Under the pieces are notes generated by a model. The model saw only the letters and a program-made list of their open reading frames with translations. It made no database searches and was not told where the DNA came from. Of a stretch of 64,000 bases of DNA, positions 1-64,000 are shown in pieces. The translations under genes and the position numbers were made by a program. Numbering within the stretch: the first letter of the stretch is position 1; each line of letters opens with the position of its first letter. The DNA comes from Sorghum bicolor (lineage: Eukaryota; Streptophyta; Magnoliopsida; Poales; Poaceae): positions 25,269,317-25,333,316 of the forward strand of contig NC_012873.2 of NCBI RefSeq assembly GCF_000003195.3. Reading direction: 5' to 3'.

Positions 1-636
1 AATCTCAACGAACTGATTTATAACAAGCATAGAATCACCGAAGATTTCGACAGCATCGGCATGAATTTCCTTTAATAACTCTAATCCTTTGATTAGGGCT
101 TGGTACTTGGCCTGATTGTTTGTCGATGTAGCAACAATCGGCAAAGAAAACTCATATTTCTTTCCTCGGGGAGAAATCAACACTATACCGATACATGCCC
201 CTTGATCACAAGTAGATCCATCAAAGAAGAATGTCCAAGGAGCAATCTCCAAAGAACCCACCAAACCGCAATGTTGAGTAAGAAAATCGGCCATGACCTG
301 CCCCTTAACTGCCTTAGCCGATTCATAACATAAGTCAAATTCTGACAATGCCAGTATACATTTGCCGATTCGACCACCCATAATCAGCATCGACAATATG
401 TATCTGACCACGTCATCCTTGCATATGACAGTACATTCGGCCGATAGCAAATAATGCCTCAATTTAGTGCAAGAAAAGTATAGACACAAGCATAATTTCT
501 CAATAGCAGAATACCTTGTCTCAGCATCCACCAATATTCTACTTAAGTAATAAATTACACGTTCTTTCCCTTCAAATTCTTGAATGAGAGCTGAACCGAT
601 AACCGCATCATTTGTCGACAAATATAATCTAAAAAG
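1..636 (-). pseudogene. pol: Element A pol: RNase H plus second (archaeal-type) RNase H
   Basis: Reading from 636 leftwards, the frame encodes an RNase H with TNDAVIGSAL, then YYLSRIL and TRYSAIEK. A linker with GRIGKCILALSEFDL and KAVKGQVMADFLTQH follows. Next comes a second RNase H-like domain with FFDGSTCDQGACIGIVLISP and NNQAEYQALIKGLELL, including a conserved D in the first motif and the E of the QAEY motif. The frame is open to the window edge. It is offset by one base from the RT frame because of an extra T in the T run near 633-636, so the polyprotein cannot be read through. The family is Tat-like gypsy pol; the domain identification is confident. Confidence 0.85.
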
Positions 637-1003
637 GCTTTCCATGCTGAGGTGGAACCAATACTGGAGGATTTGCCAAATAATTCTTAATTTCATCCAA
701 AGCTAGTTGTTGCTCTTTTCCCCATACAAATTCCTGATTGGTTTTTAATTTAAGCAAAGGGTTGAAAGCTCGGATCTTACCCGACAAATTGGATATAAAC
801 CGTCTGATAAAATTAATTTTGCCGATCAATGACTGAAGCTTAGTTTTATCGGTAGGAGCAACTACTTTGTTGATTGCATCAATAGACGTCCTGCTAATTT
901 CAATCCCTCTCTGATGCACCATGAAACCCATAAACTGACCTACTGATACACTGAATGCACATTTATTAGGGTTCATCTTCAAACCATGCTTCCTTGTGAG
1001 TTC
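629..1003 (-). pseudogene. pol: Element A pol: RT thumb and connection (C-terminal part)
   Basis: This piece holds the end of the reverse transcriptase: RKHGLKMNPNKCAF, then GFMVHQRGIEIS, IGKINFIRRFISNLSGK and the TNQEFVWGKEQQLALDEIK connection motif. It stops at position 629 through a one-base frameshift into the RNase H block. Its upstream half lies at 2669-3462; the two were separated by the solo LTR at 1004-2668, which sits shortly after the LRKLLE helix. It would polymerise cDNA in the virus-like particle if intact. It is a dead fragment here. Confidence 0.85.
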
Positions 1004-2668
1004 TGTTGACGGTCCTTAAGTATGAAATTTAATTATCAAATAAACAAAGAAAAGGATCCAAATGAAATCAACATCCAGACTTAGGATTTTATCTGACAAA
1101 ATTCCACGAGTAATGGTGTTTGTCTATTTCTACAGGGGATTATCAGGAAATACGGAAGAAAGGCCCACACGTCGGGATTACATAGAGATATCAACGTGCC
1201 GCATAATTATCTTACATCTAGAAGACTCCAGAAGCCACGGGAAGGAAGCGGAGGCTGAACGGGGCCAGGCACTGGGCGCCCGCCCAGTTGACCTGGGTGC
1301 ACGCCCCCTGTTGGAGTCCAATCAGGACACTCTTTCAGGAAAGATCTCCACCGACCTAAAGGATCAAGGATAACCCGTTCAATCAATGTCGGTTTGATAC
1401 AACGGCTCATATTCACTTGAAGGGACTGTAAAACCAGACCCCCTGGCCCCTGGAGGAGGGAGCCTCTCAACCCTAATTCATTATTCTCAAGGGAGAAGAA
1501 GCCTCTGATCAAGATTAGAGCCACCACATCAATTAGACATCTAGATTAGCATAGCTACATAGGATTAGAACTAGAAGGAGTCAATCTTCGATTGGTTTCC
1601 AGATCTGTCAAAAGGATTCTTGGTAATTCTCTAATTGTGCTTCTAATTGTTCTTATAATCATCTTTGTTCTTCAATATTAAGAATATGACTTTGTTCTAC
1701 TTCAATATATTGCTTATGACTTTGCTCTACTTGTTTATATTCAAGATTATATTGTTCTTAGTTTATCATAGTTATATACTTGGCTTAGTTAGATTGGATC
1801 TATATACATGTTTAGGATCGTATAGCGTTTATCCATCGGATCCATGGGTAAATGATAGATATTGTGTAGGCGTGGTGCTTATACCATATTTATCTGCGAT
1901 TGTACCCAATATGCCAGATCGTGGGGTAGTTCGTGATAGTGACAGCTTCATTGGTTCTTATATAGTCCCCCTCTCGTGTATTGGGCTGGCAGAGCAACAT
2001 TATTACAAGGGAGTGATTGCTATGTTTCTCATTTACCTTGATAATATCACTATGCATGGGCGAAGTCTTGTCTCGCAATGATTGCTAAGTATGCTTGCAC
2101 TAACTATGATAATGCTAGACTATATAATTGAGAATAACTTAGGAAATATTCTTGTAGTTCGTTCTAATTCCATGCTAATGACTTTCTAGAGTATCTAATT
2201 GAGGTGCTTATCATATTTATTATGTGGCTAAGTTATGCTGATCAGATTAATTATCTTTGTCACTATTCATTACTTCATATATCTTTTATGTGACACTTAT
2301 CCCTGTATGAAAGAATTAGATAAATGTTCTCAATTATATATGCAATGATAGATACTCAATCTCATATTCTATTCTGTAATCAATATTGATGATTGCTAAT
2401 TCCTTCCCAGTGGTAAAAATATAAATAACGGTACCTGGAATACTTCCTGGTTAAAATGCTACATCGGTATTAATTTGTGCGCTTGTAGATCCCATTCATT
2501 ATTTATTTAGAAGAGCAATTGCATATTTCAATACCACGTCTCTCATGTCATGCTGGGGATGACAACTTGGCTTAAGTGGTATGAGCGATAGGTTTGGCAT
2601 TTTTGGCACCGTTATCAGATTTAGAAAACTAAGTCTACTTTTGGTGATGATGTTAAGAATACTCAACA
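1004..2668 (+). repeat. Solo Athila-like LTR inserted in the RT of element A
   Basis: Begins TGTTGACGGTCCTTAAGT and ends AATACTCAACA, matching the LTR ends of elements B1 and B2 (start TGTTGACGGTCC, end ATATCAACA). Positions 1004-1500 align well with those LTRs, including the CCACCGACCTAAAGGAT and CCCTGGCCCCTGGAGGAGG blocks. The segment with GTGGTAAAAATATAAAT near 2413 aligns with their distal part. At 1665 bases it is longer than the B1 LTRs (about 1380), with a diverged middle. No internal region follows, so it is a solo LTR left by LTR-LTR recombination. Flanks are AGTTC (999-1003) and CATTC (2669-2673), an imperfect target duplication at best. The TATA box found in the sister LTRs is mutated here. 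Confidence 0.75.
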
Positions 2669-3462
2669 CATTCCAGTAGTTTTCTCAAATCGGCTAGATG
2701 TTTTATGAAATCCCCAGACTTAACCACGACATCATCAATATAGATCTCTACCAACTTGCCGATAAACTTAAGGAAAATAAAATTCATGGCCCTCTGATAA
2801 GTAGCACCAGCATTTTTCAAGCCAAAAGTCATGACTATCCATTCCAATAACCCAACATGGCCAGGACATCTTAATGCAGTCTTGGGAATATCCCCTTCAG
2901 CCATGAATATTTGATTGTACCCTGCATTGCCATCCATGAAACTAATAATCTGATGCCCAGCTGCAGCAACAACCAACAAATCGGCAACTGGCATCGGATA
3001 ACCATCCATCGGCGTAGCTTTGTCGAGATTTCTAAAATCAATGCATACACGAAGCTTTCCATTCTTTTTGTAGACAGGAACAACATTGGAAATTCATTCA
3101 GCATACCGACTTTGCTGAATGAACTTAGCTTCAATGTGTTTGGTTATTTCTGCCTTAATATCAGGAAGAATATTAGGGTTACATCGACGCACTGGTTGTT
3201 GATGTGGCCGAAACCCAGACTTAATAGGTAACTGATGCTCAACAATCGATCGGTCTAATCCAAGCATCTCAGTATAATCCCAAGCAAAGCAATCTTTATA
3301 TTCCTTTAATAAATCGGTTATTTGCCGCTTACATTCGGAATCCAACTTAGCACTAATAAAAGTAGGTCTTGGCTTGTCACCAATACCTATGTCTACTTCT
3401 ATTAAATCATCAGTTGATGTAAATCCCTGTCCTAACTTTCCATCATCGGCGAACCTATCCAT
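2669..3462 (-). pseudogene. pol: Element A pol: pre-RT region and RT fingers/palm
   Basis: From 3462 leftwards the frame has a pre-RT region (LKEYKDCFAWDYTEMLGLD, VEHQLPIK) and the RT entry motif FIQQSRYAE. An in-frame TGA follows at 3094-3096. The RT core then shows VPVYKKNGK, ATPMDGYPMP, SFMDGNAGYNQI, MTFGLKNAGATYQR and the catalytic YIDDVV. Related RTs usually have tryptophan after RYAE, so the stop is probably TGG to TGA. The catalytic aspartates are still present. It ends at the solo LTR at 2668. Confidence 0.87.
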
Positions 3463-3494
3463 TAAAACTCTTCATCGGAACTGACTGCTTGGAT

Positions 3495-4285
3495 CTATGG
3501 AATCTCGTAATCGGCAACCTTGAGGAACTCTTTCTCCCAAGCTTCCCCTGATAGGCACCTGGTTCGCTCATAAGTATCTGATTCTACCGATGCAATGATG
3601 TAGGAAGAATCCCTAGGAACAACTTCAATTTTGTCGCCTACCCATTGACAAGGCACTGATGCATCGTAGAAGTAATACAACAGTTGGCATGAATCCAATC
3701 TCTCCCCAACAGTAGATTGTATGCGCCTTTACCATTGATGACAAAGAAAGTTGTCGGCAAGGTCTTGTTATTGATGGTCAATTCAACACATATAGCTCCT
3801 TTAGCTGGAGACACATTACCTTCAAAATATTTCAACACCATATCGGTCTTGGTTAAATCCTGATCTCCTTTACCAAGCTTCTGATACATTACATATGGTA
3901 TGATGTTAATTGCAGCTCCTCCATCAATAAGTATTTTGGAAACCGGCTGCCCATCAACCCTGCCTTTAACAAATAAAGCTTTCTCAAAAATAGCTGTTAT
4001 CGGATCAAGTGCCAACTGAGCGAGACTTATTACCTCATCATCACTAAATGGCGCAAGAAAATCCATCAGCAGCATAAACACCATGTTGACATCTGCCGAT
4101 GGTCCTTTCCTTTTGCGGTCCAACTGCTGCAGATCTTCAGACTTAGAAGAATTTTCTTCTCTATATAGATCTTCTTGACGCTCCCATTGCATCCTCCTTC
4201 TCTGCGTCGTTGTTAATCCCTCTGGGCACCATTGGGGAAGTTTTGTCTTCCATACTGGCTGATAGCGAACCTCATTTGATTCCAC
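3495..4285 (-). pseudogene. pol: Element A protease region
   Basis: The frame from 4285 leftwards carries an aspartic protease with the active-site motif KILIDGGAAINIIPY, preceded by FVKGRVDGQPVS and followed by LPTTFFVINGKGAYNLLLGRDWIH. The ILIDGG form and the LLLGRDWIH strand are typical of plant gypsy retropepsins. The frame breaks near 3660-3700, after HANCC, and resumes as MDSCQLLYY to VADYEIP at 3495. The upstream end (MESNEVRYQPVWKTK) is the gag/protease linker. In an intact element it would cut the Gag-Pol polyprotein. Confidence 0.82.
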
Positions 4286-5890
4286 TCAATGAATGTTCGA
4301 ATCCCTACAGAATATGAATTCATCAGGAACCCATGCATTTGCCGTCTCTTCAAGTTCCTCCTGATTTCTCAGAAAATGACCGACACGCCTACCAAGCCTG
4401 TCGTGTATGTTAAGCCTGCCCCCCAACCGACTATGCACCGATGTTCTCCCCCTGATCGATTCATTGAAATGTCGATCATTATTCTAAAATCCTCGGTCTG
4501 ACCAATCATACCGACGATAACCGTTGCATTCGGGACAATCCTACACAGTCGACAATTTGATATTTCGTTCCCAGCAGTGAACAAAGAACGGGCAGTCCCA
4601 ATGATCTCTGTGCTGATTCCATTCCTATCGACGCCTTTCCTCCTCTTGATGTTGAACCTCTTGCTGACTGTGATACCGATCTTTGTGTTGTTGCCACGTT
4701 TCCCGATGTCATCTATGGGTGATTACAACACCAGATCGAGGAGGTCGACCAGAACTACCACCTTCCCTTATCAAACCTTTTCCCTTGGCGTCATCGGTAG
4801 TCACTTGATGCTTGGAATCTACCGATGCATTCTTTTCAGCTGTTTCTGACGTTAAGACCTTAGTCTTACCTTTGACATCCAACATATTTGTGGGAAAGGG
4901 ATTTTGATCAATCTTCATTGGCTTCTGAGTTTTGGAGCTATCAAATTTTATTCTCCCAGATTCTATAGCTGGTTGCAATTGTTGCCTAAACACTTTGCAT
5001 CGATTTGTGTTGTGTGACATCACATTATGCCATTTACAATACTTGATTTTCTTTAGCTCTTCTGCCGATGGGATCACATGATTAGGTGACAATTTAATCT
5101 ACCCTTCCTGAAGCAAGAAATCAAATATCCTATTAGCTTTGGTGATATCAAAAGCAAACTTTTCTGGTTCTTTCTGGCCAAAAGAACAAGACATCAGATT
5201 TTTGTTCATTACCCATTCTGCTAAGCCGATGACTGGTTCTTCATCAGAATCAGAACTCTCTCCTTCATCAACAAATGATACTTTATTATTCCAAGCCTTT
5301 CTTGGTTCAAAAGCTTTGATGTCTTGATCAGAAATCCTCTGCGCCAAATGAATTAAACTTTCAAATTCTTGAGAATCATATTTATCTTTGATATGTGGCG
5401 ACAATCCCTAGAAAGCCAAATCGGCTAACTACCAATCATCCAGAACCAGACTGTAACACTAGTTCTTTACGTCTCGCAGCCTCTGCACAAAGCTTCCCAC
5501 CGATTCATCATTACGTTGTCTCAGTCTCACTAAATCGGTAATCGTTTTCTCAGGAACTCCAGAAAAGAAATATTTATGAAATTGCTTCTCTAGATCGGTC
5601 CAAGTAATAACTGAGTTTGGAGGCAACAAAATAAACCAGGTAAACACTGATCCTGATATAGATGATGAAAATAAACGAACTCTTAATTCATCTCTGTTAG
5701 CAGCTTCTCCACATTGAATGATGAACCGATTGAGGTGTTCCATGGTTGATGTGTCATCTTGTCTAGAGAACTTAGTGAAATCAGGTACCTTGTACTGATT
5801 TGGGAGTGGAATCAAATCATATGCAGGAGGATACGGTGTCCGATAAGAATAAGTGTTAACCTTGGGTTTTATTCCAAACTGATCCCTCAT
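4286..5890 (-). pseudogene. gag: Element A gag: capsid and zinc knuckles
   Basis: From 5890 leftwards the Retrotrans_gag capsid region is recognisable: YKVPDFTKFSRQDDTSTMEH, RLFSSSISGSVFTWF and WTDLEKQFHKYFFSG, then LVRLRQRNDESVGSFVQRLRD. After several stops come LSPHIKDKYDSQEFESL, a zinc-knuckle-like CKWHNVMSHNTNRC near 5030 and a second CPEC motif near 4535. In-frame TAG codons lie at 5459, 5429, 5408 and 5099 (lowest coordinate of each). All four fall where related proteins have glutamine, so each looks like CAG to TAG. Capsid assembly and RNA packaging would be the role. The protein is not expressible as it stands. Confidence 0.85.
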
Positions 5891-6557
5891 AACTTCTGCT
5901 ATCTTATCGGCCCAATAGGCATCGACATCCTACCGATGTACGGGTTGGACTTCTGGCACCTGCTGATAAGCTTCCACGTGTCTGTGAGGTACACGGTCTC
6001 TAGGAAACATCACATTAGCCATAGCTTGCCGATCACCGATCTGCTGAGCAAGATTCATTGGCTGATTTACCGGCCCCTGATTCTAAAAACTGACCTGCAT
6101 CTGCCCTTGTTGAAAACCTACAGCCTGATGATTCTCTTGTGTTGCATGTGGAAAGACCAACTGCCCTTTCCAACCACTATTGGCGTTCATCGTCACAGGT
6201 CATGCTGGTGGCTGATAATTAGTTATTATGGCTGGGTTAACATAACCTGTCCGAGTCATAAACCTCTTTTGAGTCGGTAATGGATTTGCTGATGAGTTTG
6301 GAATAAGCATCTAGAATGTGGGCGCTTGAAAAATCCTAGTAACAGGTCTTGCAGTAGTAGTTGGAGTCATCGGCGAAACTGGAGGTGCCGATGTCATAGG
6401 AGCCTTCCCCGCTAAGTCAGTTGCTTGAGATGTTCCAGAACTATTTGCAAAAAGTTCTAGGGCATACCATATCCCCACCAGTTGGGAGGAACTTGACAGT
6501 TCTAAAATACAGACCCAGACATAGCAGATGCCGATAGATCTATGTTGAGTTGGACTT
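5891..6557 (-). pseudogene. gag: Element A gag: degenerate proline/glutamine-rich middle
   Basis: Between the capsid region and the Y1 insertion the minus strand has no ORF of useful length, but all frames keep fragments rich in Q, P, H and T, as in the linker of related Tat-like Gag proteins. The block joins across Y1 to the gag N-terminus at 43677-44133. It carries multiple stops and probably indels. The Y1 target duplication (GACTT) lies at 6553-6557. Confidence 0.55.
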
Positions 6558-9500
6558 TGTACCAGAACCGCCCAAATTATAAGAGATTAAGCTTGATAGC
6601 GACCATTTGCACAGTTAACTTGCTAAGCCTAAGCCCATATAATCCCGGTAGTCCGTGAAATCTCGAAGGATTTCAAACCACATTAGTACATACAGCCAAG
6701 ATCGTAATAAGTCCAACCATCACCATCCACAAATACATTCAGTTCGCAACATTCAGAGATTACATCGGAGTTCAAATATAGTTATTACAAACCAAATTCA
6801 AGAGAAGCATTTCAGTTTTAAGATAACACACACACATAGTCGGATACAGTGCCATAGTTTGGTCATTCCCACAATAGCAAAAGAAGAGGTAGAGTGACCA
6901 TCGCCCTTGGTCTAGTCATCACCCATTGCTGGGTACAAGCAGTGAATGCAATACCCATAATACATCTGCCCATCCGCAAAAACAACATGGGAATAGAACC
7001 CTGAGTACGAGAATGTACTCAGCTAGACTTACCCGTCATAAACCAAAAATAAAAGACTCTTCAAGGATTATGAAGGCTGTATTGTGGGGTAGCTGAACCC
7101 TTTTTGCGTAAAAACATTAACCATCTAGAAGTATATCCTAACATCCCCTTTTCCTTTATTTAGCTCAAGTTAGGTATTAATACCTACCATCTAGATTTGC
7201 ACCTGTACTATTGCAAACAATTTGTTGTGATATGATAATACCTTATCATAGCATTCACAGTTCATCACTTATCATAACCCAAGAGTTTCATAGTCCTTAC
7301 TAGGAGGACAGGGCTCATGTCAAGTGCTCACTATCCAGGAGCGGTGGCGATTCGAATCAATTTCTAACCAGTTGGCGAGTTTATTCCCCACACAAACCAC
7401 AGTCACTGATCAAGTGAGCTACAGATCACTATATTACACTATACAGGACCAATTCGTGGGTTCGACAGGCACCGCACATATCCGAGGACCATTTCGGCGA
7501 CCGAGGTATCCAAGGTATACCAAGGTTGCGCACCGCGCCCTCATCGTTCTCCTCAACCAACACCAATACAACGCGTACATCCGGTCGATTCCCGGCCCGG
7601 ATAGTGTTCAGGCTTCGCGGTCAGAACGACTTATCCTTCCAGCTAAGTGTGGGGCATACATTCAACATGACAAGAGGGCCGTCAACGATCGGTCCTTAAT
7701 CGACACAGGTAGGGGCACTACGGTCAACACCACCATAAGACCCTGCTCGGTCTCAAATTCATTCCCACACTTGGTTACTTTTCACCATAGCATTGACACC
7801 TAATGATTCAGGTATCCACCTATATCTCGCAGGTGACAGGAAATCACCCGACTTCTACCGTGCTAAGCAAGCTAAGCATAGACTCCGAGCCTATCTACTT
7901 AGGACAAGGTAGATAAACAGGTGGTGATAACAAGGAGTAAAAATGCATCAACGGTATCAAGCAACTCCTATCACTTAATGCAACATAGTAAAAACAACCA
8001 TGATATAACAAATTAAGTTAGCGAGAATAGGGAGACTTAGAATGCTCCGGGGCTTGCCTCTCTCGAAGGTGCTAGGCCTGTGGTCCGGGCACTACCGTAG
8101 ATCCCCTTCCGGCTCTGGTCCTTCCAGATGTTCCTGCTCCTGTGTCTCCTCCTGCTCCTCAGGTCCCACCTCATTCTCGTGTGAGCCTGTATGATGCATG
8201 TGTGCTCATGAGTGGAGTGCAAGATGCCTGAGGCGCAATTCTTATGCAAATTAGGACAAGATGATCATGACATGGTATATAGATGAAATAGGAAACTATT
8301 TGTACAAGGTAGTCAACATCATCCAAGAACAAGTAACTAAAGTAAAGCATCTATTGCATTCTCTTATACATGTTATTATTAACCAGCGAGCTACCCTGAT
8401 GCTTCAAAGATACACCAAACACATTGCATTCTATTCAGCTCATGTATAACAAGGGTTTAATTAATTAATTTATTATTTAACCTATAACAGTAGCCTATAC
8501 TTCTGTGCTTCAATAAATTCTACAAAAATTACAGTAGGTTACTGGTTACTTATAAAGTTCATCACCAAATTTTTATAACATTTGGGCTGGTAACATGGCC
8601 CACACAAAAATAAAAAATTTATTAGCATAATTAAGTATAAATACCCTACTGGTGATAAAGCGTCAAACAACAGATTTTTTATTTTTTATAATTTGCTTCT
8701 TAACATTATAGAAATGTCCACAAAAATTTCTAGATTAATTTCACGATCCAATCATTTATTAAAAATCATAAACCACTGCTATGAAAGCATTTAAATCATT
8801 ATAAATTAATTTATACAACAAATATTGTGCTACATATTTTTTCGAGAGACTACACATCCATGCAAAGCTAACAAAACAAGAATAACACTTTTTTGAGTTG
8901 TATTCTATTTACTATGCATTTTCTAAATAACAGCAAAAGCATGGAATAAATATTTTTACACAGAAAAGTTGTACAAACATAACATGCATAGGCACCAGAT
9001 TGTATATCTTGATTAATAGAATATGTCAAACTTTATTTCAACATTTCTGGAGCTATAGATCTCAAGATATGGATTTAGTACGATTTAAATCATTTCTGAG
9101 AAATCATTTTCTGAAAATCCATTTCAAATCAGCCCTGAGTTCGGCTACGTGCATCCGGTGCAGTGCACCTGCCCTCAACGCGAGCAATCGACAGGTGGGC
9201 CACGGGTCCCACGCGTCAGCCACCGCAGAAGGGGGAAAGAACTCCGGCGAGCCGGAGCTCACGGCCGGTGACCTCTTTCGACGAACCGAGTACTCCTACG
9301 CGTTCTACTGCTCAAGGCGAACCCGATGAGCCCCTATGTGCGACCTAGGACGGACCGAGCGAGCTTGCTGCCGGCCATGGTGGAACGGTGGCGCTGCTCA
9401 CCGTCGGCCCAAGGCGCTGGCCCGGCAGAGCGCGATTGGGAGGGTTTGGTAGCTTCGCGGTGCAGAGGCAAGCGAGATGCGCTAGCTAGGAGGCACAGAA

Positions 9501-10483
9501 AGGCACGGTGGCCACACGCGCAGCGACGGCGCTCTCGCCTGAGAAGAAGGCGAGGGCGAGCAGGGTCTCACCATGCGTTACCAGGCGCTTGGAGGCGTGT
9601 CCCGCAACGGCGAAGCGATAGCGGAGCTCGGGGAAGGAGGAATCGAAGAATGGCGCGCGCGTAGAGGAAGAACGGCCAGAGCGGAGCTCGGTGCTCCAAT
9701 GGCGACGATGGTGCGGTGTGCGCACAGAGCGGATGCGAGAGAGCGAGGAGGCGCGCGCACGGAGTGGAGGAGGGAGTGGCGGGTGCACTGGCGCGGTCCA
9801 CGGGCGGAGGGGGGGTCGTGGCGTCGGCGGGCGCACATGCCGGCCACGACGAGCCGCTGGCCTGACACGGTCGGGCGCGCGTGACGCGGCCGTGTCCAAG
9901 CGCGGGAGGAGGGAGGGGACACGGGTGCAGGGAGGCCGGGCCGGCTTCGCTAGCTGGGCCGGTTGGTTGGCGCCAGCCCGTCAGTGAACAACCCCCTCTT
10001 CCATTTTTCTTTAAATTCTTTTTCCCAAAAGCTTAAATGCAACTTTTGAAGCCCTTGTAAAGTTTTTCAGGAGTTGAGGTAAAAAGAAAAAATGTTCCCC
10101 ACAAAATACTCTACGACTTTGTTTTAAGGTGCAAGTCCAAATTCTAAACAGAATTTGAATCACAAATTAAAACTAGTGTTAGGTCTGTAAATAAATCTAT
10201 TTTGGAAAATCTGTATAAAATCTATTTCTCAAATCCTAGAGCTCGAAAAATGTCACAAAATTATTTTTAATTCTTCTAAAGCATAATTCAATTTATTTTG
10301 GTCACCACAAGCATTTTTGAAGTAAGCATACTAATTTATTATACTTAAATTCATTTAAATCAAGCGCATAAAATCACACTTAAAATGCTACTTATGCTCA
10401 TGTGATGCTTTGCTTATGCTTGATGAGGGTGCTTATGAGTAGTGTATGAGACTAAGTGCATGCTTAACACCTAGGGTGTTACA
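6558..10483 (-). repeat. Y1 3' LTR (3.9 kb)
   Basis: Starts TGTACCAGAACCGCCC on the plus strand (TGTAACAG in the other copies) and ends CACCTAGGGTGTTACA. In element orientation it therefore begins TGTAACACCCTAGGTG and ends CTGGTACA. It aligns along its whole length with 39749-43676 and, with more divergence, with the two Y2 LTRs. The LTR is AT-rich except for a GC-rich block at about 9130-9985. Plus-strand ORFs inside it (for example 7324-7803) are not kept in frame in the other copies, so no gene is called. Confidence 0.9.
9130..9985. other. GC-rich island within the Y1 3' LTR
   Basis: Around 850 bases of strongly GC- and CpG-rich sequence inside an otherwise AT-rich LTR. Equivalent blocks occur in the other three Y LTRs (about 16230-17060, 26700-27570 and 42320-43190). 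Long ORFs on both strands are a by-product of composition: aligned copies change frame between shared segments, for example between the VRPAA and HASKRLVTHGE blocks. It could be a promoter or leader CpG island, or an old captured host gene fragment; the sequence alone does not decide. Confidence 0.6.
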
Positions 10484-10497
10484 GCCCTTCCTCCTTA
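10484..10497 (-). promoter_or_regulatory. Y1 polypurine tract
   Basis: The plus strand reads GCCCTTCCTCCTTA directly beside the LTR end, so the element strand reads TAAGGAGGAAGGGC just before TGTAACACCC. A purine-rich run at this spot primes plus-strand cDNA in LTR elements. Y2 has the same structure at 17547-17561 (GCCCTTCCCCCCTTA). Confidence 0.75.
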
Positions 10498-11795
10498 GGG
10501 AAATCTCGTCTTGAGATTTTGGGTTACTAACCATTTCTTATGAAATTTTGGGTAAACTGTTTTTAGGTAATCCTCTGTTTCCCAAGTGCCGTCTCTATCA
10601 TCATGATGACTCCACACTACCTTGTAGATTTTGACAACTCTATTTCTGGTTACTCGCTCCTTGATATATACTATACCCACTGGTTGTTCTTTATATTCCA
10701 AATCTGCCTTTATCTTGATTCCCCAAGGTTCAACCCTTTGTTCGGGTACCTTCACACACTTTCTTAGCTGGGATACATGAAAAACTAGAAAGATCGAGCT
10801 CAACTCTTCAGGTAACTGGATTTTGTAGGCCACTGGGCCTTTCCGTTCTATTACCTGATACGGTCCCACGTACCTAGGGGCAAGCTTACTTTAAACTCTG
10901 AAGCGTTGAACTTTCTTCATCGGCGTAACCTTGAGGTAAACATAGTCACCCACATTAAACTCAAGCGGCCTTCTTCTCTTGTCGGCATAGCTTTTCTGTC
11001 ATGATTGTGCGGCTTTCATATGTTGTTGTATGATCTGTACCTTCTTTTCGGTGTCATTGATGAAGTCAATACCATAGTATCTCCTCTCGCTAGGTTCGCC
11101 CAGTTTAATGGAGTCCTGCACTTTCGACCATACAAAGCTTCAAACGGAGCCATCTTGATACTCTCTTGATAGCTATTGTTGTAAGAGAATTCAGCCAAAG
11201 GTAACCATGCTTCCCAAGATCCTTTTGAATATAACACACAAGCTCTCAGCATATCTTCTAGCACTTGATTGAGCCTCTCCGTTTGACCCAAAGTTTGAGG
11301 ATGATACACTGTACTTCTCACGAGACTAGTCCCCAAACTTTTGTGCATCTGTTCCTAGAAGTGAGTGGTGAACTGCGGACCTCTGTCTGATACGATAGTT
11401 TTGGGAATACCATGCAGCTTGACAATCTCCGTGAGGTACAAGTCAGCATACGCGGGAGGTGTGTAGCGAGTCTTAACTAGGATGAAATGAGCCGATTTGG
11501 TCAACCGATCTATGATTACCCATATCGAGTCATTCCCTTTCCGCGTACTCGGCAGTCCTGTGATGAAGTCCATACTAACCTATTCCCACTTCCACTGTGG
11601 AACTGAGAGCGGTTGCAACAACCCTGCGGGTTTCATGTGTATAGCTTTGACTCGACAATACGTGTCACATCGGGCCACATATGCTGCTATTTCTTTCTTC
11701 ATTTTGGTCCACCAAAAGTGAGACTTCAGATCTTGATACATTTTACTACTCTCAGGATGGATGGAAAGCTTTGAAAGATGTGCTTCATCCATGAT
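10495..11795 (-). pseudogene. pol: Y1 integrase with chromodomain
   Basis: Pieces run 11792-11580, 11573-11355, 11348-11016 and 10869-10495. The zinc-binding part has H and H (AHLSKLSIHPE) then CDTYC. The core has MDFITGLP, SDRGPQFTTHF and [12 protein letters not shown], which supply the D, D and E. The C-terminal part has MGPYQVIERKGPVAYKIQLP, FHVSQLRKCVK and a chromodomain (EQPVGIV, VVKIYKVVWSHHDD, TWETEDYL). The chromodomain places it in the Tekay/Del chromoviruses, whose integrases are thought to target methylated H3K9 chromatin. In-frame stops separate the pieces: TAG at 11580 and near 11352, and TAA before SKLAPRY near 10893. Confidence 0.88.
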
Positions 11796-11867
11796 TCAAT
11801 TCTTTAGCTCCCGATTTTTTGGAACTACTAATCGATGCTGAAACCAAAGCACCCCTTTCTCATTCAC

Positions 11868-13262
11868 TCAAAACTGAGTTTTGGGGTCATCCTTGATCTT
11901 TTCCTTAATATGAGAAACGCCCTTATCTGTCTTTTGACCTTCAATGACTTGACTCTCGAGCAAACAACTGAGCTGTATGTGACACAGAACCTCAGGATGC
12001 ATCAAGTTGAACCCATCTTCAAACAAAGACTGGACCACTTCATAGTGTGGTTTACGACTTAAGGCATCTGCTACCACGTTAGCCTTGCCTGGGTGGTAAT
12101 GGACCTCAAGAGCATAGTCCTTGATTAACTCCAACCATCGCTGCTGCCTCATATTCAACTCAGATTGAGTAAAGGTATACTTAAGGCTCTTATGATCTGT
12201 GTAGATATGACACTTATTCCCAAGTAGATAATGCCTACATATCTTCAGAGCATGCACAACAGCTGCTAGTTCAAGGTCGTGAGTCACATAGTTGACTTCA
12301 TGTTTTCTCAACTGTCGTGAAGCATAAGCTATAACTCTGCCCTCTTGCATCAGCACACATCCCAAACCACTTTTCGATGCGTCACAGAACACATCAAAAG
12401 GCTTCTCAACGTCCGGTTGTGCCAAAACAGGAGCAGTGGTCAGTTGCTTTCGCAAAGTGTGGAAGACTACTTCACACCCCTCTGTCCAGGCGAACTTATG
12501 ATCCTTTTGTAGCAAACTGGTCATTAGCTTAGCAATCTTGGAGAAGTCGGGGATGAAACAACGATAATACCCGGCTAAACCAAGAAAGCTTCGAACTTCC
12601 GAGACAGAAGTTGGTGCCTTCCAGTCCATAACTTCTTGTACTTTTGATGGATCCACGGCGATCCCTTGTTTTGATAGAATGTGCCCCTGGAATGGAACTT
12701 TCTTAAACCAGAATTCACACTTGCGAACTTCGCATATAACTGATGTTCTCACAGTCTTGTCAGCACAACCCTCAGATGCACAACATGATCTTGCTCATTC
12801 TCTGAATAAACCACAATGTCATCGATGAATACCACAACAAGCTTGTCCAACTCTGGCATGAAGACTGAGTTCATCAGACACATAAAGTATGTAGGAGCAT
12901 TTGTCAATCCAAAGGACATGACAAGATACTCATACAACCCATATGTGGTAGAAAAAAGTAGTCTTCGGTATATCTTGTGGGCGGATCTTGATTTGGTGAT
13001 ACCCAGACCTCAAATCTATCTTGGAGAACACCTTGGCTTTAGACAACTGGTCAAATAGGATGTCGATCCATGACAGAGGATACTTATTCTTGATTGTCAA
13101 AGCATTGAACGGACGATAGTCGACGCACATGCGCAAGGATTGATCCTTCTTTTTCACGAACAGCGCCGGGCAGCCCCATTCAGACGAACTTGCCCTAATG
13201 AAACCTTTGTCCAACAACTCCTGCAACTGAGTTTTCAATTCAGTGAGCAAGTTTGGCGGCAT
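11868..13262 (-). pseudogene. pol: Y1 reverse transcriptase and RNase H
   Basis: Three overlapping pieces. 13262-12930 has [42 protein letters not shown] and DLRSGYHQI. 12937-12749 has [12 protein letters not shown] and the catalytic [12 protein letters not shown]. 12752-11868 has [32 protein letters not shown] and an RNase H with [40 protein letters not shown] and [10 protein letters not shown], then a linker with [14 protein letters not shown]. Frameshifts lie near 12930-12960 and 12750. The last piece stops at TGA 11868-11870 after KTQF, the same codon position as in Y2. Confidence 0.88.
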
Positions 13263-13663
13263 CCGGTACGGTCTTCAAGAGATTGGTGCTATACTTGGTA
13301 TCAACTCTATAGCAAACTCTACTTCCCTATCCGGGGGAAGTCCTGGCAACTCTTCCAGAAAAACATCAGGAAACTCACAGACCACACGTATGTGCTCTAA
13401 CGGAACCACTCATAGGGCACAAGAAAGACTGGCAAAGTCAAATCACCGGGGTAACCTGACCTGAAGCATGCCCTCCCCTTTGGATCCTTAAGGGAGAGAG
13501 TCCTCTGACCTGCTTCTATGATTGGACCCCAGTCTGTCATCTTATTCATGCCAATGATAACATCCAAAACTAACCCTGGCATGACCACAAGGTTTACACA
13601 AAACCTTCAGCCGCTGACATCCAAGGTTGCTCCTGTTACTACTTTGTTGGCCAACACATCAGG
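13263..13663 (-). pseudogene. pol: Y1 protease C-terminal part, cut by Y2
   Basis: The frame 13588-13397 reads [19 protein letters not shown] and RTLSLKDPKG, the second half of a chromovirus protease (DVIIGMNWM-type strand). The first half, with the catalytic DSGSS, lies at 28045-28250 beyond Y2. The Y2 target duplication copy is TCAGG at 13659-13663. The linker to the RT at 13263-13396 is frame-disrupted. Confidence 0.8.
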
Positions 13664-16600
13664 TGTAACAGAACCACCCAAATTATAAGAGATTAAGCCT
13701 GATAGTGACCATTTGCACAGTCGAACTACCGAGCTTAAACCCATATAATCCCTGTAGTCCGTGAAATCTCAAAGGATTTCAAACCACAATTCTTACATAC
13801 AGCCAAGATTGTAATAAGTTCAGCATTCACCATTCACAATTACATCTAGTTCACCACATTCATAAAATACATCGGAGTACTTAAAATTATTACAAACCAA
13901 GTTCTCAAGTAGCGGAAGATTCATAATTCGAAAGTAACACACACATGTTTAGTTTGATACAGTGTCATAGTCGGTCATTCCCACAAAAGCAAAGGAGAAG
14001 GTAGAGTGACCATCGCCCTTGGTCTAGTCATCGCCCATTGCTGGGTACAAGCAGAGGATGCAATAACCATAGTACATTTGACCATCTGCAAAACAACATG
14101 GGAATAGAACCTTGAGTACGAGAATGTACTCAGCTAGACTTACCCATCATAAACCAAAATAAAGACTCTTCAAGGATCATGTAGGCTGTATGGTGCGGTA
14201 GCTGAGACTTTTTGCATAAAAGCATTATTCCACTAAAATATAGCCTAGATACCTTTCTTCTTTTAATTAGCTCAAGTTTGATAATATCATTACCTATTAT
14301 CTAGGTTTGCACCTGTACTATTACAAACAAGTGTAGTAATATGATGGTACCCCATCATAGCATTCATAAATCATTAATCATCATAACCCAAGTGTTCCAT
14401 AGTCCTTACTACGAGGACGAAGCTCATGTCATGTGCTCACTATCCAGGAGCGATGGCGATTTGAATCGATTTCTAACCAGCTGGCGAGTTATTTCCCACA
14501 CAAACCACACTCACTGATCAAGTGAGCTACAGATCACCATGTCACACTATCCAGGACCAATTCGCGGGTTTGGCAGGCACCGCCAGTACCCGAGGACCGT
14601 TCCGGCGACCGAGGAATCCAAGGTATACCAAGGTTGCACGCCGCGCCCTCGTCGTTCTCCTCAACCATCACCAATACAGCGCATGGCGGCTCGACTCCCG
14701 GCCCGGTTAGTGCTCAGGCTTCGCGGTCGGAACGACTTATCCTTCCAGCTAAGTGTGGGGCATGCGTTGAACATGACAAGAGGGCCGTCAACGATCGGTC
14801 CTTAATCGACACAGGCAGGGGCACTATGGTCAACCCACCATAAGACCCTGCCTAGTCTCAAATTCCTTTCCTCACTTGGTTATTCTTCCCCATAGCAATT
14901 ACAGCTAATCAAACCGGTGTCCACCTATATCTCGCAGGTGACTGGAAATCACCCGACTTCTACCAGACTAAGCAAACTAAGCATGGACTCCGTGCCTATC
15001 TACACAGGACAAGGTAGATAAACAAGTAGTGATATCAAGGAGTACATATGCATCAACGGTATTAAGCAATTCCTATCACTTAAATGCATTCATAGTAGAA
15101 CAAGCATAATATATCATTTATGTTAGTGAGAATAGGGAGACGTAGAATGCTCCGGGGATTGCCTTTCTCAAACGTGCTCGGCTTGTGATCCGGGCACTCT
15201 TGCAGCTCTTCTCCTGGCTCTGGCCCTCCCAGAAGTTCCTGCTCTTGGGTCTCCTCCGGCTCCTCGGGTCCCACCTCGTTCTCCTGCGAGCCTGTATGAT
15301 GCATGTGTGCTCATGAGTGGAGTGCGGGATGCCCGGGGTGCAATGCTTATGCAAGTAGGTACCAGATGACCATGACATGGTGCATAGATGATATAGGTGG
15401 TCACTTTTACAAGGTAGTCAACATCATCCAAGAACAAGTATTCGAACTTAGCATCTATTGTATTCTCGTCTACAAGTTGTCTTCAAGGTTAACCAGCAAG
15501 CTAACATGATGCTTCAAAGATACACCAAACATCTTTTATTCTATCTAATTCATACACAACAATTCTTATTTTATTTACTCACTTTTGGACCTACAAAAGT
15601 AGCATATATCTCTGTTTAGTAATAAATTCTACAAAAATTACAGTAGACTACTAGTCAATCATAAAGCCTACCATAAATTTCTCATAATATTTGGACATTT
15701 ATTTCGGGCTACAAAAATCACAAGATTAATCCATATAATCAAGTATAAATACCCTACTGTGGTATAAGTGTCAAACAGCAGATTTCATATTTTTATAAAT
15801 TACTTGTTAACATAAGAAACATCCACAAAATTTTCAAGATTAATTGCATGATCCAATTATTTATTACAAATCATAAACCACTGCTATGCAAGCGTTTAAA
15901 TAACCATAAATTAATTCATACCGCAAATAATGTGTAACAAAATTTTCCTAGAGACTAATCATCCATGTAGAGCCAACAAAATAAGTTTCATATTTTTCTA
16001 AGCTATATTTTAATTACTATGCATTTTCCAAATTTCAGCAAAAACATGGATTAAATATATTTGTACAGAAAAGTTGTTCAAACATGATATGCAACCATAC
16101 CAAACTATAGATGTGGAATTATAGAGTTCATCAAACTTTATTTCACAAATTCTGGAGCTGTAGAACTTAAGTTATGAAATATACAAGATTTAAACAAATC
16201 CTGAAAACCTTTATTTATGAAAAACGGACGGAAAACACTAGATCCACACCCGCAGAGGCGCTGACAGGCGGGACCCAGGGGTCTTGGCCCCACGGGTCAG
16301 CCACGCCGTACTCCAGCCGACTTCGGCCGGCCGGCTCTCGCCGACGGCGAGGTCTCCGGCCACGGGGTGAGCACCAACGTGCTCCCCGCAGCGAGGCACA
16401 CCCGAGGGTGCCCTTGGATCGGCCGGAAGATGACCGGAGCACCCCTGCGAGCATCCATAGCGGCACAGCGACGCTGCTCGCCGTGGCCAGGCCGCTCCGG
16501 TGCGGTAGAACGCGCGCGGGGACTCGTCCGAGCTTACTCACCGTGCTACGAACCTAACACGCTCGAAAGCAAGCGAAATGAGGCAGAAAGTAAGTGGCGA

Positions 16601-17546
16601 CGCGACGGAGCACTCCGATGAGGTCGGGGAAACTCCGGCGAGCGATTCAGGGCTTGTGGCGGTCTCTCACCTCGGTAGAGCGTGTGCAGAGGCTTACCGC
16701 GGCGAAGACGAGTGCAATGGTGGTTTTAGCGTCGAGGATGGGTCACTGGTGTGGCCGGCGGTGAGCGGCGGAGCTCTCTGGCGATGGCGCTGCGGCGGAG
16801 CTGCTGCAGCTCTCGCGAACGGAGGAAGGAGAAGGGAATGGGGAGGGGACAGAATGGGGTGGCCTGGTGGCGCGGGGCGGCGTCCCGACCGGGAAATGGC
16901 CGGTCGGCCGCGGCGCGTCCACGACGCCGGCGTACGGCCGCCACGTGGCCGGCGCTGGGTGGAGCGAGGCGGCGTCCGCGCATGGGAGAGAGGGGAGAGG
17001 AAAATGGGCCGCGCTGTCTGGCTGGGCCGAAAGGGAGGCGAGTCGGCCCAGTAGCGCCTGCCCCCTTTTCTTTTTTTTAAATTTCTTTTATCCAAAAAGC
17101 TTAAATAAGATATTTGAAGCCTTTGCAAAACTTTTCAGGGGTTGGAGTAAAAATAAGAATTGCTCCCCACAAAATTCCCTACAACTTTGTTTTAATAAGC
17201 AAAGCCAAATTCTAAATAGAATTCGAATCACAAATTAAAACTAGTTCTAGGTTTTTAATAAATTCATTTTATGGATTTTTGTATAAATTCCATTTCTCAA
17301 TTCCTACAGCTCCAAATATTTCACAAAATTACTCTTAAATCTTCTGACACATATTTCAACCTAATTTGGGCATTTCAAGAAAATTAGAAGTAAGCATAAT
17401 ATTTTTACCATATTTAATTCACATAAAATAAAGCACATAAAATCACACTTGAATGAATGACATGCTCATGTGATGCTATGCTTTATGAGAATGCTTATGG
17501 ATGAGTGTATGTGACTAAGTGCATGCTTAACACCTAGGGTGTTACA
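13664..17546 (-). repeat. Y2 3' LTR (3.9 kb)
   Basis: Plus-strand start TGTAACAGAACCACCC, end CACCTAGGGTGTTACA. It aligns along its length with 24202-28044. It has a GC-rich island at about 16230-17060. ORFs of up to 158 codons in the island are not frame-conserved. The 3' LTR supplies the polyadenylation region of the element transcript. Confidence 0.92.
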
Positions 17547-17558
17547 GCCCTTCCCCCC

Positions 17559-18914
17559 TTAGAGAAATCTCATCTCGAGATTTTGAGCTACTAACCATTT
17601 CTTATGAAATTTTGGATAAACTATTTTTAGGTAATCTTCGGTTTCCCAGGTGGCATCCCTATCATCATGATGACTCCACACCACCTTATATGTTTTGACA
17701 ACTCTGTTCCGGGTTACCCGCTCCTTGGTATCTACGATACCCACTGGCTGCTCCTTATATTCTAAGTCTTCCTTTATTTTGATTCCTCGGGGTTCAATCC
17801 TTTGCTCAGGCACTTTCAGACATTTTCGTAGCTGTGACACATGGAAAACTGGAAAGACCGAGCACAACTCCTCTGGTAACTGAATCTTGTAGGCTACAGG
17901 GCCTTTTCTTTCTAGTATCTGATACGGTCCCACATATCTGGGTGCAAGCTTGCTTCAAACTCGGAAACGTTGAACTTTCTTCATTGGTGTAACCTTGAGG
18001 TAAACATAGTCACCTACATTGAACTCGAGTGGCCTTCTTCTCTTATCGGCATAACTCTTTTGTCGCGATTGTGCTGCCTTCATGTGTTGTTGTATGATTT
18101 GCACCTTTTTCTCAGCCTCGTTCACGAAGTCGATGCCATAGTATCTCGTTTCACCAGGTTCGACCCACTTTAACGGAGTTCTACACTTACGATCATACAA
18201 CGCTTCGAACGGAGCCATCTTGATACTCTCTTGATAGCTATTATTGTACGAGAATTCCGACAAAGGTAACCATGATTCCCATGATCCCTTGGATGATAAC
18301 ACACATGCCCTCAACATATCTTTGAGCACTTGATTGAGTATTTCCGTTTGACGTGAAGTTTGGGTGTGATATACGGTGCTCCTTATCAGAACAGTCCCCA
18401 AACTCTTATGCATTCGCTCCCAGAAATGAGCGGTGAACTGCGGTCCTCTATCTGATATGATGGTCTTAGGAATACCATGTAGCTTGACGATCTCTGCCAT
18501 GTATATATCAGCATAATCGGGAGGTCTGTATGTGTTCTTAACTGGAATGAAATGAGCCGACTTGGTCAATCGGTCTATGATTACCCAAATCGAGTCATTC
18601 CCCTTTTGTGTTGCCGGTAAACCTGTGATAAAGTCCATACTTACCTCTTCCCATTTCCACTCTGGAACTGACAACGGTTGCAACAGACCTGCAGGTTTCA
18701 TATGTATAGCCTTGACTCTGCAACACGTGTCACAACGGGCCACATACGCTGCTATTTCTTTCTTCATTTTAGTCCACCAAAAGTGAGACCTTAGGTCTTG
18801 ATACATCTTGCTACTGCCAGGATGAATAGAAAGCTTGGAGAGATGTGCTTCATCCATGATGCGGTTCTTTAACTCTCGATCTTTCGGGACTACTAACCGG
18901 TGCTGAAACCACAA
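17559..18914 (-). pseudogene. pol: Y2 integrase with chromodomain
   Basis: 18914-17955 is an almost intact integrase: AHLSKLSIHPG and CDTCC of the zinc-binding domain, then MDFITGLPATQKG, SDRGPQFTAHFWERMH and a core glutamate in TSRQTEILNQVL. This is followed by GDYVYLKVTPMKKVQRFRV. A TGA at 17955-17957 interrupts before SKLAPRY; 17933-17559 continues with MGPYQILERKG, HVSQLRKCLK and the chromodomain (EQPVGIVDTKE, VVKTYKVVWSHHDD, TWETEDYLK). The same codon is TAA in Y1, so both copies are broken at one position. Confidence 0.9.
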
Positions 18915-18932
18915 TACCCCTTTTTCATCAAC

Positions 18933-20327
18933 TCAGAACTGAGTTTTTGGATCGCCTTTGATCTTCTCTTTGATGTGGAAAATACCCTTGTCTGTTTTCT
19001 GACCTTCAATGACTTGACTTTCAAGTGAACAACTGAGTTGTATGTTCCCTAAGACTTCAGGATGCATGAGATTGAAACCATCTTCAAACAATGGTTGAAC
19101 CACTTGATAGTGCGGTTTGCGACTCAAAGTGTCTGCTACCACATTAGCCTTGCCCGGATGATAATGGACCTCTACATCGTAATCCTTGATCAGCTCTAAC
19201 CATCTTCGTTGCCTCATATTCAGCTCGGACTGAGTGAAGATGTACTTCAAACTTTTATGATCTGTGTAGATATGACACTTGTTTCCCAGCAAATAGTGCC
19301 TCCAGATTTTCAAAGCGTGCACCACTGCTGCTAACTCGAGGTCGTGAGTTGGGTAGTTGACTTCGTGCTTTCTCAACTATCGTGAAGCATAAGCTATACC
19401 TCTGCCGTCTTGCATCAGCACACATCCTAAACCACTTTTCGATGCGTACCAAAACACATCAAAAGGCTTCTCGATATTGGGCTGCGCTAAAACGGGAGCG
19501 GTGGTTAGCAACTTTCACAAGGTGCGGAAGGCTAACTCACACCCTTCCGTCCAGACAAACTTATGATCCTTTTGCAGCAAACTGGTCATTGGCTTAGCAA
19601 TCTTGAAGAAGTCGGGTATGAAACGACGATAATACACGGCCAGACCAAGAAAACTCCGAACTTTTGAGACAGAAGTTGGTGCCTTCCAGTCCATGACTTC
19701 CTGTACTTTTGACGGATCCACAACAATCCCTTCTTCAGACAGAATGTGCCCTAGGAAAGGAACTTTCTTCAACCAGAACTCGCACTTGCTGAATTTTGCG
19801 TACAACTGATGCTCTCGTAGTCGTGTTAGCACGACTCTGAGATGCTCGGCGTGATCTTGCTCATTCTCTGAATAAACCAGAATGTCATCAATGAACACCA
19901 CAACAAACTTGTCTAACTCTGGCATAAAGACGGAGTTCATCAGATACATGAAGTATGCAGGAGCATTTGTCAACCCAAAGGACATGACAAGATACTCATA
20001 CAACCCATATCTGGTGGAAAAAGCAGTCTTCGGGATATCTTGCGGATGGATCTTGATTTGGTGATACTCGGACCTCAAATCTATGTTGGAAAACACTTTT
20101 TCCTTGGACAACGGATCAAACAAAATATCAATCCTTCGCAGCGGATACTTATTTTTGATTGTCACCGCATTGAGGGGACGATAGTCCACGCACATGCGCA
20201 ACGATTGATCATTCTTTTTCGCAAACAACGCCGGACAACCCCATTCCGACGAACTTGGCCGGATGAACCCTTTATCTAACAACTCCTTTAGTTGATTCTT
20301 CAACTCAGCGAGTTCATTTGGCGGCAT
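18933..20327 (-). pseudogene. pol: Y2 reverse transcriptase and RNase H
   Basis: 20327-19515 holds RT from [20 protein letters not shown] through [32 protein letters not shown], the catalytic [12 protein letters not shown] and GHILSEEGI to [15 protein letters not shown] at 19515-19517 replaces CGA seen in Y1. RNase H continues with [15 protein letters not shown] (first Asp of the Y1 DAS motif is Tyr here), then TAG 19377-19379 where Y1 has CAG. 19376-18933 has [24 protein letters not shown] and [10 protein letters not shown]. The block stops at TGA 18933-18935. Confidence 0.9.
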
Positions 20328-21019
20328 CTGTACGGCCTTCTAGATATCGATGCTGTACCTGGTATCAACTCTATTGCAAACTCTACTCCCCTGTCTAGGG
20401 GAAGGCCTGGCAATTGCTCAGGAAAAACATCAAGGAACTCATAGATTACTGGGATCTGTGGCACAGGAACCACGTGCGTAGCACAAGAGATGCTAGCAAA
20501 GTCAAAGCAACGGGGCAGAGGTACTTGAAAAGATCCACTGCCCTGGGGTTCTCTGAGAGATAACACCCTCTTCCCAATATCTATGACAGCATCCCACTCT
20601 TTCATCAAGTTCATGCCTATGATAACATCCAAAACTAACCCAGGCATGACTACCAGATTTACTCAAAACACCCGGTTACTTATATCCAGGGTTGCCCCTC
20701 GGACCACTCTATTTGTCAACACATCTGCCCCTGCTGAGCTGATGAGATAGCCATAACCCAGATCTATAACTGCTTGGTCATGATTTTGTGCAAATGCTTG
20801 GCTCATGAATGAATGTGATGATTCGGAATCAATCAAAACAACTGCAAGATGTTGGTTGACAAGAAACATACCAGCTGTTACCGGTTCTCCTTCCGGGATC
20901 TCCTCTATCGAAGTATGGTGCACACGGGCTGGGTAGGTTGCCTGCTGCTTCTTGGGGTAGGGACATTCCTTAGCAAAGTGCCCCATCTTGTGGCAGTTGT
21001 AGCATGGCCCCTTGGTCAT
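20300..21019 (-). pseudogene. pol: Y2 gag zinc knuckle and protease
   Basis: 21019-20663 begins MTKGPCYNCHKMGHFAKEC, a CCHC knuckle (C-x2-C-x4-H-x4-C). It continues to the protease with VVLIDSESSHSFMS, where the usual DSG triad reads DSE; Y1 keeps DSGSS. After a stop at 20663-20665, 20647-20300 gives [19 protein letters not shown] and the linker [18 protein letters not shown] one-base frameshift near 20325-20332 separates it from the RT frame. With the changed active site this protease would probably be dead even if translated. Confidence 0.87.
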
Positions 21020-21118
21020 GTTGTTGGCGGCAGGTGCCGCAGCTTGAAGTGCCTTTCGCTTGGCGGGAGCTATTGCTACCTTGTACGGCTTCTGCTGCGT
21101 TGGATGCCCGATGTTCCT

Positions 21119-22016
21119 TCACTGCGGCGGTCGGAACCTAGCACCTGGGGCAAGAGGATGATACTGCTGTCGTCCCGCCACCAGTGGCCTAGACTGAGAT
21201 GACCCGGCTTCAAAAGCCCTCTTACGAGACTTGGATGCACTATAGTTGTTGTTATTGTTTTCCTGGGTCAGGTAGTCACGGATGTAAGCATTGAAGGTAG
21301 CCCGGGTCCCTGTACGCATGGTCTTCAACATCTTCAGGCTCAGACCTCTCTGAAAACTAGCGATCTTCTTGGCCTCCATGTTCACATACTCGGGGGCGTA
21401 ACGAGCAAGATTGTTAAAAGCGTGCAGATACTCCTTTACAGTCTTTGTTCCCTACGACAGCCTCATGAACTCCCCAACCTTCATTTCCACCACACCCGGA
21501 GGAATGTAATTTCCTCGGAAGGCGGTTCCAGGTGATAGGGGTTCCCTCTGGGTAGGTGGTACGGTGATGGGACCACCAAATCCCAGTAGGTCCCTGCAAC
21601 TGATGCGCTGCATACTCAGCCTTGAGTTCTTCAGTCATCCGATGAAAGACGGAACTTTTGCTCCATAGTGTTGATCCACTCCTCCGCCTCGAGCGGTTCT
21701 AAGGCCTCCTTGAAGACTGGTGGTTTGGTATCCATGAAGTCCTTGAAAGAGCTGTACTGATTGGCTTCACGGCCGCCCTGGTTATCCCCACGGCGGGTAT
21801 TGTCAGCGATATTGCGCAGGGCTTCATGTTGCGCTGCATCTGCTCCATGTTGCGTTGGCTTCTCAGAAACTGCATGAAAAACACGTCCGCAGTGTACGGT
21901 GGAGGTGGTGCTGGTGATGGTGCTCTTTCCTCATTCCGTTGAGCCCCACCTCCAAAAGTACCTGCTCTAAGACCGGGGTTGCTGTTACCCACGCCACGTG
22001 TTTGCACCATCTGCAT
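21119..22016 (-). pseudogene. gag: Y2 gag capsid region
   Basis: Pieces 22016-21699, 21638-21414 and 21385-21119 together resemble the uninterrupted Y1 gag at 28514-29356. The start is MQMVQTRGVG, followed by ERAPSPAPPPP, TADVFFMQFLRSQRN, ELKAEYAAHQLQGP and W(T)-type motifs, then KKIASFQRGLSLKMLKTM and YLTQENNNNNYSASKS. Small indels shift the frame near 21820, 21640 and 21400. The piece keeps the glutamine codon (SSQSR) that is TAG in Y1. The 320 bases between orf0 and this start (22017-22335) hold no ORF. Confidence 0.85.
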
Positions 22017-22335
22017 TCGTCAATGATAAGCACTCGTTAGGAGTTGCCATCAACGGTAGACATATGTAGAATTATGCCGTACTAAATTTACTGAGGAAAA
22101 TAAATTCACACAATAAACAGAGGCACAAGAATTCATCATCGACACACAACATCAGTAACGAAATACTTAACATTCGAGCAACAAGGTTCGCATACATCCA
22201 AAATTGCCAGCATACATACACTGGACTTTCAGCGTCATCACATAAAGTTTTACACAGCCCAGATCCGCAGATTACAAGGCATGCGATGCAACAAAAACAT
22301 CAAAAGAAGAAGGACTAGCTCTAGAGCCCTAGCAT

Positions 22336-23378
22336 CTACTCGCTATGGTCACTGTCCATGCCGGAGCCCTCTTCGTCCTCATCTCCGCTAGCGGCTGTCT
22401 CTATCTCTAGATCCTCATCCATCTCGTCCTCAGAGTCTAACTCAGCTACTCCAGGCAGGTGGTGAGGGTGGAGCTGGTTATGCAGCTGGTGGATCTCCTC
22501 ATGCAAGTTCTCATTGGACTCCTCAGCATTAGCTAGCAGCTGCTCAAGCTCTAGCTGTCGGGCCCTCAGGGTGTCCTCCTCGTGCCAGCCTTCATTCCTC
22601 TGACAAGCACATGAACTAGCATGCGCTCGTAGTTCCTGTGAGCACTAGTCACCCTGTCCCTCTGCTCTCTCACTGCAAGCAGGTCCTGACTCAGCTCACT
22701 GTTCTTCTGGACCGCCTGATCCCTCTCTCAGGTCATGTGGGCCAACTCTGCCTGCAACCTCTCAACCTCAGTGTCAAACTCACGCTGTAGCTAGCGCTTC
22801 TCATCGTGAACTGTGAGAAGAGACCCAGACAAGCATCCCAAGCAACGCTCCAGACCCCCATAGGTCTTCATCAAGGTGAACATAGCGCTCATAGCTGTGC
22901 TCTCACTGTGCTGGTCCTCGTCTGCACTCCTTTCTAGAGCATTCACCTCGGACTGATCCCACACCGAAGTGTAGGGGTCACCCCGGGGAAACACCCCAGC
23001 GAAGGCGTGGGCCAGCTCCTGTGGAAACCTCTACATGATGTCCCTCAGAACTGCGAAGGCTGCTCTACTGGCACCGTGGAAAGGCATGGTACCTCGGGAC
23101 TCGTACACCCAGCCGCCCCAAGCAGGGTCACCTCCACTGGTAGGGACCACTGCCTTGATCCCCACTAGGGTCCCATCACCAAGCTGCTCCTTGTTCTAGT
23201 AGTAGCGAGGTTCCCTTCCTTCGGGATACCCCATCGAGCTAAACACCCTCCAGAACAAGGTGGGCATCCCAAACTCCTCCAGGAACATGCTCTTATGACG
23301 CGAGCTCTTGGCTGCCAACTGATGGCAAGGGGCCCGCCCACTAGTGGACTTGCGAGCGGTGAGCCTAGTGCGTGCCAT
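22336..23378 (-). pseudogene. Y2 orf0: protein with histone H3-like N-terminal tail, coiled coil and acidic tail
   Basis: Starts at ATG 23378-23376 with MARTRLTARKST; 18 of the first 28 residues equal the canonical H3 tail, with K9 in ARKS kept, K4 and K14 as R, K18 and K27 as H. A central part has EEFGMPTLFWRVFSSMGYPE, GGWVYESRGTMPFHGASR and ELAHAFAGVFPRGDPYTSVW. A coiled coil follows (EFDTEVERLQAELA), and an acidic end with DEMDEDLEIE and EDEEGSGMDSDHSE before TAG 22336-22338. Breaks: TAG 23196-23198 after 60 codons, TAG near 23030, TAG 22791-22793 (CAG in Y1), a possible further stop in the coiled coil and a one-base deletion near 22590. Allowing for that deletion the span is 348 codons. 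Its position between primer site and gag recalls orf0 of rice RIRE3/RIRE8. I do not recognise the central domain. Confidence 0.7.
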
Positions 23379-24187
23379 CTGCTGAAAAGAGAATACCTTG
23401 GGTAAGATTGAGAATTATCTTTTATTATCTTAATTGGAATTGGGATAGAATTTCAATTAAGGGGAGGAAGTAAGCAATGTCATAGAATGAACATGACACA
23501 TGCATGAACTTACGATATCATAAACTTAGAAACAGGGTCAACACTAATCGGTATATGCGGTGGCACACAACGTTCTCTCATAACGTACTAGCGTTCTAGG
23601 CGGGAACGTGGTTACTGTACCTGCAGAAAACTCATTTCAGCCCAACCACAGTATGAACATGCAGAACAAGAATATAAATCTACACACCCCACATGCATAG
23701 ACACCTCTTCCATGCATATGGTGTGTTACTACCCACATCATTGCCCTAGTGACGGCATCGCCTCTCGGGACGGAATCTCCCAACATGCGGTACTGTTCCC
23801 AGACACATCAAACATGTGTGCATGACACAGCACGTAACAACACTTCCCTAGATCGGCAGTGTATCCGATCATGCTCTCACAGCTCCCACTTACCGAGGCA
23901 TAGAGGAAGAATTGATCCATACATTACCACTCAAATGAATGGTACTCATACTATTGCACGCCGTATGAGCGACGAAATAGAAATATGATGCATTAACCCC
24001 CAAGTCAGTACTTAACTAGCCACCTTAGAGTCCTTAACTGGGCATAAAGGATATGACCATGGCACACAAGATAGTTTTCCAAAAACTTAGTTTAACACCT
24101 TGATTATCATTAATTAATAATAATCTTTTATTAAACCGGTTTAAGGTGAGCTAGAACGTACTTATGAACAGTAACTCGCTAAACCTT
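23379..24187 (-). other. Y2 5' leader between primer site and orf0
   Basis: About 0.8 kb of low-coding sequence, alignable with the Y1 leader at 38925-39734 (shared GCGGTGGCACA, CATGACACAGCAC and TAACTAGCCACCTTAGAGTCC blocks). Packaging and dimerisation signals would be expected here. I see no conserved ORF. Confidence 0.6.
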
Positions 24188-24199
24188 GCTCCGATACCA
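24188..24199 (-). promoter_or_regulatory. Y2 primer binding site (tRNA-iMet)
   Basis: The plus strand reads GCTCCGATACCA, then GC, then the LTR. On the element strand this is TGGTATCGGAGC, two bases from the 5' LTR. It matches the plant initiator-Met primer site TGGTATCAGAGC with one difference. This is the usual primer of chromoviruses. Confidence 0.88.
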
Positions 24200-24201
24200 G
24201 C

Positions 24202-27200
24202 TGTAACAGAACCACCCAAATTATAAGAGATTAAGCCTGATAGTGACCATTTGCATAGTCAAACTACCGAGCTTAAACCCATATAATCCCGGTAGTCCAT
24301 GAAATCTCGAAGGATTTCAAACCACAATTCGTACATACAGCCAAGATCGTAATAAGTTCAGCGGTCACCATTCACAATTACATCCAGCTCACCACATTCA
24401 TAAAATACATCGGAGTACTTAAAATTATTACAAACCAAGTTCTCATGTTGCGGAAGCTTCATAATTCGAAAGTAAAACACACATGTTTAGTTTGATACAG
24501 TGCCATAGTCGATCATTCCCACAAAGCAAAGGAGAAGGTAGAGTGACCATCGCCCATGGTCTAGTCATCGCCCATTGCTGGGTACAAGCAGAGGATGCAA
24601 TAACCATAGTACATTTGACCATCTGCAAAACAACATGGGAATAGAACCTTGAGTACGAGAATGTACTCAGCTAGACTTACCCATCATAAACCAAAATAAA
24701 GACTCTTCAAGGATCATGTAGGTTGTATGGTGGGGTATCTGAGACTTTTTGCATAAAAGCATTATTCTACTAAAATTTAGCCTAGAGACATTTCTTCTTT
24801 TAATTAGCTCAAGTTTGATAATATCATTACCTATTATCTAGGTTTGCACCTATACTATTACAAACAAGTGTAGTAATATGATGGTACCCCATCATAGCAT
24901 TCATAAATCATTAATCATCATAACCCAAGTGTTCCATAGTCCTTACTACGAGGACGAAGCTCATGTCAAATGCTCACTATCCAGGAGCGATGGCGATTCA
25001 AATCGATTTCTAACCAGCTGGCGAGTTATTCACCACACAAACCATACTCACTGATCAAGTGAGCTACAGATCACCATGATACACTATCCAGGGCCAATTC
25101 GCGGGTTCGGCAAGCACTGCCAGTACCCGAGGACCGTTGTGGCGACCGAGGTATCCAAGGTATACCAAGGTTGTGCGCCGCGCCCTCGTCGTTCTCCTCA
25201 ACCATCACCAATACAACGCATGGCGGCTCGACTCCCGACCCGGATAGTGCTCAGGCTTCGCGGTCGGAACGACTTATCCTTCCAGCTAAGTGTGGGGCAT
25301 GCGTTCAACATGACAAGAGGGCCGTCAACGATCGGTCCTTAATCGACACAGGCAGGGGCACTATGGTCAACCCACCATAAGACCCTGCCCGGTCTCAAAT
25401 TCCTTTCCTCACTTGGTTATTCTTCCCCATAGCAATTACAGCTAATCAAACGGGTGTCCACCTATATCTCGCAGGTGACAGGAAATCACCCGACTTCTAC
25501 TGGACTAAGCAAACTAAGCATGGACTCCGTGCCTATCTACAGAGGACAAGGTAGATAAACAAGTGGTGATATCAACGAGTACATATGCATCAACGGTATC
25601 AAGCAATTCCTCACTTAAATGCAATGATAGTAGAACAAGCATAATATATCATTTATGTTAGCGAGAATAGGGAGACTTAGAATGTTCTGGGGCTTGCCTT
25701 TCTCAAACGTGCTCGGCTTGTGATCCGGGCCTCTTGCAGCTCTTCTCCTGGCTCTGGCCCTCCCAGAAGTACCTGCTCCTGGGTCTCCTCCAGCTCCTCG
25801 GGTCCCACCTCGTTCTCCTGTGAGTCTGTATGATGCATGTGTGCTCATGAGTGGAGTGCAGGATGCCCGGGGTGCAATGCTTATGCAAGTAGGTACCAGA
25901 TGACCATGACATGGTGCATAGATGATATAGGTGGTCACTTTTACAAGGTAGTCAACATCATCCAAGAACAAGTATTCGAACTTAGCATCTATTGCATTCT
26001 CTTCTACAAGTTGTCTTCAAGGTTAACCAGCAAGCTAACATGATGCTTCAAAGATACTCCAAACAATCTTTTATTCTATCTAATTCATACACAACAATTC
26101 TTATTTTATTTACTCACTTTTGGACCTACACAGTAGACTACTAGTCAATCATAAAGCTTACCATAAATTTCTCATAATATTTGGACATTTATTTTGGGCT
26201 ACAAAAATCACAAGATTAATCCATATAATCAAGTTTAAATACCCTACTGTGGTATAAGTGTCAAACAGCAGATTTCATATTTTTATAAATTACTTGTTAA
26301 CATAAGAAACATCCACAAAAATTTCCAGATTAATTGCATGATCCTATTATTTATTAAAAATCATAAACCACTGCCATGCAAGCATTTAAATCACCATAAA
26401 TTAATTCATACCGCACATAATGTGTAACAAAATTTTCCCAGAGACTAATCATCCATGCAGAGCCAACAAAACAAGTTTCATATTTTTCTGAGCTATATTT
26501 TAATTACTATGCATTTTCCGAATTTCAGCTAAAACATGAATTAAATATATTTGTACAGAAAAGTTATTCAAACATGACATGCAACCATACTAAACTATAG
26601 ATCTGGAATTATAGAGTTCATAATCTTTATTTCACAAATTTTGGAGCTGTAGAACTCAAGTTATGAAATATACAAGATTTAAACAAATCTTGAAAACCTT
26701 TATTTATGAAAAACCGACACAAAACACTAGATCCACCCAGATCCACACCCGCAGAGGCGCTGACAGGCAGGACCCAGGGGTCGTGGCCTCACGGGTCAGC
26801 CACGCCATACTCCGGCCGACTGGCTCTCGCCGACGGCGAGGTCTCCGGCCACGGGGTGAGCACCAACGTGCTCCCCGCAGCGAGGTGCACCCGAGGGTGC
26901 CCTTGGATCGGCCGGAAGATGACCGGAGCACCCCCGCGAGCATGCATGGCGGCACGGCGGCGCTGCTCGCCGTGGCCAGGCCGCTCCGGTGCGGTAGAAT
27001 GCGTGCGGGGACTCGTCTGAGCTTACTCACCGTGCTACGAACCTAACGCGCTCGAAAGCAAGCGAAATGAGGCAGAAACGAGTAAGTGGCGATGCGGCGG
27101 AGCACTCCGACGAGGTCGGGGAAACTCCGGTGAGCGATTCAGGGCTCGCGGCGGTCTCTCACCTCGGTAGAGCATGCGTAGAGGCTTACCGTGGCGAAGA

Positions 27201-28044
27201 CGAGTGCAACGGTGGGTTTGGCGCCGAGGATGGGTCACTGGTGTGGCCGACGGTGAGCGGCGGAGCTCTCCGGCGATGGCGCTACGGCGAAAATGCTGCG
27301 GCTGCTGCTCTCGCGAACGGAGGAAGGAGAAGGGAACAGGGAGGGGACAGAATGGGGTGGCCTGGGGGCGCGGGGCGGCGTCCCGACCGGGATAAGGCCA
27401 CTCGGCCGCGACGCGTCCACGACGCCGATGTACGGCCGCCACGTGGCCGGCGCCGGGTGGAGCGAGGCGGCGTCCGCGCGCAGGAGAGAGGGGAGAGGAA
27501 AACGGGCCGCGCTGTCTGGCTGGGCCGAAAGGGAGGTGGGTCGGCCTAGCAGCGCCTGCCCCCTTTTCTCTTTTTTGAATTTCTTTTCTCCAAAAAGCTT
27601 AAATAAGATATTTGAAGCCTTTGCAAAACTTTTCAGTGGTTGGAGTAAATAGAAGAATTGCTCCCCATAAAATTCCCTACAACTTTGTTTTAATAAGCAA
27701 AGCCAAATGCTAAATAGAATTTGAATCACAAATTAAAACTAGTTCTAGGTTTTTAATAAATTCATTTTAGGGATTTTTGTATAAATTCCATTTCTCAATT
27801 TCTATAGCTCCAAAAATTTCACAAAATTACTCTTAAATCTTCTGACACATATTTCAACCTAATTTGGGTATTTCAAGAAAATTAGAAGTAAGCATAATAT
27901 TTTTACCATATTTAATTCACACAAAATAAAGCACATAAAATCACACTTGAATGAATGACATGCTCATGTGATGCTATGCTTGATGAGAATGCTTATGGAT
28001 GAGTGTATGAGACTAAGTGCATGCTTAACACCTAGGGTGTTACA
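24202..28044 (-). repeat. Y2 5' LTR
   Basis: TGTAACAGAACCACCC to CACCTAGGGTGTTACA; pair of 13664-17546. It contains the GC-rich island at about 26700-27570. It should hold the promoter of the Y2 transcript, which runs leftwards; I could not place the TATA box with confidence. Confidence 0.92.
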
Positions 28045-28513
28045 TCAGCCCGAGCATAACTGATGCGATAACCACATCCCAACTCGGTAATCGGTTGATC
28101 ATGCTTTTGTGCAAATGCTTGGCTCATGAATGAATGCGATGATCCAGAATCAAACAAAACAACTGCAAGATGTTGGTTGACAGGGAACATAACAGCTGTT
28201 ACCTGTTATCCTTCCGGGATCTCCTCGATTGAGGTGTGGTGCACACGGGCTGGGTAGGTCGTTTGCTGCTTCTTGGGGTAGGGACATTCCTTAGCAAAGT
28301 GCCCCATCTTGTGGCAGTTTTAGCATGGTCCGTTGGTCATGGTGTTGGCAGCGGTGCAGCGGCCGGATTCACCCTTCGCTTTGCTAGAGCCACTGCTACC
28401 TTGTACGGCCTCGGTTGAGTTGGATGTCTTGTATTTCTTTTCTGAGGAGGTCGGAACCTAGCACCCGAGGCAGGAGGACCATACTGCTAACGTCCTGCCA
28501 CTGGTGCCCTGGA
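28045..28513 (-). pseudogene. pol: Y1 gag zinc knuckle and protease N-terminal half
   Basis: Resumes Y1 to the right of Y2. The minus strand reads a CCHC knuckle whose second residue pair is broken by TAA (TAC in Y2), then GHFAKECPYPKKQQTTYPARV and HHTSIEEIPEG. The protease active site VVLFDSGSSHSFMSQAF is intact, followed by YRISYARAD at the Y2 junction. The other half is at 13263-13663. The first part (28350-28510) is an RQQ-rich linker with frameshifts. Confidence 0.82.
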
Positions 28514-29356
28514 CTAAGATGATCCGGCTTCAAAAGCCCTCTTGCATGATTTGGATGCACTGTAGTTGTTATTATTGTTCTCTTGAGTCAGATAGTCACT
28601 GATGTAGGCATTGAAAGTAGCCTGGGTCCCTGTACCCATAGTTTTTAGCATCTTCAGGCTCAAGCCCCTCTGGAAACTAGCAATCTTCTTAGCATCTATG
28701 TTAACAAACTCTGGAGCATAACGAGCAAGGTTGTTGAAAGCGTGTAGATATTCTTTCACAATCTTGGTTCCCTGAGACAGCTTCATGAATTCTCCATTCT
28801 TCATCTCCACCAGACCCGGAGGAATATAATTTCCCTTGAAAGCAGTGGTGAAGCAGTTCGAGGTGATCGGGGTTCCCTCTGGATAGGTGGTACGAAGATG
28901 GGACCACCAAATCCTAGCAGGCCCCTGCAACGGGTGCGATGCATACTCTGCCTTGAGCTCTTCGGTCATCCGAAGGAGACAGAACTTCTGCTCCATGGTG
29001 TTAATCCATTCATCCGCTTCAAGCGGCTCCATGGCCTCCTTAAAGACCGGTGGTTTGGTGTCCATGAAGTCCTTGAAAGAGCTGTACTGATTCACTTGGT
29101 GGCCGCCCTGGTTATCCCCATGACGGGTGTTGTCAGCGATGTTGCGTAGGGTAGCTTCCATGTTTTGCTTCATTTGTTCCATGTTTCGTTGGCTTCCTAG
29201 AAACTGCGTGAAAAACACGTCTACAGTGTACGGAGGAGGTGGTGGTGGCGGCGGTGATGGTGCTCTTTCCTTATTCCTCCGAGCCCCACCTCCGGAGGAA
29301 CCTTCTCCAGCACTAGAGTTGCGGTTACCCCCGCCACGTGTTTGCACCGTCTGCAT
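28514..29356 (-). pseudogene. gag: Y1 gag (capsid), largely intact
   Basis: 280 codons open from MQTVQTRGGG at 29356. An unstructured proline-rich start (ERAPSPPPPP) leads to YTVDVFFTQFLGSQRNMEQM, then the capsid: FKDFMDTKPPVFK, EPLEADEWINTMEQKFCLL, ELKAEYASHPLQGPARIWW, FTTAFKGNYIPPG, GEFMKLSQGTKIVKEYLHAF and IASFQRGLSLKML. It ends at TAG 28514-28516 where Y2 has CAG. This is the typical Retrotrans_gag arrangement of Tekay elements. It is the best-preserved gag in the window. Confidence 0.9.
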
Positions 29357-29689
29357 GCGTCAACGATAAGCAGTCGTTAGGGGTTGTTATCAACTAGTAG
29401 ACATATGCAAAATCGTGCCACATTGAATATACTAATGAAAAAAAATCCACACAATAAACAGAGGCACAATGATTCATTATCCACACACAACATCACTAAC
29501 TGATTACTTAGCATCTAGCCAATAGGGTTCGCATACATCCAAAATTGCCAGTATACATACACTGGACTTTTAGCCTCAACACAACTCAGCACGTAAAGTC
29601 TTACACATCCAAGATCCAAACAGATTACAAGCACATGCCATGCAACAACAATAGCAAAAGAAGAAGGACTAGCTCTAGAGCCCTAGCAT

Positions 29690-30297
29690 CTACTCACTAT
29701 GGTCGTTGTCCATGCCGGAACCTTCGCCGTCCTCATCTCCATTGGCGGCCTCCTCCATCTCTAGATCCTCATCCATCTCATCCTTAGAATCTGTCTCAGC
29801 TGCTCTAGGTAGATGATGAGGATGGAGTTGATTATGCAACTGGTGGATCTCCTCATGCAGGTTCTCATTGTACTCCTCAGCATTAGCTAGCTGCTGCTCA
29901 AGCTCAGGCTGTTGGGCCCTAAGGGTGTCCTCCTCGTGTCAGGCTTCATTCCTCTGACCAAGCACATGAATTAGCATGCGCTCACAGTTTCTGTGAGCTG
30001 TGGTCACCCTGTCCCTCTGCTCTCTTACTACTAGCATATCCTGACTCAGCACACTATTCTGCTAGACTGCCTGGTCCCTCTCTAAAGAAACACGGGCCAG
30101 CTCTACCTGCAGCCTCTCAACCTCACTATCAAACTCATACTGTAGCTGGCGCTTCTCATCCTGAACTGTCAGTAGTGACCTAGACAAGCACCCCAAGCAG
30201 CACTCTAGACCTCCATAAGTCTTCATCATGACAAACATAGCACTCATAGCTGTACTGTCACTATGTTGGTCCTCATCTAAACTCCTCTCTAGAGCAC
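29690..30297 (-). pseudogene. Y1 orf0, C-terminal part (coiled coil and acidic tail)
   Basis: Downstream half of the Y1 copy of orf0, cut from its N-terminus by B1. It reads ALERSLDEDQHSDSTAMSAM, MKTYGGLECCLGCLSRSLLT, DEKRQLQYEFDSEVERLQVE and REQRDRVT. The frame then runs without indel through ENLHEEIHQLHNQLHPHHLP to DEMDEDLEMEEA and DEDGEGSGMDNDHSE, and ends in TAG at 29690-29692. In-frame breaks are TAG at about 30062-30064 (CAG in Y2) and a TGA near 29942 (TGG in Y2). The same stop codon and acidic end in both copies support a real protein end. Confidence 0.7.
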
Positions 30298-31677
30298 TGT
30301 TGATATTTGGTAACGCAATAAGGAAATGATCCGCAAGCGCACGGATATCGATGAGCATTTCACCCGGGAGGTTATCCAGAGTTATCGTATTTATATTTTT
30401 ACCACTGGGAGAAAGGGTGCATCTGACTAACCAAATCTATTGCTACTACCCCTTTAGGCTACAAAGAATGTCTCTCGATGTGAGCGATGTATAGAGAAGA
30501 CTGCAACCGTAGTCTCGTTCTAACTTTGGTAAGGATGATCTACTGTTCTATTGGGGAGGCTCACGGAATCTAGACAACACAAAGGATGTTCGACCCGCAC
30601 CTATAAACCTACCCGTCCTGCTAATGAGATAGGGGATACAAAGGTAAATCGGAAATGTCACGTTCCTCGCTACTACCATGGTCCAGCTAGTCAGGGGATA
30701 TCTATGAGTACCCTAGCCTAAACACCACGTTTATGCTAGCAAGTGATTACTCTAATACTCAACCAGAAGAGGATTAAAGTAAACTCATAAACCAAAGAAC
30801 AATAAAACAAGAACTTACTAGAATTTAGAAGTCGAATTACTGAAGAATCTTAGAATCAAGCCTCGGGTTAGGAGACTTGATCCCGCAGGTACAACTCGGA
30901 GTAGACACCGACAAGCCGGCCTTCCTATGTTCCACACCTCCACTCTATCTCTCTCAATCTAGTAGAAACTAGAAGATCTATTTCTACTTACATTGGTTGC
31001 TAAGCCTAAAAAGAAATATTATTTAGAGAAGAGGTTTTCCTTCGAGGGCACCCCTCAATCTCTATGATAATTTCTTGTCTTCTCCAGGGGCCAGGGGGTC
31101 TCCTTATATAGTGCTCCTCCTCTATGCATTTTTGGTTCAGCAGGCGATGTGGTACTAAACTTTCCACCATATCTCATTAAAATACACATAGGCCTTCATG
31201 GACCAAAATCTCATTTGGGCCCAATTAATCCCGCAGCTCTTTTATGTGGTGTGCTTCTTTTATTAATATCTCTTGATTCCGAACACCAAATATAGCAAAT
31301 AATATATGCATTTCGATCAGCTCGACGAGATCTTTGTAATGGTGTACTCCATTCTGTGATTGGTGGAAACACCTGGGCGGGCGCCCAAGGGGAGAGGGCG
31401 GGCGCCCTGCCCCCGGGCCCGTTCGGCCTCCCGTTCGTTCTCGTGGTTTCTGGAGTCTTCTAGATGATAGAAAATTGCGCGGCACGTTAATATCTCTATG
31501 TAAACCCAACATGTGGGCCTTTCTTTCTCATTTCTTGATAACCCCCTGCAGAAATAGACAAACACCAAAACTCGTGGAATCCTGTCAGATAAAACCCTAA
31601 GTCTAGCTGTTGATTTCATTTGGATCCTTTTCTTTGTTTATTTTATAATTAAATTTGATACTTAAGGACCGTCAACA
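30298..31677 (-). repeat. B1 3' LTR
   Basis: Plus strand TGTTGATATTTGG to ACCGTCAACA; pair of 37123-38503. A TATA box (TATATAAG on the element strand) lies at 31103-31110. It contains GC-rich GGGCGCCC and GCGGGCGCCC repeats near 31375-31420. Confidence 0.92.
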
Positions 31678-33840
31678 AACTCCCCCAAGCTTACCTCTTG
31701 CTCGTCCCTGAGCAAGGATGAACTCAAGAGTTTCTGCAGTGGTTTCATGCCTTAAAAGTACACACGCATTCAAGCAAGATCTCATCTCTTAGTTAGAATA
31801 AACTGTTAAGACTTAAAACTTACTCATTTTACCTTTCACCATGGGGCTTGTAACCTTCACTTGTGTCTTGAGCAGTTAAAAGATAGAACAGTCTAGTCAA
31901 GTGCTATGTCTCGTATTCTTGATCAGCTATAGCTCTGGAGTTTTTGCAGATTTTTAAATAAAACTCAGAGATTCCTTGTATGACTCTCTCAGATCTCTCT
32001 TTTGTGGTATTTCTGGATCCTTTCCAAGGCAGTAATAGTATATGCCTTCTCTCAAAGTATGTAGTATTTATGGTATGAGGCATAGTGATATTGCCTTCTC
32101 TCTCACCCCACTCTAATAAGGTTCTGATATCTGGAGCTCATAGGTGGGAGACCGCTAATACATACTTACAAGACATTTATTGCATAGTCAAACCATGGAT
32201 CCAGAAGAACAAGTCAATAAGTCAAATCAAGATGTGCATGTGTGGCGAGTGAATGGTATATGGTGATGATGGTGATAACAATGGTGAAAGTCTAATTCTA
32301 CTTTTGCTCTTTTAAGGGGATAGATACCTTTCTTGCACTTTGAAGCTTTTTTGGGAGAATGAGATGCTCTATATTTTCTTTTTCTTTCCTCTTAGGTGGG
32401 TATCTTGTACCCCTAATTCTACTGTCGGACACTTGTCCATTTTTACCTCTCGTCTCACTTTTTCTTTTCTTCGAGGTTCCGGGCACTTGCCCCTGTTTAT
32501 TTCCTTGTATTATTTTTTTTCTCTTTTTTTTATTTTTCTTTTTTTTAGAGCACTCATCTCCTGAAAGAATGTAGCAAGTGGTAGTAACCAAAATAACTGG
32601 AGCATTTATTTCACAGGGAATAATAGGGATAGGAAAATGTTTTTGGCTATTCTCTCCCGGATTAGGAGTAGAATAATTTTGGGTGAATCTGGAGATGGAA
32701 ATGAGTGGATATATGTGGATGGTACTTCCGGAGTAGAAGTAGCATGTATGAGTGGACATGCAAGTGAATCTTGATTTTAACCACATGACAAGCTCCTAAG
32801 GGTCTACACAGCTTGACCACACTCAATGCTCATAAGCAGTAAAAAGTAAATATGTGGCTCAAAGTCTAGCAAGCATGTATATATGGCTGTGGTAGGAATT
32901 TAAACTCTCATCATATAGGAACTCATCATGTGTTATTTTCAAGATTTTCCAAAGATAAAATTCTCCAGAATTCTAGCATCTCTAGGAATAGATAAACAGC
33001 AGCTCAACCTTCCCATATCATATCCGTTAACGACTTAGACTTTAGATCAAGTACTCTTCCCACAAGTTCAGATTTAGAGCAAATCATAATTCATAACAGT
33101 CATGCCTAAACTTGAGAGAGATTTCAATTTTAAGAACTAGTCATGGCAGAGCAACTATTCATCATTTCCATGAGAGAGCTTATCATGGGGGTTCATAGCA
33201 AATTTTATTTATTTATTTGTTTAGCAAACTAAGCAAAGATATATATAAAAGCACAAAATCTTTATTTGGGTTTTCATAATTATGCATCTTTTATTATTTG
33301 AGTAAAGTATAAACGCGAGTAGAAACACTTAGCTAGATAAATGGGGGTGCTCTCCCCCAAGCTGGATTTTGACGTAATTTCTTCTGATGTAGCTAGCAGG
33401 TGGTAGAGGTGTATTTGAAAGTCAGCAGCATTCTGACAGCGATTAGAATGTCCTCCGTCTGCTAGTCTTCTTGATTCTTAAATGCTGTAGAGCTCAAATA
33501 GACAACAAAGCTTTGTGGAACTGGTTAAGTGTTAGCATAAATATCTAGCCTTTATCATATTGAGCCTCCTCAATAAATATTACTTATTTAGCAGGATTAT
33601 GCATTTATTATTTTTATATTTTTTTATTGTAAGATGAAAACTTATTTATTTTATTTTTATGCCACCACAGAGAATGTACTTATGGGTTTTATGCCATGAG
33701 CATACTCACATGGGGCTTACTATTGTTTTAACATTTTTATTTTTATTTTTTTTTCAAGATAGCATGAACCTGATTAACTAAGCAAACTATTGAATGGAAA
33801 AGGATAACTACCAAGTTTACCTCTTGGCAAGGCGTTCGGT
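31678..33840 (-). other. B1 non-coding 3' internal region with polypurine tract
   Basis: About 2.1 kb with no conserved ORF between the protease region and the 3' LTR. The element strand ends AGCTTGGGGGAGTT (31678-31691), the polypurine tract. B2 holds the matching region at about 46690-48833, with an identical tract. A lysine-rich 162-codon ORF at 32298-32786 is not kept in B2. Long A+T runs occur near 32510-32550 and 33600-33760. Confidence 0.7.
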
Positions 33841-33875
33841 GTTTTTAAGTCCTCCGAACGGGACTCCTTGTGTTT

Positions 33876-34762
33876 TCAGTCGTCCTGGGATTCGCTAGGT
33901 GGCGTAGTCGGTGATTCCGGCGGCGCCTCTTCTTCGTGTATAACTATCTTCTCTCTCCACACCTGACTCGGTGCTACAGTCTCCTCAGGACAGTTCTGTT
34001 CAAGTTGTATGTCTTCAGACCTTATCACTTCTCCTTCGTAGTCTACCCCATCCGTCCTTGATGATTTGCCTCCTCTGGTTGCGGTTGCGTTGTCTTCTTC
34101 TTGTCCTGACCTACTTAGAGTCTTCAACTATATAGTTAAGGTCAGTAAAATAGCGGCATACCTTCTTAGAGGAGAAGTGTACGTGGACTTCTCCGATTCC
34201 AATATAGATGATGGCTTTGATAGTGTTGTGGAACGGTCTTCCAAGGATGGTGGGTGGATCATACTCGTCTTCTCCCATGTCAATGACCTGAAAATCATCT
34301 GGAGCTGAATGTATCTTGGTTGTAGGAGCATGGTTCCATGCAGAGCTGATAAGTGACTGTGGCCATTATGTTATCGTCAGATCCGGTGTCGTAGAGTGTC
34401 TTCTGAAAAGAGTATCCATTGATTGCGCACTCGATGCTTGAAACACCAGGGTCGTCCTTCTTGATCAGGAAAGGCGATTTGAGTCGACGATCTTGACCTC
34501 CTCCAACAAGGATCCAATGTTTTAAGTCTTCTAGACAAGACTTCTCACCGTCTTCATCCTTTAGGTGCATCATTTGATTAGGTGTGGACCTTGATGTCTG
34601 CACCTCTTGATACGGAGTCATCCTTGTTCTTTGTTTGCTCAGCAGTTCAAAGTGCGGTGTTGGCAATATCCTGCTTAGTGTGTTTGTGCTTGTAGATCTA
34701 GGTCCTTCACTTGGTGGAATTTGGGAGTTGTAAAACTCCTCCATGTTTTGTTTGAAGTGTAC
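33876..34762 (-). pseudogene. B1 retropepsin-like domain
   Basis: From 34744 leftwards the frame starts MEEFYNSQIPPSEGPRS, has NQMMHLKDEDGEKSCLEDLK, then INGYSFQKTLYDTGSDDNIM, whose DTGS is the aspartic protease signature. After a frame change near 34310-34330 the expected downstream strands appear: VIDMGEDEYDPPTILGRPF and a YIGIGEVHVHFSSKKV-type segment. A polar acidic tail runs to 33876. Proteins of this kind are common in grass LTR elements. B2 lacks the protease core. An apparent splice acceptor precedes the start (34763-34764). Confidence 0.7.
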
Positions 34763-36094
34763 CTATTCATAGAGACAAGGCAGAGATCAAGTGCATGGGC
34801 CCTGTTGGTGGAAAACACCAACAGAACCAAAAGTGTATTTGTTCTTCTCTAACCTTAAGCATAGTGAGCAAGACAAAGTTGATGGATCATGAGTGTAGCA
34901 TTTAAAACATTTGTTAGATCAGATGGCTCAACCTAATGGAAAGATAATCTATCTATATTTATGTTTTGTTTATATCTTCCAAAGATTTAAATGTACAACA
35001 TTTTAGCTTATATGATTAGGAGTGTGGGATCACGAAGGTAGTACTAAGAACAAAGATTAAAGGACTAAACATGTTGAATTAATTGAGTTGGTTAATTTGG
35101 AGTTACAGATCAGACATGTTTGTCTCTTTATTTATGCGAATGCTAGAACCAAGGAGAAACTTATAAAAATGATAGTCAAGTACTTTAAGATGTTACCTTA
35201 ATTGAAGAGTGATGGTATAGTATCACCTTGTGGAAGCTTTCCTTTCTTAGCGGTTGTGCATCGTGTTTGTGGCACCCTCCATGAATCATCTCTTATGAGC
35301 TACGTCTTTCTTGTGCAAATTGTTAAACTTCATGTGTCTCCTTTATCTCCAATGAGTTTGTATCTCAGGACTTCCCAGGTTGATATTGAAAGTTTTCCTG
35401 CAGGGGTTAGTCCAACAAAATATCCCAAATCTACTATAGCATACTATCGGCTCAAAAATCAACCTAGACACCATGTCTAATTTGATTTAGAAGGGCATTT
35501 TAACCTAAGCACCATGCTTAATTTAAAATCCCTTGGAAGTAAGATCATCATTCCTAAACTAAGCACTATGCTTAATTAAGAGATAAATGAAACTACTCCA
35601 AACCTAGACATATACTAAAGCAAATAAAGGTGGCATGAGAGCAATTATAGAGATCCTACTCAAGTGGAGGTGAAGTAGTGTAATTAGTATTTAACAAATT
35701 GAGCATCTCTCAAAGGTAGGGACAACCAACATAGCAACATGGCGAAGGATGTTTTTATGTAAAGTACTCCCCCAAGCTTGAATTTTACAAAATTCAAGTT
35801 TGGATGAATTTAATTCAATGTTGCATGATGTTTGGTTGGACATACCTTGTGCTTGTCATTCATCCGATCTTCTTGCTCCTATCCTAGAAAGGTTAGTGGC
35901 AAGAATACCAGAAGGAATATTTCTACGATTATCTTTATATGCTCAATATACAGGGCAATGTTGCAAATAATTAGAAGTTCATGTTACGATCTGATCAGTG
36001 CTTGTTTTCGGACATTAAGCTTATCCTTGGGAAACCATCAAGTTATGTTGGTGAAGTGGTTTCCCCTCCAACGCTGACCTATATCAAGATCAAC

Positions 36095-37009
36095 TCAACA
36101 AGATCTGCAATATTTATTATAGACATATGCATCGACAACCGCCCTTTTAAAGTTTTTATAAATAGAAAGGAAGAGGGGGTTGGAGATCTCAAATGTGGTA
36201 AGGATGGAGAGACTAATTGATTGGGGAGATGTTTTATATGAGCGAGGTAAGATATTTATGAAATAACTTCCATGCTCACTGTTGTTTCTCTTATTCTCAA
36301 ACTCCAAGGATGATTCTTCATGAATGCTTAAAATTTCTCTAGGATTGTCTCTCAAGTTTGTTTTATCTATCCATTCAATGGTGATAGCACAAGGATTTTT
36401 AATGCCCTCTAGCCATTGATGTTGCTCTTCTCGATCCTCCTTCTTATGCATGGGATGTCTAGAGAGATTCATAGGATTATCGGGAGGTTCAAGAGAAAGA
36501 GCATAGTAGAAACTATTAAGCTTAAGGATGGGATGGATAGCCGAATCATGGGATTGTAATGTTTGGAAATTGGCTATTGAAACTTCCTTTCCTCGTTTGG
36601 GAGATGATTCCTTCTCTATCTCTAAGATTTTTCTATGAAGACTAGTACAAGAAGGATCTCCATGAATGAAGACATACCTTCCTTTACTAATAGATAAAGA
36701 AAGAAGGACTCTACCAAAGGTTATAAGACCAATGTGAAAATATCTAGGAAAAACATGGTCTTGTAGGGCTAGGTCTAAACCAGAATTTATAGAAAGATTA
36801 ACAGATTCCGTAGGTGTAGCTAAAAGTGCATTATCTTCTTGATTAAAAGATAGGACCTCGGCTATAGAAAAGGGTTGGTTTTGACCTATTGCAATCAACT
36901 CCGGACACAGATCATAATTAGGGGCAGGACGTGTTGACTCCCATGGTCTATGGCTGGTCTCCGAAGGTGCAAAGAATTCAATAATAGGTATGGAATTTGA
37001 GTTATCCAT
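36095..37009 (-). CDS. B1 ORF of about 304 codons, function unknown
   Basis: Open from ATG 37009 (MDNSNSIPIIEFFAPSETS) to a stop at 36095. It lies about 90 bases after the primer site, where gag would be expected. The reading frame extends further upstream into the LTR, but this ATG is the first after the primer site in frame. The protein is polar, with SIAEVLSFNQEDNALL, VFPRYFHIGLITFGRVLLSL, FIHGDPSCTSLHRKI and HKKEDREEQHQWLEG. I see no zinc knuckle and no capsid signature, so calling it Gag would be a guess. It has no stop over 300 codons, in keeping with the element's youth. Confidence 0.55.
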   Translation of the reverse strand: MDNSNSIPIIEFFAPSETSHRPWESTRPAPNYDLCPELIAIGQNQPFSIAEVLSFNQEDNALLATPTESVNLSINSGLDLALQDHVFPRYFHIGLITFGRVLLSLSISKGRYVFIHGDPSCTSLHRKILEIEKESSPKRGKEVSIANFQTLQSHDSAIHPILKLNSFYYALSLEPPDNPMNLSRHPMHKKEDREEQHQWLEGIKNPCAITIEWIDKTNLRDNPREILSIHEESSLEFENKRNNSEHGSYFINILPRSYKTSPQSISLSILTTFEISNPLFLSIYKNFKRAVVDAYVYNKYCRSC

Positions 37010-37096
37010 AAAGATAAAAAGATAAAAGAATAAAAGTATAAAAGTATAATACAAGATAATAGCAAGATTCAAAGTTATCTCAGCAAACCGTCTTTC

Positions 37097-37114
37097 TCCC
37101 CGGCAACGGCGCCA
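37097..37114 (-). promoter_or_regulatory. B1 primer binding site (tRNA-Asp)
   Basis: The plus strand reads TCCCCGGCAACGGCGCCA, the 3' end of plant tRNA-Asp. The element strand therefore begins TGGCGCCGTTGCCGGGGA, eight bases after the LTR edge at 37123. This primer choice is typical of Athila-lineage elements. Confidence 0.88.
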
Positions 37115-37122
37115 GAAATGCT

Positions 37123-38503
37123 TGTTGATATTTGGTAACGCAATAAGGAAATGATCCGCAAGCGCACGGATATCGGTGAGCATTTCACCCGGGAGGTTAT
37201 CCAGAGTTATCATATTTATATTTTTACCACTGGGAGAAAGGGTGCATCTGACTAACCAAATCTATTGCTACTACCCCTTTAGGCTACAAAGAATGTCTCT
37301 CGATGTGAGCGATGTATAGAGAAGACTGCAACCGTAGTCTCGTTCTAACCTTGGTAAGGATGATCTATTGTTCTATTGGGGAGGCTCACGGAATCTAGAC
37401 AACACAAAGGATGTTTGACCCGCACCTATAAACCTACCCGTCCTGCTAACGAGATATGAGATACAAAGGTAACTCGGAAATGTCACGTTCCTCGCTACTA
37501 CCACGGTCCAGCTAGTCAGGGGATATCTATGAGTACCCTAGCCTAAACACCACGTTTATGCTAGCAAGTGATTACTCTAATACTCAACCGGAAGAGGATT
37601 AAAGTAAACTCATAAACCAAAGAACAATAAAACAAGAACTTACTAGAATTTAGAAGTCGAATTACTGAAGAATCTTAGAAGCAAGCCTCGGGTTAGGAGA
37701 CTTGATCCCGCAGGTACAACTCGGAGTAGACACCGACAAGCCGGCCTTCCTCTGATCCACACCTCCACTCTATCTCTCTCAATCTAGTAGAAACTAGAAG
37801 ATCTATTTCTACTTACATTGGTTGCTAAGCCTAAAAAGAAATATTATTTAGAGAAGAGGTTTTCCTTCGAGGGCACCCCTCAATCTCTATGATAATTTCT
37901 TGTCTTCTCCAGAAGCCAGGGGGGTTTCCTTATATAGTCCTCCTCCTCTATGCATTTTTGGTTCAGCAGGCGATGTGGTACTAAACTTTCCACTATATCT
38001 CATTAAAATACACATAGGCCTTCATGGACCAAAATCTGATTTGGGCCCAATTAATCCCGCAGCTCTTTTATGTGGAGTGCTTCTTTTATTAATATCTCTT
38101 GATTCCGAACTCCAAATATAGCAAATAATATATGCATTTCGATCAGCTCGACGAGATCTTTGTAATGGTGTACTCCATTCTGGGATTGGTGGAAACACCT
38201 GGGCGGGCACCGAAGGGGAGAGGGTGGGCGCCCTGCCCCCGGGCCCGTTCGGCCTCCCGTTCGTTCTCGTGGTTTCTGGAGTCTTCTAGATGATAGAAAA
38301 TTGCGCGGCACGTTAATATCTCTATGTAAACCCGACATGTGGGCCATTCTTCCTTATTTCTTGATAACCCCCTGCAGAAATAGACAAACACCAAAACTCG
38401 TGGAATCCTGTCAGATAAAACCCTAAGTCTAGGTGTTGATTTCATTTAGATCCTTTTCTTTGTTTATTTGATAATTAAATTTGATACTTAAGGACCGTCA
38501 ACA
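37123..38503 (-). repeat. B1 5' LTR
   Basis: Pair of 30298-31677; TATA box at 37929-37936 (TATATAAG on the element strand). In element orientation it begins TGTTGACGGTCC and ends ATATCAACA. Confidence 0.92.
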
Positions 38504-38924
38504 AGCACTCCCCTTGAACTGATCCCACACCGAAGTGTAGGGGTCACCCCGGGGAAACACCCAACGAAGGCGTGGGCTAGCTCCTATCATTCAAAACTGC
38601 AAAAGCAGCCCTGCTGGCACCCTAGAAAGGCGTGCTGCCTCGGGACTCATACACCCAGCCACCCGAGGCGGGGTCACCGCCACTGGTAGGAATCATTGTC
38701 TCGATCCCCACCAGGGTCCCGTCACCAAGCTGCTCTCAGCTCTAATAGTAGCGAGGTTCCCTTCCTTCAGGATACCCCATCGAACTGAGCACCCTCCACA
38801 GCAAGGTAGGCATCCCAAACTCTCCTAGGAACTTGCTCTTATGACGCGAGCTCCTAGGTGCCAACTGATGGTGAGGGGCCCGCCCACGAGTGGACTTGCG
38901 AGCGGTGAGCCTAGTGCGTGCCAT
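38504..38924 (-). pseudogene. Y1 orf0, N-terminal part with histone H3-like tail
   Basis: ATG at 38924-38922 opens MARTRLTARKSTRG; 17 of the first 28 residues match the H3 tail. K9 is kept; K4, K14 and K23 read R, and K18 and K27 read H. It continues KFLGEFGMPTLLWRVLSSMG and YPEGREPRYY, then TAG at 38742-38744, exactly where Y2 also has TAG. In frame beyond that are LGDGTLVGIETMIPTSGGDP and GGWVYESRGS, with further stops and a small deletion near 38590. B1 interrupts at 38503. The second half is at 29690-30297. Confidence 0.7.
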
Positions 38925-39734
38925 CTGCTAAAAATAGGATACCTTGGGTAAGACTGAGGATTATCTTCTATCATTTTAAATAAAATTGGGAAAGATTTAA
39001 ATAAGGGGAGGAATTAAGTAATGATATGAAATGAACATGATGCATGCACGAAACATACGATCTCACAAACTTAGAAACAAAAGTCAGTACTAATCGGTAT
39101 ATGCGGTGGCACAACACGTTCTCTCATAACGTAACTAGCGTTCTATGCGGGAACGTGGTTAGCGTACGTACAGAAAACTCATTTCAGCCCAACCACAGTA
39201 TGAACATATAGAACAAAAATTTAAAACTATGCACCCCACACACACAGGTACCGCACCCATGCATGTGACGTGCCACTACCCACATCATCGCCCTAGTGAC
39301 GGCATCGCCTCTCTAGATGGAATCACCCCCACATGTGGTACTGTTCCTAGGCACACTAGATATGCGTGCATGACACAGCACCCTAAAGCCCTTCCCTAGA
39401 TCGACAGTGTATCCGATCATGTTCTCACAGCTCTCACTTACCGAGGTGTAGGGGAAAAGTGATCCATACATTACCACTCAAATGAATGGCACTCATACTA
39501 TTACACGCCGTAGGAGCGACGAAATGGAAATATGATGCATAACCCCCAATCCAGTACTTAACTAGCCACCTTAGAGTCCTTAACTGGGCATAAAGGATAT
39601 GACCATTGGCACACTGTGTAGTTTTCCAAAAACTCGTTTTAACACATTGATTATCATTAATTGGCAATTAACTTTTATTAACCTGTTTAGGTTTGCTTTA
39701 GGACGTGCTTATGAACAGTAATCCGCTGAACCTT
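38925..39734 (-). other. Y1 5' leader
   Basis: Untranslated leader between primer site and orf0, alignable with 23379-24187 of Y2. No conserved ORF seen. Confidence 0.6.
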
Positions 39735-39746
39735 GCTCCGAAGCCA
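39735..39746 (-). promoter_or_regulatory. Y1 primer binding site, mutated tRNA-iMet type
   Basis: The plus strand reads GCTCCGAAGCCA (TGGCTTCGGAGC on the element strand), two bases from the LTR. It matches the Y2 site except for two changes. Confidence 0.8.
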
Positions 39747-39748
39747 GC

Positions 39749-42700
39749 TGTAACAGAACCGCCCAAATTATAAGAGATTAAGCCTGATAGCGACCATTTG
39801 CATAGTCAACTTGCCAAGCTTAAGCCCATATAATCCCGGTACCCCGTGAAATCTCGAAGGATTTCAAATCACATTTGTACATACAGCCAAGATCGTAACA
39901 AGTCCAGCCATCACCATCCACAAATACATTCAGTTCGCAACATTCATAGATTACATCGGAGTTCAAATATAGTTATTACAAACCAAGTTCAAGAGTAGCG
40001 GAAGCATTTCAGTTTTAAGATAACACACACACTTAGTCGGATACAGTGCCATAGTTTGGTCATTCCCACAATAGCAAAAGAAGAGGTAGAGTGACCATCA
40101 CCCTTGGTCTAGTCATCACCCATTGCTGGGTACAAGCAGTGAATGCAATACCCGTAATATATCTGCCCATCTGCAAAATCAACATGAGAATGGAACCCTG
40201 AGCACGAGAATGTACTCAGCTAGACTTACCCGTCATAAACCAAAAATAGAAGACTCTTCAAGGATTATGAAGGCTGTATAGTGGGGTAGCTGAACCCTTT
40301 TGGTGTAAAAGCATTGAACCCTTTTAGCGTAAAAGCATTAACCATCTAGAAGTATATCTTGACATCCCCTTTTCTTTTATATAGCTCAAGTTAGGTATTA
40401 ATACCTACCATCTAGATTTGCACCTGTACTATTGCAAACAATTTGTTAGGATATGATAATATCTTATCATAGCATTCACAGTTCATCATTTATCATAACC
40501 CAAGTGTTTCATAGTCCTTACTACGAGGACAGGGCTCATGTCAAGTGCTCACTTTCCAGGAGCGATGGCGATTCGAATCGATTTCTAACCAGCTGGCGAG
40601 TTTATTCCCCACACAAACCACACTCACTGATCAAGTGAGCTACAGATCACCATATTACATTATCTAGGACCAATTTGCGGGTTCGACAGGCACCGCCTGT
40701 ATCCGAGGACCGTTCCGACTACTGAGGTATCCAAGGTATACCAAGGATGCGCGCTGTGCCCTCGTCGTTCTCCTCAACCAGCACCAATACAACGTGTACA
40801 TCGGGCCGATTCCTGGCCCGGATAGTGTTCAGGCTTCACGGTCGAAACGACTTATCCTTCTAGCCAAGTGTGGGGCTTGCGGTCAACATGACAAGAGGGC
40901 CGTCAACGATCGGTTCTTAATCGACGCAAGCAGGGGCACTACGGTCAACACCACCATAAGACCCTGCCCGGTCTCAAATTCATTCCCACACTTGGTTACT
41001 TTTCACCATAGCATTGACAGCTTATCATTCAGGTATCACCCGACTTCTACCGTGCTAAGCAAGCTAAGCATAGACTCCGAGCCTATCTACTTAGGACAAG
41101 GTAGATAAACAGTGGTGATAACAAGGAGTAAAAATGCATCAACGGTATCAAGCAACTCCTATCACTTAATGCAACATAGTAAAAACAACCATGATATAAG
41201 TATATAACAAATTAAGTTAGCGAGAATAGGGAGACTAAGAATGCTCTGGGGCTTGCCTCTCTTGAAGGTGCTAGGCCTATGGTCCGGGCACTCCTGTAGA
41301 TCCCCTTCCGGCTCTAGTCCTTCTGGAAGTTCCTGCTCCTGTGTCACCTCCTTCTCCACGGGTCCCACCTCGTTCTCCTACGAGCCTGTATGATGCATGT
41401 GTGCTCATGAGTGGAGTGTAAGATGCCTGAGGTGCAATTCTTATACAAATTAGGACAACATGATCATGGCATGGTGTATAGATGAAACATGAAACTATTT
41501 CTACAATGTAGTCAACATCATCCAAGAACATGTAACCAAAGTAAAGCATCTATTGCATTCTCTTCTACAAGTTATTATTCACCAGCAAGCTACCCTGATG
41601 CTTCAAAGATACACCAAACACATTGCATTCTATTCATCTCATGCATAACAAGGGTTTAATTAATTAATTTATTATTAAACCTACAACAGTAGCCTATACT
41701 TCTGTGCTTCAATAATTTCAACAAAAATTACAGTAGTTACTGGTTACTTATAAAGTTCATCACCAAATTTTTATAACATTTGGGCAGGTAACATGGCCCA
41801 CACAAAAATCACAAATTTATTAGCATAATTAAGTGTAAATACCCTACTGGTGATAAAGTGTCAAACAACAGATTTCGTATTTTTATAAACTGCTTCTTAA
41901 CATAAGAAATGTCCACAAAAATTTCCAGATTATGTGCATGATCGAATTATTTCTTAAAAATCATAAACCACTGCTATGCAAGCATTTAAATCATTATAAA
42001 TTAATCTATACAGCAAATATTGTGCTACGTATTTTTCACAGAGACTACACATCCATGCAAAGCTAACAAAACAAGAATTACAATTTTCTGAGTTGTATTC
42101 TATTTACTATGCATTTTCTAAATAACAATAAAAGCATCAAATAAATATTTTTACACAGAAATTTGTACAAACATAACATGCATAGGCACCATATTCTAGA
42201 TCTTGATTAATAGAACATGTCAAACTTTATTTCAACATTTTTGGAGCTATAGATCTCAAGATATGGATTTAATATGATTTAAATCATTTTTGAGAAATCA
42301 TTTTATGAAAATCCATTTTAAATCAGCCCCGAGTTCGGCTAGGTGCACCCAGTGCAGTGCACCCGCCCTCAACGCGAGCATCCGATAGGTGGACCACGGT
42401 CCCACGCGCCAGCCACCACAGAAGGGGGAAAGAACTCCAGCGAGCCGGAGCTCATCGCCGGTGACCTCTTTCGGCGAACCGAGTGCTCGTACGCGTTCTA
42501 CGGCTCAAGGCGAACCCGATGAGCCCCTATGCGCGACCTAGGACGGACCGGAGTGAGCTCGTCGCTGGCCATGGTGGAATGGTGGTGCTGCTCACCATCG
42601 ACCCGAGGCGCTGGCCCGGTAGAGCGCGTTTGGGAGGGTTTAGGAGCTTTCCGGTGGAGAGGCGAGCAAGATGCGCTAGCTAGGAGGCGCAAAAAGGCAG

Positions 42701-43676
42701 GGTGGCGCGCTGGCCACACGCGCAGCACGGCGCTCTCGCTAGAGAAGAAGGCGAGGGCGAGCAGGGTCTCACCGTGCGTTACCAGGCGCTTGGAGGCGTG
42801 TCCCGCAATGGAGAAGCGAGAGCGGAGATCGGGGAAGGAGGAATCGAAAAAATGGCGCACGAGTTGAGGAAGAACGGTTGGAGCAGAGCTCGGGGCTCCA
42901 ATGGCGATGGTGGTGCGATGCGCGCGCGGAGCGGAGGCGAGAGAGCGAGAGAGAGAGCGAGGAGGCGCGCATGGAGTGGAGGAGGGAGTGGCGAGTGCGC
43001 TGGCGCTGTCCACGGGCGGAGGGGGTAGTCGTGGCATCGGCGGGCGCGCATGCCGGCCACGCGGCGCCGCTGGCCTGACGCGGTCGGGCGCGCGCGACTC
43101 GGCCGTGTCTGAGCGCGGGAGGAGGGAGGGGACGCGGGCGCGGCAAGGCTGGGCCGGTTGGTTGGCGCCGGCCCGCCAGTGAACACCCCCCTCTTCCATT
43201 TTTTTAAATTCTTTTTCCCAAAAGCTTAAATGCAACTTTTGAAGCCATTGCAAAGTTTTTCAGGAGTTGAGGTAAAAAGAAGAAATATTCCCCACAAAAT
43301 ACTTTACCACTTTGTTTTAAGGTGCATGTCTAAATTCCAAATATAATTTGAATCACAAATTAAAACTAGTGTTAGGTCTTTAAATAAATCTATTTTGGAA
43401 AATTTGTATAAAATATATTTCTCAAATCCTAGAGATCCAAAAATGTCACACAATTATTCTTAATTCTTCTAAAGCATAATTCAATTTATTTTGGTCACCA
43501 CAAGCATTTTTGAAGTAAGCATACTAATTTATTATACTTAAATTCATTTAAATCAAGCACATAAAATCACACTTAAAATGTTACTTATGCTCATGTGATG
43601 CTATGCTTATGCTTGACAAGAGTGCTTATGAGTAGTGTATGAGACTAAATGCATGCTTAACACCTAGGGTGCTACA
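39749..43676 (-). repeat. Y1 5' LTR
   Basis: TGTAACAGAACCGCCC to CACCTAGGGTGCTACA; pair of 6558-10483. The GC-rich island is at about 42320-43190. A 251-codon minus ORF there (42498-43253) is not frame-conserved in the pair and is not called as a gene. Confidence 0.9.
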
Positions 43677-44133
43677 GACTCGTCCCTCTGAAGTCATTGG
43701 ATCAGATCTAATCGGTGCAGATTGCTCATTAGCTAAACCCAATGTGCTTGGAGGGGAAGTAACCTCTGTACTCGCAACGGCTGAAGGAGCCGATGGAGCC
43801 GTGACTGTTGACAATCCTGGCTGATGATAAGCCGGGCCAACATAGAGTGGTGGTGACTGTCCTTCTTTAAAAGTTTGGACCACAGCATTATAAACAGTAT
43901 TGGATAGCACATTGGAGTGATTGATCAAAGCACGATTAATATCATTATTAACCTTGTCTTGCAATTTACGAGGATTGGAATCAAAGGTAACCTGCATCGG
44001 CAGATCTTGCTTCTGGATAACTTCCCCGCTCCTGTTCATGCTGAAGGATTTTAGACAAAGTTGTTTGTATTCCTCCATAGCCCTCTCCATAGCTTGCTTC
44101 TATTCTCCGTGTCGAGCTTAGAAGTAGCCATGC
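43677..44133 (-). pseudogene. gag: Element A gag N-terminus
   Basis: The frame 44090-43677 reads MERAMEEYKQLCLKSFSMN, QDLPMQVTFDSNPRKLQDKV and YVGPAYHQPGLSTV, then a P/S/T-rich segment, up to the Y1 duplication GACTC (43677-43681). A likely true start, ATGGCTACTTCTAAGC near 44133, is one frame away through an indel. It lies directly downstream of the primer site and joins the gag block at 5891-6557 once Y1 is removed. Confidence 0.7.
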
Positions 44134-44153
44134 CGATCTTGTTGATAATATTT

Positions 44154-44171
44154 GTCCCACTGAGCGTGCCA
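44154..44171 (-). promoter_or_regulatory. Element A primer binding site
   Basis: The plus strand reads GTCCCACTGAGCGTGCCA a few bases from the LTR, giving TGGCACGCTCAGTGGGAC on the element strand. The TGG start and position fit a tRNA 3' CCA primer site. I cannot name the tRNA with confidence. Confidence 0.65.
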
Positions 44172-44176
44172 AATGA

Positions 44177-44954
44177 TGTGTTGATGCAAAATAGATCTGT
44201 AAACACAAAGGGCTAATACCCAATTCTAATGTTGAGGCGTGCCAGTCGATTTGACCTCACAATCGACAAAGGTGATAACTTGAATACTTTGGTCCTGACA
44301 ACAGCGATGCGCCCAGATGTCATGGCCAAGAGGTACTCACGCGGAACTCGAGAATTCGTCGAGTATTGCTCGTTGAATCCCTAAAAACTCGTAGACAAAA
44401 GAAAGTGTGCGAGTTGACGAAGTTGTCAAAAAAGTAGATGTAAAAAAAGATGTAAAACTTGTGTATGATATTGATTGATTGTCCTTCTTACATTGCTGCT
44501 AGGTCTACATTTATACCCTGACCTAAAGAGTTACAATCGTATATGACTAGGATTTAATTCTAAACAAAACAAGACACTTACAAAAGGCATACTTTAATAA
44601 ATATGGAAAACAACCACCTATCTACTCCGGTGTATGCTTCATCGGCATATCCTTGTTGCCTCCTTAGCAACTTCAACGCCTCCCTTCATCGGCACCGGCC
44701 TACTCGCTATAGCCTCCTCAACAACTTCCACACCTTTCTTCATCGGTATCAGCGATCATCGGCATTGGCGATCAATCGGCAATGATCAGTAACCACCATC
44801 TTGACCCTTAGGCCAGCAACATCCTCCACCTATCATCCTGTCATCGGCATCATCGGCTATCGGCAATCTTCTTATCACCTTGATACAACATTTTCCTAAC
44901 TGCCGATCAGTTCTTCCTAACCATCTTGACTTGTGCCTAAAAACAGTGTCAACA
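44177..44954 (-). repeat. Element A 5' LTR
   Basis: On the plus strand it runs TG(TG)TTGATGCAAAATAG to CAGTGTCAACA, about 0.78 kb. CACTA transposase coding sequence follows at 44955. Its partner LTR is outside the window, so the left edge (44177 or 44179) rests on the TG/CA rule and the adjacent primer site. It is rich in ATCGGC repeats near 44640-44860. Confidence 0.75.
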
Positions 44955-45424
44955 CCAATATTATTGCTCAGTATGGTGCCTTCGTTGATGATGCAGTGGG
45001 GGCAGATGATGAAGAGGATGCGGCAGCAGCAGAAGATGTGGCAGTTCATGCTAATGCTCTTAGTGATGCCATTTGCGATGCACAAAGAGATTGTGAATGT
45101 GAGAAGGAGAAGGCCAAGTTCGAGCGTGTGCTAGAGGATCACAAGAAATTGCTATATCCGACCGCTAAAGATGGGCAAAAAAAGCTACGTACAACACTTG
45201 AACTACTTCGATGAAAGGCAAAGAATGCTACATCCGACAAGTCATTTGGGCAGTTATTGAAGATCATGAAAAAGATGCTTCCGAGGGCAAACGAATTGCC
45301 CACCACTACGTACGAAGAAAAGACAGTTGTCTGCCCTTTGGGATTAGAAATCTAGAAGATACACGCATGTCCTAATGACTACATCTTGTACCATGGTGAG
45401 GAATACGAGAATTTGGATGCATGC
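44955..45424 (+). pseudogene. CACTA (En/Spm) TNP2-like transposase, upstream fragment
   Basis: The frame reads FVDDAVGADDEEDAAAAEDV, FERVLEDHKKLLYP, LRTTLELLR, TGA (45212-45214, TGG expected), then SDKSFGQLLKIMKKMLPRAN, CPLGLEI, TAG (45353-45355, CAG expected) and HACPNDYILYHGEEYENLDA. This is the Transposase_21 region of plant CACTA elements, with the conserved CPND and YHGEEYENL motifs. The left side is lost to the element A insertion; the right side continues at 50073 across B2. CACTA transposases bind terminal and subterminal repeats and excise the element; none of those termini is visible. Confidence 0.87.
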
Positions 45425-45990
45425 TATTGACGGTCCTTAAGTACCAAATACAATCATCAAATAAATAAAGAAAAGGATCCAAATGCAACCAACACCCAGA
45501 CTTAGGGTTTTATCTGATAGAATTCCACGAGTTTTGGTGTTTATCTATTTCTGCAGGGGGTTATGAGGAAATATGGAGGAAAGGCCCACATGTCGGGTTT
45601 ACATAGAGATATTAACGTGTCCCGCCCTCTCCCGTTGGGCGCCCGCCCAGGTGTCTCAGCCAATCAGGCTGAGTCTCATGGATCATGCTCCACCGACCTA
45701 AAGGATTAAGGAAAACCGTGCGATTAAGGTCGGTTTGATCCGACGGCCCATATTCATTTGGAGGGGCTATATAAGCAGGCCCCATGGCCCCTAGAGGAGG
45801 GCAATCCCATTATTCATTAGCATATTTTCTAGAGAGGATTCAGAGAGAGATGTCCCTCTAGGGTTCCAACCTCATAGGGCTTAGCATCCAATGTGAGATT
45901 AGAATTAGTTCTTCTAGATTGAGAGAGATAGAGTGGAGGTGTAGATCGGAGGAAGCCCGACCTGTCAGTGTCTACTCCGAGGTTGTACCT
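45425..45990 (+). repeat. B2 5' LTR, truncated
   Basis: Matches the first half of 48834-50067 up to GAGGTTGTACCT, with a smaller internal gap near 45620. TATA box TATATAAG at 45768-45775. The junction to internal sequence is at 45990/45991. Confidence 0.88.
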
Positions 45991-48833
45991 TAAGGTAACA
46001 CCTTAAGGTACTTGAATATCACTTTTATAAGCTTCTCCTTGGTTCTCGCATACACATAAATAAAAGAGACAAACATGTATGATTTGTAGCTCCAAATTAA
46101 CCAACCCAATTAATTCAACATGTTTAGTCCTTTAATATTTGTTCTTAGTACTACCTTCGTGATCCCACACTCCTAATCATATAAGCTAAAATGTTGCACA
46201 TTCAATCTTTGGAAGATATAAAAAAACATAAATATAGATAGATTATCTTTCTATTAGGTCGAGCGATCTCATCTAACAAATGTTTTAAATGCTACACTCA
46301 TGATCTTATTATCCATCAACTTTGTCTTGCTCACTATGCTTAAGGTTAGAGAAGAAAAAATACACTTTTGGTTCTATTGGTGTTTTTCACCAACAGGGCC
46401 CATGCACTTGATCTCTGCCTTGTCTCTATGAGCAGGTACACTTCGACCAAAACTTGAAGGAGTTTTACAACTCCCAGATTCCACCAAGTGAAAGACATGG
46501 ATCTACGAGCGCAAACACACTGAGCAGGATAATGCCAATGCCGCACCTCGAACTGCTGGACAAACGAAGAACATGGGTCACACCGTATCAAGAGGTGCAG
46601 ATGTCAAGGCCTACACCTAATCAAATGATGCACCTAAAGGATGAACACGGTGAGAAGTCTTAAAACATTGGATCCTTGCTGGAAGGTAAAATCAGTATTT
46701 ATCCATATTTATCTTTTCTGCATTCCTTTTCCTTTTTATTCCATCACTTGCATTAGCATATTTACTTTTCCACATTAGCATTAGAAAAGAAAACAAAAAT
46801 ATTTGTTCGTTGCACTGCATCATAAAATCTAAAGCCCCATGTGAGTAGACTTGTGGTTTAAAACCCATAGGTATATTGACTGTGGTGGCATAAAATAAAT
46901 ATGTTTTCATCTTACAATAAAAATATAAAAATAATAAATGCATGATCCTGCTAAATAAATAAAATTTATTAGGAGGAATCTCAATGTGATAAAGGCTAAC
47001 ACTTAACCAGTTCCACAAAGCTTTGTTGTCTATTTGAGCTCTACAGAATTCAAGGATCAAAGAAGACTAGCCGGTGGAGGACATAGTAATCGCTGTCAGG
47101 GTGCTGCCGACATTCAAATACACCTCCGTCACCTGCTAGCTACGTCAGAAGAAATTACGTCAAAATCCAGCTTGGGGGAGAGCACCCCCATTTATCCAGT
47201 TAAGTGTTTCAACTCGCGTTTATACTTTACTCAAATAATAAAAAGATGCATAATCACGAAAACCCAAATAAAAATTTTGTGCTTATATATATCTTTGCTT
47301 AGTTTGCTAAATAAATAAATAAAGTGTCTAGGCCAAACTGAACTTAAATGATAAACTCTTACATGGATATGATAAAAGTTCCTCTGCCATGTACCTAGTT
47401 TTCATGTTTGAGCTCTCTCTCAAGTTTAGAAATAACTGTTAAAATTTAAACCTGCTCTAAAGCTAAACTTGTGGGAAGAGTACTTGATCTAAAGTCTAAG
47501 TCGTTAACGGATACGATATGGAAATGTTGAGCTGTTGTTTATCTGTTCCTAGAGTTGCTAGAATTCTAGAGAATATTATCTTTGAAAATCTTTAAAATAT
47601 TGCATGATGAGTTCCTGTATGATAAGAGTTTAAATTCCTACCACAACCATACATCCATGCTTATTAGACTAAGAACCATACATTTACTTTTCACTACTTA
47701 TGAGCATTGAGTGTGGTCAAGCTGTGTAGACCCTTAGGAGCTTGTCATGCGGTTAAAATCAAGATCCACTTGCACGTTCACTCACACATGCTACTTCTAC
47801 ACCGGAAGTACGCATCCACATACATCCACTCAATTCCATCTCCAGATTCACCTAAAATTATTCTACTCCTATCCGGGAGAGAATAGCCAAAAACTTTTCC
47901 TATCCATGTTATTCCCTGTGAAATAATGCTCGAGATATTTTGGTTACTACCACTTGCTATATTATTCTAGGAGGATGAGTGCTCTGAAAAAAAGGAAAAA
48001 TATGAGGAAATAAAAAGGGGCAAGTGCCCGGAACCTTGAAGAAAAGAAAAAGTGAGACGAGAGGTAAAAATGGACAAGTGTCCGACAGTAGAATTAGGGG
48101 TACAAGATACCCACCTGAGAGAAAAGAAAAAAATATATAGAGCATCTCATTCTCCTCAAAAAAGCTTCAAAGTGCAAGAAAGGTATGTATCCTCTGAAAA
48201 GAGCAAAAGTAGAATTAGACTTTCACCATTGTTATCACCATCATCACCATACACCATTCACTCGCCACACATGCACATCTTGATTTGACTTATTGACTTG
48301 TTCTTCTGGATCCATGGTTTGACTATGCAATAAATGTCTTGTAAGTATGTATTATCTGTCTCCCACCTATGAGCTCCAGATATCAAAACCTTATTAGAGT
48401 AGGGTGAGAGAGAAGGCAATATCACTATGCCTCATACCAAAAATACCACATACTTTGACAGAAGGCATATACCATTACTGCCTTAGAAATGATCCAGAAA
48501 TACCACAAAAGAGAGATTTGAGAGAGTCATACAAGGAATCTCTGAGTTTTATTTGAAAATCTGCAAAAACTCCAGAGCTATAGTTGATCAAAGAACAAGA
48601 GACATGGCGCTTGACTAGACTGTTCTATCTTTTAACTACTCAAGACACAAGTGACGGTTGCAAGCCCCATGGTGAAAGGTAAAATGAGTAAGTTTTAAGT
48701 CTTAACAGTTTACTCTAACTCAGAGATGAGATCTTGCTTGAACGCATGTGTATTTTTAAGGCATGAAACCACTGCAGAAACACTTGAGTCCATCCTTGCT
48801 CAGGGACGAGCAAGAGGTAAGCTTGGGGGAGTT
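45991..48833 (+). pseudogene. B2 internal region with remnant ORF
   Basis: Homologous to the reverse complement of 31678-35199 of B1. The only recognisable coding is 46443-46663: HFDQNLKEFYNSQIPPSERH, TPYQEVQMSRPTPNQMMHLK and DEHGEKS then TAA. The B1 DTGS protease core is deleted after this point. The remainder to 48833 is non-coding, AT-rich, and ends in the tract AGCTTGGGGGAGTT... beside the 3' LTR. A candidate intron acceptor (GAGCAG before GTACACTTC) sits at about 46434, as in B1. Confidence 0.7.
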
Positions 48834-50067
48834 TGTTGACGGTCCTTAAGTACCAAATATAATCATCAAATAAATAAAGAAAAGGATCCAAATGCAACCA
48901 ACACCCAGACTTAGGGTTTTATCTGACAAAATTCTACGAGTTTTGGTGTTTGTCTATTTCTGTAGGGGGTTATTAGGAAATATGGAGGAAAGGCCCACAT
49001 GTCGGGTTTACATAGAGATATTAACGTGACGCACAATTTTCTATCATCTACAACACTCTAGAAGCCACAGGAACAAACGGGAGGCCAAGTGGGACCCAGG
49101 GCAGGGCGCCCGCCCTCCACCCTTGGGTGCCCGCCCAGGTGTCTGAGCCAATCAGGCTGAGTCTCGTGGATCATGCTCCACCGACCTAAAGGATTAAGGA
49201 AAACTGTGCGATTAAGGTCGGTTTGATCCGACGGCCCATATTCATTTGGAGGGGCTATATAAGCAGGCGCCCTGGCCCCTGGAGGAGGGCAATTCCATTA
49301 TTCATTAGCATATTTTCCAAAGAGGATTCAGAGAGAGAGGTCTCTCTAGGGTTCCAACCTCATAGGGCTTAGCATCCAATGTGAGATTAGAATTAGTTCT
49401 TCAAGATTGAGAGAGATAGAGTGGAGTTGTAGATTGGAGGAAGCCCGGCCTATCGGTGTCTACTCCGAGGTTGTACCTGCGGGATCAAGTCTGCTAACCT
49501 GAGGCTTGCTCCTAGGATTCTTCAGTATTTCGACTTCTAAATTCTAGTAAGTTCTTTGTTCTTCTTGTTCTTTGGTTTATGAGTTTACTTTAATCTCTTC
49601 CAGTTGAGTTTGGAGTAATCATTGCTAGCGTAAACGTGGTGTTTGGGTTAGGGTACTCATAGATATCCCCAGTCTAGCCAGACCGTGGTAGTAACGAGGA
49701 ACGTGACATTTCCATAGCTACCTTTGTAGCCCACAATCCCGTTAGTATGATCGGTAGGGTTTATAGGTGCGGGTCGAACATCCTTTGTGGTGTCTAGATT
49801 CCGTAAGCCTCCCCAATAGAACAGTAGATCATCCTTGCCAAGGTTAGAATAAGAGTGCGGTTGTAGTCTTCTCTATACATCACTCACATCAAATCACATT
49901 GTTTGTAGCCTAAAGGGTAGTAGCAATAGATTTGGTTAGTCAGATGCACGCTTTCTCCTAGTGGTAAAAATATAAATACGATACTCTAGATAACCTCCTG
50001 GGTGAAGTGCTCACCGATATCCATGCGCTTGCGGATCATTTCCTAATGGCGTTAACAAATATCAACA
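48834..50067 (+). repeat. B2 3' LTR
   Basis: TGTTGACGGTCCTTAAGT to AAATATCAACA, 1234 bases; TATA box TATATAAG at 49256-49263. It is a relative of the B1 LTRs and the solo LTR at 1004-2668. Confidence 0.9.
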
Positions 50068-50916
50068 CATGCTCGGTATGCAAAGCATCGCGGTATAAGA
50101 TCAAGCGAGATGATCCTGGTGATGTAGAGGGTGAAGAACGTCCCAGCCGGAAGAAAATCCCTGCCAAGGTTATGTGGTATGCTCCTATAATACCACGCTT
50201 GAAACGTTTGTTTAGAAATAAAGACAATGCAAAGTTGTTGCGGTGGCATAAAGAAGACCATAAGGTAGACAATATGCTCAGGCATCCAGCTAATGGATCA
50301 CAGTGGAGAGCGATAGACAGAGAATTCCAAGAGTTTGCACATGAGGCTAGAAACTTGATGTTCGCTTTAAGTATGGATGGTTTAATCCTTTCGGGGAGCA
50401 GAGCAGCAGTCATAGCACTTGGCCAGTCACTCTCTACATCTACAACCTTCCTCCATGGTTATGCATGAAGCAGAAGTTCATTATGATGCCTGTGCCCATC
50501 CAAGGGCCGAAGCAACCTAGCAACGACATCGATGTGTACCTGAGGCCATTAGTTGAGGAACTTCTTCTTCTATGGAGCAAGCCAGGTGTACGCGTGTGGG
50601 ACAAGTACAAACAGGAACACTTTGACCTACGAGCATTGTTGTTCATCATAATTAATGACTGGCCTGCTCTAAGTAATCTTTTAGGCTAGACAAACAAGAG
50701 ATACAATGCATGGACACACTGTTTCGAAGACCTTGATAGTATATTTTTGAAAAAATGTCGAAAGATCATGTACATTGGCCACCGTCGGTTTCTTCCTCTG
50801 GGCTACCTAGTAAGAAAGAAACACAAACATTTTAAAGGCATGGCAGACCATCGGACTAAGCCTCGTAACCGAACTAGGGATGATATACTCGAAATGGTGA
50901 AGGATATGAAAGTAGT
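50068..50916 (+). pseudogene. CACTA TNP2-like transposase, downstream fragment
   Basis: Continues the frame at CSVCKASRYKIKRDDPGD, then KKIPAKVMWYAPIIPRLKRL, RWHKEDHKVDNMLRHPANGS and REFQEFAHEARNL. A one-base loss near 50380 shifts the frame. It resumes with NPFGEQSSSHSTWPVTLYIY, NLPPWLCMKQKFIMMPVPIQ, DIDVYLRPLVEELL and FIIINDWPALSNLLG. TAG follows at 50687-50689 (CAG expected), then YIGHRRFLP and HFKGMADHRTKPRNR up to the element C LTR. These are hallmark TNP2/Transposase_21 blocks; the match to the family is strong. Confidence 0.9.
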
Positions 50917-52119
50917 TGTCGGTGTTTTCCCCACGGGAGGTCACACCAACGAGTGAATTTGTATGCGTGCTTCCCTTTCCCAGATGGTGATGCAAAAAGG
51001 CACAAGGATTTATCCTAGTTCGGGCAAGAGAAGGCCCTACGTCCAGCGGGGGGAGATAGTTTGTATTATTTTGCACCTAAGTGCTTGTACAGGGGCGAAT
51101 ACAAGCGTGGTATGGAGTATGGGAGTTCTACTGCGTATGAGCGTGGTGTTGCCTTGTTCCTCATGTCCTGTGTTCACTCCCAGGTCTCCCCTTTTATAGT
51201 TCCAAGGAGAGACCTAGGGTACATATATAGGTGACAGACTAGGGGTCAATAGAGGCCTGGCGCGCTGACCTACTCGAGGCTTCCGTACTGGCGTGGTCTC
51301 GAGCCGTCCCATCCTGGTAGCTTGATGATGATTACGTGTGCCCTTATATCCCACTCTGTATGCCGTCTTGGACTGGTTTGTCCGTTGCACGCCTATACGT
51401 CACGGCAGCTGATACGTCGGAGTGGTGGCAGTGCCGTCAGTCGATGCCCAACCCTTCCCCAGGAAGGAAGCATGTCTGGTCGAGGGTCGGACGCCAGGTA
51501 GCGCCTTGCTATCCAGAGTATTGACTTTTGGAGTCTCGAGGGGGTCCTGACTAGACGTTCCATCCCTGCTTCCTGCGTCCTGACAGGCTCTGGGTCGTTT
51601 GGAGGGGAAGGCTGCAAAAAGAATGACGAGACGGATGCCTGTTCCCCATCACGCTTCCCGTGACTGGCGTGTTAGGTGGGAATGCGACAGGCGCATTAAA
51701 TGCTCTGGCTCCCGTGCGCGTGTCAGGCGGCGGGCGGCGTCCTGGCGCTCGACGCCCGCCGATTCGCTCGAGCCTGTTTCCGTATTCGACGGTAGTTGGC
51801 GCTCGAGCCCTGCTTGATTCGCTCGACGCCCTTTCCGTCTTCAAGGCTGAGGTCGTCGATGACTATATGCGTGATTGTGTAGAGCGTCGAGTTGGGGATC
51901 TCGACTTTCGTACGGACGATCTCGTTATGTACATCAGTTGGGATACCCGTTAGGCGGCGCATTTATGGGGGGTGTTACCTCTTTTATCGGGTCTGTCTGT
52001 TGGTGGACCGCGGCCTATAATTATCCCATTGCATCGCCGGCGTTCTTCCTTCCACCTTCCACCCTGTTGTCTTTTGCTTTCTTGCTGTCTAAGTTCTCTT
52101 GCCATCTTACGCGCGCGCA
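50917..52119 (-). repeat. Element C 3' LTR (right edge approximate)
   Basis: 50917-51554 aligns with the right LTR at 63363-64000. Beyond that no partner is visible. The edge at 52119 is inferred from CGCGCGCA followed by CCCCCTC, which would be a TG start preceded by a GAGGGGG purine tract on the element strand. A TATA box for the element strand (TATAAAAGG) is at 51190-51198. Confidence 0.7.
52016..52023 (+). promoter_or_regulatory. Candidate TATA box for the antisense gene
   Basis: TATAATTA preceded by GGCC, 138-145 bases upstream of the start codon at 52161 and near or inside the inferred 3' LTR. A pyrimidine-rich stretch follows (52045-52080), as is common near plant transcription starts. 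Position is the main evidence. Confidence 0.4.
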
Positions 52120-52160
52120 CCCCCTCAAGCAGTAGCGAATCCGCCATCCTTCCGGCCAAG

Positions 52161-55100
52161 ATGCCTGTGAGACTCGTCGCCGCCGACGACTGGCGCCCGT
52201 CGTCGATGACGGAGCACCGGTTGCTGGAGCTTGAGAGGGAGGGACTCCTGCGCCACCGCACCTCCCTGTCGTCGCCGGAGTGGATCGCGCTGCAAGCGGA
52301 CCACAGGGATACCAGGCCGCCCAAGGGCTACGTAGTGTCGTTTGCCAAGTTCCACTGCCACGGCCTGGGCGCTCCTCCGAGCCGCTTCATGCGGGCGATC
52401 TGCCTCCATTACGGGGTGGAGCTCCAGCACTTCTCCCCAAACGCTATCACCGTCGCGGCGGTCTTCGCTGTGGTGTGTGAGGGCTACTTGGGGATGATGC
52501 CCCACTGGGAGCTGTGGCTCCACCTCTATAGGGGCGAGCTCTTCAATGCCCCCACCGAGACCACCGGCGTGAGGAAGCCTGTGCAGGCAGGATGCCTCAA
52601 CCTCGTGCTGAAGACGGGGAAGACGGAGAGGCCGCGCGAGTACATCCCGGTGGGATTGTCGACGAACCACGCCGGATGGGACTCCTAGTGGTCCTACTTG
52701 AGGAACGACGACAATCTCCTACCCACCTACACCGGGCGTCTCATCACGGAGCGTCCAGAGAACTGGACGTACGGCGTCATTCAAGCTCATCAGTCTCGGC
52801 TCGACCCCCTCCTCGACGCCATGAAGAAGCTGTGCTTGGAAGGCTTGATCGCCGCTCTCGTCCTCTCGGCCGTCCATCACCGGAGAGTTCTCCCATTGAT
52901 GTCTCGGCCGCTGAGGATGGACGGGATGGGCCCTAGCGTTTTGTCTCAGGACCTTGAGGCATGCCGGATGTCCAACGAGGCTCCGGCGGATGACGAAGTC
53001 GCGGCCCGGGTCAGGGCCGCCATTGCCGGTGATTTTAAGCCGGAGCACCTTAACGGCTTCCCCATGAGGCCTGATGCGGGCTCGATCGATCTGGTATGCT
53101 CTCTTCTCGTGCACAGCTTCGATTCTAGATTTCTTTCTACCCCTTTTCTGAGCCTACCTTTGTTCTGGCTGGGACGGATTGATGTCCGGTCCTCGAGGCC
53201 TCCAGTAAAGGAGGACGAGGTCGACTGTGACGCACGGCGCCGGTCCGCCGAGAAGCAAAAGTCCGTCAAGGACTCTGTGAAGAAGGGGGAGAAGAAAAAG
53301 AACCTCGACCGTCAAGCGTTAGAGGCGCGTCGAGCCAAGTCCAGGCAGAGGGGGGAGCCTGAAGAAGAATCCCCTAGTGAAGATGATGGCGGGGACGGTG
53401 ATGACGACAGCAACGATTCCGAGGGTATGGCGTCTCGCCTCGACCGGATCCTCAAGGATCCGTCTCGAGGCGACGTCGACGCCCCGCGGATGGGAGCGCC
53501 AAAGGAGGGGCCAGGCGGATCTCACTGCCCCCACGCTTACACCCCTCCTGCGCCCGCGACCAGTCAGGCCGCCCCGCGCCCCCAACCTCCCCCTGCACCA
53601 AAGGCGGGTGGCCAAGCTAAGCCCCAGGTGACGGGGCCGCTGACCCACGGTCGCGCCGCGGCCTCCGAGAAGGGAGAGACCGGCCGCAGGAGCGCCAGTC
53701 TCGGCGCCCGCCAGGCGGGAGTTACTGGGCCAAGGCCAGCGCCTGCCCTCGAGGGGTCCGGGGCCTTAACGCGGGGTGGTTCGAGGCCCACCGGTCGAGG
53801 TACCGGTAGGCGTGCCGTTCTCCCTGTGGGGTAAGTCCTTCGACGCTGTGGTTCTTATTTTCCTAATTCTTCATGTTTTCTCGTATAACGGTCTTCTTTA
53901 TGCCTGTCCCTCTTTCCTCAGGTTAAAGCGGACGCTTGAGCAGGCCCAGCCTTCGATGGCAAAACAGCTCAAGGTGGGAGCGGCCTCCAAGGACATAGGT
54001 TAGCAGCTTATTCATGGGATTTGTGTCATCCTTACGTTGGTCATTATAGCGGCTGACCTTTGTTTTTTGTTTTACAGGTTCCTCCGACCCTCAGCTGCCG
54101 ACTGGCACCGAGAGCGCCCCACCTCGTCCCCCGACGGGTGATCCTGCCCCGTTGTCGCCAAAACAAACCGAGGCACCCCGGCCCCGAGGGCAGGAAGGAG
54201 CCCCCGAGCCTCCCCGATCGGGGGTCGAGGGGGATCCCATTACCATTAGTGATGGTTCTGGCGGCAACGGGACCTCGAGGGACGCCCATCCTATGGACGA
54301 GGAGGCCCAGACTTCTCTCGTCGTGGGACGGATGCCCTGGCCTACCGGGCTTCGCTCCATCGAGGAGCAGAAGAAGAAAGAAGAGGAGGAGCACGAGCAG
54401 GAGACGCGGCGGCAGCTGCAGGAGCAGGACCGCTGATAAGAGCCGCAGGAGCTCGAGGAGCAACAGCAGCAGCAGCATGGGGGCCAAGAAGAAAGACCGC
54501 TCGAGCCCCCGCCTCACAGTCCGCCCCAACCAGTACCACCGACGCCGCAAGAGCCCGGAGACCAGGAAGAGGGTTTGCCAGTTTTCGGCCCTCCAACCCC
54601 GGCGTGGCTCCGTCTAGGGGCACCCGCCGCGATCTCGGCAGAGTCGGGGCGGGCAGACGGTGTGGTGGCGCTTGCCTGCATGATGCGCACCCCCGTCGAC
54701 CCCGAGTCCGAGATCAGGAGGACGATCTACGGCATGGACCGAATTGCCCCAGGGTTCCTCCGGGAGCGTCGGGCGTGGGAGGTCCGCATTCCCGCCGAGG
54801 AGGATGAGGGTGGGACGTCGGGTAGTAAAGATGGCACCTAGAAGACGGTGGATGACGACGGGCGGTTCCCCTCCCTCGTCGACTTGTTCCTGCGCCATGG
54901 GGGGTCCCTCGAGACCGTCGAGGACCTCATTCGCGGCGTCAAGGCTTCCACTGATCCGTCTGAGCCCAACATCTTCCTGGACGATCGGAAGGAGGCTGAG
55001 AAGTGGGAGCACGTTGAGGTGCTCCGCCTCTGGATGAAGCACATGGTGGGGCTCCTGTCAGACGTTGTAAACAACAGGCTGAGGCCAGCCTACATTGTAA

Positions 55101-56386
55101 GTCTCCTAGCCTTTTAATCTTTAGGGCGTTTGTTGGTTTTGGGTTCTAACTGCTCGATCACCGGTTCACAGGATTTGAAAGAGACCTCCCGTATTAAGTC
55201 AAGCTTCATTCACGCCACGAGGGGCGGCTGGGAGCAGCTCCCCCTCCTCAAAGACCAACTCCTGGAGTCGCAGGAGAAACGCCTCCAAGCCTATAAAGAT
55301 CTCTTGGCGCTCGAGGAGGAGAAGAAGGAGAGGGAGGCTGCCCTGGCCGAGGCTCGAGAGGCCTCGAAGAAGGCTGTGGAAGATGCCGTGCTGCTGAGGG
55401 AGCGGGCTCTGACGGTCGAGGAGGCTGCGTCCAAAGCCCGGGAGAAGGCCCTGTCCTACAAGAACGTCGTTGCTGATCTGGACAAGGAGAAGGGCCTCCT
55501 CAAGACTGACTTGGACTCCCTTCGAGAATCCTTCCAAAGGATGAAGGTGGAGCATGTGAATGGCGAGATCGCCAGGGGCGCCACGGAGGAAGCCAAGAAG
55601 AAGGCCCTCGAAGACCTCGAGGCGGAGCGGACTTGATCTAGCAGGCTCTCTAACGACGTCGAACGTCTGAAGGGATAGCTGTTGGAGAAGAGTGGAGCCA
55701 TTGCTCAGGCTGGCAAGGCGATCGAGGATCTTTGTGTTGCCAACACTGAGTTGGCGCGCTCCAACAAAGAGATCGAGAGGGCCAACACCAAATTAGTTGG
55801 CGAGAACACGGCCTTGGAGGAGAGTGTCCGTGGTACGTTTCTATTGTCAGATTTCTTTTCGAGGTGTGCTCGGTTTTATCTAAATTTTTTTGCGTTGGCA
55901 TTCACAGGGCTTAAAGACGAGCTCTTGGCCGCCCAAGTCGAGGCTCACAATGCCCAGGCCCAGCTCGAGGGGGAGGTTGCTTTGAACCGTCAACTGCGGA
56001 TGGCGATAAGCGATCTCTCGACCTCTTGGGAAGTTGAGCCCTTGGACGAGTCGAAGGAGGAGGCTCGAGGCGACGCGCTGGTCGATCAGCTGTGCTACTT
56101 AGGCGCGACGCTGAGAGATCGGGTGCGTGACGCTCTCCATATCGGGGTAAAGCGGGCAATGGCGGTTGTCTGCTCGGGCTTTTCCTACGATATGGAGGTG
56201 GTATCTCATGGCTTTGTTACCGATATCTCCAAGACTGACGCGGAGAACGAGGAGAGGCTTCATGCCTTGATCGACGACGTGGAGGTTCCTGGAGATAGGC
56301 TGGCCAAGCTATTTGAGCCCGAGGTGCTTCCCCCTGAGACTAGCTCAGGCGTAGGCGAGGGTGGTGAGGACCATGCTGTGGACTAA
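52161..56386 (+). pseudogene. Antisense gene of element C: PF04195-like domain plus coiled coils, spliced
   Basis: Exons are 52161-53830, 53922-53998, 54078-55096, 55172-55832 and 55908-56386; every intron is GT-AG and the sum is exactly 1302 codons. From MPVRLVAADDW the N-terminus has GYVVSFAKFHCHGLGAPPSR, VCEGYLGMMPHWELWLHLYR and YLRNDDNLLPTYTGRL, matching the Putative gypsy type transposon family (PF04195). A basic/acidic, P-rich middle follows. The C-terminus is heptad-rich (EKRLQAYKDLLALEEEKKE, NVVADLDKEKGLLKTDLDS) and ends GEGGEDHAVD. In-frame stops: 52686, 54434, 54437, 54839, 55634 and 55676. An extra intron near 53094 is possible but unresolved. Its role is unknown; it converges on integrase and is read from the 3' LTR side. 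Confidence 0.82.
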
Positions 56387-56923
56387 GGCCTGCGAGCCTG
56401 CTCTAGGTGCCTGGGGCCCCTTGTATAGTACTGTGTTAACTTGTCTTTAAGTAATACAATGTCTTTAAGTGGTTTGTTAAATGTTTGTCTGTCTTTCCTC
56501 TCGAAGCTCCTTTATTCCTTTTTGCGCCTATGTTTGTTTTTCTCACTTGGTCTTTTGTTCGAGGCGGTCTCGATTACCTCAAGGGTGAGGAGACGAGTAG
56601 AGTTTCCATAGCCCGGGGGCGTAGGAGTTCTCAGGCTCGTTGTTTTTCGGTCCTTAAGGGGCTCGAGGTACCTTTACTACTCAACTGTATGAGATTGCCG
56701 ATAGAAACAAAAGGATTACTTGGTTTTTTCGACACTTGGGGGGGTCACCCCCCTTGCTAGCCCCCGAGGGGGTGTCGACTATGATGGGTCATAGTCGATA
56801 CTCCCTTCTAACGTTGAGACTTTTGAAAACGTAAGTCGCTCGAGGAAAAAACTTTATTTATTCATTTATTCATTTACAAGGCCTTGGTACAGAATGTACG
56901 CAGGAACATAAAGCTTTGAAATT
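56387..56923. other. Element C spacer between convergent antisense gene and integrase
   Basis: 537 bases with no gene. It includes an A/T-rich stretch with TAATACAATG near 56451, possibly the polyadenylation region of the antisense gene, and two adjacent G/C inverted repeats at 56738-56772 (GGGGGGTCACCCCCC, then CCCCCGAGGGGG). Confidence 0.6.
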
Positions 56924-58021
56924 CTAGGGGTAGAATCGACATAGCTGTTCGATGTTCCACGCGTTGGTGAAGATCGCCCCCTTTTCGTCCGCTAGCTTGT
57001 ATGTCCCTGGCTTCAAGACCTCGGCCACCACGTATGGGCTCTCCCAAGGTGGAGTCAACTTGTGGCGTCCTTGATTGCTTTGCCGTCGTCGTAGGACAAG
57101 GTCGCCCACGTTTAAGTCCCTCTTGCGCACGTGTTTGTCGTGGTAGCGTCGAAGTTTCTGCTGGTATCTGGCAGAGTTGAGGAGGGCCATGTCTCGAGCC
57201 TCCTCGAGTTGGTCGACCGCGTTTTCTCGAGTCTCCTTATTTGATTGTTCGTTGTATGCTTTAAGCCGAGGGGATCCATACTCGAGGTCCGTTGGGATCA
57301 CAGCCTCAGAGCCATAGACCATGAAGAATGGGGTGTATTTTGTGGCCCTGCTTGTCGTTGTCCTTCGGCTCCATAGGACTGAGGAAAGTTCCTCGACCCA
57401 TTTCTTGCCGAATTTCTTCAAGCGATTGTAGATCCTTGGTTTGAGCCCTTGCAAAATCATGCCGTTGGCACGCTCGACCTGGCCGTTAGTTCGAGGGTGG
57501 GCCACTGCAGACCAGTTCACCCGAATGTGATGGTGATCGCAGAAGTCCAAGAACTTTTTGCCGGTGAACTGAGTGCCGTTGTCAGTGATGATGACGTTGG
57601 GAATCCCAAACCGGTGGATGATGTCGGTGAAGAAAAGGACAGCCTGCTCGGAGCGGATGTTGGTAATGGGTCGAGCCTCGAGCCATTTGGAGAATTTGTC
57701 GATGGCCACCAACAAGTGGGTATACCCCCCTTTTGCCTTTTGTAGAGGCCCTACTAAGTCTAGCCCCCACACCGCAAACGGCCATGTGATGGGGATCATC
57801 TGAAGAGCATGGGTGGGCAGATGTGTCTGTTTGGAGTAGAACTGACACCCATGGCATGAGCGCACGAGCTCGATGGCATCAGCTACGGCCGTTGGCCAGT
57901 AGAAGCCTTGTCGGAAGGCGTTCCCTACGAGGGTCCGTGGAGCAGCATGGTGGCCACAAGCCCCCGATTGTAGGTCCTCGAGGAGTTTCCGGCCTTCTTC
58001 CACGGTGATGCAACGTTGCAA
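56924..58021 (-). pseudogene. pol: Element C integrase, open reading frame retained
   Basis: 365 codons without a stop. The zinc-binding part has CGHHAAPRTLVG and CHGCQFY. The core has WGLDLVGPLQKAKGGY, ITDNGTQFTGKKF and HPRTNGQVERANGMI, providing D, D and E. The C-terminal part has YQQKLRRYHDKHVRKRDLNV, GDLVLRRRQ and PPWESPYVVAEVLKPGTYKL; no chromodomain is present, as usual for Tat elements. It is the best-preserved enzyme in the window. Integration of cDNA into host DNA would be its role. An upstream TGA (58082-58087 region) cuts it from RNase H. Confidence 0.9.
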
Positions 58022-58084
58022 GACCCCCGTCGGGCTTCGTCGATGTAGCTCATTGTCCTCGCCGTAGATTACATATGTCTTGGC

Positions 58085-58915
58085 TCATCGAGCGATACGG
58101 TGGGCCTCGGATCGATCTTCTGGCAACTCGCAGCGGATTAGGCAGTCGAGGAACGGCGTGCGCCAGTCAAACGGTCGACCGGGCTGCTGTTCCACCTCCA
58201 TTACTTCAGCCGCCATTAGTAGCGCTTCGACGTTGTCGGCCTGCTGGGCTGGAGCAGCTTCGACACCAGCCCCCGAGCCCAAGTCGACGGATGGCTCATG
58301 TAGATCTCTTGAGAACGCGTCGTGCGGGATCCTGCCTCGAGTCGACGCGATCTTGGCGAGTTCGTCGGCTGCCTCGTTGTAGCGTCGGGCGACATGGATG
58401 AGCTCGAGGCCGTGGAACTTGTCCTCGAGTCGACGGACCTCCTTGCAGTACGCCTCCATTTTCAGGTCGTGGCAGTTCGAGGCTTTCATTACTTGGTCGA
58501 TGACGAGCTAGGAGTCGCCTCGAACGTCGAGGCGTCGAACTCCAAGCTCGATGGCGATCTTCAGACCGTTAACAAGAGCTTCGTACTCTGCAACATTGTT
58601 GGACACAGCAAAATGTATCCTAATGACGTACCTCATATGAACGCCCAGGGGCGAGATGAACAGCAGGCCGGCCCCAGCTCCCGTCTTCATGAGATACCTG
58701 TTGAAATACATCGTCCATAGCTCCGACTGAACGTGAGTCGGGGGAAGCTGGTAGTCTGTCCACTCCGCAACGAAATCCACCAGGGCTTGTGAGTTGATAG
58801 CCTTACGAGGCGCATAAGTGAGAGTCTCACTCATGAGCTCGACTGACCATTTGGCTATTCTTCCCGTGGCCTCCCTACTTTGGATTATCTCGCCCAGGGG
58901 GAAGGACGAGACCAC
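58085..58915 (-). pseudogene. pol: Element C second RNase H (Tat-type) and linker
   Basis: 58915-58508 reads WSVELMSETLTYAPRKAINS, ADFV-type VDFVAEWTDYQLPP and TMYFNRYLMKTGAGAGLLFI, then NNVAEYEALVNGLKIAIELG and a DVRGDS motif. A TAG at 58508-58510 follows where relatives have Q. 58489-58085 continues with EVRRLEDKFHGLELIHVARR and NEAADELAKIAS. The first catalytic aspartate appears as Asn (YFN instead of YFD), so this domain may be inactive. Confidence 0.82.
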
Positions 58916-60022
58916 CGTGATAGGGTGGCCGAGGAAGTAGTGCTGCAGCTTGCGTCAGGCGAGGATTGCGGCGTAGATCAGCTTCTGGATTTGGGGGTAA
59001 CGTGCCTTGGTCTCCGAGAGCTCCTCGCTGATGAAGTAGACCAGCCTCTGGACTGGCAACGCAAGTCCCTCCTCCTGCCTCTCGACAACCACAGCTGCAC
59101 TGACGACCTGGGTCATCGAGGCAATGTAAAGGAGCAGTGGTTCTATAGGTTGAGGTGGGACCAGGACTGGTGCTGAAGTTAGTGTTTTCTTCAGGTTTTC
59201 GAGGGCTTCCTCGGCCTCGGGGGTCCAAGAGAAACGCTCGACTTTCTTTAGGAGCCGATACAATGGCAACGCCTTTTCTCCTAACCTTGAGATGAAACGA
59301 CTCAGCGCTGCTAAGCATCCCGTGACTCTCTGCACACCCTTGATGTCTCGAATCGGCCCCATTCTTGTGATGGCCGAGACCTTCTTGGGGTTGGCCTCGA
59401 TGCCGCGCTGGGAAACGATGTATCCAAGGAGCATGCCTCGAGGTACGCCGAAAACGCACTTCTCGGGGTTGAGTTTGATCTGGTTAGCGCGTAAGCAGCT
59501 GAAAGCGATCTCGAGGTCCTAGATCAGGTCTCCCCGCTGCTTTGACTTGACGACGATGTCGTCGACATAGGCCTCGACTGTCGACCCTATGTGCTTGCCA
59601 AACACGTGGAGCATGCAGCGTTGATACGTGGCTCCCGTGTTTCGAAGCCCGAACGGCATGGTTATATAGCAATACATCCCAAAAGGTGTGATAAAAGACA
59701 TCGCGAGCTGGTCGGACTCTTTCATTTTTATTTGATGGTAACCGGAATATGCATCAAGGAAAGAAAGGGTTTAACATCCCGTAGTAGAATCAACAATTTG
59801 ATCAATACATGGTAATGGAAAAAGGAACTTTCGGACATGCTTTATTTAAACTCGTATAATCGACACACATCCTCATTTTCCCATTCTTTTTCTTAACTAG
59901 TACAGGGTTTGCTAACCAGTCGGGATGGTGAACCTCCTTGATGAATCCGGCCGCCAAAATCTTGTGGACCTCCTCGCCAATGATCTTGCGCTTCTCCTCG
60001 TCGAATCGGCGCAACTGTTGCT
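58916..60022 (-). pseudogene. pol: Element C reverse transcriptase and first RNase H
   Basis: 60146-59802 (overlapping the protease frame) has PVKQQLRRFDEEKRKIIGEE, GFIKEVHHPDWLANPVLVKK and MRMCVDYTSLNKACP. An extra T in a T run near 59822-59826 shifts the frame; a TGTTAA stop lies near 59772. It resumes with SFLDAYSGYHQIKM, MPFGLRNTGATYQRCM and the catalytic AYVDDIVVKSKQ. 59434-58955 carries LLGYIVSQRGIEANP, GCLAALSRFISRLGEKALPL and an RNase H with VLVPPQPIEPLLLYIASM. 59690-59900 is noticeably more AT-rich than its surroundings. Confidence 0.87.
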
Positions 60023-60910
60023 TCACTGGCTTGGAACCGGCTCGAATTTCCAAGGAGTGCTCGGCGACTTCCCTCGGTATGCCTGGCATGTCCGAGGGAC
60101 TCCATCCAAACATATCGGCATTCGCATGGAGAAAGTCGACGAGCACAACTTCTTATTTGGGTCGAGGTCAGCGCTGATCGTCAGCACCTTGCCATCGGAG
60201 CTGTTGGGGTCGAGCGGGATCTTGTTGGTTCCTTCCGCTGGCTCGAAGCTGCTGGCGTGGCGCTTGGGCTCTGGAGCCTCAGCGGCCAGGGCCTCGAGCT
60301 TCGAGGCGAGCTCAGTGGAACTCTCGACCGCCTCCCCATACTCGACGCATTCAACGTCGCACTGGTATGCATGCTCAAAGGAGGTGCTGACGGTGATGAC
60401 ACCCTTGGGTCCGAGCATCTTCAGCTTTAAGTAGGTGTAGTTGGGTATAGCCATAAATTTGGCGTAGCCCAGGCGCCCGATGATGGCGTGGTACATGCCC
60501 CGGAACCCAACCACCTCAAAGGTGAGGGTCTCCTTTCTGAAGTTGGCCGCCGTGCCAAAGCAGACCGGTAAGTCGATTCGACCCACCGGCAGCGCCTTCT
60601 TCCCTGGCACGACGCCGTGGAAACTGCCGGCGCTTGGTTGGAGCCGCCCCCTGTCGATGCCGAGGAGGTCGAGGGTCTCGAGGTAGATGATGTTGAGGCT
60701 GCTGCCGCCATCCATCAGCACCTTTGAAAGCCGGGTGTTGACGATGATGGGGTCGACGACGAGCGGGTAGATGCCTGGGGCAACTACCTTGTCTGGGTGG
60801 TCCTCTCGATCGAAGGTGATGGGGGTGCTCGACCAGCAGAGGTACTGGAGCACCGCCATTCTTGCCACGAAGACCTCACGGCATTCCCTCTTGCGCTGCC
60901 TTGTGGTCAA
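60023..60910 (-). pseudogene. pol: Element C protease and pre-RT region
   Basis: 295 codons open. TTRQRKRECREVFVARMAVL, then ITFDREDHPDKVVAPGIYPL, the active site KVLMDGGSSLNIIYLETLDL and VPGKKALPVGRIDLPVCFGT, FRGMYHAIIGRLGYAKFMAI and YLKLKMLGPKGVITV. DGGSS plus the IIGRxxYAKFMAIPNYTY strand are typical of Tat proteases. A TAG at 60911-60913 separates it from gag where related elements read through with glutamine. The RT-proximal part overlaps the start of the RT frame. Confidence 0.88.
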
Positions 60911-62983
60911 CTACGTCGAGGAGCCACCATAGATCATGTAGCAGTCGTGGACGGCTGGGAAGCCGTCGTCGTCTTTGTTGTCCTCCTTGTTGCCGCCCTT
61001 CTCCTTCTTTGGTTCGTCGCGCGCGTCCTTTTTGAACCCCAGACCGTCGAAATGCTTTTTCAGCATACGACAGTCCTTGAGCTTGTGGTTGGCTCCTCCC
61101 TTATGGTACGGGCATGGCTCCTCTAGCATCTTATTGAAGATGCCTCCATTTGGAGGGCCTCGAGGCCTCTTGCGTTCCATGGCGGTGACGAGATCATCGT
61201 CGAAGTCTTCCCTCTGGAACTGCCACGCTTTCTGCTTCTTCTTGTTCTTCTTGGGCCCTCGACTGGGGGTCCCATCTTCATCGGTGGGCTGCTTGCCTTT
61301 CCTTCCTTCACAGCTAAAGAAGGCACCGACCGCTTCCTCCCCTGCTGCATAATTCGCCACTACGTCCATCAGCTCATCGACGGTCTGAGGGCGGTTCCGG
61401 CCCAATTCCCGCACCAATTCTCGACTGGTGGTACCAGAGACAAAGGCTAGGATGACATCGTGGTCGGGGATATGCGGTAGCTCGGTGCGCTGCTTCGAGA
61501 AGCGTCGAGCATACTCCCGAAGAGTTTCTCCTAACTTCTGCTTGCACTTGCTGAGGTCCCACGAGTTCCCAGGTCGTATTTAGGTCCCTTTGAAATTACC
61601 CTCGAAAACCCTAACCAAATCGACCCAGTCGTGAATCTGATCGGCTAGAAGTTCCTCGAGCCACCGACGGGCGGTGTCGGAGAGGAAAAGCGGTAGCTGT
61701 CTGATGATGGCTCGATCATCTCCTCGAGCACCTCCTAGCTGACAGGCCAGCCTGAAATCGGCCAGCCACAACTCTGGTTTGGTTTCACCGTTGTACTTTG
61801 CGATGCTGGTCGGGGGTCAGAACGGACTGGGCAGGGGCGTGCTGCGGATTGCCCTGCTGAACACCCGTGGGCCTGGTGGCTCGGGGGCCATCCGGTCCTC
61901 ATCGCTGTCATACCTCCCACCGTGATGTGCGCTGTAACCGCGCTCTTCCGCGTCCCCATGCCGACGGCGTCGATTCTCTTCAATGTCGCGTCGTGCGTCG
62001 TGTCGACGTTGGTTGTCGACGGGGAGGACGAGCGTGGTCTTTTTTGCTCGGGGGGTGGCTGTTGATGAACCGACACCTCCTTTTCGTTTTGGGCTGGCTC
62101 ATCGTGCTTTTCAGCGGCAGCTCCTCGACGTCGTGAAGCCGAGCTTTTGGCTTGTTGAACTGCCGCCACTTGGAGCAGAGTCTGCACCTCATCTCGAATG
62201 CGTCGAGCTTGGGAGTTCGATGGTTCTGGCATGTTGCGCAACAGCATTGTCGCTGCCACTACATTCTGGCCTGCTCGAGGGAAACGGCTGACGGGTTGCT
62301 CTGGCTCTGCGTCTCCAACGATTTGCCGGTGTACCTCTCAGAGCTCGTCTACGGACACTTCCGCCAGGCGAGTAAGGCAAGTCTTGCTCGAGGATTTGCT
62401 CGAGCAGGACGAGGCACTCACGATCCTCGTCAAGCTTTTTCTTGAGCTCTCGTAACTGCGCAAGTTGCGCGGCCCTGTCTTCCTGTGGAAGTGGGTCGAC
62501 CTGTCCGTCGTTCCCAGGCGTCCTGAGGTCTTCTCTTGCTGTAGGGGGTCGACCACCGGCAGCAGCATCTTGTGTCTCGTCGGTAGTTTCTACCGCTCCG
62601 TCGACATGATAGCATTCCCTAGAAGGGTCGTAGCTATCGGTCTCGGAGTCGGAATCCGGTTCGGCGGCGTAGAAACATCCACGTCCCTCCTCCAGCAGCC
62701 ACTTCCTAAGCGAGGTGATCGTATATCGCCCAGGGCCTAGGCGTCGGATGCCTCGTACCTGGGAGAAACCTGGCAGCTCGGACGTCGGCTGCTGTGCTTC
62801 AGAGTCACGTGGGAGGACCACTGGTCTCTCTACGTACGTCTGGGCGTTTGGGCATATCGCCCTGGCGAGTGACGCTACGGCATTGTCCAGGCCAAACGGT
62901 AAGGCTCCTCTTGAGGTGAACAGCCCATGTGGAAGTAGCCTGGCGGTGGGGGAGGGTGCGCGGGACGCGTCACCTCCCGTCAT
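60911..62983 (-). pseudogene. gag: Element C gag
   Basis: Single-frame Gag of about 690 codons broken by stops at 62189, near 61811, 61580-61582 and 60911-60913. The N-terminal region (MTGGDASRAPSPTARL start at 62983) is charged, with ELKKKLDEDRECLVLLEQIL. The capsid core has KPELWLADFRLACQLGG, LFLSDTARRWLEELLADQIH and WVDLVRVFEGNF, then SWDLSKCKQKLGETLREYAR and VNYAAGEEAV-type sequence. A zinc knuckle variant CPYHKGGANHKLKDC is at about 61085. The start codon is the first in frame after the leader and is a best guess. Confidence 0.83.
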
Positions 62984-63342
62984 CGTGTGATCATCACGGC
63001 GCTGAGCCGTCGCGCCCGTGGCGCATGGGGCTATCGGCTCTCGTGCCGCCTCCTACCTCGCACGGACAGCCGGTCGTGGCGAGGCAGATGGGCGACGGTG
63101 GTGCTGTCCACGCCTCTTCTTGGGTGGGGACGCGTGGTGGTGAGTACGTCTTGGGGCCCTCATCCGGGTCGGCGCAACGCGGGCTCCTCCCGGCCCTTTG
63201 ATCGAGAGCAAGATCATGTCATAGCCGGAGCCAGTAGACATGAACTCGAGACTCCCAAACCAAATCACCGTGGAGCGTGGAATCGGTGAAGAAAGAGTGG
63301 CCATCTGGAAAGGAGTGGGAAATCGATGAAAAACACGCAGGA
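62984..63342 (-). other. Element C 5' leader
   Basis: Leader between primer site and gag start, GC-rich, without a convincing ORF of its own. Confidence 0.6.
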
Positions 63343-63360
63343 CCCCTACCTGGCGCGCCA
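63343..63360 (-). promoter_or_regulatory. Element C primer binding site (tRNA-Arg)
   Basis: The plus strand reads CCCCTACCTGGCGCGCCA, then AC, then the LTR. This equals the 3' end of plant tRNA-Arg(CCU) as I remember it, and gives TGGCGCGCCAGGTAGGGG on the element strand. Rice Tat-lineage RIRE2 is also reported to use tRNA-Arg. Confidence 0.85.
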
Positions 63361-63362
63361 AC

Positions 63363-64000
63363 TGTCGGTGTTTTCCCCACGGGGGGTCACACCAATGAGT
63401 GAATTTGTATGCGTGCTTCCCTTTCCCAGATGGTGATGCAAAAAGGCACAAGGATTTATCCTAGTTCGGGCAAGAGAAGGCCCTACGTCCAGCGGGGGGG
63501 AGAGAGTTTGTATTATTTTGCACCTAAGTGCTTGTACAGGGGCGAATACAAGCGTGGTATGGTGTATGGGAGTTCTACTGCGTATGAGCGTGGTGTTACC
63601 TTGTTCCTCATGTCCTGTGTTCACTCTTCGGTCTCCCCTTTTATAGTTCCAAGGAGAGACCTAGGGTACATATATAGGTGACAGACTAGGGGTTGATAGA
63701 GGCATGGCGCGCTGACCTACTCGAGGCTTCCGTACCGGCGTGGTCTCGAGCCATTCCGTCCTGGTAGCTTGATGATGATTACGCGTGCCCTTATATCCTG
63801 CTCTGTACGCTGTCTTGGACCGGTTTGTCCGTTGCACGCCTGTACGTCACGGCGGCTGATACGTCAGAGTGGTGGCAGTGCCGTCAGTCGACGCCCAACC
63901 CTTCCCTAGGAAGGAAGCATGTCTGGTCGAGGGTCGGACGCCAGGTAGCGCCTTGCTATCCAGAGTATTGACTTTTGGCGTCTCGAGGGGGTCCTGACTA
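63363..64000 (-). repeat. Element C 5' LTR, cut by window end
   Basis: Aligns from TGTCGGTGTTTTCC with 50917-51554. A TATA box for the element strand lies at about 63637-63645 (CCTTTTATA on the plus strand). Confidence 0.92.

Follow-up and report, generated by a model that had tools for sequence, protein, structure and literature searches.

Grass retrotransposons of the Tekay group, among them RIRE3, RIRE8, Retrosat2, FRetro3, SorSat2/Sb7 and maize Tekay, have long LTRs and carry an additional reading frame (orf0 or 5′aORF) between the 5′ LTR and gag. In the available text of PMC3485330 no function could be assigned to orf0, and modelling suggested hydrolase-like and other enzyme functions; the available part of PMC11728184 describes a DRBM-like domain in the 5′ ORF proteins of maize and sorghum Tekay elements. 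The word 'histone' does not occur in the main text of either paper, and a search of open-licence papers brought up no description of a retrotransposon protein with an H3 tail. As far as these sources go, orf0 and its DRBM-like part are already known and the H3 tail appears to be new. We analysed a window of 64,000 nucleotides from Sorghum bicolor in which the orf0 of two nested Tekay-type Ty3/gypsy elements, Y1 and Y2, opens with MARTRLTARKST. Window orf0 was compared with that of RIRE3, RIRE8, Retrosat2 and Sb7/SorSat2 by position, LTR start and description. The elements are laid out as follows.

6558..43676, minus strand: element Y1; 3′ LTR 6558-10483, 5′ LTR 39749-43676, flanks GAGTC/AAGTC.
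13664..28044, minus strand: element Y2, nested in Y1; 3′ LTR 13664-17546, 5′ LTR 24202-28044, flanks GCTGA/CCTGA.
24188..24199, minus strand: Y2 primer-binding site, TGGTATCGGAGC, which we take to be tRNA-iMet-like.
20663..21019, minus strand: Y2 zinc knuckle and aspartic protease (Pfam PF00098, PF08284).
19515..20327, minus strand: Y2 reverse transcriptase (Pfam PF00078, E=2.1e-33).
17955..18914, minus strand: Y2 integrase zinc-binding and core domains (PF17921; PF00665, E=3.6e-6, score just under the cut-off).
17559..17954, minus strand: Y2 integrase C terminus with a group-II (Tekay-type) chromodomain (PF00385, E=2.7e-4, under the Pfam cut-off).

Y2 thus has the LTRs, primer-binding site, protease–reverse transcriptase–integrase order and group-II chromodomain of a Tekay element, and its chromodomain motifs RVTRNR and ATWETE match, by eye, the Tekay descriptions in the available text of PMC3350952. 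Its orf0 follows the 5′ LTR and precedes the zinc-knuckle/protease region, the place described for the grass elements. The LTRs of the window elements start with TGTAACACCC, which is similar to the TGTCACACCC given for Retrosat2/RIRE8 in the part of PMC3485330 available. In self-comparison the Y2 LTR pieces are 93.3 and 95.8% identical, and the Y1 LTRs are 90.3% identical. Besides Y2, Y1 is interrupted by a further LTR element (about 30298-38513), which sits in Y1 orf0 and has terminal repeats (30298-31685 and 37123-38513) that are 97.4% identical. A partial relative of this insert lies in the opposite orientation at about 45.4-50.1 kb, and a direct repeat (50917-51553 and 63363-64000, 95.6% identical) is possibly the LTR of an element running past the window.

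The initial annotation had described the start of orf0 as a look-alike of the histone H3 tail, and its particulars hold. The resemblance begins at the initiator Met; in ungapped alignment Y2 agrees with H3 at 18 of 28 positions and Y1 at 17 of 28; K9 is kept in both copies, R stands in place of K4 and K14 and H in place of K18 and K27, and K23 is K in Y2 and R in Y1. Y2 orf0 starts at the ATG at 23378 (minus strand) with the N terminus MARTRLTARKSTSGRAPCHQLAAKSSRHKS, and Y1 orf0 at the ATG at 38924 (minus strand) with MARTRLTARKSTRGRAPHHQLAPRSSRHKS.

22336..23378, minus strand: Y2 orf0, a degenerate copy with in-frame stops and a frame change.
23307..23378, minus strand: H3-tail-like N terminus of Y2 orf0 (Met and residues 1-23), by sequence comparison with H3.
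38586..38924, minus strand: N-terminal 113 codons of Y1 orf0 with the H3-like tail; three in-frame stops, nested insert downstream.

Neither reading frame is intact: Y2 has in-frame stops and shifts frame near residue 252, and Y1 has stops and is cut by the nested element. A phmmer search with the Y2 N terminus against PDB sequences returned histone H3 (best E=4.9e-5). Chance resemblance or misassembly has a practically negligible probability as the source of the tail. When all 2,517 ATG-started 28-mers from the two strands of the window were compared with H3, the runner-up matched at 8 positions; 200,000 shuffles of the Y2 tail reached a maximum of 12, and a profile of ten tails meets H3 with E=5.5e-13.

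The tail recurs in proteins from other sequence sources. Protein searches returned 45, 383 (120 among the matches listed) and 86 proteins, 168 distinct overall, of which 54 scored as extending at least 25 residues upstream of a conserved (G)MPTLLW anchor; one of these, P0130, was misanchored and was dropped. All 53 remaining proteins carry an H3-like tail, with Met at the H3 start in 52, in a sample that is somewhat biased because the queries included the tail. With Y1 and Y2 they form a set of 55 tails, in which M is retained in 54, A1 in 53, R2 in 48, T3 in 51, T6 in 50, A7 in 54, R8 in 50, K9 in 55, S10 in 50 and T11 in 47. Other lysines were tallied in 47 tails: K4 remains lysine in 24 and has become R in 22, and lysine is found at K14 in one tail, at K18 in none, at K23 in two and at K27 in none. 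The pattern first noted in the window, K9 kept and most other lysines replaced, extends beyond it, and K9 is the sole lysine retained in every one of the 55 tails. Its margin over the neighbouring A7, R8 and S10 is only slight, which qualifies the expectation that K9 be better conserved than its neighbours. Some proteins lie much nearer to H3 than Y1 and Y2 do, with up to 20 of 24 residues identical in P0059 and P0133 (MARTKQTARKSTGGRAPR..QLA), and the weakest tails, in P0135 and P0152, have 8 of 14 identities. Searches of viral contigs and of prokaryote genomes, with one peptide pattern each, gave no confirmed relative.

A search of the 709-Mb sorghum assembly with the Y2 N terminus produced 2,107 candidates; scoring covered the best 150, all of them reported as matches. 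The tail is present at all 60 loci fetched from this search and from a similar one with P0059 (best matches rather than a random draw, with six repeating one place and 51 distinct over codons 1-115), and 20 of these best matches have an uninterrupted orf0 of 347 amino acids. Loss of the in-frame tail from intact relatives, which the initial annotation had named as contrary evidence, was not observed in the orf0 frame, the frame assessed; the uninterrupted frames carry it. As a tail-free search we used a body segment as the sole query, which gave 2,079 candidates; 150 were scored and 20 sampled at about every seventh rank, some of them overlapping the tail-search lists. The tail lies upstream in all 20 sampled copies, with 9–12 of 14 identities, and K9 is present in 19. 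Recovery of the tail through the body alone again speaks against chance and misassembly, which we reject on the H3 statistics, the independent copies and the relatives from other sequence sources. By sequence comparison, the orf0 N terminus is a true, conserved homologue of the H3 tail that is not confined to the window. Set against the constancy of K9 among the 55 tails, two decayed sorghum copies (L008 and L104), which have later stops or an internal stop, carry M at this position. The P0059 query gave 150 scored matches in sorghum at 67–71% identity, several at known places of the sorghum family.

Signals around the start codon and the structure of host H3 genes bear on the origin of the tail. 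In most element copies, TTTGCAGCAG stands immediately upstream of the ATG. Among 55 distinct copies, GTAAGT occurs at -140 to -125 in 47 and AG at -5,-4 in 52, and in Y2 these signals delimit a candidate intron.

23382..23513, minus strand: candidate 5′-leader intron of Y2, with a GTAAGT donor at 23513 and an acceptor (...TTTTCAG) whose last base, 23382, is 3 nt ahead of the ATG.

The Y2 leader has two GTAAGT donors on the minus strand, at 23508-23513 (-135) and 23888-23893 (-515); Y1 has the distal one only. Eight H3 genes in the sorghum assembly are uninterrupted and identical to the H3 query; others bear introns. In the intron-bearing genes L073/L094, L074 and L075 the first coding exon ends just past K23 (AAG|gt), and in L075 a splice acceptor (aatgcag) lies directly 5′ of the ATG. 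The H3 match of the element tail fades at residues 21–23, although R26 also often agrees. The match fades where the host first coding exon ends, and an acceptor-like signal abuts the ATG, so the tail is most simply read as an H3 ATG exon captured together with its acceptor. P0145 faintly resembles H3 as far as residue 28, so the captured piece may be longer. No donor H3 gene stands out by nucleotide identity (41–49 of 69 nucleotides identical; third positions 6–11 of 22). Histone H3.3 shares with orf0 the homologous tail and, on the host side, shows the exon boundary at K23 and, in L075, the acceptor at the ATG; orf0 differs from it in its body, which is predicted to have another fold with no histone fold behind the tail. 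No histone family is among the Pfam matches listed for the orf0 proteins. Three divergent intron-bearing H3-like host genes (L077, L078 and L079) have altered tails, and their first coding exon appears to stop near residue 20; in the K9 region L077 keeps K9, L078 reads ARRS and L079 reads ARNS.

We compared the conservation of the tail with that of the body. The relatives fall into 11 body clusters, of which about nine are meaningful, as P0040 and P0043, which shift frame downstream, each make up an artificial singleton. Across clusters the mean top-residue frequency is 0.88 for tail residues 1–14 versus 0.58 for the body, and the best 14-residue body window reaches 0.81 (11 clusters); between subfamilies, variation is lower in the tail than in the body. 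Codons 1–13 of 27 distinct tails differ from six host H3 genes with pS 0.40–0.76 and pN 0.10–0.14 (pN/pS 0.14–0.26), and over codons 1–21 pN/pS is 0.22–0.38. Many synonymous and few amino-acid differences from the host genes are best explained by protein-level selection since capture, with the reservation that part of the synonymous change occurred on the host side, so that the ratio for the element alone could be greater by a factor of up to about two.

Comparisons within the family give a less simple picture. In sorghum copies, pN/pS is 0.17–0.20 for body codons 37–115 and 0.10, 0.52 and 0.36 for codons 1–14 in three divergence bins; in the most divergent bin, pS is 0.036 in codons 1–14 versus 0.29 in the body, an approximately 8-fold suppression. 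Because synonymous change is suppressed there, dN/dS of the tail within the family says little. Between Y1 and Y2, tail codons 1–28 have five non-synonymous changes and one synonymous change (pN/pS 1.76), compared with a body pN/pS of 0.22. The dN/dS check proposed in the initial annotation is thus of little use within the family; constraint on the tail shows in the residue frequencies across subfamilies and in the comparison with host H3 genes. Between -700 and +345, conservation over 20 nt peaks at nucleotides 0–19 of orf0 (0.996, at loci picked by their match to amino acids 1–60), and the start of the tail is also under some nucleotide-level constraint. Such constraint, together with the splice-like signals that abut the ATG, is what would be expected if an RNA or DNA element at the start of orf0 (an acceptor with an exonic enhancer, or a packaging signal) were the conserved unit and the peptide a by-product. 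We regard this as very unlikely: it leaves unexplained why the tail, compared with host H3 genes, has kept its H3 identity with few amino-acid changes while synonymous differences are many, and the tail residues are common to subfamilies whose bodies average 41% identity (two frame-shifted singletons included).

Behind the tail, the body of orf0 is predicted to combine a DRB/Dicer-like dsRBD fold with a coiled coil. The predicted α-β-β-β-α order is that of dsRBDs and resembles the folds of DRB4, DRB7.2, HYL1 and DCL4, in keeping with the DRBM-like domain described in the Tekay 5′ ORF proteins.

23024..23270, minus strand: Y2 segment matching the α-β-β-β-α dsRBD-like fold predicted for relatives P0061 and P0049.

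Orf0 departs from the plant DRB and Dicer domains in its fusion with a coiled coil and an H3 tail, and in two sequence features. No Pfam dsRBD match was obtained in the orf0 proteins scanned (E<=1), where Pfam gave sub-cut-off matches only, mostly to coiled-coil families. KKxAK is the dsRNA-contact motif of dsRBDs; by eye, it is absent from A6.

Taken together, these features lead us to propose, with confidence evenly balanced, that orf0 is a chimeric accessory protein composed of an H3 tail, a dsRBD-like fold, a coiled coil and an acidic end, which acts as a K9-centred anti-silencing decoy. The first ~23 residues would come from H3, most likely from an intron-bearing (H3.3-type) gene whose first coding exon was taken up along with the acceptor ahead of it, and would be followed by the DRB/Dicer-like fold, the long coiled coil and the acidic end. 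After capture, the tail would have retained A1-R2-T3, T6-A7-R8-K9-S10-T11-G-G, P16, L20 and A21; loss of most other modifiable lysines would then leave K9 as the sole lysine always present. The coiled coil would oligomerize orf0 and so display many H3K9-type substrates or ligands, the tail would be offered to host K9 writers and readers (SUVH/CMT/ADCP1-class), and the dsRBD-like domain may engage DCL/DRB proteins. The net effect would be to blunt small-RNA-guided H3K9me silencing of the element. The computations show the homology to H3, its conservation, the many copies and the splice-like leader signals, and they predict the fold; we infer exon capture, nuclear location, K9 modification, the partners, oligomerization and the anti-silencing effect. 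The likeliest role of orf0 would be that of a decoy for H3K9-centred, small-RNA-linked silencing. The full proposal, in which the captured ATG exon as a K9-centred decoy and the Dicer-partner-like domain form a two-headed suppressor of both chromatin and small-RNA silencing, is put forward more tentatively, as possible and somewhat more probably wrong than right.

Histone mimicry has precedents outside transposable elements. The influenza protein NS1 is a histone mimic. The G9a/GLP automethylation motif is likewise an H3-like motif in a non-histone protein, usable by H3 enzymes and readers (available text of PMC9768651). The orf0 tail differs from both in running for ~21–23 residues from the first residue, in its homology to H3 and in belonging to a retrotransposon protein, and its role as a mimic is putative. 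The proposal touches on the survival of high-copy retrotransposons in the face of silencing by H3K9 methylation and small RNAs, a question for which a captured H3 tail with K9 as its constant lysine offers a concrete molecule. If true, it would suggest a function for orf0 and be a clear example of a transposable element that mimics a histone.

A basic tail could also serve as a nuclear-import or histone-chaperone signal, with importins or H3 chaperones bringing orf0 to the nucleus, perhaps along with the pre-integration complex, and R-for-K swaps perhaps tolerated. The pI of residues 1–36 of a sorghum copy (L028) is 11.9, the K-to-R/H swaps preserve charge, and the available part of PMC11728184 predicts a nuclear location for the Tekay 5′ ORF proteins that it analyses. 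We consider this explanation unlikely, as the non-basic residues A1, T3, T6, A7, S10, L20 and A21 are equally conserved, beyond the needs of a basic NLS, and K9 is not replaced by R in any of the 55 tails.

A distinctly unlikely reading, in our estimate, gives the tail a targeting role, as the initial annotation had suggested: once modified at K9, it would be recognized by heterochromatin readers or by the integrase chromodomain of the element itself, and would help to guide insertion into H3K9me chromatin. Y2 has a Tekay-type chromodomain, the MAGGY chromodomain binds H3K9me2/3, and chromodomains have been proposed to target heterochromatin (available text of PMC3350952). The same text describes group-II chromodomains as lacking Y24, and usually Y48, of the methyl-lysine cage; missing one or two of the three cage residues weakens the idea of binding by the element's own chromodomain. 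A free tail would moreover be expected to compete with chromatin binding rather than favour it.

Under the preferred decoy reading, the residues conserved in the tail bear on which host proteins could be bound. In the available text of PMC6318295, the plant H3K9me2 reader ADCP1 contacts R2, K4 and K9, but not A7, R8 or S10. Of the residues contacted, the tails mostly keep R2, always keep K9 and have K or R at K4. The conserved A7-R8-S10 would need a partner other than ADCP1, such as a writer.
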